Shown here piece after piece: positions 1 to 64,000 of a stretch of 64,000 nt of DNA (within the stretch, counting starts at the first letter, position 1; each line of letters begins with the position of its first letter). The translations under genes were made by a program, and so were the position numbers. The DNA lies in NCBI RefSeq assembly GCF_000002425.4, contig NC_037254.1, forward strand, positions 6,430,144-6,494,143. Reading direction: 5' to 3'. This DNA is from Physcomitrium patens (Eukaryota > Streptophyta > Bryopsida > Funariales > Funariaceae). The notes under the pieces were generated by a model. It was not told where the DNA came from and ran no database searches. It saw only the letters and a list, made by a program, of their open reading frames with translations.

Positions 1-1080
1 TCCGCAATATAAACATAATCCTTCTTGACGACGACGAATCTTTTCTTGCTCAGTTAGAGGTTTAAAACGTACCGCGTCAATTTGCATGTCTTCTACTTCC
101 GAATGTACGTTTGGCAAAGATGTTGATGTTGCCATTGAGTAATAACGTTGAGGTTCCCGTGAATGATTCTCAGATGGAAATTCAAAAAGTCGATTATCAC
201 ATTTTACCGCAAAATCGATTGCTTGACTCAAAGTTTGAGGATCAGGTAAGTTGAGCATCAATTTCTTTACTTCGTATTGCAATCCATAAAGAAATTGACT
301 GATGAGTGCAGCATCATCCCACTTGATGTCAATTACAAGTTGTCGAAATTATGAAGCATATACTGTTACTGAGCGATTTTCTTATCGCAGAATTCGGATC
401 TTATTTGTTGCAACACGAGTTGCATCGTGTTCACCATACATAGATCGAAACTCCGCCAAAAAAGCTTCCAAATTGTCCAATATTGGATTTCGTTGTTCAA
501 GAAAAGACGAAAACCACGATAATGCAGAACCAGAAAGTAGAGTGCCAATAAACCTGACTTGTGATCCTGGAGTTGGATAGCTTTGCGGTTGAAGTTCAAT
601 TGCCAATTGTACTTGATTGATGAACCCTCGAAACTTTGATCTCGTACCATCAAATTTCTCAGGTAAGGCAATTCTTGGTTCTCTAGTGCTTATAGGGTGT
701 TGTACAATTGGAGAAGGAACGTGATTTGTTGTAGATGTTGAAGCAGCTCCGATCATCTCTATATCTCCACTTTCTGCTATCCTTGTTCTTTCATGTGTTG
801 GTGAATTGAGTTGATGCATCGCAAGCATTAACTCCCTCATTTGCTCTTGCATTTATGCCATTGCACTCTTCATTTCAACAAGCTCTGCCATAATGACACT
901 AAGAAGAAAAATTTGTTTGATATTGCTCAAGACAAAAGAAAAGAAAGACTTGATAACAAAGAAGATACTAAGAACAATATCAGTTTAGAAGTGGGTAATC
1001 CGCAAACTTCTAATACGCTTATGTCTTGTCAAGAGAAAGGGGTAATCCACTCTTACTCAAGAAAAACAAAGCTCTGATAT
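1..1080 (-). mobile_element. Chromovirus (Ty3/gypsy) fossil running off the left edge: leader and gag
   Basis: Minus-strand 5' part of a chromovirus whose pol lies outside the window. Reading leftward from the LTR at 1,081: a primer-binding site, a leader (about 853-1,070), then gag (about 1-900). The gag has the family signature EPRIALPEKFDGTRSKFRGF followed by a hydrophobic capsid-like stretch, and positions 1-60 lie near where the zinc knuckle should begin. The same gag occurs at about 15,600-16,507 in element A, but this copy is far less AT-decayed, so it is younger or was better protected. It is broken; how badly cannot be judged because most of it is outside the window. Confidence 0.8.
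1071..1080 (-). other. Primer-binding site, initiator Met tRNA type
   Basis: The minus strand reads ATATCAGAGC directly after the CA end of the LTR. TATCAGAGC complements the 3' end of plant initiator methionine tRNA, the usual primer of chromoviruses. This fixes the inner edge of the LTR at 1,081 and the direction of the element. Confidence 0.75.
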
Positions 1081-1654
1081 TGTAAGTGTACTCTTGTCAA
1101 TCTGTCAAGGACAAAGACTCGATGAGAAAAAATATACACCAAAAGGCTATCTCGATATAATAAGTCAAAATATAAACAAGTAGGTATATTAAAAGGAAAC
1201 TGGAATGGCTATTGCCGCAAGACAAGAAACTAAAGACTCTTGAACCTGGACTAGAAGCAAGAAAGGAGTTGACAAGAGTGAAGAAGCCTTCACTCTTGTC
1301 TCTATATATACTATCTAACTAGGGACTACGTGGCGACATTCTATAGGACCTCCAATATGTGTTGACTTTGTAGGACACATGCCTTGACTTACAAGGCAAA
1401 CTTTTCTACGTGTGGGCCACATAGTTAGCTTGATCTTCAAGCTAACAACATGTGTGGCACATGGCCAACTTGTTGACCACGTTTCTAATCCAAAAAGTCA
1501 ATTAAAGACACCTATGAAGTCAAAGTAGCGTCTAGGAAGTTTCTAGGAAGCTTCTATATTAAATATTATACAATTAACTTACTTTTATCTACTTTTACTT
1601 ACTTCTACCTATTTCTATATGTAATTATTAGCTTACATGATTATGGCCGTGACA
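1081..1654 (-). repeat. Chromovirus LTR (574 bp), shared by element A and the element to its left
   Basis: On the minus strand it starts TGTCACGGCC and ends CTTACA, with the usual TG...CA ends. A TATA-like string (tctatatatac) lies at about 1,300-1,310. Homologous LTRs occur at 16,713-17,264, 29,346-29,862 and 40,967-41,526. To the left it borders a primer site and gag; to the right it borders sequence matching the 3' end of element C (compare 29,863 onward). It is therefore in the position of a 5' LTR for one element and a 3' LTR for another. It is much less decayed than the LTR at 16,713. Confidence 0.75.
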
Positions 1655-2253
1655 CATTATCTCTTCTTTTAGAGACAAGTTCTACAAGGAGTGACAATCA
1701 TATGTTGAAGAAGTCATTGATAAAATCTCATTTCAAGAAAAGAAGATCATCTTGTGATTTGATCATTGTTGAAACCTTCATAACTTCTTTCAAATAAAAC
1801 ATTTGCAATACCATCAAAAATTATGCCTACCTCCAATAAAATCACCAAATATCGTGAATCTTTTCTTAGGTCGAGATACCAAACATATTATATCTTGCCA
1901 TCTATTTGAGAAAGAATATGTCATTCTTGAAGGTCGTCATTCCTATTATGTCATCTTGAAGGCTGTGATAATAACAATGTCTCATCTAATAAGTCAACAA
2001 AGGACGGTTCTTAAGTTAAATTTGCTAATTATAAGGTTTTCCATCTCGTTGATTCTAAAATTATACAAAAATTGCAAATAAAGATAGAAGATAGAATGCA
2101 ATCTTAACTGAATTGTGTTTCATTTATAGCAAAGATTTGTTGTCTTTTATTTTGGTTTTGATGGATGTCATTGATGAAAAGCTTCCACCATCTTTGCTAC
2201 ATTTGTAAGATTCTTTGCTAGCTCCCATGTGTATTTACTAATATCATATCCGC
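1655..2253 (-). mobile_element. Element A, 3' end (3' untranslated part and end of chromodomain region)
   Basis: Aligns by eye with 29,863-30,530 of element C (shared strings such as cttcataacttctttcaaataaaa and tactaatatcatatc). The last bases, about 2,230-2,253, are the distal part of a chromodomain coding region; the rest of that region resumes at 10,757 beyond inserted element E. Nothing else is seen here. Confidence 0.7.
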
Positions 2254-3513
2254 TGTCGTGTTGTAACACAAGTATATCATGAAAATATAAAGAAAGGGGA
2301 CTTTTATTAATGTTCAGTTACCTCGAATATTGGGAGCAACGACCAACTCCAGTGCAAATACTGAGTGGCCAGGTTCAGTCACCCCGTTACAATCAGCCGG
2401 GGCATACAGAAATGCTCCATTCGATTCCAATAACGGGAGTCAGCAGAAAGAGAAAGGACCAATTCACATGACAGATGAGCTTGGTTCGAAGAGCCAATTG
2501 GATCCAATTTCAAGAATCCAATCCGGGTCCTCTTACCCAATATGAGACCTGAATTAGCCGGACAACCCAATGCAGTCTAATTATGGCAAAATCCAGATCT
2601 TACTACGGGCCTCAACCAATCTGACGTGAAGGACCAATTTGATCCAATTACGGGGACATCCGGGTCTTACTACTGGACTCTTAGCCAATATGAGACCTGA
2701 ATTGGTCGGGTGATTCAATGTGGTCCCGATTACGGGGTTTTGATTCTGTTTCAGGCTGTCTTGTTCTCTGTGCCATTTCAAGGAACTTTGTTTTCGGTAA
2801 AAAGATCTCTTAAAGGTAAAAACGGGGAAGAAAGCTCTGACGGCAAGAGCCAATTTTGGATCCAAGCTCTGACGGTGGGAGCCAATTCCGGATCCAAGAC
2901 GGAAGATTGAAGAAATTCAGAGGATAAGGTTAGGAGAGAGAATAAGTTGGTGGGAGAGGTTTTGAAGATAGGGGAGAGCTAGCTTCATGCTTCGGATGGA
3001 GAAAGAAGACAGAGAATTGGGTTTTTTTTTCTTCATAGGGTTTTGGGAAGACTGAGGTAATCGTTACTGAAGTCAGTGTTGTAATGGTGAATCGGGATTT
3101 TTAATGAAGTGGGTTTGATTACTCTTGACTGTTTTGTGAAATCGAGTTACATTTGTAATGAAGAGTTAAAAGGGTGTCTATAGGATTGAGTATGTGGAGT
3201 GAATGAAATTTATTGGATTAATCTAACAAGACAGTTAGTGGATACAAGATCGTGAATATAAAGCGGTATCGAAGATTAGTAGTTTGGGTTGTTCAAGGTT
3301 CTCTGTAACGTCTAGAGACCTACCGACTAGGGCAAAAAAGACTTCGACAAGCAGTCGAAGGGCATCCGTATAGATTTACGGTGTATTCTTGCAGTTGTTT
3401 GTATTCCAACAGTCAAAAACCGATAAACTGCTTGAATATTGGCGAATCTCCATACTACCTTATATAGCCAGACGCCTGGCGCGTTCTCGAGCAGGAAAGC
3501 ACATAATACGACA
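2254..3513 (+). repeat. Element E 5' LTR
   Basis: Begins TGTCGTGTTGTAACACAAG and ends AATACGACA. It pairs along its whole length with 9,494-10,752. The sequence just inside it (3,518 onward, TGGTGAACCCGGCG) starts with TGG as a primer site should, but I could not name the tRNA. Short open frames inside the LTR appear in both copies and look incidental. Confidence 0.93.
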
Positions 3514-3739
3514 AAAGTGGTGAACCCGGCGTGAAAGCTTGAGGTGGAAGGTATTGGATTTCGGTTGATTTTATCTTTATTTTATGGAAAACGAAAATAA
3601 AAATTTTGAAGGATTTTTGGGAGGAGTTTCTGGTAGGGATTCTTCTAAAGAACAAGGTACGCACATGGATCCATCTATTGTTAGTATATTTCAAGCCTTC
3701 TCATTATCAATGCAGCAACAATAAAGCAATGATCGAAAG

Positions 3740-4610
3740 GAAGCTTTGGCAACCAAAGCATTGCAAGCAGTGGTCAATAAAATTGATCAATTTGATGGGA
3801 GGAATATTTCAAGGTATTTAAGATGTTATGTTCGTGAAATGGAATTAAATCGAGTTTCTGAGAAGAAAATGGTTGAATTATTTGGACTTGCCACGATACC
3901 GGAGATAAAAGACCACATTACATCAATTACGGATCGTTATGGGAATTCATGGGAGGTTTTTTCACATGCATTGAAAGACAAATATTTCTTGAAAGATGCT
4001 GATCGCGTTACTAAGAAGCTGTTTCTGGAATGGATTGAACGGCCCAATAAGAATTTGCAAGCAACAGAGCTACTAAGGGAATTTGAGAGGCAGTACTCTC
4101 AATTGTCGAAGGTAGAAAAATTGACATTGGAGCCGAACAAAGTTGATCTATTTCTTCAAGCTGCTGATGGAGAATTGTAAGGGAAATTAGAACTCCTTCT
4201 TGAAGACAAAGAAGAAGGTGAAGGATTGACAACAAAGTGGAAGAACGTTGAAGATGCGGTGGGGTTGCTTACAAAAAGAGAAAGGAGGAAGGATAGGAGC
4301 AATATTCAGAAAACAGAACAAGCACCCAAAGCTCCAGTACGTACAACACCACCAACAATGCCAACAGTTCAACCTTCGACATCCTTATCGAAGAAAGCAG
4401 ATATGGGGATGGAAGAAATTATACGAGGAATGCGAGATCTTCAAATCAAATTGACAAGACTTGAAGAGAATACTTCTATAAACAATTCGAAGAATGTTTC
4501 AAAACAAGGATATGTACAAAGATGCATTTGGTGTGATGATGCTTCACACACTAGAAAAGATTGCAATGAATTTAATAATATGATACGGCAGGGAAATATT
4601 TGCTGAAAAG
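3740..4610 (+). mobile_element. Element E gag region with zinc knuckle
   Basis: Capsid-like start (DGRNISRYLRCYVREMEL, then a helical region with KYFLKDADRVTKKLFLEWIE), then a basic proline-rich linker, then a CCHC zinc knuckle of form CX2CX4HX4C (CIWCDDASHTRKDC) near 4,530-4,575. This is the nucleocapsid motif that binds the element's RNA. The form of the knuckle and the MRDLQIKLTRLEE segment before it match fungal gypsy gags as I remember them. Confidence 0.8.
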
Positions 4611-4619
4611 ATGGGAAGA

Positions 4620-5285
4620 TAGCATTGAAAGATAGGGATGGTCTTCTTCAAACCAATTTTGGCAAGGGAGGAATGAGAGCATTGGTTCAAGATTACCTAA
4701 AAGAGCATAAAACAGCAGCACGAGAAAGTGCAAGTTATGGTGCTAGAGTAGATGATGAAATTGGTGGAAGTATGAAAACTAGTGAGTTTTGGGCTTCTGC
4801 CGTTTCTACAATGCAAGAAGGGAAATTACCTCGAGAAGCGTTATTGACGACTGCAGTTACCATACGAGGTAGAACAGGTTGGGAGGATCCTGTTGAGTCT
4901 CTTTCAGTTCATGCATATATTGCTAAGAGCCAACATGAAGCTTTGATGGAAGAAAAGAGACGAGGAAACTTTGATAATACAAGAGAAGGAAATTCTTCTA
5001 AGAGGCAAACTCGAGGAGACAAGGCTCGGGAGGCAGCTTCACAAGAATTGCCTGTAAAGGATACCTTGGCATCATTGGGAGAAAAAACAAAGGAGACAAA
5101 AGATAAAGGCAAATCAATTGCTTATAAGCGACTTTCTCACATTGAAGTGGCAACAAATTTGAAAAGGGTGTTGGAAGAACGTATATTAAACACTAAGGTG
5201 GAATTCACATTGAAAGAAGTCTTGGGAATTGTAAAGAAGGAGTTTCATGATGTTATCATTGACAGCATTGAGCGAAAGAGGTAAT
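4620..5285 (+). mobile_element. Element E linker region between gag and protease
   Basis: A long charged region (rich in K, E and R) with no domain I recognise. Near its end the stretch FTLKEVLGIVKKEFHDVIID resembles the segment that precedes the protease in related elements. Its length (about 220 codons) is unusual for plant chromoviruses, where the zinc knuckle lies close to the protease. Confidence 0.6.
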
Positions 5286-5289
5286 TAAT

Positions 5290-5960
5290 GGGCAAAACTG
5301 GAATGAGTCATGCTATTGATGCAAGAATATATATAGATGAAGAAGAGGTTGATATTGGTTACAAGCAACCAATAAATGAAAAGAATGGATATAATCAACG
5401 AGTACATTTCGAAGATTATAGTGATAAGGAAATGGAAACTTTGAGCCATTATACTCGAAAGTATTGGGCAAGGGCAACTACTGAGGTATTGGTGAAAGTA
5501 GGAGATATAGATAAACCAATTGTTGCTTTAGTCGACCATGGTTCTGAAATAAATCTCATGTCTAAAGATCTTTATAAGAAGCAAAAATGGCCAATTGATA
5601 TGGAACATGGATGGGCAATACGAGCAGCTAATAACACACGGGGCAAATTATATGGAGCTTGTCCAGATGTCAAAATTCGGATTGGGGATGTTGCGATGGA
5701 GCAACATTTCTTTGTTCAAGATACAACGTCTTATCCGTTGATTTTAGGACAACCTTATATTACGGCAACACGGATGGAAACAAAAGTACTTGACGATGGT
5801 TCTGCTTATGCAAGGGTACGGAGCGAGGATGGGAGGAAAGCTATACAATTTCTAACAGTACTTCCTAACCATGAATGGAATCGAGATAGGTTGAGGGAGA
5901 AACCATTGCCAAAGATTGTTGAAGGATTTAAGGATTTCGGGGAGGTACCACTGTAAAGCG
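5290..5960 (+). mobile_element. Element E aspartic protease region
   Basis: Retropepsin-like: a VKVGDIDKPIVALVDHGSEI stretch holds the usual active-site neighbourhood, and LILGQPYI further on matches the conserved flap-distal (I/L)LGxP segment. The region is followed by a linker rich in charged residues. Confidence 0.75.
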
Positions 5961-6029
5961 AGATTATGGAGGTACAAAAGAGGAGGTACTCTCGCGAGAT
6001 GAAGGTGCCTTTGATGCGAGTTTTATTGG

Positions 6030-7360
6030 TATATTGGAGAATGGAAATATTATGTATAAGAAAGTTGATGATTTTAAAAGAAAAGAAAGAAAAAGATTAT
6101 ATGATATTGAAGGACAATTACGCAAGTTAGGTACATTGCAAGATGATGAGAGGATTTTAGGTGTTTATGAAGAAAATAGACTGGAAGATTCATTGGAATT
6201 GATTACATCTATTGGGTTAGGGGATAATGATAAGATTGTTGAGATTCATTCAAGAGAGGTTTATACCATACTTGAATCTTTTCAAGCACCAGAAGTCATT
6301 GTAGAGACGAGATATAAAATGGCAAATAAGAAGGTAAAGCCTGTTGCCGGACCATTACCAAAAGATTCTAAAGAACAAATGGGAGAAGCATCAAAAGAAG
6401 CAAGTTTAAGAGATCCAATGAGTATTGGACATCAGTTTACTAAAGAGACTTTTGAAGAATTGAAGATTGGTTCTGATGGTTCTTTATTGCCGGAGGAAAT
6501 TACTTGCTTTAAAAAGATGTTGGCTAAACAAGGTAGATCGTTTGCTTTCGAATCTCATGAAATTGGGTGTGTGGATCCAAATATTATAACACCTATGGTT
6601 ATCTTCACTGTACCGCATGTACCTTGGAATCTAAGACCGATTCCAGTACCGAGGGTACATTTACCTAAATTGGTTGAGCTATTAAAAGAAAAGATAAAGA
6701 TGAAAATATTGGAACCCTCGTTTGCGCCGTATTCTAGTCGATGGTTTATGGTACCTAAGAAGAATGGGTCACTATGGTTTATTCAAGATATGCAACCGGT
6801 GAATGCAATAATTGTCAGGAATGCAGGAATTGGACCTATTGTGGATGAATTTGCTAAGGCGTTTGCTGGAAGGGCGATCTATTCAATGGGTGACTTGTAT
6901 TCAAGTTATGATCAATTTCAACTTGTCGAAAGAAGTAGAGATATGACAACAATGAGGACACCACTTGAATTGGTTAGAATGTGCACTCTTCCTCAAGGCG
7001 CGACTAACTCAGTTGCGCATAGGATGAATGGGATGAATAAGGTATTGAGAGATTTTATTCCAGAAAAGACTATGCATTTTCTGGATGATGTTCCTATAAA
7101 AGGGTGCAGAGAAGGAGACAAGGATGAGACTTTAGATACGAGGGGGTGTCGCAAATATGTTGTTGATCATATACAAGATTGTGAAAAGATTTTAACTCGG
7201 CTTAGAGAAGTTCATCTTACATTATCGGATATGAAGTCCGTATTTGGAGTACGAGAGGTTGTAATTGTTGGACATTTATGTGGATCTTACGGAAGAAAAC
7301 CAGATCCGACTAAAGTTGATGCAATTGGAAGGATGAAAGAGGATTGTGATTCTTAAACAG
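6030..7360 (+). mobile_element. Element E reverse transcriptase region
   Basis: Gypsy reverse transcriptase motifs in order: APYSSRWFMVPKKNGSLWFI (fingers), MQPVNA, GDLYSSYDQFQL (palm), LPQGATNS, and the active-site motif FLDD near 7,080-7,090, then the thumb-like CEKILTRLREVHLTLS. About 200 codons of acidic spacer precede it, another difference from typical plant elements. Confidence 0.85.
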
Positions 7361-7369
7361 AGGTTTGCA

Positions 7370-8000
7370 GGTTTTTGGGTGCATGTGTATTTTATCGAAT
7401 CTGGGTCCTTCATTTTGCTCACATAGCGGATCCATTATATAAACTGTTACGCAAGGGTTACCGATTTAAATGGAAAGAAAGGCATATTCAGGCAATACAA
7501 AGATTGAAGAAATTATTGATGTCACCTCCAATATTGAGGAAGGTTGATTATAAGTGCAATAGACCAGTGATTCTTACTGTGGACGCTAGTCCAATTGCCA
7601 TTGGATGGGCTCTGGATCAAGATGATTCAAATGGGAGTAGATTTGCAGTTCGATTTGGGGCTAAAGTTTTAAGTATTCGTCAGTGTGCCTATTCGCAAGT
7701 CAAAAGAGAACTTTGGGGAGTCATTTCGGCTATGAAAGCTGAAAAGGACTATTTAATTGGGGTAGTAGTAGTAATTGAAACAGATTGCTTGCCATTGCTT
7801 AGAATGATTATTAACTGTTCAACGCCAGATATTACAATGTTGAGATGGATTGCTTATATTAAGTCACTAAATCCAGAATTTAAGCATATTACTGGGAAGG
7901 ACAATTTATTAGCAGACATGCTATCTCGAGTAAGATACGAGAGGGAGGACGAAATGGTTGAAGTCATTGATGACGTCGGATTGAAATTCTATTCAATATC
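7370..8000 (+). mobile_element. Element E RNase H region
   Basis: Follows the reverse transcriptase directly. ILTVDASPIAIGWAL carries the first catalytic aspartate context, YSQVKRELWGVISAM the glutamate context, and VVIETDCLPLLRMI the second aspartate context of an RNase H fold. It ends with ITGKDNLLADMLSR, the segment that normally joins RNase H to integrase. Confidence 0.85.
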
Positions 8001-9330
8001 AAATCTCAACAGAGAAGACAAGCTATTTCTTGAAGAATCTTATGAAGGAGAATTATTGGATATTGGTCATTACTTGAATACCTTGACTAAGCAGGGGAAT
8101 TGGTCTACAGAAAAATTCAAACAAATAAGAAAAAAAGCATATGGATTTTTACTTCGAGATGGATTCTTATGGAAGAGACCGAAGAAAGGAATTGGGATGC
8201 CACGACGAGTGATAGGCTAAAGGGAAGAAAAACTAAAATTATTAAAGGAGTTTCATGATAGTTTATGGGCAGGGCATAGAAGAATCTGGGCTACTTTTGC
8301 TAAACTCAAGGAACGATATTGGTGGAAAAATATGTATCGAGATGTGCTCTCATTTGTAGAGTCATGTGAAATCTGTCAATCGTATTCTAATATCCGACAT
8401 CGAGATGGTCTTCATCCTATGTATCCTCTGGCTATTCATTTTAAATGGGTTGTTGATTTGGTTATTATGCCTGTTGGGTTATGGCAGATGAGATATTTGG
8501 TTTTAGCTCGTGAAGATTTATCAAATCAAGTAGAAGGAAGAGCATTGAGGACAAAATCTACAGAGGGGATTTGTAGGTTTTTGCTTGAAGATGTCATTTG
8601 CCGCTACGGATGCGTAGGAAAAATCACTGCAGATCGTGAAGAATTAAATGCACAAGAAGCTCGTAAGTTCTTTGAAAGATGTGGAGTTAAACTATCACTG
8701 ACTACTGCTTATAATCCAGAAGGGAATGTAAAAAGCGAACGCGGTCACCCACCGATTGTAAAAGCATTAGTTAAAGCTTGTAATGGGAAAGTTAAAGAAT
8801 GGCCACAGCTTTTGTCATTTGCATTATGGGCCGATCGAACAACACATAGTTTGGTGACAAGATATATGCCAGTAGAACTTATGACAGGTCGAAAACCAAT
8901 TATGCCGATTGAAGAAAATGTACTTACTTGGAGTATGCTACTATGGGAAGATGGATTGACAAGAGAAGAACTTCTGGCTATTAGGATTCGACAATTGGAG
9001 CAAAGATCGGAAGATGTGCAGATAGCATTGGAAAGATTAAAAAGAGCAAGGTTACGAAACAAGGCGCGATTCGACAAGCAACATCGATTGAGACCTAAAG
9101 CAATCGAAGAACGTGACTGGGTACTTGTTTATGACAATAGTCTGGATAATCAACATAGTACTTTGCGGAAATTTTCAAAACGTTGGTTTGGACCATATGT
9201 AGTAACAACTGTTCATGATAATGCGACTTATTGTTACAGGAGTTAGATGGTACAAAATTGAAAATACCAATTGCAGGGAAGCGAGTAAAAATATTCAAAC
9301 GAAGACATGTGGAGATGAATATGGAAGACC
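8000..9330 (+). mobile_element. Element E integrase region
   Basis: A zinc-binding segment ending in VESCEICQSY, then a core beginning HPMYPLAIHFKWVVDLVIMP, then KSERGHPPIVKALVKACNGK and a C-terminal barrel (GDWVLVY-like and WFGPYVV). The tail (LDGTKLKIPIAGKRVKIFKR) is basic and ends without a chromodomain. Several of these strings match basidiomycete gypsy integrases as I remember them. Confidence 0.85.
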
Positions 9331-9493
9331 TTAATGAAGGTATAGAGATTTCGTAGCAAGAAGATGAAAGTGATTTGGATAATGAAGGTGACAAAGACGA
9401 ACTGGACAAAGACATAGAGGATATATTCTGAATCAAACAGCAATTAGGTAAATTGGTGCATACCGGAGGATGCACAGGTTTAGAAGGGGTGGA

Positions 9494-10752
9494 TGTCGTA
9501 TTGTAACACGAGTATACCATGAAAATATAAAGAAAGAGGACTTTTATTAATGTTCAGTTATCTCGAATATTGGGAGCAACGACCAACTCCAGTGCAAATA
9601 CTGAGTGGCCAGGTTCAGTCACCCCGTTACAGTCAGCCGGGGCATACTGAAATGCTTCGTTCGATTCCAATAACGGGAGTCAGCAAGAAAAAAAGGACCA
9701 ATTCACACGACGGGTGAGCCTGGTTCGAAGAGCCAATTGGATCCAATTTCAAGAATCCAATCCGGGTCCTCTTACCCAATATGAGACCTGAATTGGCCGG
9801 GCAATCCAATGCAGTCTAATTACGGGAAAATCCAAGTCTTACTACGGGCTTCAACCAATCTGACGTGAAGGACCAATTTGATCCAATTACGGGGACATCC
9901 GGGTCTTACTACTGGACTCTTAGCCAATATGAGACCTAAATTGGTCGGGCGACTCAATGTGGTCCCGATTACGGGGTTTTGATTCTGTTTCAAGCTGTCT
10001 TGTTCTCTGTGCCATTTCAAGGAACTTTGTTTTCGGTAAAAAGATCTCTTAAAGGTAAAAACGGGGAAGAAAGCTCTGACGACGAGAGCCAATTTTGGAT
10101 CCAAGCTCTGACGATGGGAGCCAATTCCGGATCCAAGACGGAAGATTGAAGAAATTCAGAGGATAAAGTTAGGAGAGAGAATAAGTTGGTGGGAGAGGTT
10201 TTGAAGATAGGGGAGAGCTAGCTTCATGCTTCGGACGGAGAAAGAAGACAGAGAATTGGGTTTTTTTTTCTTCATAGGGTTTTGGAAAGACTGAGGTAAT
10301 CATTACTGAAGTCAGTGTTGTAATGGTGAATCAGGATTTTTAATGAAGTGGGTTTGATTACTCTTGACTGTTTTGTGAAATCGAGTTACATTTGTGATGA
10401 AGAGTTAAAAGGGTGTCTATAGGATTGAGTATGTGGAGTGAATGAAATTTATTGGGTTAATCTAACAAGACAGTCAATGGATACAAGATCGTGAATATAA
10501 AGTGATATCGAAGATTAGCAGTTTGGGTTGTTCAAGGTTCTCTATAACGTCTAGAGACCTACCAACTAGGGCAAAAAGGACTTCGACAAGCAGTCGAAGG
10601 GTATCCGTATAGATTTACGGTGTATTCTTGCAGTTGTTTGTATTCCAACAGTCAAAAACCGATAAACTGCTTGAATATTGGCGAATCTCCATACTACCTT
10701 CTACAGTCAGACGCACGACGCGTTCTCGAGCATGAAAGCACGTAATACGACA
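9494..10752 (+). repeat. Element E 3' LTR
   Basis: Matches 2,254-3,513 with roughly 95-96% identity by eye. It is preceded by a purine-rich tract (agaaggggtgga, 9,482-9,493), the expected plus-strand primer. It ends ACGACA at 10,752, followed by the target repeat ccgc. Confidence 0.93.
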
Positions 10753-12364
10753 CCGCTTTAATAGACAAGTTATTCCAATTTATTTTTGTCCTACCTTGAG
10801 TTTAAAACTTCTTCCATTTTAAACTCTTTATTATTGTCCACTTCTATATGAAGAAGTGGGGCTTATCTTCTTTTTGGTATATTCACAATCTTATATGGTT
10901 CAAAAAGAGATACATTGAAGACAAGATACACCTTCATTGACTCCGATAGATGTAATCGATAAGCAACTCAATTGATTTGTTTATAAATAAGAAAAGATCC
11001 AAGCTTGCAATAGTCCAACTTATTACTATGTCAAGTAGTCTTGATATTACAATAAAGTAATAATGCCTTGTCATCTACATTGAACTATAGTTATTCTTTT
11101 TAATAGGCATCTACATTGATCTTTTGTCGTTCTTCAACTTTTATAATTGAACCTTCATTGTTACATGTAGCTTAGACAAATAATTTGCCAAATATTTTGT
11201 TATAGAATTATCAACTTTTGAAAAGTCAAAAGTATCAAGTTGTAGATGGTAACCATAATTGGCAAAGAAAGGTGTTTGTTGTATAGAAGAATGCATCATA
11301 TTATTAAAAGTAAACTCTACCAATGGCAAAAGTGTTCTTCAATTGTCTTGTTGATAATTGATAGTGCACCTTAAGTATTGCTCCAAAACTTAGTTTACTT
11401 GCTCTATATGTTCATCAGTTTGAAGATAAAAGGTCAAAAAAAGATTTACGTCTACTTTTAGAATCTTAAAAAGAATTCTCTAAAATCTTGATACAAATTG
11501 AGTCCTCCTATGTAATATAATATCTTTTGGTAATCTATGATTTTAATAGATATTATTAAGGAAAAACTTAGTAATTTCTTCACTTGTGATAGATTTTGTG
11601 CATAGTACAAAATATGTCATTTTGGTAAAATGATCAATTATCACAAATATAGAATCATACAAACCTAAGATTAAAAGATGTATAATAAAATCTATAGAAA
11701 TAAAAGATCATAGTTTTTTTAGAATAAATAATAGCTAAAGAAGTCCATAAGATCAATAACAAGGAGTTTTTTTTATTGAGAACAAATATCACATGATTGA
11801 ATAAAGTCTTTTACAACCTTTCACATTTGATACCATCAAAATTCTTTAGATATTAGCTCTAAAGTCTTATTGTATCCAAAATATTCTACCATTGGAAAGT
11901 CGTGACATAATTGAAGAACTTGTAAAAATGCTTCTCTTTCCCAAACATATAGGCATCTTTCAAAATAAAGTAGGTTTTTCTCGAACTAGAACTTAGAAGT
12001 ATCACAAGACTTAGAAGAAGTATTCTTGATATCATAAACAAGAGGATTAAAGGACATACTTGATTGAATTTATTTAAAAAAATTTGAATCAATAATCAAT
12101 ATTGATTTCATTGCTCAAAGATGAAATTATTCTAACTTCAATAAAATTATCCTTTGTTGATCAAAAGCTACATTTTTTTTTGTAGGTACAAGATAAGAAC
12201 ATCTAAAAAAGATATCAGACAAACCTTGTTGTTTTCCTAGTCAATAAGTAATATTGAACTCAAATCTTCACAAAGTCATGCTCCAATAAGTCCTAAGACA
12301 ATTCAAAATATATGCAAACATGAAATGCTTGAGGTTCTTGTGATTCGTATACATGGTATTGGAT

Positions 12365-13724
12365 TGTGGTTTGGCTACTATATGAAAATATTATATTTAT
12401 ATGTTTGATATAAAATTTATTAAATAACATGGTAAGAACCATATTAATGGATTTTAATTGATTGTAGAATATAGTTAAATTACTATATTAAAAAGAATTT
12501 GCTTAAAAGAACTAATATTAGAATTTATATAACTTTATTTTTTTTTAATAATAGCTTTTAAGATTAATTTTGATTAATAATGACTTTTACATATTTAAAG
12601 TCAACTTAGTAGACATTGATAATCCTTGAAGTCTTATTTTATTTCTTTTATTTGATATTTAGGGCATATATTATGTAAATTTTATTAAAAAAAAAGTTGG
12701 AAAGGGATCTTGGTAGAAAAAAGAAAAGTTAGGGCATCCATATACATGAATGGAGATGGATGATGAAAATCTCGATTCCTATTCGCCAAAAATCATACCC
12801 AATGGATTTCAAGGAGGCTACCAAAGGTCTTATTAGAGATTAGAGTTATTTTTTTGATGCATTTTTAGTTTTGAAGACTAGGATCAGTAAGTTTAGGTTT
12901 TTGGCTATAGTTTTGGTACAAATTTTATGTGATTTGGAGTTTATATGAAAGAAATATGGATGCTCAAAGTTAAGGTATTGATTTTGTATCTATTATCACT
13001 CTTATGGACATAATGCATGCGTACAAAAAGCAATAAAGAATTGGCAATTGAGATTGAAGAGAGCACTTTTTTGGCTACACTTTTGGGATACTGTTTGATG
13101 GATTCTAAGTTGGAATGAAGGTGATATTAGAGGTTGAAGTTAATACTTGCAGATCTAAGGGTAGTAAGTGATCTGATTCACTATTGGTTTTATTTTGAGT
13201 TATATCTTAAGCAATTTGATGAGATTTTAGCTCAAAATTTTCAAAAATGTATATAATCATGTTAATAGACTTTAATCAAAAAAATTTATAGTAGTTAAGT
13301 TTTGAATTTTTGAGATATGAAGAAAATAGTGCTTAAGTGCTTATAAGTTAGGGTTTAGAGCACCTACTAGGGTTTCTAAGATGCTAGAAGATTGATAGCA
13401 ATTTTACAATTTATTTATCTTTTTAATAAAGGTTAAAGATAATAGCTATATTATGTAAAAATTTGAGAGAAATTGAATAATTGAATCAAGAGATATGAAT
13501 TTCTAAAATTTGTGAAGAAGAAATCCTTTGCAAGAAAAATATGTTTTGAAAAGATTTGCTATAATTTGAACATTTTATACAAAGAGAAGAAGTTTTGGGA
13601 GCCAAGACTTTGTATATAAATTAATAGTCAAATAAATTACTTATTAGAGCTTAACATATATGTTAAAGCTAAATTCTTTATAACTAGATATCTTGTATAT
13701 TCTCAAATTGCAAATCACACCACA
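12365..13724. repeat. Insertion in element A, probably a solo LTR (1.36 kb)
   Basis: Elements A and C align on both sides, but A has 1.36 kb here that C lacks. The inserted piece starts TGTGGT and ends ACCACA, perfect six-base inverted TG...CA ends, and holds no coding segment. A TATA-like string (tatataaatta) lies near its right end at about 13,612. The flanks (atggtattggat and atggtgactaga) look like a worn target repeat, but longer than the 5 bp usual for LTR elements, so the class is uncertain. Confidence 0.5.
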
Positions 13725-16514
13725 TGAAAATGGTGACTAGACTTGAAATGCCTTCTAAATAATGACACCATTCTTGGAATGAATCCATAATTACAAGAAG
13801 TTCCTTCTTATGGATCTCATAATTAATTTTGGTTGTTGAAGATTTCTTAGGATAGAAAGCTATTAAGTAGAGTTTGTCATTTTTTCCTATTTATGATAAA
13901 ATAACATTCATTGCAAAATATGATGCATTTATTTTTATAAAAAATACCTTCAAAAAATCAATGTAATATAATATTGGTGCATAAATAAATACTAACTTCA
14001 AGACTTCAAAAGATGCTTCAGCTTCTTTGCTCTAATTAAGTTTGTCTTTGTATATAAGACATGTAAGAGAAGGCGCAACCTGAGAAAAATTCTTAATAAA
14101 GATCCGATAGTAATTGGCAAAGTCCAAAAAGCATAGCACATTTTTTATTGTTCTTGAAATCTTCTAATCTAAAATAGTTTGAATCTTCTTCGGATCTATC
14201 ATAAGTTCTTCGTTGAAAATGATATATCCTAAGATATTAACTTGAGTAATGTGGAATACGTATTTTTTCAATTTGGTGTACAATCTCACATCTCTAAATT
14301 TTTGTAACACATGACAAACATGAACTTCATACTCTATTATGTACTTAAAATAGATTAATATATAATCTAAGTAATAGATAAAAAAATCATTTAAAAAATT
14401 ACAAAAAATATCATTTATAAGATGTTGAAAAGTAGCTGGTACATTCGTAAGTCCAAAAGGCATGACATTATATTCCAAGTGTCCATATCTTATTCAAAAT
14501 GTAGTCTTCTATTCATTTTCTTCTTTAATGTGGACCAAATTGTATGCTTTTGTAGATCTATTTTGTATAAATCTTAGCTTGATGTAGTTGATGAAGAAGT
14601 CTAAATATAAAAGATAAACGATACCTATTTTTGATAGTAATCTTATTAAATCCTTGATAAATTATACATAGTTGCGATGATCCATCTTTTTTCTTCATAA
14701 ATAAGATAGGAGCTTTAAAAAGAGATTTTGAATGATGTATGAAATTCTTGGCGAAGTTCTTGTCAATGTACTTCTTGAATTCAACCAACTCATTTTGTAA
14801 TAAACTATAGATTGGACCAAATGGTAGCTAACTTCTTTCTTTAAGGTCAATTGAGTATTTATATGGATGATGCTTTGAGAGTATATTTCTATTCTTTATT
14901 TCAAAAATATTTTGAAAATCTTGATATTAACTTAGAATGCTACTTAAAGTCTTTCTATCATTAAAAATGGATGTGGCATAAATAACAAAGGATGATTCTT
15001 TTTTTTACAACATGCAAAAAAACTTTTGCACCTGCAAGTATGCATTTGATTACACTAGACTCATGGCTTTTTATAATAATTTTAATAGTACAATGAAAAA
15101 AGTTAAATTTATAAGAAATCCAATATATCAAAGGATTATATTTTTTTAACCATGATAAATCTAAAATGACTCAATTAAAAAGAAACCTAATTATATTAAA
15201 AATAATTCAACTATTATGACCATTTATTGCTACATCTGTAGGAAGTGTTTCAGGAGTAATGTCTCTAGAGGATAATGGATGGCCATCTATGACATGTATA
15301 GGTTTAGTTTTTTGTACTAACGGTATTCTATGGCTTTTAACAAACTCTTCATCTAAAAAATAAGTTCATGCTCTTGAATCTATCAAAGTAGAGGTTTTGT
15401 AATTATTAGGTATTAAATGTACATCTATTGTAAAACAAGGAGAAGATTTTAAGGAGAGGATAGGACCTTCATTTGTATAAGATTTTAGCGGCATGGTTCC
15501 TATTATAGTTGAATAAATTTATTATTTGACATTTTTTCATCTTTGACAGTCGTACTTCTTATTTTGCAGTAGCGTCATTTTTTTGAATAATGTTGAGTAA
15601 TATAATTAGCTTTTCTACAATATAAACATAATCTTTCTTAACGACAACAAGTCTTTTCTTGTTCAATAAGAGGTTTAAAACGTATTGCATCAATTTGTAT
15701 ATCTTCTACTTTTAGATGTTTAGATTGAAAGGTCATTGGTGTTGTCATTGAATTATAATAGTGTAGAGGTTCTTTTATGTAATTTTCAAATTGAAGCTCA
15801 AAAAGTTGATTGTTATACTTCACAAAAAAATCAATTGCTTGATTCAATGTTTGAGGATCAAATAAGTTGAGCAATAATTTCTTTATCTCATATTGTAATC
15901 CGTAGAAAAATTGGCTGATAAAGATAGCATCATTGCACTTGATATCAGTTGCTAATTGTCAAAATTGTAAAGCATATGATATTACTAATTGATTGCCTTA
16001 TTGTAAAATATAAATTTTATTGGTTGTAATACAAATTGCATTATGTTTTTCTTACATGGATCAAAACTCCACCAAAAAAGCCTCAAGTTTATCCAATATT
16101 GGATCTCGTTGCTCAAGAAAAGATGAAAATCATAATAATACTGAATATAAAAGAAGTATATTAAAGAATCTAACTTATGATCTTGACGTTGGATAGCTTT
16201 GGAATTCAAGTTCAATCAAAAATTATACTTGATTGATAAATCTTCAAAACTTGGAACTTATGCCATCAAACTTCTTGGGTAAGGCAATTCTAGGTTCACT
16301 AATACTAGAAGCATGTTCTACTATAGGAAAAGGAATGTGATTTGGTGTACATGTTGAAGCAGCTCCAATCATGTATGTATCTTCACTTCCTGCCATTTTT
16401 GTTATTCCAAGAGGTGATAAATTGAGTTGATGCATTTTAAGCATCAAATCTTTCAATTGCTCTTGCATTTGTGCTATTGCACTCTTTATTTCATAAAGCT
16501 CTGCCATAATGATA

Positions 16515-16517
<3 letters not shown>

Positions 16518-16547
<30 letters not shown>
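16518..16547. repeat. Poly-A tract (about 30 bp) beside gag of element A
   Basis: An uninterrupted A run (T run in the sense of the element) immediately before the gag start. The equivalent place in element B also holds a long A run. Confidence 0.9.
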
Positions 16548-16550
<3 letters not shown>

Positions 16551-16712
16551 AATATTGCTCAAGATAAGTAGAAGAGAGGACTTAAGAACAAAGAAGATAC
16601 TAAGAATAATATTAGTTTAGAAGAGGGTAATGTGCAACTTCTAATACGCTTATGTCTTATCAAGAAAAAAAAGTAATCTATTCTTAATCAAGAAAAGATA
16701 ATGCTCTAATAT

Positions 16713-17264
16713 TATAAGTATACTCTTATCAATTTATCAAGGACATGAATTAAAAGAAGATGCATAAACTTGGAAAATTTGTATCAAAAGAAAAGTGACA
16801 AAATAAAAATAAAGTAATATGTATATTAAAAAAAAACTAAAATGGCTATTACCAAAAGACAAGGAAACTAGAGACTCTTGAATCTAGACTAGAACCAAGA
16901 AAGGAGTTGACAAGAATAAAGAAAGCTTCATTCTTGCCTCTATATATATTTTCTATCTAGGATCTATATGGCGACATTCTATAGGACCTCCAAAAATGTG
17001 TTGACTTTACATGACATGTATCTTTACTTGCAAGGCAAGTTTTTTATGTTGCCGCCACATAGTTAGCTTGTTTTACAAACTATTAACATATGTGGTACAT
17101 GGATAGCTTGTTGACCAAGTTTCTAACCTATCAATCAAGTACAAACACACGTAAAATCAAAACAGTGTCTAGGAAGCTTTTCTAAAATGTATTAAGAAAT
17201 TAATCAATTTTTATCTAATTCTATCTACGTAGTTAACGATTGCAATAGGTTTATATCTGTGACA
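16713..17264 (-). repeat. Element A 5' LTR, decayed
   Basis: Homologous to 1,081-1,654 along its length, including the tctatatatatt TATA region and the motif gacattctataggacctcc. It is heavily AT-shifted, and its ends are worn forms of TG...CA. Confidence 0.8.
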
Positions 17265-19090
17265 TGTATTCATCAAAGGATGGAAGTTGTCCATTAGGAT
17301 AGCAACCACCACCTATAAGTAACAAGTGTTAGAAGTGAGAGATATCTTACTCTATACTCTCTTTATATCCAACCTTGCTAATGCTAAGTGTTGTGATTTC
17401 ATAGTACTTATTCTTCAATAAGTTTGTACTACAAACTATCAATAAATGTGACACGTGACTAACTTATTCATCAAGTGTTCAACCTACCAATTACCTATAG
17501 ACACATATAAAGATGAAACTACATCTATGAAGCTTTTAAGAAGCTTTCCTATAAGATATTATTAAATTAATCTACTTTTACCTACTTCTATATATTCATA
17601 TTATTTAGATAATTATTAAAATAAATATGTATGTCCATGATAGACATATCATATTAATCATAGAAGTACCAAAATAAAAAATATTAGTTACTAGTTCATG
17701 GAACTAGAGTGTTGTTGTAGTATGTAAAAATGAGAGTCTATAAAAAGTCATTGAGTGATACAAGTCTAATATATCAATTCTTAAATCTTTCCTTGAAATA
17801 GTTTGATTGAGATTCTAATTAATTATTATGTGATTTATATTTTAATTATGGATATATTTCATGAAAATTAATGATCATGAAAGGTTCCTTCAATATTCTA
17901 ATTGATCCTTTTATAAGTACATTTAATTTTAAAAAAGATAATGTAATAGATTATTATTAATTTAGGCAAGATATTTGGAAAGAATCAACATCTAATTGTT
18001 GAATCATAAGTCATGAAGCTCCAACTTAATTTAGATGCATTCAAAATCAGGTTTTTGGAGAAATCTTAAGAGTATTCCAAATGCAACTTTTTTGTTTTCT
18101 ACTTATATCCACATGAGATTTTTATTCAATCATTAAAAGAACAAACCTATGGACATTCTTGAAAACAATTAAGTTTGAAATGAATTTAATTCTTTAAAAA
18201 TATGGTTTAGATACTATATATTAGCAATTTGGTCCATATGTATTGTAGTATTGAACTCTTTATTATGCTTAAAAATAATCCTAAATGTTTTAAATCTTAT
18301 AGTTATATTTGAAATTTCTTACTCTCATAACAATCTTGTGATTTTTATTCAATAATTATTACTTTGATATTATATTACACTTTTTCTAAGTACTTCTATC
18401 CTTCCTTTCTTTCCACATTTATTGCAATTTCGAAATAGAAGATCTTTTCTACACAATATATGTGAAGAATGCAAAGGCATTTAAACTACCAAGAGTTTGG
18501 TATGACTCAATGATGCAAAAGTTTGTTAACAATGATAGAAGCAGGATAACTATAAACACAAATGCACACAACATATACTTAGAAAATATTATTAAGTAAT
18601 ATCATTGAACATGGTATAAACAATTTGATATTCTAACAAATTTATTAAAATAAAATAAAATAAATCCACACTAAAAACATAGAGAAATCAATTTCATCTA
18701 CCTCCGCATTTCAACCTCTAAAATACGTAACCATTATACACTCAACAATTCATTTATGTTTTGATGAAATTCTTTAATATAACAAATCTCGAAGCATATA
18801 TCATAATCAAACAGTCAAGAGTGTGCTTGTGGAAAAAGATACAGAATGTGAAGAACAAAAAACTATTTCTGCATGTGAAACTTTTTGTAAAAAGAAACAA
18901 AACAAAACAATTATAAAAAAACAATTATAACAAAATAATAACAGCATCATTGCCTTGTGTGGAATTGAAACAGATCGAGAAATCAACATGTGTAAAACCC
19001 GAAATTGAATATCAGTATTCGAAAGAATGACAGAAAATGAGATTTGTAAAGAAATTGAAGCAAAGAATGGATCTGTGCTGAATGTGTGAC
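17265..19090. other. AT-rich intergenic stretch with a partial chromovirus LTR
   Basis: Positions about 17,410-17,642 are a partial LTR of the same family as elements A to C (strings gtgacacgtgactaact and gaagcttttaagaagctttcc, ending gtatgtccatgata). From 17,643 to about 19,090 I see no gene, no repeat with clear ends and no long open frame. Confidence 0.55.
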
Positions 19091-19140
19091 GTGTCCTTGT
19101 GGCGGACCTGCCCAGTACTTGGCCAACCTCGTCGACTCGT

Positions 19141-19200
19141 CTAGGCTCGACTCGGCTCAGCTCGGCTCAGCTCGGCTCAGCTCGGCTCAGCTCGGCTAGA
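19141..19200 (+). repeat. 10-bp tandem repeat upstream of the hnRNP gene
   Basis: The unit CTCGGCTCAG is repeated four times without error (19,151-19,190), with partial units on both sides. It lies about 300 bp before the start codon, at the step from AT-rich to GC-rich DNA, so it is probably in the promoter or 5' untranslated region. Confidence 0.9.
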
Positions 19201-19490
19201 CCCCTCCTTCCTTGAAGCCACACCCACCCCCTTCTAATCCTTGCGCCCGGCCCCGATCTGTTCCGCTTAACCCTAAGCTCTCCCTATCGCTCCTCCCCTG
19301 CTCTGGTGCGGCCTCCTGGTTCGCGCGTTGCATGGGGATCGTAGGCACTGTTCCTTTTGCTGCGCTCGCCCGCATTGTTTCTTAGATCTTTGCATACGCG
19401 AGGCGCGTTTTGGGTTTGGTTGGGTGTCGGGTGGTTGTTTCTACGGTAGGTAGGGCGGGTGATCTGGCGGATCAGGGCGGGCTGCCGGTC

Positions 19491-21268
19491 ATGGACTCCG
19501 ATCAGGGCAAGCTCTTCATCGGTGGCATATCGTGGGAGACCACGGAGGAGAAGCTGCGCGATTATTTTAAGAGCTATGGCGAGGTGGTCGAGACCGTGAT
19601 CATGAAGGACCGCGCGACGGGGCGCGCGCGGGGCTTCGGGTTTGTGATCTTCGCGGACCCGAGCGTGGCCGATCGGGTGGCGGGCGAGAAGCACACCATC
19701 GACGGAAGAACGGTAAGCGCCCTGCTTTGGAACCCCGGGCCTTTAGTGGAGTGTGGCGAGGTTAGAGCGGTGGAGCGTGATGGTGTTGGTGGCATGGCGA
19801 TGTGTGGCAGTTGTATAACTTGTGTAGCATGTCTTTCTTAAATCTTTTGCTATTCTAGGTGGAAGCGAAAAAAGCTGTGCCGAGAGACGAACAGCAGAAT
19901 ATGCCTAGGAGCAACAGCGTGGGTGGCCAAGGGCCAGCAACATCCCACACTAGGACAAAGAAGATATTTGTGGGGGGCCTAGCCTCAACAGTTACAGAAG
20001 ATGACTTCAAAAAGTATTTCGAGCAGTTTGGTACTATTACAGATGTGGTTGTTATGTATGACCACAATACTCAAAGGCCTCGGGGCTTTGGCTTCATCAC
20101 TTTTGATTCTGAGGATGCAGTTGAGAACGTGATCCAAAAGTCGTTCCACGAGCTCAACGAGAAGATGGTGGAGGTGAAGAAGGCCATTCCGAAGGAGCTG
20201 TCGGGAGGGTCGGGTCGAGCTGCCGCGGGATTCGGCGGAGGAGGTCGCGGCGGGGGCATCTACGGATCGGGGTACAGCCAGGGAGGATACGGCGGTGGGA
20301 GTCCAGGAGGAGAGAGTGGGTACGGCGGTGGGAGCCCGGGAGGAGGGAGTGGGTACGGCGGGCGAGGCGGGTATCCGGGGTACGGGGCTGCAGGTTACGG
20401 AGGTGCGGGATTCGGGAGCAGCGGTGGACATGGCGCGGGGATGAACGGGGGCTACGGGGGCAGCGCGTATGGCAGCAGCGGTGGGTACGGGAGTGGCGCG
20501 GGGGGTTACGGGAGTGCAGGATACGGGAACGCTCCGGGCGCAGGAGGTTACGGCAGCGCTGCGGGATATGGCAGCGGAGGCGTGGGCAGCGCAGGGTATG
20601 GGAGCGNNNNNNNNNNNNNNNNNNNNNNNNNNNNNNNNNNNNNNNNNNNNNNNNNNNNNNNNNNNNNNNNNNNNNNNNNNNNNNNNNNNNNNNNNNNNNN
20701 NNNNNNGGGGAGAAGCGCGTGGGGCAGCGGAGGTGGTGGGTACGGGACGGGATCGGGCTCGACTGGGTACGGGGGCAGCGGGACGGGGAGCATGAGCGGG
20801 TACGGCAATGCAGGATGGGGGACGACGGGGACGGGGGCAGGGGCCGCAGTGAGTTCGGGTTACGGAAGTGCGGGGTATGGTTACGGAAGCAGCGACGCAG
20901 GCTACGGATCGACGGGTGGGTATGGCGGTCGAGGTAGCGGGTACGGGTCGAGCGCAGGAGGTTACGGGACGGCGGGTGCAGGGGCGGGAAGCGGGAGCTA
21001 CGGTGGGGGTTACGGAGATGCATATTCGGGATACGCCGACAACACGTGGAGGTCGTCGGGGACAGATTCATACAGTTCGGGAGGCACGGGGTCCGTGGGA
21101 GGAGGGACGGGAGGTGGATTCGGCGTGGGCGGAGGCGCTAGCGCGGACGGAGCAGTAAACGTGGCGTCAGGCTACGGGGGAGGATACGGTGTGGCAGGCA
21201 GACAGACACAGCGAGGTCCTGATGCCAGATTCAGGCCCTACCCTGCCGCTGGTGACCGCACTGGCTAG
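19491..21268 (+). CDS. hnRNP/RNP1-like RNA-binding protein: two RRMs and a glycine-rich tail
   Basis: Nuclear RNA-binding protein of the plant hnRNP A/B-like family (Arabidopsis RNP1 and relatives), expected to act in splicing, export or stability of mRNA. Two exons: 19,491-19,712 and 19,859-21,268, with a 146-bp GT-AG intron between codons at the end of RRM1. The start is the ATG giving MDSDQGKLFIGGISWET, the conserved family start; an upstream in-frame ATG at 19,410 is not conserved. RRM1 spans about residues 6-80 (RNP2 LFIGGI at 8-13, RNP1 RGFGFVIF at 47-54). RRM2 spans about 109-185 (RNP1 RGFGFITF at 149-156). From about residue 190 the chain is Gly/Tyr/Ser repeats (GYGS, GGYG), typical of low-complexity condensate-forming tails. 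A 100-N gap falls in this tail, so the true length is unknown (543 residues as assembled). The coding GC content is very high compared with the flanks. Confidence 0.93.
20607..20706. other. Assembly gap (100 N)
   Basis: Exactly 100 Ns inside the GC-rich, internally repetitive glycine tail of the hnRNP gene. The round number suggests a placeholder of unknown size. The reading frame is the same on both sides as assembled, but that is coincidental unless the true gap is 3n+1, as 100 is. Confidence 0.95.
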
Positions 21269-23200
21269 TCACTGCATTTGGTTGCGTACGAGGCTTAGGC
21301 AGCATATGTTGATAAGGTCCTTCGCTTATGAAACTAGTCCTAGTTGGCTATGTGTGGCGTGGACAGGCATGCTTGTACGCACGTTGAGATTAGAATGTAA
21401 GTTTGGGGCAGAGGATTGAACGTTTTGAGTTGAATGCGAGCGAAGTTGGTGCACGCTTGGGACCGAGGACGTGTTGAAACCGGATTGAGTTGCACATGTA
21501 GCGTAGATAGTGGCAGAGTGCATGGTATCTTGGAACGTTGCGTGTAGCGTTCGTTAGGTGAGAGTGGGTGGAAAGTTGCAGCGAGGTGTGGAAGTTGGAG
21601 GAGAGTGCAATGCAGTGTATGCCGTGGCGAGGGAGTTCGGTAGAGCGTGGGGTCGTGGTAGGCGTTTGTGTGGAGTGATGTTGTGGGTTTGGGATCGCAT
21701 GTCGTGCGTGCGGCGTGTTAAGTAGGAGGTGGTGGTGATGGTGTTTCGGTCAGGCTGGGTGTCTGTGGTGGTGCGGTTCTGATGGTGTGGTTGGTTCACA
21801 TGTGCAGGTGTATCGACCTAGATGTCATGTAAGGGAGGCAGGGTTTTGGCTGCATTACGATCATCCGAAAAGATGGAGCGCAGGCGGCGTTGAGCCAAAT
21901 GTGGGGTTGGTTGGCAATGGAGTGGCCTGTCAGTAGTTGTAGTGTAGGACGAATTGGTAGGAGAGGACAGAGCACTAAATTTAGCTACAGCAGCATTTAA
22001 TACGACCTGGTCTTTCCTTTTCTTTTCTTTCCTTATTTTTTTTCTGTTTTTATCGTCCTCTTTTATTCTTTTGTCAAAAAGGGAATCGTTGTATTTTCGT
22101 AGTTTGTTAAAAATCTCAGTGTTGTCTGATAGCACTCGATTTTTTCAGAACTCTTGTTGTTTAGTAAAAGTAGCGGACTACAGGGTTAAGGTATGCATCA
22201 TCACCAGAGATACGGTAATCGGTAGATTCTGAACATATTTAGGGCCGAGGTGGTGCTATCCTCTTATTTATTTGAGAGTACATTTTGGCGTCCAGACAAT
22301 TGTGCAGCTTTGTTCTTGTTGTGTTGACGTATGATTGGTACTGTGTGAAGCGTTTGTGAGTCCGAAATGTACGGGACTGTTTTGGAGTGTGGGCGTACTG
22401 ATTGGAGGTTCTGTCTTGTTCTTTGGTTTTTTACTTTTTTCTTTTGTAAATATTTTGGGTGTAGGCATTGTAGTATAGTGCATTTTGTACTAGTCTTTAA
22501 TTACAGTCTAGTTTTAGTATTTCCGCATAAGTTTTGATGTGATGGTTAAGGTACATTTTGTCTTATGCGGTCATTTTCGCGTCTCTTCCTTCCTAACTTG
22601 CAGGGGATGTCGAAGTTCGCATTTTATTTATGTCTAGAAGCTTGGGGAACAGGTGTTTGTGGACTTGAACTTGAAGATGAGTTCGTTTAGGAATCGGCCT
22701 TTGAGCATTTCCTTTTAGGAGCATTTCGAAGTTATGGAGTTGCATGTGTTTTTCGTGAATATGTGGAGAAGCTTCAATGTCTTAAGTTTCCATTCACTTG
22801 CCTTGATTCTGCCATTAAGATTGTAGTGCTGTAATGAATTTACTATATTATAAGAAAAAGTTCCGCCATTTTACTCCCGGCGACTGATTTTGTTGAGTAA
22901 TGTGCAGTGATCTCATAGTTTCTGCGTCTTTTCTGAGCATCGATTTCTCTTGGGAGCAAGCGTGGTTCGAACTTCTCTGGTATTTCCGATTCTTTAAGTA
23001 GGAGTAGGTGGAAGCTGATTCTGACCAATACATCAAGTGCTTTCGTTTTGCAATTTGAGACGTTCTCGAAACTCATTGAAAGTTCGAATGTAATGAGGAC
23101 GAAAGTTTAGTAGTCAGAGAAGATGGAGAAAGCTCTTTCATCCACATTTTGTTAATGTAATGGTTGGCCACTGGCCAAAAAAGTGCAGGGAATACACTCA
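21269..23200 (+). other. Likely 3' untranslated and downstream region of the hnRNP gene
   Basis: Composition stays near that of transcribed DNA for nearly 2 kb after the stop codon, with T-rich and GT-rich stretches (for example 22,015-22,075 and 22,410-22,450) of the kind found at plant 3' ends. The open frames here are short, overlap on both strands and match nothing I know. I see no second gene; a long 3' untranslated region, perhaps with an intron, is the simplest reading. Confidence 0.4.
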
Positions 23201-24613
23201 TCATACAAATGAGGGGTACCTTACACTTAAAACTTCAGCCTTTATCAACTGAGAGCTTGCCTTCAAGAAAATGCTTTTACTACTGATTCGCATCTTGAAG
23301 TGCAACATCTTGGCAAGAAAATGTAGACGAAATTTGGGGTTAAGTTCTGCGTCATGACCTACTTTGTAATATATAGGTAAGACCTACACTAGTTCAAAGA
23401 ACTGTGCAATAGATGTTTCATGCTTTAATATTCTGTACTTAGACACAGAGTTGGGTGGAACATGTAAATCTTATTAGGTCTCTTTCTTCGCAAGAGCGTC
23501 TGCCACCATGCTCAAAAACCTCGTGCGAGGCACTGTTCATCTCATTTGAAATCTAGAGATACTTGTGCATCTTTGAAGATGTTCAATATAGAAATTCTAA
23601 CTTTTGAAAATGTCAAATTTCATAAGGAGCAGTTGTTAGAGCTCCTAAATCAATATAGCATCTGATGTACAAAATTTTGTACTGTACCCTTCTGTCTAAA
23701 GGTTTTTTGATTGTCTTGGTTTAATGAACCGACTTTTTATTTGTCTTACCTATTGTTTTAAAGAACAGTATGTACTCATTCTAACTATTAAATGATCCTA
23801 ACTATTTATAAATGCAAAAAAATCTTTTTGTCATGCCCCATGTAACGAACATATATATAATAGTAAGGATTCATCTGATTGTATCAGATGTAGAGGAAAA
23901 CATGCTAATTAGTACAATTTTGAATAATCTAACATAAATTATAAATCATGTGATTAGATTATATTCCAAGTGAAACTGGTTTTTGGCAACATATTACAAA
24001 AAGGTGTTCAAGATATGGGGAGTGTATTCTTGGCTATGGTTCAAAACCTCTACAATCAGATTCGACTTTATAGTTCAATTAAAGTCTTATTACCAAATTA
24101 TATTTTTTAACTAAGTATTTCCAAACTTAGCTTGTGCTCTCCAATTGCTTTAGTATGTCTAGATTCTTAAAAATCAAGCTATAAATAGTTGGAAAGCAAA
24201 CAAGACTTTTTATGCTAAATTCTAAATTATCAAAAATTCAAAATATAGTTTTTTTGACACACTATTGTCACTTACAAAAGGAACAAATGGTTATGCAAAA
24301 GTGGTAAAGAAAAATTTCAATATAATAACTTTCCTTCCAATAATATGACTTACAAGCATATTATTGGAATTTTTTTTAGTATAACAACTTACACAACTAA
24401 ATCTAGTTGACACCTTCAAAAAAATCATGAAGTTGGAACCTAATTACCTCAAATGGAATGATAAAGAAAATAAAAACTATATTTTTAAATAGAATATTAT
24501 ATGGTACAAACCACAAATTAAGTAAGAAGCATTGCTTCTATAGCTAATATATTATAGAGGTCTTGCGACTAATCTATGGAGAGCACAAGCCAATAGAGTC
24601 ATTTCTTATAATA
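23201..24613. other. AT-rich intergenic stretch with a short inverted repeat
   Basis: No coding segment recognised. One exact 14-bp inverted repeat: GCTTGTGCTCTCCA at 24,130-24,143 and its complement at 24,577-24,590, spanning 461 bp. It could be the ends of a small DNA transposon or chance; no target duplication was seen. Confidence 0.35.
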
Positions 24614-25056
24614 TGATATAGATAAGATATTCATATTATTGGTGTATAGGGATAAGTAGTTGGAGCCATATTTGGCAAGTTTTTAGAATTGGGATTAGGA
24701 TGGTAGTCTATGTAAGATCCACAATGGAACATTCTAGAAAGGACTTAGGGTGGTTATCTAGGTTGAATCCACTATTAGAGACATTCGAAAAAGTTCCAAG
24801 ATGGTTGGACAAAGTAAAAATAGGACTCTCTAGGGCCATTTGGGTACCTGAATAAATATGGCTTTGGTTCTTTTCTCTTAGTAAAGTTTGATTTTGTATT
24901 TTTTTGTTCAATTCTGTATATTATCTTTTGCTTTGTTTTGCATTTCCTGTTCCATTCTATTTAGGTGTGGTCTACAATGTCCTACGTAGAGATGAAATTT
25001 ATATTGCTATAGATTAGAAAGATCTTAGATCTTAGAAATAATCTAATCTTGTTTCA
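24614..25056 (+). repeat. Element D 5' LTR (443 bp)
   Basis: Pairs with 29,109-29,345 (shared agttggagccatattt and tggttatctaggt-like strings) and then with 41,527-41,738 (shared aaagtttg-ttttgtatt and aaagatcttaga strings). It ends ...GTTTCA before the primer site. Confidence 0.75.
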
Positions 25057-25070
25057 TTAGTATCAGATTG
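25057..25070 (+). other. Element D primer-binding site, initiator Met tRNA type
   Basis: TTAGTATCAGATTG directly after the LTR resembles TTGGTATCAGAGC, the site that pairs with initiator methionine tRNA. This sets the end of the LTR at 25,056 and the plus orientation. Confidence 0.6.
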
Positions 25071-28000
25071 AGTGTAGTCTATTCTTTGGTAGTGTATTGA
25101 TAGCCATCGTCTAGTTAGAGGTTAATTATTATAGTCACATCTTATATTCTTTTGAGAAGTCAATTGAAAAAAGATAAGATATTATATTAATAGAGTTTAG
25201 TAAGGAAATTGCAGCATGGAAGATATAGTGAAGCAATCTCAGATGGAGACTAAAATACAACACCTCCTAGGCTAAATACCTACTCTGCAATGACAAATAG
25301 AAGCATGTACGACAAAGGAGTCGACATTCGCTAGGTTGAAATTGAGCAAGTCTAAAACATACTTTGGACTTCAAGGCGAGAAGATGTATGCCAATGGTTC
25401 TTTAGCATGCGAGAATACCTCCAACCATCTGAGACAAATATCATCAAAGAAATTATGTATGCAACCAACTATTTGATAGGTGTGGCAGCCATTTGGTGGC
25501 AATATCAAGCTCAAAACTATGAAGCCTCAAGTAGATTTTGTGATTGAGAGGAATTTAAGACCAAATTTTAAGAGTCAATTTTGATCCATCAATCCAAAGA
25601 ACATAACATAAGATCGATTGGTAAACCTTATACAATCCAAGTTAGTACAAGATTATGTCTCTTGATTTAAGTCCTTGTGTCTCGAAATTGACAGTATTTC
25701 AGAGATGGAGATGATGGATCGATTTATAAAAGGATTAAAACCTATGATCCAATAAGAGGTGGAACTAAGGAATCTACAAATATTTGATGATACAATTTGA
25801 ATTATAGGGAAGGTCAATGCTATAGATTTCAAAAATTGTGGAGCATGACCTATAACACAAAGTTCTATGCCGCTATCTAATACTATGGTACAACAACCAA
25901 TGCCAATAGAAATTGATGCCCTGCAAAGATCACTAACACCATAGAGATGAAAAATATTGATGTAGAAGGAATTACATTTTTATTATTAGGAGCTAAGCCA
26001 CTAAATTAGAAATTCTTCAAAATGTCAAAATTCAAGCATCAAAAAATGAAGGTAGATTCACAATCTTGAGATTTATTTAGTTGATAATAAAATAGAATAA
26101 AAAAACAAGACTCCCCAATAAAAGCATTGAGGATTACTAAAAGAATAGTTGTTGTCTCATAGACACAAATGGCATGGCCTCAGACAAGTGTTAAAAGAAT
26201 CGACTGGTGTCTCTAACTAATTGGTTAGTGTGTCTAATTGATCAAGGTTCCTCCTTCCAAATAGAATTATTACTTAGGGCCAAACTGATAAATTGAATAA
26301 TTTATTACCTAACATCAAATGAACTTGAAGAGTTGTAAAAGATATTAAAGAAACTCTTGGAAAAGAACCTTATTTGAGAAAGTATATCACAATAGAGAGC
26401 ATCTATACTCTTTGCATCTAAAAATGATAGTGGACTTTGGCTTTACATCAATTATGTAGGCTTCAATAAGTAGATTGATAAGAATGCATATCTACTTCTA
26501 TTCATGGATGATCTTTTTGATCAACTTTGAGATACAACCATCTTTAGCAAATTGGACCTCTGAAGAGACTTTTGGCAGATATCTATTGTAAAAGAGGATA
26601 TAAAAAAGTTGGTCTTTTATATGTGCTATGGACATTTTGAATAGCTTATTTTACTTTTTAGCTTTACCAATACTCCAACTTCTTTCATGGATCACATAAA
26701 TAGATTGTTTTAAGATTGTTTAGATAAGTATGTAGTGGTCTTCATTGATGATATCCTAGTCTATAGTAAAATCTTTGAAGAACATGAGCAATATCTACAA
26801 AAAATATTATACTGACTACAAGATAGCCATTTCCATTGCAAAAAATTAAAGTGTGAACTTTGGAAGTTAAAAGTCACCTTTTTGAGGCATATTGTGTCCT
26901 CCAAAGGCATGCATATGGAGTAAGATAAGATAAAGGCAGTTGAAGATTAGCCAATCTACAAAAATGTTTATAAAGCTTGTTCATTTTTAGGTTGCATTGG
27001 ATATTATCATTATTTTGTTTGGTAATTTATACACATTTTTATCTTACTAATAAGCCTATTGGAGAAAGGTGCCTTATTTGAATAGAAATTAGAATAAAAA
27101 AAAGGCCTTTGATAAGTTGAAGAATGCATTCATTACTCCTCTAATATTGTAATTGTATGATTCCAAACTTCCCTGTACACTTGACATTAATGCTTTTGAT
27201 TTTACTATTGCCATGGTCTTTCAACAAGACTTTAATAGGGGCCTTTAACCTATGATGTATAAATCATGCAAGCTCAAAAGAATAGAGCACAATTACTATA
27301 TACATGATCAAGAGCAATTAACAATTGTACATACCACAAAGGTGTGGGAACACCATCTATTGAAAAAGTTAGTCACTGTTTAGACTGAACATTGATCCTT
27401 GCTATACGATTTATATTTAAAAAACATGAAATCACAACATCATCGTTGGAAAGAATAATTGCACTTCTTTGACATTCAACTTGAATATAAGCAAAGACAA
27501 CAATATATTGTGTTGTACATCTTATTATACAGACCAGATTTGAAGTCCAAATTACAAAACAAGAAAAAAAATTACTACTATTAGCAGTATTATTTCAAAT
27601 CTAATCAAAAAATTGGAATAGAAAGAAGCTACGCATTGAGATGCTTATTTCAAGATGATTATCAATGGGCCGAAGATAGGTGATGTGTAATATGAAGATT
27701 ATCATCTTAGTAATGGCTTGTTCTATTTCAAAAAGTAAATTTATATATCTAACAATGTTATACTTTAGATGCACATACTTCAAGATGGATATGACATTCT
27801 AATATCTTGATATCTTGGATGTGAAAAGATTCTAAAATAGATCCCAAGGTTATGATTTTTGGTAAGTTTAGATCATTATATTTGAGCTTTTTTGCACTCT
27901 TGCGAGTCATATCAATCTGGTAAAGCATGCAATATACCATTTCTTTGACTATTGCAGCTAATTCTATTATCTATGACATGTTGGAAGTTGATGACTATAA

Positions 28001-29108
28001 ACCTTATTATGTATTTGCTATAAATGCCTCACAATTATATCACAATTGTTGTCTTTGTAGAATAATACTAAAAACAACTTCACTTGGCTACAATATGCTC
28101 TGATATTGATACTCCAACACTTGTACAAATCTTCCTTGATACTGTCTTTCATCACTATGAGTTACCTCATATCATTGTTTCAAATTGAAATCCATGCTTC
28201 ATAAGAAGTTTCTAATAGACTTTGTTTAAGCTATTAGATATATACATTGCCATATCTACAACCTTTTATCTTCAAATAGATGAAAAAATAAAGCATGCAA
28301 ATTAAACCATGGAGGATATGCTACAGACATTCACAGTAGTTCATTATAATAATTAGGATGAATATTTGACGTCCTTGGAATTTATTTTCAATGATAGTAT
28401 TCAAGCAAGTATCGATCATTCACTATTCTTTCTTAATATCAATCAACATATGATTACGCCAACAATTCTTTATCATTCTATTGACACCAACAACAAAATA
28501 ATAAAAGAGTTTATACAACAACTTACAATGGCCATGTAAGAAGCACAACATTGCCTCCTTACCACACAAAATCAAGAAAAGCAGTATACGGATAACCATT
28601 GATAATATAAGACCTTCTCAGAAGGTAATTAGGTGTTATTTTTCAATACAAATTTTCTACTTACTACATCAATTCAAATTTGTAAGTTGATACTTTGGTG
28701 GCTTGAATCTTTTTATATTGTTATAGTGATTTCTAATGTTTTATATAGCCTTAAACTTCTGCTATATATTCAAGTCCATCGTATCTTTTATGTTTTGTAA
28801 CTCAAAGAGTTTCATACTTAGCCAAGGTGCTTTTTGGACCAATACCAACCACCACTACTACCATTGGTTGTGATTGATGACTAATAAGAGTATGAAGTGG
28901 ACAGTATTTTAGAGCATCGCTACCTTGCCTTAGCAATGGACATCCATAATTTCAGTACAAAATTCTTTGAAAAAGTTAATCCATCTATGATACAATATGT
29001 GAACTTGCATAGAACCTCATCCATTATCAAGAAACAATATGGAGAAACCATTGGAAGCGAAACAAGGATGTTCCTTATTAATGGAAGAGAATTAATTGTA
29101 ATGGAATA

Positions 29109-29345
29109 TGGATAAGATACTTGTATTCTTAATACATAAAAATAGGTAGTTGGAGCCATATTTGAGAAGTCTTTAAAATTAAAGCTAAGATAGTAGTTCA
29201 TATGGGATCCACCAAGGAACATTTTAAAAATGACTTAGAGTAGTTATCTAGGTGGAGTCCACTATTAGAAATATTCTAAAAAGTTCTACAATGATTGAAT
29301 TAAGTATAAATAAAATAATTCAAGGTTATTTAGGTACTTATCAAA
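29109..29345 (+). repeat. Element D 3' LTR, left piece
   Basis: Matches the first half of 24,614-25,056. It stops at ggtac (29,341-29,345), where element C begins. Confidence 0.75.
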
Positions 29346-29862
29346 GAAAGAAAATCTTCAATATACTCTTGTATCACGGAATGGAACTAGAAAGCTACTC
29401 AAAAATGATATAATATTAAACTAGAATGGCTATTGCCAAAATTAAGAAGACTAAAAAGTCTTCAAATAAGACTAAAGACTAAAAAAGTCTTGACAAGAGT
29501 GAAAAAGGCTTCACTCTTGCATCCATATATATTCTTAACTAAGAGCTACATGGCAATGTCTTATAGGACCTCTAAAAAGTGTTGATTTTATAAGACATGT
29601 ATCTTAACTTTGAAGGTAAGTTTTCTATATGTAGGCCACATAATTAGCTTATTCCGCAACTTATCAACATGTGGTTAACTTGTTGACCAAATTTCTAAAC
29701 TACCAATCAACTACAAACACATGTAAAGTCAAGCAACGTCTATGAAGCTTTTAGAATACTCATCTAAAAGGTCTTATGAAATTAACCTACTTTTATCTAC
29801 TTTTATATATTCCTACCTAATCATAAAGATATTTATTAGAATACCTATGTATATCTGTAGCA
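29346..29862 (-). repeat. Element C 3' LTR
   Basis: Homologous to 40,967-41,526 (shared cactcttgtatcac-like, ggaactagaaag and tataggacctc strings), with the TATA region near 29,525 (tccatatatattc). Its outer end lacks about 20-40 bp present in the partner. Confidence 0.75.
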
Positions 29863-32800
29863 TTGCTCCTACTTCTAGAAGCAAGTTCTATGAGGAGCGG
29901 TCTTCATATGTTGAAGAAATCAAAGATGCGGCAAATTGTATTTGCGACATACTCCAATCTTTGTTCTCTTTGAAGATAGTTGATAGGCCCTCTCAACGAT
30001 CCATAGTGTCTCATATTAGGGCAAAAAAACCACCTTGTTATTAGGTCATTGTTGAGGCCTTCATAACTTCCTTCAAATAAAATATTTGAATACTGTCAAG
30101 AATTATTCTTACCTCTAATAAAATCACCAAACATTGGGAGTTTCTTCTAAAGTCATGATATCAAACATGTTATATCTTGCCATTTATTTAAGGAAATTCA
30201 TGTCATTTTTGAAGATCTTCATCTTGATTTTTTCATCTTAAAGGTTGTAACAATGGCAATGTCTTATTTGATAAACTCGCAAATAAAAGCTCTTGATTTG
30301 AATCTACTAGTTGTTGATTTCAAACTTCTTAGCATCAAAAATACACAAAAGCTACAAAGAAAGATAAAAAAATATAATGTTATCTTCTTTTATTCTTGTT
30401 TCTTTTATAGCAAAGATTTGTTATTCTTCATCTTGGTTTTAATGGATGTTGTTGATGAAATGCTTCAATTCTTCTTATTGCATTTGCAAGATTCTTTGAT
30501 ATCTCCTATATGAATTTACTAATATCATATCATTCCAAAGAAAAAGATATTCCAACCCATTTTGTTGCCACCTTGAGTCTACAACTTCTTCTACATCATT
30601 ATTATCCACTTTTATAATCCACTTTTATAAGAAAAAGTAGTGTTTGCCTTCTTCTCGAGATATTTATTACCTTATATGGCTCAAAAAGGGACACATAAAA
30701 TATAGGGTGGATTTTCATAGGCTCTAGTAGATGTAATCAATGAATAATATAATTGATTTATTCACAAATAAAAAAAGGTCCCAACCTATGATAGTCTAAC
30801 TTATTACAAAGACGAGTAGTCTTAATATTGCGACAAAGTAACCATACCTTGTCACCCACATTAAATTATGGTTATTCCTTGCAATAGACATTTGAGTTGG
30901 TCTTTTGTCATTCTTGAGATTCCTTTAATTGTTTCTTCATTGTTTCATATAGCTTTGATAAAGGATTTTCTAAATCTTCTATCATATGATTATTAAATTT
31001 TGAAAAGTCAAAAGTATTAAGTCATGGATGATAACCATAATTGGCAAAGAAAGTTGTTTGTTGAATGGAAGAATGTATCAAATTATTGTATGCAAACTCT
31101 ATCAATGGCAAAAGAGATGTTCAATCATCTTGATGATAGTTGATGGTATACCTCAAATATTGCTCCAAAACTTGATTCACCTATTCTATTTGCCTATCAA
31201 TTTGAGGATAAAAAGCCAAAGATAGCTTTACATCTATCTATAAATTTTAAAATGAGATTTTTGAGAATCTTGATACAAATTAGATTTTCTTATTTGATAT
31301 AATATCCTTTAATAATCCATGATAGTAATAGATCTTATCAATGAAAAGCTTAGCTATTTTTTTACTTGAAATAAATTTGATACATAGTATAAAATGTATC
31401 ATTTTGGTGAATCAATCTACAATTACAAGTATAGAGTCATATAAACTTGAATTTGGAAGATCTATAATAAAATCCATAGAAATGGAAGAAGATAGTTGTT
31501 TGCATGTAGGCAATGGTTAAAGAAGTCCATTGAATCGATGACAAGGAGTTTTTGATCTTGAACAAATGTTACATGATTAGACAAAGTCTTTTATTGCCTT
31601 CCACATTTGCGGCCATGAAAAATCTTTAGATATAAGCTCTAAAGTCTTGTTGTGTCTAAAATATCCTACTTCTGGAAAGACATGACATGCTTAAAAAACA
31701 CGTAAAAATGCTTCTCTTTTTAGAACATATAGGCGTCTTTTGAAATAGAGTAGGTTGTTCTTGAACTTAAACTTTGAAATATCATGAGACTAAAAGAAAG
31801 ATTCTTGATATCATAAATAAAAAGATCAGAGGACATACTTGATTGAATTTATTTGACAAAGGTCAAATCAATAATCAATGTTGATTTCATTGCTCGAAGA
31901 TGAAATTGCTCTGACTTCAAGAGGATTGCTCTTTATTGATTAAAAGATATGTTTCTTTCTTTTGATATAAAATAAGACTATCTAAAAAGAGCTTTTAATA
32001 AACCTTGTTATTTTTTAAGTGAAGATGTAATCTAGAAATCAAATCTTCATAATGACATGCTCCAACAAGCTTGATGGTGATTCAAAACACATGTCAACAT
32101 AAAATACTTGAGGTTCTTGTGATTTATATATACTATGATTGGACTTAAAGTGCCTTCTAAATAATGATGCCATTCTTAAAATGAATCTACAATTGCAAGA
32201 AGTTCTTTGTCATAGATCTCATAGTTAATCTCAAGTGCAAATTATTTTATGAAATGGAAAGCTATTGGATGGAGTTTGTCATTTGTTTCCATTTATCACA
32301 ATACTACATCAAAGGGAAATTTTGATGCATCTATTTTCATAAATAATCCCTTAGAAAAGTCAATGTGATACAAAATTGGTGCAAAAATAAATTTCTTCTT
32401 TAAAGCAACAAATGATGCATTACCTTCTTTATTCCACTCAAGTTTTTCTTTATAAGTCAAATGTGTAAGTAGAGCTGCAGCTTGAAAAAAGTTCTTAGTA
32501 AAGATTTGGTAATAATTGATAAAGTCCAAAAAGTATTGCACATCTCTTATTGTTCTTGGGATCTTCCAATCTATGATAGTTTGGACCTTCTTTGGATCCA
32601 CCATAAGTCTTCATTGGAAATAATATAGTTCAAAAAGTTTACTTGAATGGTGTGGAATATATAATTTTCCATCTCCGTATATAATCTTGTATATCTTAGC
32701 TTGTATAACACATGACAAACATATACTTCATATTTTTTGTATTCTTAGAATAGATTAAAATATTATCTAAATAACAAATGATAAAATTATGAAAAAACTC

Positions 32801-33212
32801 ACAAAAGACATCATTCATTAGATATTGAAAAGTACCTAGTACATTTGTAAGTCCAAAAGGCATAACATTATATTCAAAATATCCATACTTAGTTTAGAAA
32901 GTAGTCTTTCATTCATCTTCTTCTTTGATATGGAATAGGTTATATCTTCTTTGTAGATCTATTTTTATATAGATCTTTGTTTGATTTAGTTAATCAAGAA
33001 GTCCTAAAATTAAAGATAGAAGATATTTATTCTTAATGGTGATCTTTTTAAGTCCTCGGTAATCTAAACACATTTGTAGAGATCTATCTTTTTTCTTTAC
33101 AAATAAGATAGGAACATTGGCTGAAAATTTAAAATGGCATATAAAATTTTTAGCCAAGTTTTTATCAATTGACTCTTTGAGTATAGCCAATTCATTTGTG
33201 ATAAGCTATAGA

Positions 33213-33714
33213 TGTTATGGACAATATAAAAGATAAGGATCCAAGACTAAAAAATATAATTAATTTGATATTAGAATAATAACAGATTACAAAGAAAGAA
33301 GGTCCTAGCTAGGCCATAAGAAGTGAGTTGTTGAGATTGAGGATTCCTTTAACCTCGACTCCTATTATATATTAGGTCCTAGGAAGCTTCTTAAGAAGTT
33401 TTTATGAGGCTTGAGAATAAAGTAAGCCTAAGATCCTTCTTCAATAATTTTTTAAATCATCTAAAGCATCCTAGAACCTTCTAGGACCTCCTATGAATTT
33501 CTAAAACTTTCTTAGAATCTACTAAAATCTTTCAAAATCTTTTGGAACCTCCTACAACCTTCAAGAGCCTTCTTAGAACCTATTCGTATCTTTTGAAACG
33601 TTTTGGAACCTTGTAGAACCTTTTAGAACCTTTTAGAACCTTTTAAAATCTTTTAGAATCTTCTAGAACTTTTTGGAATCTTTTGGAACCTTCTTCAGTT
33701 GTATGTCCATAACA
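33213..33714 (-). repeat. Element B 3' LTR (502 bp)
   Basis: Ends form an inverted repeat (TGTTATGGACA...TGTCCATAACA). It holds a TATA-like string (tattatatatta) at about 33,361-33,372 and, upstream of it in the sense of the element, a long array of ~10-bp units. It is about 70 bp longer than its partner, close to seven array units. Confidence 0.85.
33462..33695 (-). repeat. ~10-bp repeat array in B's 3' LTR resembling heat-shock elements
   Basis: About 22 degenerate units of AGAACCTTYT. The stretch 33,601-33,690 is exactly 10-bp periodic over nine units. GAAnnTTC half-site pairs occur intact at 33,474-33,481 and 33,686-33,693; elsewhere TTC is often TTT, as cytosine decay would produce. The array lies roughly 90 bp upstream of the TATA-like string in the sense of the LTR. 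Confidence 0.75.
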
Positions 33715-34369
33715 TCACTTCCTCTTTTAGCTTTGAGGTCTCCAAGAAGTAATATTACATCAAGTTAATATATGTATAAGAAGTTGAAGATCTCTCACAT
33801 GATGTCCGTTATATATTTTAGTTATTTTTTGTGATGTAAATGGTTCATATGTCTTAATAGCCATCAATAGTGTCTTAAGCCTTGTACTTGTGACCAAGCA
33901 TGAACTTCAATATCTTCATTATAGAATTATCTTGCAAACACTCCTAGACATCTTTTATAGGTAGGTTCTATCTCAAACACAATTACTAGTGACCTATTAC
34001 TAGGTATTCTTTGATATCTTCATAGTTCAAGTGGCTCTTCATCTCAAGGTTGTCTCCGCAAGCTATTTGGTTGAGATGGTATGATCAGCAAGGCATCTAT
34101 TTCTTCATTATCCATATCATATAAAGTGGATATTACTAAAATAATATAAATATGCTATGATCGTGAACTCAAACTATTGACTTATACTATTTTAAACATT
34201 TGACAACAATTGCCTCTTTAGAAGTTGCCTCCTCCACTTCTTTATGAAGCTAAGAATTAAGAATCTTCATAATAAAGCTATCATATCAAGCTACTGTTCT
34301 TCATTTTGCCGCTTTTGATCTATATAGATGTCATTGATGGAACCTTTGAATCTTCATTTGTACATTTAA

Positions 34370-34510
34370 AAGGTTGCAAGCTGGTTTCCATGTGTGATCG
34401 TTGATATCATATCCGCACCATTAGATTAGATATTCAAGCCTTCTCTATCTTATTCTTGAATCTAATACCTCTTCTATCTCAAATTCAACATAATCATTGG
34501 TTTCAATTAT
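34370..34510 (-). mobile_element. Chromodomain region of element B
   Basis: The minus strand holds FEIEEVLDSRIR and, further on, CGYDINDHTWKPACNL, the two halves of a chromodomain (normally VExILDxR ... WKGYxxxxxTWEP). Chromodomains at the integrase end direct insertion into H3K9-methylated chromatin, which would fit insertion into existing elements. This segment defines A, B and C as chromoviruses. Confidence 0.75.
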
Positions 34511-37500
34511 AGGAGGTAGTGGTTGTCTTTGACAACATATGTTCAATTCTTTATACTTTTTCAAAAGTAAAATATGAAAGACTAGATGAATCTTCATGGA
34601 TGAAGGTAACTCCATGCAATAAATTATATATTTAATTTATTTTTGAATCACAAATGGTCCCAATCTTCAGTAGTCTAACTTATCACATGGCTTGTTGGTT
34701 TTTATATTATACCAAAAAAATCATACTTTGTCACCAACTTGGAATACAAGATGTTCCTTCCTCAATTCATCTGCTACTAGCTTATAATGTTCTTGAGCCC
34801 TTTCTAGATGAGTCTTTATAGTTACTTAAAGTTCGGCCATCTTTGTAGCAAACTCCTTTACTGTTGGATTTGCCAACTTTAAAGGCTTTATCATATCTAA
34901 CTTTGGATAATGACCATAGTTTAAATAGAATGACATTTTCTTTGTAGATGTCTAGATTGTATTCTTATATACAAACTTTATCAATGATAAGTAGAAAGTC
35001 AAATCATCTTGTTGATTGTTGATGGTACATCTCAAATATTACTCAAGAATTTGATTGACCCGCTCCATTTGGCCATCAATTTGAGGGTGGAAGATAGAGA
35101 AAAGGTTGATGTCAACCTTAAGAATCTTAAAAAGTACCTTCTAAAATCTTGATATAAATTGTGGTCCAAGATTTGACTTAATATCATTTAGAAACCTGTA
35201 GTAATGATAGATATTATCAATAAAGAGTCTTGCCATCTCTTCACCAATAATTTTCTTCTTACAAGGTATAAAATATGCCATCTTAGTCAATCGATCCACA
35301 ACTACAAAGAGAGTGTCAAATGAGCTTGACGGTAGAAGATCTGTAATGAAATCCCTAGAAATAGATGACCATAGTTGTCTTGGAATAAGAAGGGGTTGAA
35401 AAAGTCCATATAGCTAATGTCGAGGATTCTTTGACCTTCAATAAGTATCACATGAAAATATGAATTCTTTTAACGTCCTTTCATATTTTAGGCCACTAAA
35501 AGTCTCTAGACAAAAGTTCCAAAGTCTTATTGAATCCAAAATATTTGGCTACAAGGAAGTCATGGCATGTTTAAAGAATGTATATGTGAGTTGGTCCATC
35601 AAAAATGAATAAACATTCTTCAAAGAATAAGATGTTGTCTTCATACTTAAATTTAGAAGATTCTTCAGGAAGATTGTTGGCAAGACGCTTGATATTAAAA
35701 ATAAGAAGGTTTATATTTGACACTTTACAAACTTCATCAAGAAATGATAAATCTATAGGTATTGATACATTGGTTGCTCGAAGATGAAATTACTCAAGTT
35801 TTAATAAGATTACCCGCTTTTGATTATATGTTATCTCGCATTCTTTTGATTCAAGGTAAGAATATCTTGATAATGTATCTAATAATTCTTGTTGGCTCTC
35901 ACATCAATATGTGATGCAAAAGTCAAATTATAATAAAGATATACTCCAACATGCTTGGCGATGGTTCAATACTCGAGTTGATATAAAGTATTTAAGATTC
36001 TTGTGATTTGTATATATAGTCACCTAATGAAAGGTGCCTTCAAGAAAGTGATACTATTCTTGGAAAGAAATTATGATAGCAAGTAACTCTTTATTGTGGA
36101 CTTTATAGTTAATTTTTACCACTGAGAATTTTCTAAAATAGAATGTAATTGGATGAAGTTTGCCATCTTCTCCATATTGTGACAAAACTACTCTCAATGC
36201 AAAGATTGAGGCATCGGTTTTCATAAAATAGGACTTTTTGAAATCTGGATGTATCAAAATTAGAATTGTTGTGAAAGCATCTTTTAAGCTTTGAAAAGCT
36301 TTCTTTGCTTCAGGGCCCCAATCTAATTTGTCCTTGCATGTCAACCGCATAAGTGGAGTAGTAATTTTAGAATAATTTTTAACAAAAATTCTATAGAATT
36401 TTGCAAATCCAAGAAAGCATTGAACATCACATACAGTTTTTGACTTTGTCCAATCAATGATTGCTTGTATCTTCTTTGGATCCATAAAAAGGCCTTAATT
36501 AAAAATAATATATCCAATAAATTTGACTTGAGGTATATGAAATACATACTTCTTTAATTTTGCCTATAACTCAGCACTTTGTAGCTTTTCTATTACCAAG
36601 CACACATATTTTTTGTAGTCTTCTGGATTCTTGAAAAAAAAATAAAATATCATCTAAATAGATTACAACAAAGTCATTGAGATACTTACAAAATATGTCA
36701 TTCATTAAGTATTGGAATATGGTTGGAGCATTGAAAAGTCCAAAAGGCATGATATTGTATTCAAAATATCCATACTTGATGCGATTGATCAAAAAGTTTA
36801 TATATCAACGACAATGGATATCAATTCTTTATCATGATTTTATTCAGACCGTGATAATTGACACATATTTGTAAGGATCCATCTTTCTTCTTCACAAATA
36901 ATATTGGAGCATCAGTTGGTAACTTGGAATGTTAACTAAAATTCTTCACTGCTATGGTTGTCAAGGTTATTTCTAATAGAATTACTTCATGAGTGACATC
37001 TCTAGAAGATAAAGGTCGACCATCTATTACTTCTATATGTACAACTTTGGATTTTTTGACCATACAAATTTTGTGTGATCTAAAAAATTCTTTGTCAATA
37101 AAACATGCAGAGGCTCTTGAGTCAAGTAATGCATGACAATCAAGTTTTGTGACTCCTAATCATACAAATATAATAAAACAACAAGAAGGGCTAGCAGAGA
37201 GTACATGATCTTTTTTGGTTTATGACAGTGAAGAATCCAGTTGTACAATCTCTACTGTGGCTAGATGCCCTCGTTTTCCTACAATACTTTTAATGATATA
37301 GCCACACTTTTCATTTGATATGTACACTAGCATTTTTTTGAACAATTATTAATCTTATAGCTAGATTTTTTGTAATATAAATATATGTCAAGTTCCCTTC
37401 GATGCTTTTTTTTCTTCTTCACAAAGAAGTTTGAAGCAAATTGTATTAATCTTCATATCTTCTCCTTCTAATTATTCATTAGAATTGAGTGGTGAAAAAG

Positions 37501-38349
37501 TTGCAGAATAATTGATATATACATATAGTATAATTAAAGAACGTTTATCTTATCGTTGTTGAAATAAATAGTTATTGTAGTTCACAGCTTGACTTATTGC
37601 TTCATTGAGTAGTAAAGGATTTGGCATAGATAACAATAAGTCCTTGACATTATCTCTTAATCTCCAATGAAATTGACTCATCAATGTATCTTCTTTCCAA
37701 TTTATATCATAATTTGATTATCAAAAATTTGAGGCATACATTGATGAAGAGCACATTCTTTGTCAAAGGCTTAGAATTGTACTTGTTAAAGAATGAACCT
37801 TATCATGTTCACCAAATGCTGCCATAAATGCTTCAAAAGTATGCAATATAGCAGAATTCTTTTCAAATAATAAGACTAACCAAGATAAAGCTTGATCTAA
37901 GAGCAAGGTTTTGACCAAACCAAAACAAGATGCTTCAGTAGAATATTGTTGGAATTGAAGCAAGGTGATTAGTCGTACTTAGTTTACAAAGCCACAAAAT
38001 TTGGAATAGGTGCCATCAAACTTTTTTGGAAGGTTGATCGTTGGTTCTTTTGTTGTTATTTTTCTCAGATCATTGCCTTGAATAGATGCACCTTTCATAT
38101 TTGAAGTAGACATAGTCGTTTGAGAATTTGAAACCTTTGTTGCAATTTGATATAGTAGTTGAGGCACTCCGGCTCTTTGACCATTATATATGGTCATATA
38201 TAGTTCTTCATTCTCCTTTGATAAAGTCTTTGACTTTATTCTCAATGCTTCAAGAATATTAATAATAGAATCTAGCTTGATCTCTATTGAGTGTATCATA
38301 TTCACTTTTCTACCTTCTACGATAGAAAATCAGACAAACACATGCCTTC

Positions 38350-38384
38350 AAAAGAAAAAGAAAAAAAAAAAAAAAAAAAAAAAA
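38350..38384. repeat. Poly-A tract beside gag of element B
   Basis: A run of A with two early G interruptions, in the leader just before gag, the same place as the tract at 16,518 in element A. Confidence 0.9.
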
Positions 38385-38423
38385 TCCAAAAGAATATTAA
38401 AAAATGAACAATATTAATATACA

Positions 38424-38487
38424 GGAGGATAATCTACAATCTCTAAAATGCTATAGTCCTTCAAAGAAGAGAGGTAATTTACTCTCT
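38424..38487 (-). other. Paired leader hairpins of element B
   Basis: Two short hairpins between primer site and gag: about 38,424-38,443 (weak stem) and 38,468-38,487 (six-base stem AGAGAG/CTCTCT around a GTAATTTA-like loop). Equivalent pairs occur in the leaders of A, C and the left-edge element. Confidence 0.55.
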
Positions 38488-38539
38488 ATCAAGAAAGATG
38501 AAGCTCTTAATTTTTTTTTATGGCACTCTTGATAAATTA

Positions 38540-38968
38540 TTAGAGACCATATACAAGACAAGGATCTAAGACTAAAAAATGGAGGTAATTCTATATTAGA
38601 ATAATAATTGGATAGAAGGCAAGAAGGTCCTAACTAGACCATAAGAAGTGAGTTGTCAAGAGTGAGGATCCCTTCAATCTTCACTCTTATATATACTAGG
38701 TCCTAGGAAGCTTCTTGAAAAGTTTCTGTGAGGCTTGAAAACAAAGCAAGCCTAAGATCTTTCTTCAGCAACTTCCTAAATCATCTAAAGCATCCTAGAA
38801 CCTTCTAGGACCTCTTATGACCTTCTAGAACTTTCTTAGAATCTATTAGAATCTTCCAAAATCTTTTGGAACCTCTTAGAACCTTCAAGAGCCTTCTTAA
38901 AATCTATTGGTACCTTCTGGAACCTTCTAGAACCTTCTGAAATCTTCTTTAATTGTATATCCATGATA
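38540..38968 (-). repeat. Element B 5' LTR
   Basis: Homologous to 33,213-33,714. The TATA-like string is cttatatatact at about 38,690-38,701. The inner edge is uncertain by about 20 bp because the expected TG...CA end there is worn. Confidence 0.8.
38781..38950 (-). repeat. ~10-bp repeat array in B's 5' LTR resembling heat-shock elements
   Basis: About 17 units with consensus AGAACCTTCT. The best part, 38,921-38,938, reads GAACCTTCTAGAACCTTC: four half-sites alternating in orientation at the exact spacing heat-shock factors bind (GAAnnTTCnnGAAnnTTC). The array ends about 80 bp upstream of the TATA-like string in the sense of the element. Confidence 0.8.
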
Positions 38969-40821
38969 ATTGATTGGTCCTCATGGTAGTTGAGTTCTTT
39001 CTTGAAGATCATTTGTACAATCATAAAGACAATGCTTTGAAAGAATATATGCATTCTTTTTTTCAAAAACATCCTAAAAATCTTTATACTAGCTAAAAAT
39101 ATCACTTGATATCTTCTCACTATTAGCAATGGACATAGCATATATATCAAAAGATGGCCCTTTATTTGAGGCATGCATGAAAGCTCTTGCACCTACCAAT
39201 AAAGTTTTGGATATACTAAACATATGGATTTCTACTTGCCTAACAATACCTTGGGCTAAACTATGGGAGAAATTAAGATTGTGAGAAATCAAATCTATCT
39301 GAGGGTTATATCTTTCTAATCACAATAATTCTAAAATGATTGAATTACAAGGAAAGTTAATCATATTAAATATTACTAAACTATAGTAACCACTAATTAC
39401 TACTTTTACAAGAATAGTTTTATATGCAATATCTCCAGAAGATAATGAACATCCATCTATTACTTCTGTATGGACAGGTTTGATTTTCTGAACTAAAGAT
39501 ATATCTTGTTTTTTGATAAAGTCTTCATCTATAAAAGAAGTTGAGGCTCCTAAATCCAACAAGGCTAAGACTTTGTGATTTTTTGGTCTTAAACAAACTT
39601 CTATTGTAAAATAAGATGAAAGATCTGAAGAAAGAATAAGACCTTTATTAGATGTTACAAATGATTCTAACCACACGGTCCCTATCATAGCTAGAGTAAC
39701 TCATTTTCTAATACATTGTCTTTTATGGCAATCATGCTTCTTATTACTGAAGCCATTGCATGTACTTTTTTGCATTATTTTTTTTGGACAATATTGAATA
39801 ATATATTTAGCTTCTCCATAATATAAGTATAAGCCCTCTTGATGTTGTTGACTCTTTTCATGCTCTATGAGGGATTTAAAATGTACCATATCAATTTATA
39901 TTAGTTCTAGCTTTGATAAATAAGTTTTTGAAGATTTAAGAGCTACCAACATTATTTGATTTGTTCTTCTCTGGCCATATCTTTGTTCTTGATATCTTTT
40001 AAATAATTGATTTCCACATACAATGGCTTGAGTAATAAATCGTTCTAAAGATTTTGTCTTTGGCATTGTCAGTAACAAGTCTTTCACATTATCCTTTAAT
40101 CCATATCAAAATTGATTGATAAATGCTTTGTCATTCCACTCCATGTTACAAATAAGGTTTTGGAATTCAACAGCATATATGGTGGCTAAATGTGATCATT
40201 GCTATAAAGATAAGAGCTTAGTCTCTACTATTCTTATTTGATTACTTTGTCCAAATGTGGCCGTAACTACTTCTAAAATTGAATTCAAATCATAAAAGAG
40301 TCACAAATCTTTTTCTATTAAAGATATAAAATAAAAAAGAACACTTCTTAATAGTTATGCTCCTATGAATCCGACTTGAATAAATTTATTAGGATATTAG
40401 AAAGGATGCAATCTTAGATAAAGCTTGACTTGTTGCAAAAATCCTCAAAATTTTGATCTTATTCCATCAAACTTCTCAGGCATACTAATACTTGTCCCTC
40501 TCATGCTTTTAGAAGCAAAACTCTTTGGATTTGGTTGTGAGATCAATCTACTTGCTTTTTTTAACTATACAACTTTTTATTGCAAACTCTAAATTTTTTC
40601 CATAAGCGTAGGTATAGTACCTCCATGATTCATATTGGAAATACGTGAGATTTCTATTCTTAGAGTATTGACAAGCTCATGAAGATCTGCAATAGTTACA
40701 AATCTATTCTTACTTTTGCTAAGAATAACATCTATAATTTTTTCTTCCATAGACAACTCAAAAAAATTCAAAAAGTTAAATTAAAGGAAGGTAATCTACA
40801 ACCTCTAGTAAAAATTTCTAC

Positions 40822-40947
40822 AAAGAGAGATAATCCACTCTCTTTTAAGAAAAGATCAGTATTAGAAAATAAGATTTTTTGTTTAAAAGTGGATAGTCAG
40901 CAACCTTCAAAATATAATAATAGAAGTGGGATAATCTACTCACTTCT
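40822..40947 (-). other. Leader hairpins of element C
   Basis: Two strong hairpins: 40,822-40,845 with an eight-base stem (AAAGAGAG/CTCTCTTT, loop ATAATCCA) and 40,922-40,947 with a nine-base stem containing one G-U pair (AGAAGTGGG with its partner). Two weaker repeats of the loop motif (about 40,787 and 40,890) suggest that the leader unit was duplicated in this element. Confidence 0.6.
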
Positions 40948-40966
40948 TAAACATTTAGATATAGTA

Positions 40967-41526
40967 TGTTAGCAGTCTTGTCAAATTATCAAAGACATGA
41001 ATCTCAAAGAAAGAAACTCCTCTGTACACTCTTGTATCACTAAAAGGAACTAGAAAGTTACTCAAAGATAATATAATATTGAATTAGGATGGCTATTACC
41101 AAAAACAATAAGACTAGAAAGTCTTCAAACATGACCAAGGATTAAAAAGGCCTTGATAAGAGTGAAAAAAGGCCTCATCCTTGCCTCCATATATATTTTT
41201 AATTAGGAGCTATGTGGCGATGTCCTATAGGACCTCCAAAATGTGTTGACTTTGTAAGACATGTATCTTAACTTACAAGACAAGTTTTCTATGTGTGTAC
41301 CACATAGTTAGCTTGTTCTACAATTTACCAATATATATTTAACTTGTTGACCAAGTTTCCAACCTACCAATCAATTACAAACACATGTAAAGTCAAGTAA
41401 TGTCTATGAAGCTTCTAAGAAGTTCATCTAAAAGGTCTTATGAAATTACCCTACTTTTATCTACTTTTACCTATTCCTACCTAACTATATAGATATTTAC
41501 TAAAATACCAATGTATGTTTGTCATA
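40967..41526 (-). repeat. Element C 5' LTR
   Basis: Homologous to 29,346-29,862 and to A's LTRs. It contains the half-site pairs tatGAAgcTTCtaaGAAg around 41,408-41,425 and a TATA region near 41,185-41,200. Confidence 0.75.
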
Positions 41527-41738
41527 GTACCTAGTCAGATATAGCTTCTATTCCTTTCTCTTGATAAAGTTTGGTTTTGTATTATTCTGTTTTATTCTAT
41601 TCTATTATCTTTTGCTTTGTTATGGCTTTCATGTTTTATTTTTTTTAGTTCTATTCAATTTTGTTCTAATTTATGCTATCCTATACTGCTATGGATTGGA
41701 AAGATCTTAGATTTTAGAAATAATTTAGTCTCGTTTTA
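41527..41738 (+). repeat. Element D 3' LTR, right piece
   Basis: Continues the LTR interrupted at 29,345: it matches about 24,847-25,056 (strings cctttctcttgataaagtttg and aaagatcttag). It ends about 41,738. Confidence 0.75.
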
Positions 41739-42695
41739 CTTCTCTACTTTATGAACTTTGAATTTTAAACCTCTAAGCAACTATGGCTTTTGGAATTGTC
41801 TTGAAGCCAAAAAGACATGGAACTAAAATATTCCAATTATGAATAAATTAGTCAAAAGTCTTAAAAGGATTGGCCTTTGGTGAATCTTTTTATAGAAGTA
41901 ATTTTTTTTATAAAAGAGATTCTCTCTAAATTCAAAGAATTCAAAACAAAATAGTCATTATTATGTAGAACTTTCTTATGGACAATACATAAGCATAGCA
42001 ATTATCTATATTTTAATAAAGAGGTGTGGAATAATAATAAAGTAGATTTTGAAATTTAATCAATTTTAACAGATCATGGTAGTATTTAATAAAAATTAAT
42101 AATAAATAAACTATATAAATAAATAGATAATAATAAAGTCCTATTTTGTTATTAGGATTGAACTTAGATACTTAAGTATATGATAGACACTAAGCACCTA
42201 AAAAAAAAAAGTATAGAACTTTCAATGTAGAATCATTGTATATACTAAATAAGACTCTGACATATAGAATCATGTAGTAATTCTAAATAGTAGTGTTTCA
42301 TCCAATGTCTAATTCTTTGTATTTTAAGTCTTTAAATGCCTTGTACTTTACATACTTTAGTTAATGCATTAGATATAACTTGCTTTTGTTTAAAAATCAA
42401 TAAAATAAAATATAAAATATAAATAAAATATAAAATATATAAATAATTTTTTAAGACCTTTCCATCAAATAAATATATAATTTAAAAAATATTTGAAGAA
42501 TATTTTAGATATGTTGTTTTAAATGTTGGCATTGTATGTTAAAAAATAGTTGTAATTAAAAATATATTTAAGATATAGATTGATAATAAGTAGAATGGCA
42601 AAAAAGATAAGCCAAAAAATAATATTTAAGTTTTTTGCTTTTGTATAATTATTTTATACTTTATCATTTATTATGCAAGTACAAAAATAATTAAT

Positions 42696-42742
<47 letters not shown>

Positions 42743-43482
42743 ATTTTGTATTTATAAAATATGTTGGTACTATCTAAAATTGTATATAAAGCTATTAGTT
42801 CTACCAAGTAGTCTTATCTTTATTATTAAATCCAAAAGACTATTTGATATTTTTTTTATCTATAATTTCATATAAAAATTATTGTTATTTGAGGTTTTTT
42901 TTATTGTTATTGATTTAATATATTATACTTGAATTTTAGACTAGTTAATTATTAACTTACAAGTAGGGACAATAATACAACCTTATAATTTAAGCTTTAT
43001 CAATCAACATTATTATAGTCTTATATATAGAGATAAATGATAAATAAGAAGATAGTAATGAAATTACAATCAATTTTAGATTGATATAATTTAAGTTTGT
43101 TTAATAATAGTCAATTGATTAGATATTATAACAAAATAGTGACCAATTTTGAAGATGTTTAATTATTTATTTTTGGTTGGATATAATAAATTATTATTAT
43201 ATATATTTAGGAATGATAAAGTAGACATTATTTATTAGAATTTATCTTGATCACTTTATAAAATCTTAATATGTTAAAATAAATAGTAGAAATATCATAA
43301 AGTATTATAAACAATAGACTTTGTTTTAATATTGTAGCTCAAATATATGCCATAGTCTAACATAGGATAATTGTATAGCAAAAAGAGTGTAGAAATCAAT
43401 ATTATTTTACTAATTGATGTTGATTCAACTAAATATTTTGGATATATTATTTTAAAATATATTTTGGATTGTGCTACAATAA

Positions 43483-43541
<59 letters not shown>

Positions 43542-43760
43542 AAAGGATGTAATACAATGTGTGGTCATATACACCTATACACACATATCACATACTAAGA
43601 TAATAAAACAAACAGATCCAATTGTACACAAGAAATAAATATTAAAGGTACAAACAAACCTCACCATGAGTAAAGATATTCTACAATGATTATTATAAAA
43701 ACAAATCTTTAAAATAATAACAAAGATGATAAAGGAACTTCACAAGAAACTATCAAAACT
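41739..43760. other. AT-rich intergenic stretch with microsatellites
   Basis: No gene or element with recognisable ends. It holds a (TG)n tract at about 42,695-42,745 and a (TA)n(GA)n tract at 43,482-43,537. Ends where composition rises toward the ARO promoter. Confidence 0.6.
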
Positions 43761-45552
43761 TTAATCAGCTTAAACAAATATACGAGAAGAATGTTTGAAT
43801 TCGTTCAAAACATAGAAAATGCAAAAAAGGGGAAAGTCCACGTAGGATGTGGAATGTTGGTGGAGCGAAGGCTTCATGCTGGAGTGAAGGGGAATGAGAG
43901 GAGCGCAGCACGAGAGATTCAACGCGGCACCGCCGCGGTGAGGTAGGTCACGAGCGGAGTCCGCGTCCACTCCGACGAACTGCTCCACCACGGAATGAAT
44001 GCGAGGTAGTGAAAAGGGAGGACTGGGGGACTGGGGGCTGGATTGGACTGGGAAGCGATTGAGGTGGGGCATCTTTGACAAATCGCAGCGATGGACGGGG
44101 ATCCGCAGGCTGTCTGTCCATGAGATGAAAGTAGCTGCTGGTGGGTGACGCTCGTGACGTTTAATTTTCTCATGCGCGTGATGGTTTGCAATGGTGACCT
44201 GGAGTCTCACACTAGAAAACGATTGATTAATCAACGCCTTGGTCTTTCACTCCCTCCCCCGTCTTTCACGCGCCTCCATTTGCTTCTTCATCTTCCTTCT
44301 TTCTCTTCTTCTTCTTCTTCTTCTTCTCTATCATCAGCATCATCATCTCCTTTGCAGATCCACATCCCTTCGCAGTCTCGCTCTCGGGTCGTCATCTTCA
44401 TCGGGAGCGACAGTTTCGCCCAAACCTTTTTATCAGTTTGTGTGCCGTTATTCTAGACAGCTGCGGGATTTTGTCACATGTGGCGGCTCGCGGTAATGTG
44501 TTGGGCGGAGAGGGTATGGTATTTTGGATCTGCGAGTGGGATTTGTAGTTTTAGGGCTGGCAACTTCTGGGTGGTGATTGTGGCCTAGTATTCTGGGTGT
44601 GGTGGTTATTGGGGTGTAGGCTTGGTGGGGATCTGATCTGGTCCATGAAGTCCTGAGCACCTTATTTTGAGGAAGACGTCAGTTTTCGCCATCGCGTCGA
44701 TGAATCGGTGTGCGCTGGTAGTAATTGGTTAATTTGTGGGTGAGTTTTGGTCCATGGCACCACAGCAGCCGTGATTTGGAGTTTTATTTATTTATTTATT
44801 TATTTATTTATTTTTCTTCTTCTTCCTCTTCTTCTTCTTCTTCTTCTCGTTTCCGTGTTAAGGAACATCATTGTTGATCTTTGGATTGTTTTCTTACCGA
44901 CTCACACACTACACACGTGAGCGAATCCTGTGTTTCTCTTGCACTTTATGGTTTATAGTAAATGGTGTGGTCCTTGCACCTTGGGGTTTTGCAGGTTCTG
45001 ATCATGTAGTCTCGTACTCCGCTTGTGGCCCGCGATGACTACACATTTTTACCGTTTGAAGTGGGTGCGTATACTCAACAATGTGGTCGATTTACCACAT
45101 TGAGGCGCTGAGAGGGGAGTGCGCTAACAAGCTCGTCAGTTTATCACTTGCTATTATGTAGCTGACACTCTACTGTATGGTCCCCATGTTGGAGGCAGAA
45201 TGGAAATGAAGAGAATGGGACTGGTTTCCGTTTAAGTATTAGAATATTCCATAGAGGCCATATTCGTGGTGCTGCGATTTCTTTTGACAAGGTTCTGGAC
45301 CTCTGCCATTGAAGATCCTACGGAGCGCAGACACTGCGTCAGCTTCCGTAGAAAGAAATGCACTTTAATAATTTCTAGGGTAATTTCCGCTTATCTCGGC
45401 GAAGTAGAAAGTCACAAGACGAATTGGCAGCGTTAGAATGCGGGACATGTAGATCTTCTAACAAGAGTAGGGTCCTGTGAAGCCACATGTAGAATTTCAA
45501 GCACCTCGAATTTGAAGCATAGTCATCTGGAGGGTGAATCATTGTGTTCAAA
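43761..45552 (+). promoter_or_regulatory. Promoter and probable 5' untranslated region of the ARO gene
   Basis: GC rises sharply near 43,850. A pyrimidine-rich (CTT)n tract lies at 44,283-44,328 and an (ATTT)n(CTT)n tract at 44,781-44,848; CT-rich runs are common around plant transcription starts and in 5' untranslated regions. No conserved coding exon is seen before 45,553, so at least part of this is likely a long leader, possibly with an intron. A 154-codon open frame on the minus strand (43,770-44,234) matches nothing I know. Confidence 0.4.
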
Positions 45553-47305
45553 ATGGAGGCTGAGATTGAATGGTACGTAACCCGCCACATGGACCTGAAC
45601 ATGGAGATTCTTCTAGAATTTCCGGTGCGTGTTGCGGAGCTTGTACGCAAATTGGTGGAGGAAGCTGATTCTTTCCGACAGGAGTGTGCGGATCTTAGCA
45701 GCAAAGTGGAAAAGTTGATACAATTACTACGGGCAGCCGCTAGGAAAGTGGGGCTGTACGAGCGACCCACACGGCGAATAATGCTGGAAGTGATGAAGGC
45801 GTTGGAACGGGCTCTGGGGTTGGTGAAGAAGTGCAAGAGGGGTGGTATGCTCAAGAGGGTAATGACTATCACCACTACTGCAGATTTCAAAAAAGTGATT
45901 ATGTATATGGACAGCGCGATAGGGGACATCACGTGGCTGTTGAACGTCTCCTCCACAGGGGATGAGCGCTCTGGCGCAGGATTGCCCCCCATCGCATCCA
46001 CCGATCCCATGCTGGCACTTGTCTGGGAGCAAGTATCTATTGTGCATGCAGGAACACCAGAAGAGAAGGCAGAAGCAGCAGAGTATTTGGGGAACTTGGC
46101 CAGGGGTAACGAACGAAACACAAAGATCATAATTGAGGAAGGAGGGGCGGCGCCATTGCTGCGGTTGCTCAAAGAGGGCACGATTGCTGGTCAAGAAGGT
46201 GCTGCCACAACCTTGGGTTATTTGGCTGGGAACAAGGAACGAGTTCGGCAGTTACGTACCGACGGAGCTATCAGTGTCTTTGCGCACATTTTGAGCAGTC
46301 ATGCGACGTCCATGAAAGTTCAGGTAACAGTTAGTCTCCTTTCTTGTCGCTTTCTTCTATGCACATAAGCAATAGAACCACAGGTGTATCATTCTCATTC
46401 CCATGCTCAGTATATTTGAACTCTAGGATGCATTACATAACTTCATCGGGATGAAAAGGATTTTCACAAACGTGTCCTTGTTGTTCCTTAAACCCAGTTA
46501 AAAGTTGCAGCAGCAGTTGCAAAGTTTGCTGAGCTGGATGATGAAGCACAAAGTGAGCTTGCCTCTCAGGGTGCGATCAGATTATTGGTGGCTCTTCTTG
46601 CCCATCAGACCAATACTGTTGAGGGCGCGGACAACCCAGTAAGCATTCACGCAGTTGTAAGGACAAGTATGAGCCAGCTGAAAAGTACTGCTATCAAGGG
46701 AAACAACTCCCAATACGACTCACGTGTACAACCTGTAGCAATGGCAGCCTCTTCAGTGATGGCTCGCATGAGAAGCGCTGCCCCACCCAGTATTGCAGAG
46801 AACCCTTCTTCTTCTAGCGCAAGAATGAATGTACCTCTGCGACAGAGTAGTCGAGCGCATCGAGATTTGGAGGACCCTGCTGTCAAGTTTCAGATCAAGG
46901 TGGAAGCTGCCAACGCACTTTGGAAACTCGCAGCAGGAAACATAAAAAATTGCAAGCTCATCACAGACACGTGTGCACTTCTGTGCTTCGCAAAGTTTAT
47001 GAAACTGAGCGGAGGGGAATTGAAATATAATTCTGTTATGGCTGTTAAGGAAATCGCAGCTGCTGCAGAAAGGGACCCTGAGCTTCGTCGAGCCGCATTC
47101 AAGACCAACTCGCCATCAGCAAGAGCTGTTGTCGAACAGCTTTTGAAAGAGATTACAAACGAGAACGGAGAACCTGAACTCCAGGTACGCCCTCTGAGAC
47201 TTCATGACTGCCCGGGATCACTTCTGCGTTAACTGAATTTCAATATCCGTATATGATCTTTTACAGAGTTGTATAGTTTCGTGAAGCAAAATTATTCTCG
47301 AAGTA

Positions 47306-47340
<35 letters not shown>

Positions 47341-48040
47341 AACCGTATTACGTACTAATGAAATGTTTTTTCTGATTAGCACGTTCCAGTTTTAGCACTT
47401 TTTTGCTAGCAGACTCCGTAGTAAGAAGCTTTAAAATTATTTCAAAGCTGATTGGGATTCCTGGCTAACCTATTAATTAGCCCACAACAAAGTTGGTATT
47501 TACAAGAAGGTTGTGCATGGTTGCCAGGTAGCATGTTGTAAAGCTATAGGAAGTTTGGCAAGGATTTTTCCTTCACCTGCTGAGCTTCCTATTAGGGCGT
47601 TGACTTCAGCCTTAGCCAACCAGAACCAGGACGCCATTCAAGTTGCCACAGAAGCGGCCTCTGCATTGTCGAAGTTTGCGAGTGACGAGAACTACTTGCA
47701 CTTGGAGCACTCAAAGAACATCATTCAAGAAGGAGCGGTGGAACACTTGGTTCTGTTGGCATTGAATTTTGGGTACTCAGAATCACAACTCTCTGCGATT
47801 GAACTTCTTTGTTATCTATCATTGAATGTCCCTGATAGTGAATCATTAGCGAGCGCGAACATTATCCACGTCTTGAAATCTACTGTGCACGCCAACCAGT
47901 TGTCTCAGTTATTTGCGAAACATGAGAATGCTCGACCATTGATCATGGATGCCATCGCAAAGCTGGAGTTTTGGCAGCTTCGAAGCTCCAGTTTTACTGT
48001 AGACATAGGGCATGACAGGTCCGACTACATGGACGAGTAA
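45553..48040 (+). CDS. ARMADILLO-REPEAT-ONLY (ARO) protein
   Basis: Homologue of Arabidopsis ARO1-ARO4, armadillo-repeat proteins that sit at the plasma membrane with ROP GTPase regulators and keep polar tip growth focused in pollen tubes, root hairs and trichomes. Three exons: 45,553-46,323, 46,498-47,184 and 47,528-48,040, all joined between codons at GT-AG introns of 174 and 343 bp; about 656 residues, near the 660 or so of ARO1. Start chosen at the ATG giving MEAEIEWYVTRHMDL; a GTG nine bases upstream is not used. The N-terminal helical domain shows the family pattern (FRQECADLSSKVEKL, LYERPTRRI, IGDITWLLNVS, LPPIASTDPML). Armadillo repeats follow (EEGGAAPLLRLLKEG, GQEGAATTLGYLA, LASQGAIRLLVALLA). 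A Ser-rich, variable insert lies at about residues 290-365, as in other AROs. The C-terminus (NIIHVLKSTVHANQL) is also conserved. Confidence 0.92.
47309..47339. repeat. (GA)n microsatellite in ARO intron 2
   Basis: About 15 GA units inside the second intron of the ARO gene. Confidence 0.9.
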
Positions 48041-49500
48041 CCTCCGAAACCCTCGTCTGTTCTTTCACTAAAGACGAACATCCTCTGGGAAAAGAAAAGA
48101 ATTTATTGTATTCCTATGCGTCGAGGCTTCGCTTGAAATTCTTTGAGACTGTGCGCTCTTGCTCAAGTGTTTTCGACACTGTAGCATATGCCGAGGCTGT
48201 TGCAGGTTCTTTTGCTTGTAGACCATGTATTACAGTCACGACTTTTCTTTTTCTCTTTCATTTTTTCTGTATAGGCAGGATAGCACCCCAGGTCAAACTC
48301 CGATTTGGGTTTGGTATGGAGTAGTAGACAAGGTCAGGGGCTTGAGGTTATTCTTACTGAGAGAGAACATCATTCCACCTTACTAGGAGTTCATGAAGTG
48401 AGATGGATGGCTACATTTGCCAGCTATATTTAATGTCTTTAACCTGTGTCAACTGGAGTGCGTCCACTTTGAATTCCTAGCTCCACAGCAATTTATTTCA
48501 GCTTAAATATGATGGAATGTTGAGGCTCTGTTTTATTTTGCTTTTTCCGGTGGATACCCATGTTGTTCCATTTGCTGTGCCATCCCGACGTGGTGAACCT
48601 TCACGCTTTTGCGCATGATCATCGTTGCTGCACCCAGCCCTGATCTCTGCTGAAATGCGCTCTCCATCTCACCCTCCAACATTTGATGTTCAGTGCATTG
48701 TCGAAGCCAATGGTATACTAATCTCATCCATGTGGCAATATGACGATTCTTGAGTTTGTGGTCAGAGATTCATTTCCTCAGAGCATGATAGTAAATGGTG
48801 AAACACTGATTCTTCGATTCCGCAAACTAAGTGCAAGACTGGCAAACGACTCAATTATGCGTTTGGTATGGTATCAAATTGTGTGTTTTTTTACTTGTAC
48901 GCAAGTAATAATCAAATAACAGAATGAATGAATAAAATTAACAATTGTAACCAAAGAGTACAAATATAGGTTTGAAAACTTAGGTTACAAATTTAGGTTT
49001 TTTATGACCTTTGTGTTTCCCTTTGCCTCTTCTTTTTCATTGTCGCTTTTCCTACTTTTTTCCCTTGTTATCATTAACAGTATTTTCTATTTGGCTTTTA
49101 TATATAACTTTCCTATTTGCCTTTTGCAATTGTGAGATCATTTATTTCCTTAATTCATAATACTTAGACCTCTTTTCAATACAAATGTTGTAGTACTTCC
49201 CAACACAAAGAGTAGTTGGATCACAACTACAAAAACATTTAGGCACAATAATTCATTCTTCAGTGGTTTAGTTTAATTTAGTTTTTGTCTCTCTCCATTG
49301 TTTATCTTATGGAAGTATTTCAGCCGTTGTCCAAGTTTAGGGACTTCATTATGATTATTATTATTTTAAAATTAAATACAATTTTGAAAGCCAATATTAA
49401 TAGAATTGCCTGCATGGTTAAGAAAAACATATTCATTCATGGACATTGGTCAAACCCTAAAGCTAATAACAAATAACATGGAATGTGATTATGGATGTGG
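48041..49500 (+). other. ARO 3' region and AT-rich intergenic DNA
   Basis: 48,041 to about 48,500 keeps transcribed-like composition and is probably 3' untranslated region. From about 48,860 the sequence becomes AT-rich with short T runs. No gene or element recognised. Confidence 0.45.
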
Positions 49501-49526
49501 GTGAAATACATTCATCTCATTCTCGT

Positions 49527-49814
49527 TCATCCCGATAATGGAACCACGTGAGCAGAATCACGACCCTTCGCGGTTGGAATCTCACCCTCGGCGTGAGAAT
49601 TATACAGATAGTACATGGTCATGGTATAGATATGTATTGGTATCATATACGAAATTACGTACACAAAGGAATACCCCACCGGAGCTAAGCGCGGCAGCAT
49701 TGTAGGCGCGACACTGCGTGCTCGAGACCGACCCTCTTCGAGCTTTTGTATTCGTTTTGTGATTGTCACAAGGTCTCGCTGAAACCGAGCGGTCAAGTGT
49801 CCTCGTCGATGCAA
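49527..49814 (-). other. Candidate short open frame (95 codons), unknown
   Basis: An open frame on the minus strand in moderately GC-rich DNA upstream of, and divergent from, the phosphatase gene. The first half is charged and helical (RFQRDLVTITKRIQKLEEGR); the second half is hydrophobic and AT-richer. I recognise no family. A possible splice donor (gtacgt) lies near 49,660, so this may be a first exon, or a chance frame in a promoter. Confidence 0.2.
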
Positions 49815-51371
49815 TGCACCCCGTGGATGTGAGTTATTTTCGGTTCTTCAGCAATGGCGTCTTTTCTAGACCAATGTGAGACAAAATGGTGCTCTATGGC
49901 TTCAGGGCCGAGGGATTGCGTTTCTCAAGCCTCTTTCGGACTTGGGAGGGGGACCTAGGGTTGCTTGTTCTGTGAGGTGGAATGACGATCGGGTGCGTGC
50001 TTAATAGTGGAGCAAATTTTGTGAACGGGTCTTGTGAGTTTGTCGGTTTCTAGGGGCCAGTAGTTTTTTAATTTTTTTTTGTTGTAAATTGTTTTTTGGG
50101 GATTGTGACGATGATGAAGAGATCCCTATCTGTCGTGTGGAACTTTTTGAAGTTTAAATAATGTGGAGTGGGTGAGAGGTTTAGAAATATCAGGAATTGC
50201 ATTATCAGAGAGATTTTCAAGCAGCAGTCAGTTTGCGCAGAGATTAAGTTATGGTGTTTCAGAGGCTACATTTTTCCATAGAGACAGGGTTGTGGTGTGA
50301 AGTCGTCGCGAGAAGGGGAGTATTGGTAGTATTGTAAAATAAGATTTTTAGTACGATTTTATTTATTTATTTATTTAATGTTTTAATGTCTTTTATTTGT
50401 AACATTATAACTATTTTTTGATTTATTTTTGGGAGTGATTTCTCATGGCGTTTAAGTGCGAGATCTCATTCTTTTATCATATCGACTGTCCTCTTTCTGG
50501 GGAAAGTCTTTTACAGTCGTACATTGGTTCCAGTTGTGGAATTGCGGCATCTTCTAGCTCAACGATGTTGCCTTCTGCCTGAGCTACAGTGAGGTATTTT
50601 TCTAATCAATTCTTTTAGCTTCGTTCGATGTCTACCGTCATCTGTAACTTAGTTCATGGAGGTGATTTTCTGCGACTCTAAGGAAAGGAATTCACCTATG
50701 TCAGAGCTTTGGTGTTTTTTGTAACGTAGGCTCATGAAAAGTATGGGAATATTTCGTGCTAGTATTCAGCTTCATTTTTATTTTATTTATTTATTTATTT
50801 ATTTGTTAGCTAGTCATGTGCGCAGTTAGGACACCAGAGGATTCCAGATTTGCGTTCATGATGCTTAAGGATATGGTTTAAGTGACTCTTACATTGATTT
50901 GAAAATTTTATGAAGACGGCACGCCTTGAACTTTCCGTGAGAACACCGAAGTTTACAATGGCTTCTTCAATGGGTTACAAACTTCCCAGGCGTTGGGAGA
51001 TTTCAATGTGTATTTTAAATAGGTTGTATTCCCTCGGAGATTTATTTCTTGGCAACATTTTTGACTACGAAAGTGCAAGACTGAGTAAGTATTGAATGTG
51101 TCGAGATGTGCTTGAGAATAGTAACATATTTTGTTTATCATATTATTTTTCAATCGTGTGTCAGGTTTTTGGTTTGCAAGTATTGAAGGAATGGCTTGTG
51201 TGAAGCTGACAAAGAGACAAATTAGGTCATTTGCATCAACCAAGTGTTACTCTTCCTACGCTTGGAGCAACTCACACTGGTCGTTGCGCTGTCGTACGTG
51301 AAGAGAATGTCCAGTCTTTGTTTCAATTATCATCTGCCCAGAAGCATGTGAATTGGGCCTAACATTCCAAA
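49815..51371 (+). promoter_or_regulatory. Upstream region of the phosphatase gene, probable leader exons
   Basis: About 1.5 kb of gene-like composition without a conserved coding exon. It holds (TTTA)n tracts at 50,356-50,376 and 50,776-50,804. Because the coding part begins only at 51,372, a leader split by one or more introns is likely; I cannot place the transcription start. Confidence 0.35.
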
Positions 51372-54300
51372 ATGGACGGATCTAACGTTTCGACGATCGG
51401 CGACGGTTTACCCGCTGATACTGAGAGTAGTATCTCGAAACTTGAGGACATTCCTCAAGGGGGTCCCTTCAAAATTGGTCTAGGGAAAAAATTAGAAAGT
51501 CGTAGGAGCAGAGTGCAAAGGTTACCCCATGTAGGAGGGGGCAATGGTCGTACTTTTGATCTAGAGGACATAGCGTCAGGATCGAATGGCTCGCACGTCA
51601 CTAGCACAGATAGGGCATGCCGGGTGACAGTGACCATAATTGCTGCAAAAGACTTGAAGAGAAGTACAATTGGACCCGAAGCAAGGGACCCTGTTTTCAA
51701 AGTGCGAGTGGAAGAAACAGTGAGAAAATCAAAAGACCTCAAGACTGGCGTCAATCAGGTACTAATGGATCTTTTAGCTGGACCCTGCTTGGTTTGGAAA
51801 CATATTATGCCAACTTTTTGTCAGCACACAACAGAGGACATTGTTTGAGGGTTCTAGTTTGAGAAGAAAGAGAATCGATTCCTTTTCATCACAAGACATG
51901 TTTAGTGTTTGGATGTATTCTCAAAGGATACCGGTGGCAACTCCGTGGCCAAATTATTCCGGAATTGCTTTTGTGTATATTAACAGCAGTTTGTAATTCC
52001 CTGTGCTCAGCTTATCTAATGTTTTATGACTGTCTTTAGACAGGTATAATTCATTAATACGAAGGAACTCTGGTTGCTTTGTCTCCAGGATGGAACGCTG
52101 GATGTGAACCAGAGTTTTACATTTGATGTTAGAGAGTTAAAGAGTGCGCAAATAACGCTTCAAGTTGTGGCAAGAGGAGTGCTTGGCATTGAAGAAGCTC
52201 TTGGACACATCAATCCTTTGTGTGTACTTAATTTGCTTGAGGTAGAAATTTGGGTTCTCTACTATTTTTCTGTTTCATCCTTCCAACCGTTTATCCGTTG
52301 TCATCATGCTTACGAGCCCAAAGAAGGGTTCTGACTGCAAACACATTTACTTAAGTCTTCTGATAGCACAGGGGTATCTCTGATCCTTTACAACGGTGTA
52401 CCCACTGACATTTGCACATATCAATTTTTTTTCGTGAAATAGTTTTCCCTTTTATTATTCTTTGTGTTTCTTTCGACAAAAATTTGTTAATATTTACGCT
52501 AGAACTTACATTATCAGGAGCAAGGTGGCCGAAAGGATGTGGAAGCGAAGTGGTATGATCTCTATTCCAAAAGCGCCAATAGAATCATGCCTGGGAAGCT
52601 CCACATGCAGATTATTGTTGGTATGGCAGATCCAGAGCAGACTATTTCAGCGTTTGTGGGCACCTGGAATGTTGGAAACGCTCGCCCTCCCCCAGATCTG
52701 TCTCCTTGGTTACCTACTGATGCCTTTTTCGAGATCGTTGCTATAGGCACTCAGGAATGTGACTACCAACCCCGTGCTCCATTCACCGAGTGCAGCAAGG
52801 ATTGGATCCACACATTGAAATCGCACTTTGGTGAGCGCTATAAGCTTGTTCATGCAACATCACGTGGGCAGATGCGACTTGTGGTCCTTGTTCGAGATGA
52901 TGCTGAAAAGGCAATTTCCGAAGTAGATAGTGATAGTGAAGCGACGGGGGTAGGCAATGTTATGGCCAATAAAGGAGGTGTTTGCATTGCGTTCAAATTC
53001 TGGGATACAGGTTTGTGTTTCGTGAATTGCCACTTAGCTGCTCATGTTGGACAGTGCGAGACACGCAACAGCAACTTTAGACAGATCGCAATGTCAATGC
53101 GGGTTGGGTTACAAAGTATGGACCTACTCAGTCAGTTTCACCATATATTTTGGCTCGGGGACCTCAATTACAGGCTGGACTTTGGGAATCTAGAGCCCCA
53201 AGGACTTACTCCTGATCGGACATTCTGGGCCACAATTGTGAAGCAAATTCATGCCAACAGATGGAAAGATCTTCTCAAGTACGATGAGTTACGGAAGGAG
53301 AGAGCTGCCTCACGCATCCTAGCTGGTTTCAAGGAAGGAGAAATAACATTCCCCCCTACTTTTAAAATGCAGAGGGATTACTTAGATCATTATGATCAGA
53401 AACGGATGCCTGCTTGGTGTGATCGGGTGTTATGGAAAACCTTGCAAGGATGTCACTCGTACCTCATTTCTTACTTTTCTGCGTCCAGCATCGTTACCAG
53501 TGATCACAAACCAGTAGGAGCAACGTACAAGTTGACATCATACGCATTACCTTCGTCTACGTTTGTTCCGGACGGTACTGATGAGGATGATAAGAGGTAG
53601 GTGGCATTTTCTCTAAAGAACTGATAGTTTTGCCGTCCACTGTTCGTGCTAGTTCTGTCTGCACTAAATGTAATACTTGGTGTTTGAATCTTTAATAGTC
53701 GGGACCCGACACCGAGTATTGATCATAGATGCTTACTTTAGTCCGTAATTATTCTGTGGAATTAGCGATCCCACAATCAACAAATTTTTCAGAAAAAAAG
53801 TTCGCTTGTGGCTGCTCCGCTTATATGTAACTTGCAGGCGTATCACGAGGGGCATGGTTATTTTGGTGTAAGAGTTAATCAATGTTGGGATCTCTTTCGG
53901 AACCTAAACCTTAGTTACCCACAGACGTAACCATTTTGGGAATTGACTTACTAGTTTACTGATTGATTTTCAGGTGGCATATACGGTTTACTTCTCTGCG
54001 AGCTAAGAAATTGCGTGCCTCTGACATAAATGGATTCTCAGATCCGTTTGTCTCGTTTGTGGGCCCCAATCTATTACAAGAATTTCATTCAAAAGTGAAA
54101 CACCAAACTCTGAATCCTGTATGGAATCCGTTCCAGGAACTGCCTACACTGGTTTTGAGTACGTTCCCCCTGCAACGAGTGGACAAAGAGTACCTACTAG
54201 TACGTATTCTTGACCATGATTCAGACGAAGATGCACTAGGCTATGGAGTGATTCCCTTGGGTCAAGCCGTGGCCTGCTTCAAGAAAGGTTTCTTAGAGGT

Positions 54301-54490
54301 TGCACAATTTAAGGTTAATCTTACTCATCATGGTTTACCAGCGGGTACATTAGAAGGGGGCATGAAACTCACTTGGGAGAAAAACGCGATTAAGAAAAAA
54401 GATTATTCAGTAGACTTTTCTAGTCGAGGAACTAGTATCAGAGATTCTCTGAAAAAGAAAATATTTGTTAGAAGACCTAGCCCCAAATAG
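51372..54490 (+). CDS. Inositol polyphosphate / phosphoinositide 5-phosphatase with N- and C-terminal C2 domains
   Basis: Removes the 5-phosphate from inositol phosphates or phosphoinositides. Four exons: 51,372-51,758, 52,089-52,241, 52,518-53,596 and 53,974-54,490; all GT-AG, the last junction splitting an Arg codon; about 711 residues. A disordered start is followed by a C2 domain at about 78-175 (CRVTVTIIAAKDLKRST, RDPVFKVRV). The IPPc catalytic domain spans about 220-525 with all main motifs: TWNVG (229-233), GTQEC (257-261), NKGG (331-334), NCHLAAH (350-356), FWLGDLNYR (391-399), PAWCDR (478-483) and SDHKPV (508-513). A second C2 (541 to about 680) has SDINGFSDPFVSF, with aspartates fit for calcium or lipid binding. 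C2 domains suggest action at membranes. The catalytic motifs look complete. Plant 5-phosphatases usually have the catalytic domain alone or with WD40 repeats, so this architecture is unusual. Substrate and symbol cannot be assigned. Confidence 0.9.
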
Positions 54491-55640
54491 TAAAGGCCAA
54501 AGTTGCAATTTCTCTCTCCGCAACGTTCCCGTGACTTGCTCAGCAGTCTAAATGTGTGTAAACTTTTCTGTCAATCTTACGTTTGGAATTGGTTAACACT
54601 CAAGTGGTCAAGGAGCATGAACCTCAAATGAAGCAGCCACCCCAAGTTTTTCAGAATATTTTCAGCGTAACGAGGCAGTAAGTTTGGAGATAAAATCGAT
54701 CTTTTGCAGATTTGGGTTGTAATGACAGTTCATTTGAAATTGACTATAAGATTATTAAGATGATTGGATCGCCTCTCCAAACTGTTGAGAACTGACCACT
54801 ACAGGTGCACGCGTTTAGGTGGAGTGCATGCCGTGCTAAGACTGAGTGCAGGCACTAGGCGTTTGCCTTATCATTTTGAATTTGTTGGTCTAGGTTGGAC
54901 TGCAGTGGCAAACGACCACATGCGCATTTATTAACAAGAAGTGTCTCAGCGTTCCTGTACAGCGCTGTCGCATACGTAAGATCCACAGAATGTACTGAGA
55001 TCTAAAATTTCAGCCACTGGCGTTGAAATACTGCCTGGAAAAGGCGAATTGAAGAACGGAATAACTTTATTCTTCGAATCTTTCTTCAGTTATGGTATTG
55101 TTGTGCGACTGACAAGACTTTTATACTCTTTGAGAGTCTTTTCTTACGTCAGTTGCTCAAAGAGCGAAGTCCTGATGCAACCCAATGTCGTGTCCAAAAA
55201 ACAAGCGTGCTATTTTGAAATGATAGGACCATCGAATCAGAGATTAGAGGGCCACAGATTTAAGTTCATTTAGATATCCAGCTCTATTTATGTCAAGTTT
55301 TTCTATAGCACATTTATATGCTGCTAAAGTTACAAGATTGAACTCCATTTCCTGCTGTTGGCAGATTTATAGTCGAAACAAAAGTAGCATTACCAAATAT
55401 AAGCGGACACACCCTCCAGCTTGGGCTTTTCAGAATTGTCCAACATAAAGTCTCACTCTACTACAGGACTCTTGCCTGACAATGAAAATGAGATAATGTA
55501 CTGCACTGCATTTATTCACGTGAACTTCAATGCCTATGTAACAAGATCTAGACAACTAATTCGACCTAGTCGAGCATGTTCCTAGCACACAACCCAACTA
55601 TCAAAATAGTGATCGCTAGTTGGTACACTAGCAATTTTAT
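54491..55640 (+). other. Downstream region of the phosphatase gene
   Basis: Transcribed-like composition for about 1.1 kb after the stop, then a fall into AT-rich DNA. A 74-codon open frame at 55,049-55,273 matches nothing and looks incidental. Probably a 3' untranslated region followed by spacer. Confidence 0.4.
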
Positions 55641-56400
55641 GACTTATGATGAAAAATAAATAAATAAAAAAAAAACAAAGATCTATAAAACCATTACGAG
55701 TTATTATGATTGTGGTATTGAGAATGCTTCTAAAGGAATTGAACCAAGTATCAAAAATATATCTTTAGAAATATGCTAAAAAACTGTAAGAAGGACCATT
55801 AAGGTTGTTATATTGATGAAACAATCAAATACACACCAAATTGATAAACTAATAGGCACCTATAATTAATTAGTTAATTAACTTATTATTAATTTTGATG
55901 TTATAAAAATTCATAGAATAACACTATTTTTTTAAGATATAAATATTATAGTCCATAGTAAATAATATTAAATTCTTATAGTACCATATTCAATTCAAAT
56001 AAGTACTAGGATCTTGACTTTACCTACAATAGTAGGTAGTATTAGTCATTAGAAACAAAGGAATCTATTATCTTTTACAATCATAAAAAATTGTCTTGAA
56101 AGTAATATTATTTCTTATATTCAATCTTGCACAAGAGCAAAAGATATATGAAATTAATTAATTGTAAGTCTTATTTTAAACATATAATTAAGTCACTTAG
56201 ACATATCTTAGGAATAATCTTTATATAATAAAATTAAAAGAAACAAGATTGTGACTAATTAAATTTATTTTATTTAAAGTTCATTTATTTAGATACAACA
56301 AGATACATTGTTGCAAATAATAAAGCAATGTTAATCTTCATGGTTTGTTTCTTCACCATAGAACATTTAATAGTTTATTAAAAAGACTACTTAAAATCAT
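55641..56400. other. AT-rich stretch, nothing recognised
   Basis: Very AT-rich with short homopolymer runs. No open frame of note and no repeat ends seen; it may be worn flank of the copia fossil that follows. Confidence 0.4.
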
Positions 56401-58050
56401 AACATAAAATTTAATTATATATTTAGTTTATTTAAAAATAATACTCTTATAAAAATAAAAGTGTAACTTTTGAAAGCAACTTAGGAATTAATTTTATTTT
56501 TATTTTATTTTTTTAATAATTATAAGAAATCTTATATAAATGAAAGATTATACAAAAGAGAAATCTCTAAATCTCTTGAAAAAGAAATGCATCTTTTGAC
56601 TAAACGAGTTGTTAGTAAAAAAAATATAGACACTTAATTAAAGACCATAAAGAAAGAATGGTTTTATAAAAGAAGAATATCAAGAAAAAAAATGAATACT
56701 ATTATCAAATCAAATAGATTTTATATGGTGATAATGTTAATGTTAATGACACTACATCAAAATGATATATAGATAGTAGAACCACATAACATATGTGTTA
56801 TAAGAATGACACATTTAAAAAAAAAAAAAAAAAAACAAACAATAAGAATAAGAATAAGAATAAATTTAAGAAATGATTCTACTTCATATAGAATCAAAGA
56901 TTTTGGTGATAAATATAAGATTAATAAATAGTATGGAAAAATTCATTTTTATTGTTATTTTATTCCTAGACTTGTCAAGAATTTTTTCTTTGATCAAACA
57001 ACTTTGCAAAGTAGGTGGTGAAAAAAGAATAAAATTTGTACACCTGAATTAAGTCAAAAAAATTGAACAAACAATAACCAGTTATAATATAAACTATAAT
57101 TCATATGAATTCGATGTCATTAGTATATTTAACAAAATAATATATGTATATTATTTGTAATCAAATATATAAACCAAGTTGACATACTGCTGTTAAGACT
57201 AAGCCACATTAATAATCTTAGACTCAAATAAATACAGAAAATGTCCAAGAAAATAGATCATTTTAATAAAAAGTAAAATAAAATTTTAAAAATTATATAA
57301 TATAAAAAATTTATATGAGATAAAAATTCCTAAAAGTGGTGCAAGGAAAGTCATCTAATTATTACAATTAGTATATTTGAATATATTTGGTTTTTTGCAA
57401 GTGATAGTGCATTTAGAATCTAAATACTTTACAGCTTTTATAGATGATTAGTGTAGATTTTTTTATTTTTATTGAATAAATAAGAATCAAAATTACTTGA
57501 TAAATTTATCTAATGAAAAAAATTGTATTAAAAAATATTATTAAATTGAAATTATTAAAGATTTAATAGTAGAGGTGAATATTACTTTAAAGAATTTAAA
57601 GATTTTTTTTTTCAAGAAGCGGTTAAAAAGGACTGTATTTTAACTTATATACTACAACAAAATAATATATTTGAAAAAAAAAATTATAGTAGAAGCAATT
57701 TTGGCAAGTTAACTTTATTACAACCATGTATTTAAACCTTGATTTTAGGTACATAACATAACTTAGAAATGGATCAATTAAATATAATAACTACTTACTT
57801 TAATGGCTATATTGAAAAAGATATAATGTGTATGATTCTTTTAATTCCAACTTTGCTTGAGACTAAAACTCATGCTTTAATAAATTACTCTGATTTTTTT
57901 TAAATACTTTTTTATTTTTAAATAGTTTTTAAAATTGCATTTATGGATATTTTGTGATAAGTCTTGGAGTAGAAGATACATTAGAAAACTAGACTATCTT
58001 TTATCCAAGGTTCATCAAATTACAAAAAACTCTTTTAATACTATCTAAAA
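56400..58050 (+). mobile_element. Ty1/copia fossil, badly worn
   Basis: Short coding traces in copia order on the plus strand: a protease-start-like segment near 56,765-56,800 (YIDSRTT), an integrase core trace near 57,420-57,460 (YFTAFIDD) and a reverse-transcriptase trace near 57,770-57,830 (MDQLNIITTYFNGYIEKDIM, compare copia LDVKTAFLNG). Ends and LTRs were not found. It is broken many times and very AT-shifted, so probably old. Confidence 0.5.
56817..56862. repeat. Poly-A and (AATAAG)n simple repeat
   Basis: About 19 A followed by AATAAG units, inside the copia fossil. Confidence 0.85.
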
Positions 58051-59700
58051 AAATTGAAACATATTTTAGTGGAGATTATTAATTACTTGAATAATCCGTA
58101 TATGAAATTAAAAATATTTTCATTGAACAAAGTTCATGTTTACAATAAAGAAAAGAAAAGTAGAAAATGCAAGATTTGCATTGTAATTGAATATGAATAT
58201 ATGTACCAAAATGTTGCATGCAAAAATAACTACTACTACCAAAGCTGTCATCAAAGATTGTCATTATTGTTGCAACATCACCAATGTAACAAAATATTCA
58301 AAAAAGAAAAAGAAAAAGAGATAACAATAAATAAAGATTAAAATAAAACAGCTATAGTAATATAATAGTAGGAGTTTTGGGTATGTATACATGTATAAGT
58401 AGTTAATATATTAATAGTTGTATTTAAACACAAAAGAGTTGTAACATTATAATATAAGAGTTGTGACTATAATAGGTAGTATCATAATTAAGTTATATAA
58501 AAACAATGTCATAATAATATTTTTGATATTTTTGACATTACATGAGTAGATTTTGCTAGCTTTTGTAATTTAGATTATATTACATTATAAGTGTTGAAAG
58601 TAAATATTTTGAAGAGGCTTAGAATTGATATTACTATCATAATTTTTTGGTCATAGAATTCTATCAATTGATTATTTGCATTGCATTGACAACAACAATG
58701 TAGCATCTTTCACCACATATAATTGGTTTAGACCTGAAGATGGACAAAAAACAAAAGTAAATGGATTGGATTTTGTAAAATTTAAGGTTTAACACACTTA
58801 ATTTAATGATTCTAAATTTTTTAAAATGTTAAAAGAAATTGATTTATATTATTATAATTATTTATTTTAAAAAATATAATAAAATAATAGTTTTTTTGAT
58901 ATGATTTAGATAATTTTTAATAAAAAAAAATTATATTTTATTCTTGATACATTAAACTTGAATATGATGTAGATTTTAAATATACAGTTTTAAAGAAGAA
59001 TTTTTAATATACAATTTAATAAGATATATTATTCATTAGAAATATTTGACAAAAAAACATGTATAAATCTATAACCACTAAGAGCAAAGCTAAAACAATA
59101 AAACCTATTAAAGTTTTAAAATACATAGAGTTGAAAAATTAAACTTTTAAATCAATGAAACTATAAAAATATATAAATAAATAAATAAACTATGTGCATG
59201 TGTGTATAGATATGTATATGTATATACATATAAATCAAATCATCATTTTCTTTCCCAATCTTTAAATCCAAAATAAAATCACTTATATTTATACTTTACA
59301 AACAAACTCAAAGAAATATGTTCCATATTGATAAATAAATAGAAGAATCGCAATCATGACAACATAAATGAAATACATTGCAAGATCTACAAAATCTGAC
59401 CTTCACTACTTTTTTGTTTTCTTATTTTTTTTCTCCTTCTGTTTTCTATACCCTTATTTGACAATACCACTATACTCCAAAAAACATTCTATCCACCTTT
59501 TGTTTTTGCCATCAAAAGTAGATATCAATTAATCCAAATTCAACTCAAACCACTAATAAATGCCAACAAATAATTACGCCAAGCAGATTGTCAATTCAAC
59601 TACCACCTGTAATATCCTGCTCTCTTCTAATTAGAAACGAAACTAACCCACTGTTCAACAAATCATCATTAAAAAAAAACAAAAAACATAATAACCAAAT
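58051..59700. other. AT-rich stretch, no gene seen
   Basis: A 95-codon open frame at 58,054-58,341 is Lys/Asn-rich, as chance frames in AT-rich DNA tend to be, and has no recognisable domain. Short ATAAATA and TATG simple repeats occur near 59,175-59,235. Confidence 0.5.
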
Positions 59701-61430
59701 AAAAACAAAAAGAAACATCTACGACGTATTTGAAACCCTAAAAGTCCCACCTTGACCCGCACTCAACAGCGAGTGGGTTGTGAGTGACTCGTAAGCACGT
59801 GAAAATGTGAGGAATTTGCATCCCCAGATGGCGAGTAATGCATGATTCATATGACGAGTTGCAGCGTTTCTCATGCGTCTGAGCATCGTGTCGTCATGCA
59901 AGAGGAGAGGAAAGTCCCCTTGAGCCATATTGCGATTGGAAGTGTTTAATTTGAGTATTGTTTTTGTGCGGTCTGGAGTCCGGCGTCTGCATTACTCATG
60001 ACTCAGAATGCATGAGCGCCGTCGCCATGAGGGTAGAAATTCCAACCACGATGTGGTGGGCTTGCATAATGCGCCACTGCGAGCTTGTCGATCTGATTTG
60101 AGGGTGTTGCGCTTGGAGATCAGCACCACAGCCTGGCGTAACTGGAGGCATTCGCGTTGTGACCCTTCGTGCGTTTTAGTGCTTCTTCAGTAGCTTGCGC
60201 ACAGCGAGAGTGTGGCGTTGCAACTGGAAAACGTCTCGATAGGGATCTGCTCCTCAGGTCGAACCAATTTGATTCTATTTCACTGACCTTTCATCTCCCG
60301 CTTGTCATCTTGAACCTTCGTGTATTTGTCTTCTGTTATTCGATTGCACGTGCCAGGCATCATAGATGCCGGGTTTGAATGAGGCTCTGCAGCGCGCTCT
60401 GCAGGTGGATCAACCTTATGGATACTAGAAGATGATAACTGACGCTTCGGTGTGAATGTTGCGATGCATAGATGGAGAGATGGTTTGAAATCGCGAGCTG
60501 CTTAGGTGCGGTTTTTTGAGGCACTTGGAGCAGCTTTGTCAAGTGGTTTTTATGCGCGTGGTCTTCTTAGGCTGGGGGCACAATGCTAGGACCAAATTCA
60601 TTTTCGTCTCTGAAAGCAGTCGAAATCTTGGATGAAGGATTCAAAACTTTTGTGCGCTTTCAGAAAGTTGTGTTGGCAACCCTAATTTGCGGCTTTGGAA
60701 GTTTTCGCGATTGTTGCAGAAGTTTTTTACTAGTTATAGAGTTATCAGATCATCGAAAGGTGATGACTCTCCGATCGTTTCCAGGGAAAATAAGCTGAGC
60801 ACGAGGGCTGGCATTTCCTTCTTTCGTAGAGAATTGGGATCCTCTTGTTTCGAAGGATCATTCATGATGTGAATTCCAGCATCCTGTCATTGCGAAACTC
60901 AGGCCTTCAGAATTGTCCTCGCTTGCATCAGCTTTACGAGCATTTACATTCCCAGATGAATAACTGCAGCTCTCATGTGAACATTAGCCGCAAGAGTTGC
61001 ACCGATCATCTGCAGTGAGCCTTGTTATGACGTTCGTGGTAGCCTCGAATGAATAACCGCGTTCTTTGACCTAGTGGCTGAGATTTAATGGAAGTGGAAC
61101 TGGAAAAGGAATTGCGAAGCTAAAGATGTGAAACTCTAAACAAGAGGCGCAGAAGAATTGTGTGCTCACCACTTGGATAGATGAGAAGATCGACGCAAGC
61201 TGTGACGCTGGGATTACTCCACTGGAGTCCGCAGCCTTGCAGAAACATGAGGGGATCAGCAGATGCTCCTGTGTCAAGGTCACTAAGGTTTTGCTCATTG
61301 TGATGAACAAAATCAGCAAAGGAAAGATTGTGAGAGCCCGTGTGTGTGAAGTCCGCAACGGAATGCTGGCCAAGAAGAAGCCCGATGTCGTTGATTCCGC
61401 GCGGCCGGAAACAAGATTGGGGTCGTAGCG
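59700..61430. other. Gene-like GC island upstream of the F-box remnant
   Basis: Composition rises sharply at about 59,735. Several open frames of 60-130 codons exist on both strands, none with a domain I know. The simplest reading is decayed flank and N-terminal part of the F-box gene that ends this island; an untranslated transcript is also possible. The 69-codon minus frame at 59,719-59,928 is noted only because it spans the boundary. Confidence 0.35.
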
Positions 61431-61791
61431 ATAACGACGAGGACGCAAGCACTGCATGCGACTGCGAAGCCGTGAAATTGAATCCTGAAATGTGGAGTTT
61501 ACTACGTCAAGACATCGTAGATAGCATCTACGCTAGGGTCCTTTACGTGGATTTCTTCCGACTCAGATGCGTAGGACCTGGACAATCGGCAGGTACGATG
61601 ACCTCCTGTACGCAATTCGCGTGGAAGATGGCCGAGTAAAAGTGAGTATCTTCAACCCCAGAACCAAAATCTGGAAGGACCTTCCCCCCTTGCCGAAACA
61701 TGACATGTGTGTGCATTTGCACGGGGTGGTGAAGAAACATCACGAAGCGCTCGCTTTCAAGATCATTCCCCTGACCAGCTTATGTTTGTAA
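61431..61791 (+). pseudogene. F-box/kelch-type gene remnant
   Basis: At about 61,485-61,560 one frame gives NPEMWSLLRQDIVDSIYARV followed by VDFFRLRCVG, an F-box (the Skp1-binding domain of SCF ubiquitin ligases; compare LPxDLVDxILARLPxxDFFRLRxV). From about 61,567 another frame gives DLLYAIRVEDGRVKVSIFNP and KIWKDLPPLPKHDM, a kelch-like segment of plant F-box proteins. An intact relative has a Trp-containing F-box end and well over 100 residues between these parts, and further kelch repeats after them; here they abut in different frames and the second part stops within about 75 codons. I read it as an internally deleted, frame-disrupted, truncated pseudogene. An intron joining the two frames is possible but would still leave too short a protein. 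Confidence 0.6.
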
Positions 61792-62288
61792 TTTAGGCTT
61801 CATATTTTTTAATCAAGAATATCTAATCATGTTAGAAGTCTTGCTAGATTTTTCATGATTTTTTTTCAAAAATCAATGAAGTAGCTTAAAAGTTTTCACA
61901 AAAATTTTGATAAATTTTGCAACGTTTCTTTCACATCTTTGAAAATGATATTCTCGACTTTAATTTAATTTATGGCATTTTGGGTAAATAATCATATTTT
62001 TTACTTCTAATTTTTGTACTATTTATTCTTAATCTATTATGGCTTTTTGGCACAAAGTTTTTTATTTGTAAAATTGCATAAAAATTTAAGTTAATAATTA
62101 AAAAAAAATCAAACTAAAATATTACGATGTAAATATAAAAGAATTATAGGAGGAAAAAATAGACAAAAAATATTAACTTGAATTATCATCATTACCTTGT
62201 AAGATTGATAGCTTTTAATAATTAATATTTCTATTTTCTATGATGTTTATGTTTGTAAACTAATTCATACTATTTAGAGATGTTTTAA

Positions 62289-62326
<38 letters not shown>

Positions 62327-64000
62327 ATGTGTGTGTGTGTGTGTGTGAACCTATAAATACATAAAATTATACTTAAAATATTTTAAATTTAATATAATTA
62401 AATGTAATTTTATATTGGCATTAGACCAATTTATTCCAATTAATATTAATTTTAAGTAGCTCCTCTTTGGGCAAAAAAATAAATCTATAATTTTTATGCC
62501 AATTGAGAAAAAAACCTTAAATAAATAATATATTAATTATATACATCAAGTACTTATCTAGTATGATTATTTTAAAATAAAACTAAATGATTACTACTTT
62601 GGTTTTTTTAAAAAGTATATATATTTTTAGTCATATTCAGTAGTTAGCTACCAAATTTTTTATCTAAGTATCCTCAAAATGTCTAACCTTAATAGAAATT
62701 TGCTGTATTCTATATAATAAGATATTTAAGGTTGACAAAAGATATTTGACTTGGCCTATATTTAGAAGAAATAGTTATTGCTCATATATTTAGATTTTTT
62801 GTACTTTTAATTCTTTATTTCAGATATAATTTAGTTATTCTATCTATTGTAGTTATGCTTAATTGCCATAATTACATTTCTAATTAGAACATGTTAAAAA
62901 ATTTATCTATTAATTATGTGCAACAAAATTAAAATTAATAATTGTAATTTTAGATCTTTTTTAGATTGATTAAATTAATATTGGAAAATTATGTTACTTA
63001 TCTAAACTTTACATTCTAAATCATGTATTAAATTATTTTTTGGAAGTTTGATTTAATAATATCTACCATATACAAGAAGTTTTTTACATTAAAATTTCTT
63101 AATATATTGTAAATTTACAATTTGTAAATGAGGTCATTGATAGAATTTGTGGATATATATATATATATATATATATATACTTGTACTTTTTATAAAACTA
63201 AAACTAATGAATGTAATTTTATTTATATTTAAAGCAAAATTTTATTTTTAATACATATCATTATCTAAGAATTTTGTGATAAAATAACCTATTAAAATAA
63301 TTTTAAAAATCCCATTTTTAAATTTGATATTCCTAAAATATTAAACATTATAAACTATTTTTATAATACAAGTTTGATTAGTAATATAAAATAGTCAATA
63401 GAATATTTTAACATTATTTTATTTAATAAACTTTATACAATAATAAATAGTATTTCTAATTATACTTTAAAAAAATTACTACCTTTGTTGTACCCACTTG
63501 TCTACCAAATATAAATATATAAATAAAATTTCAACCTGTAGTTATAGTATTAGAAATCAACTTTGAATCAGCAAAAATATTAGTCTTAACATAGTTATTG
63601 AGATGCAACCTTTATTTAAAGAATTTAAAACCATATTCTATAATAGTGATAACACAAATCAATAAATAAATCTCTAATGTGTCTATTGTAAGGATTTGTA
63701 CACAATAAGTCAAGACTTTAAATTGTCAATATTTTCATTTCTGAAGATCCCTTGTTTTCTCCAATATTTCCATGGAGGCATTTCATCCTACAATACAAAA
63801 AGGGACCACCCAACATGTGTTTACCTTATTACATTGCTTTCTAATGAAACATGAGGATACAATCAACATATCCCATAATTTGACTTAAACAAAATCTTAA
63901 ACTTTCATATGGATTAGGCGCTTGGAACTATGAATAATAAAGACTGTTTTAGTGTTGGTAGATGATGGTGCATATGTAGAAATTGCTTTACTGACACAGC
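61792..64000. other. AT-rich stretch with microsatellites, no gene seen
   Basis: (TA)n(TG)n at 62,293-62,347 and (TA)n at 63,153-63,179. No open frame or element ends recognised up to the right edge of the window. Confidence 0.6.

Follow-up and report, generated by a model that had tools for sequence, protein, structure and literature searches.

A decayed Ty3-type element and the array in its LTRs

The window analysed here is a stretch of 64,000 bases from the moss Physcomitrium patens (contig C2, 6,430,144-6,494,143), and genome scans were made over the 470,438,890-base assembly of 101 contigs. On its minus strand, at about 33,213-38,968, the window contains a Ty3-type element with two LTRs, referred to here as B. 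It is nested in C, another Ty3-like element, whose LTRs (29,341-29,858 and 41,004-41,522) are 84% identical. The 5' LTR of B spans 38530..38968 (minus strand, about 439 bp, the inner end being placed to within a few bases), and the 3' LTR, delimited by LTR-LTR alignment, spans 33213..33714 (minus strand, 502 bp, TG...CA). A C-type copy that lacks the insertion, at another place in the window, aligns with the sequence on both sides of B and has the junction at 14,807-14,812. Read by eye, the flanks ATAGA (33,208-33,212) and ATTGA (38,969-38,973) agree in four of five letters and look like a worn 5-bp target duplication. Fragments resembling C are also present at about 10.8-17.2 kb and 0-1.5 kb of the window, and a GC-rich tandem repeat, CTCGGCTCAG, lies with a 469-aa open frame containing 33-bp repeats at 19132-21268.

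The gag-pol remains of B occupy 34300..38526 (minus strand) and contain many stops, as judged from reading frames and from Pfam matches to RVT_1, RNase H and SH3_Tf2-1 pieces. Along the minus strand these pieces follow the order RT, RNaseH, SH3_Tf2-1, and the protease match reaches an E-value of only 0.072. The integrase piece has no Pfam match, yet it is 62% identical to the integrase of a second family, H, described below. The earlier note had labelled the element a chromovirus. This holds for H, by a Pfam chromodomain, whereas for B it is plausible only, the chromodomain having been spotted by eye in a reading frame that contains a stop. The two LTRs of B are 84% identical over 393 aligned columns, and their K2P distance of 0.20 corresponds to about 11 million years since insertion (LTR ages use the rate of 9e-9, as in PMC7466625). 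B is a decayed, dead relic. That it is heat-responsive today was rejected, because of the many stops in its coding region and the LTR distance of 0.20. By eye, the DNA beyond the 5' LTR of B (L001) resembles the flank of a copy at C3:17914766 (L002), and the two copies may be one insertion within a duplicated segment.

A 10-bp unit, ideally AGAAGGTTCT when read along the element, is repeated about 19 times in degenerate form in the 5' LTR and makes up the array at 38763..38952 (minus strand). Wrap-around alignment to this unit gave 19.0 units (L001 17-206). TRF rows cover 38,795-38,948, with period 10, 14.2 copies and 66% matches at 38,795-38,938. The array of the 3' LTR, found by TRF and a scan for runs of half-sites at 33472..33694 (minus strand), is more decayed; it shows period 10, 15.3 copies and 73% matches at 33,539-33,692, and a single run of three half-sites at 33,656-33,668. 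In the 5' LTR the earlier note had recognized a stretch of perfectly spaced half-sites. The spacing is indeed perfect, but the run comprises five alternating GAA/TTC half-sites at 38915..38937 (minus strand) and not four at 38,921-38,938. Two runs of three half-sites are localized at 38823..38835, inside the array, and at 38707..38719, outside it and adjoining the TATA string (both minus strand). Read along the element, the array stands at the LTR start and is followed, after about 70-100 bp, by a TATA box. This TATA-box-like string, TATATATA, had been correctly seen below the array; its position, given as about 38,690-38,701, is corrected to approximately 38688..38695 (minus strand, read by eye). 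It falls inside the 76 bp around the TATA box over which the core promoters of B and H are homologous and 72% alike.

Half-site statistics were compared with 2000 dinucleotide shuffles of each LTR. For the 5' LTR, none of the 2000 shuffles matched the number of runs of at least three half-sites, the longest run or the number of +5 pairs. The same test was weaker for the 3' LTR (p 0.019 for its single run of three, p 0.003 for +5 pairs). Total GAA and TTC counts were only mildly raised (p 0.006 for the 5' LTR and 0.078 for the 3' LTR), and the extreme property of the B LTRs is the 5-bp alternation, not the raw half-site count. TRF, the unit count in the 5' LTR and the shuffles together confirm the degenerate array of alternating GAA and TTC, with a period of about 10 bp, that the earlier note had described in both LTRs; in the comparison with shuffled LTRs that it had proposed, spaced half-sites lie far above the shuffles. 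In one B 5' LTR and one H LTR, opposite half-sites peak at an offset of 5 with a second peak at 15, and like half-sites peak at 10. Four of the five runs of at least three half-sites in the 64-kb window fall in the two LTRs of B. No such run was found in the four LTRs of C (29,341-41,522) and of element A (2,254-10,752), whose LTR pair is younger than the other two measured in the window; the numbers of +5 pairs per LTR are 0 and 1 in C, and 1 and 1 in A.

Relatives of B in the genome

Apart from B itself, the best matches to B are 39 places at 82-88% identity and one more partial row at 70%, only 40 of 1468 first-look candidates having been scored. The LTR sample was drawn from 28 of 41 matched rows and 20 of 27 predicted partner windows, giving 48 loci. 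Fourteen of the 20 partner windows had no LTR match, 34 of the 48 loci yielded an LTR, and addition of the 3' LTR of B brought the sample to 35 LTRs. Runs of at least three half-sites are present in 30 of these 35 LTRs, including both from B, and absent from five; 12 have a run of at least four, four a run of at least five, and one a run of six. The 35 LTRs (15.8 kb) hold 58 runs of at least three, against a mean of 0.65 and a maximum of 3 in shuffles. Flanks of the loci, amounting to 141 kb, hold 12 runs (seven of three and five of four half-sites). The possibility that the array is a quirk of one old copy was rejected on the basis of the 30 LTRs with runs.

Six LTR pairs of the family, together with that of B, have K2P distances of 0.13-0.21, or 7-12 million years, and there are no young copies among those examined. 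Across 26 LTRs (L017 and L018 were left out), the six half-site positions of the unit are kept at 0.745 on average versus 0.727 for the other four. There is no trace of selection on the half-sites in the copies sampled, as would also be expected of neutral decay in dead elements. LTR lengths range from 412 to 522, most commonly 442 or 452, in steps of mainly 10 bp, and such steps also separate the two LTRs of a single element. Both the 10-bp steps and the lack of preferential conservation favor the strongest rival explanation, that of a plain U3 minisatellite in which slippage, or else template switching in the course of reverse transcription, would have multiplied a 10-bp GAAnnTTCnn unit. The resemblance to a factor site would then be incidental, with no factor involved. 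We consider this origin unlikely as a full account, in view of the comparison with H that follows.

A young chromovirus family with a denser array

Searched in exact form, the 23-bp pattern of five half-sites has 1557+1710 = 3267 matches in the genome, runs of six being counted twice, whereas the pattern read backwards, used as a control, has 5+6 = 11. When the first 30 of the 3267 matches were opened, at 18 places, every one proved to sit in an LTR of a single type, H. All 30 loci, among them the locus of the H probe itself (L049), match this probe at 75-100%, mostly over 430 bp or more; at L058, L068, L070 and L071 the match covers about half of the LTR or comes in two pieces. The first 100 five-site matches form 44 clusters, and 11 cluster pairs are 5.5-6.2 kb apart, as expected of paired LTRs.

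Because these first loci had been fetched by the run pattern, a sample independent of it was required. The 5' end of the H LTR, TGTTAGGGACATATTC (a 16-letter pattern), has 737 exact copies genome-wide and none for its control; such exact-pattern counts of LTR starts are lower bounds. Within the stretch of C1 common to both match lists, 27 H LTRs were picked solely by the 5' end; every one of them has one or more exact five-site runs within 330 bp, where 0.07 would be expected at random. Sixty-six of 100 listed five-site runs adjoin an exact H LTR start. The first 100 starts in the list, which cover about 80 Mb from C1 to C3, include 24 pairs 5.5-6.2 kb apart, a number that suggests some hundreds of H elements in all.

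Two complete copies, L079 and L080, define the element: the LTR is 495 bp long, the whole about 6.3 kb, and the two LTRs are 96.0% and 98.8% identical, respectively. Both copies are flanked by exact 5-bp target duplications (CAAGG/CAAGG and TTATT/TTATT, respectively). Pfam domains in L079 are, in order, RVP_2, RVT_1, RNaseH, H2C2 and rve; L080 has rve, SH3_Tf2-1 and a chromodomain (PF00385, E 2.6e-16, L080:5457-5675), and gag is also found in H. With its PR-RT-RNaseH-INT order, its chromodomain and its paired LTRs with a 5-bp duplication, H is a Ty3 chromovirus. Four usable LTR pairs have K2P distances of 0.012-0.052, or about 0.7-2.9 million years, the pair L070/L071 being excluded from dating because its LTRs carry a deletion. 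In a set of 13 distinct H-type LTRs, fetched by the run pattern, nine are 95-100% like that of L080. The usual tRNA primer site is missing directly after the H LTR, and TATCAGAGC is located about 27 bp further in (L080:896-935). Chromoviruses with odd priming are known. An inverted repeat was seen by eye just past the TATA box in H (TCGAGGCTGA...TCAGTCTCGA, L080:740-775) and in B (about 38640-38690, minus strand); in both elements it may give the transcript a stem at its 5' end.

H and B are related. Their RT, RNase H and integrase pieces are 62-67% identical, their DNA is about 66% identical, and both LTRs start with TGTTA-GGACATA. Between element A and H, identity in the same three domains falls to 21-25%; the LTR start of A (28-letter pattern) has 238 exact copies, again a lower bound. 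Some H LTR starts are 14.3-14.7 kb apart and not 5.8 (C1:13060196/13074868, C1:27650230/27664555, C2:15549554/15563887 and C2:23401838/23416336). One such case was opened (L081) and contains an A element inserted in H at about 5,280 in the sense of H, which rules out a larger element there. A 14.2-kb spacing on C3 was likewise rejected as a larger element and corresponds to two neighbouring elements. The recurrence of the 14.3-14.7-kb spacing may hint at a preferred insertion site.

The array is denser in H than in B. Four H LTRs have 24, 26, 27 and 28 +5 pairs, versus 11 and 5 in the LTRs of B, and each has six to eight runs of at least three half-sites. In the 5' LTR of L080 these runs lie between positions 21 and 316, followed by TATATA at 328. 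The spacers between GAA and TTC are mostly GG or GA in B, and GT, GC, CC or CT in H. Half-sites and spacers are equally conserved in most of the 13 H-type LTRs; in the most divergent, L065, identity is 0.74 for half-sites, 0.57 for spacers, 0.57 for the rest of the array and 0.95 for the remainder of the LTR. This set is biased because most copies were fetched for carrying a five-site run, and it is not used as proof.

The H array also contains repeats of 25, 50 and 74-75 bp, in keeping with a minisatellite, and the arrays of H and B may stem from one ancestral array. Slippage alone nevertheless leaves unexplained why two families that are about 66% alike, with different spacers, share the 5-bp GAA/TTC alternation next to a homologous TATA box. 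The overlapping palindromes of the units (TTCTAGAA) raise another explanation, in which they would form structures, either near the 3' end of the transcript or as cruciforms in the DNA, with a role in RNA stability, packaging, polyadenylation or integration, and not in transcription. The H array does fold better, as RNA, than all of 200 shuffles (z -4.24), but good folding is expected of any tandem palindrome, and the B array is weaker (z -1.87, with 9 of 200 shuffles equally good). A structural role of this kind appears very improbable. Being young and holding every long heat-shock element opened (30 of 30), H would be a better candidate than B for a response to heat.

A putative heat-shock promoter in a moss chromovirus lineage

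A link to heat is suggested by the motif GAAGSYTCTAGA (given as such in Table 1 of PMC7073223 and as GAAGYTCTAGA in its text), which is reported for 49 promoters among the top 100 genes of a moss module rapidly activated by heat, and whose best published match is Arabidopsis HSFA1E. The ideal unit of B and the units of H are instances of this motif. Exact copies number 6-8 per LTR in four H LTRs and are present in all 13 H-type LTRs; there is one in the 5' LTR of B and none in the 3' LTR, and only five of 34 B-family LTRs have any. With up to one mismatch, the motif occurs in 33 of these 34 LTRs (118 sites; shuffles, mean 1.95, maximum 4). The earlier note had suggested looking for the array in other family members, and it is there by both measures, half-site runs and heat motif. 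The four LTRs of C and A contain no exact copy, and one C LTR has one at one mismatch. Eight stretches of the genome match the HSF DNA-binding domain. The classical HSF site is nGAAnnTTCnnGAAn. It is used as such in PMC6927752.

We propose, with a probability of roughly 60%, that in a moss lineage of Ty3 chromoviruses the array acts as a multi-site heat-shock element of the U3 promoter, which HSFs would drive. The alternating nGAAn units, placed about 10 to 310 bp ahead of the TATA box, would be occupied by trimers of host heat-shock factors. Their binding would turn on LTR transcription in heat and let the element be copied while its host is stressed. B would be the dead relic of one branch and H a young branch with a denser array. 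We infer factor binding, heat induction and a benefit to the element from sequence; the stronger array in young H implies that such elements may wake up in heat. This reading is favored over the minisatellite because of the 5-bp phase, the common position of the arrays ahead of the TATA box and the fit to the moss heat motif, which slippage does not explain. Alternatively, the unit might serve ABA, dehydration or developmental regulators, or a repressor-class HSF, the array tuning the LTR with no heat switch. The moss Ty3 family RLG2 responds strongly to ABA as well as to heat, and RLG1 is repressed by heat shock (PMC7466625), as such a role would allow. The published best match of the motif to HSFA1E (PMC7073223) and the classical HSF site argue against it, and we regard it as quite improbable.

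The same study bears on which published family H may be. RLG2, like H and B, is a Ty3 LTR retrotransposon of P. patens, and the copy number of H, some hundreds, suggests the order of the 529 complete RLG2 elements. Only 25 of these 529 resemble RLG2 RNA by the 80/80 rule (PMC7466625), a poor fit both to young H and to dead B. Since nine of 13 H-type LTRs are 95-100% like L080, the identification of H with RLG2 is doubtful. Neither H, with 737 LTR starts, nor A, with 238, looks like RLG1, the most abundant moss family (5092 complete elements, PMC7466625), both counts being lower bounds. For RLG3, Vendrell-Mir et al. obtained no RNA assembly from a data set that includes heat stress, and described its polymorphisms as "intriguing" with no expression found (PMC7466625). 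If H were RLG3, this lack of RNA would speak against a simple heat induction of H. The main text of PMC7466625 mentions neither a motif, nor tandem repeats, nor LTR sequence.

A broader proposal is that H is a heat-triggered Ty3 family and the main genomic holder of long perfect heat-shock elements, whose dispersed LTRs might give heat-responsive promoters to neighbours, perhaps Pp3c13_1670; we put it forward tentatively, as rather unlikely in this full form. Pp3c13_1670 is a heat-activated moss gene with 10 HsfA1E motifs reported in its promoter (PMC7073223), about as many as in one H LTR, and an upstream LTR would explain this number. A search for this gene through its Mlf1IP family gave no match, and the control likewise had no match anywhere.

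Transposable elements bearing heat-shock elements are already known, and the array of H and B is a variant of the theme set by ONSEN (ATCOPIA78) of Arabidopsis. ONSEN has a heat-response element in its LTR promoter (nTTCnnGAAn with nGAAn boxes) and uses host HSFs (PMC3907296), as proposed here for H and B. In both H and B the LTR has, upstream of the TATA box, a heat-shock element of at least three nGAAn units, as expected of an LTR retrotransposon working in the manner of ONSEN. ONSEN is a Ty1/copia family with 8 reference copies, for which dependence on HSFA1/HSFA2 and binding of HSFA2 have been demonstrated (PMC3907296), whereas the use of HSFs by H and B is putative. By their Ty3 domain order and chromodomain, H and B do not belong to the ONSEN family proper; H has its 737 exact LTR starts, and its half-sites far outnumber those of ONSEN. 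The ONSEN LTR promoter is also free of CG and CHG, unlike either array: that of H is poor in CG (2 CG and 3 CHG in 296 bp on one strand; CG observed/expected 0.18), and that of B has no CG and 1.58 CHG per 100 bp. In Caenorhabditis, too, one class of transposable elements, the Helitrons, holds most genomic heat-shock elements in dense, tandem-like clusters (61.4% in C. elegans, 11,527 of 18,766; PMC6927752). These are animal DNA transposons with measured HSF-1 binding, whereas in H the sites form an LTR promoter and their share comes from the 30 matches opened.

Among Ty3 elements, PHRE1 and PHRE2 of moso bamboo had their LTR activity examined under heat stress; the LTR-binding factors named are TCP, DOF and GATA, and HSE and HSF are absent from the main text (PMC8656106). 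Tcn1-like chromoviruses of mosses, lycophytes and fungi are Ty3 elements with a chromodomain, like H, and SM-Tcn1 has LTRs of 440 bp, but PMC2864245 is not seen to describe a heat-shock-element array in the parts consulted. Heat-induced Ty3 elements are reviewed in PMC9780303, whose main text does not contain moss, HSE or HSF. Among the papers listed in open-licence searches on heat shock elements with chromovirus, moss or Ty3 retrotransposons, none reports such an array, and the one combining heat shock element and chromovirus ties the element to ONSEN.

If H is driven by heat, the ONSEN strategy would also exist in another superfamily and in mosses, far from the flowering plants. It would further provide a testable reason for recent moss Ty3 insertions with no detected transcription, as described for RLG3 (PMC7466625). 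The hundreds of copies of the H LTR may thereby have spread heat-responsive promoters across a model genome.
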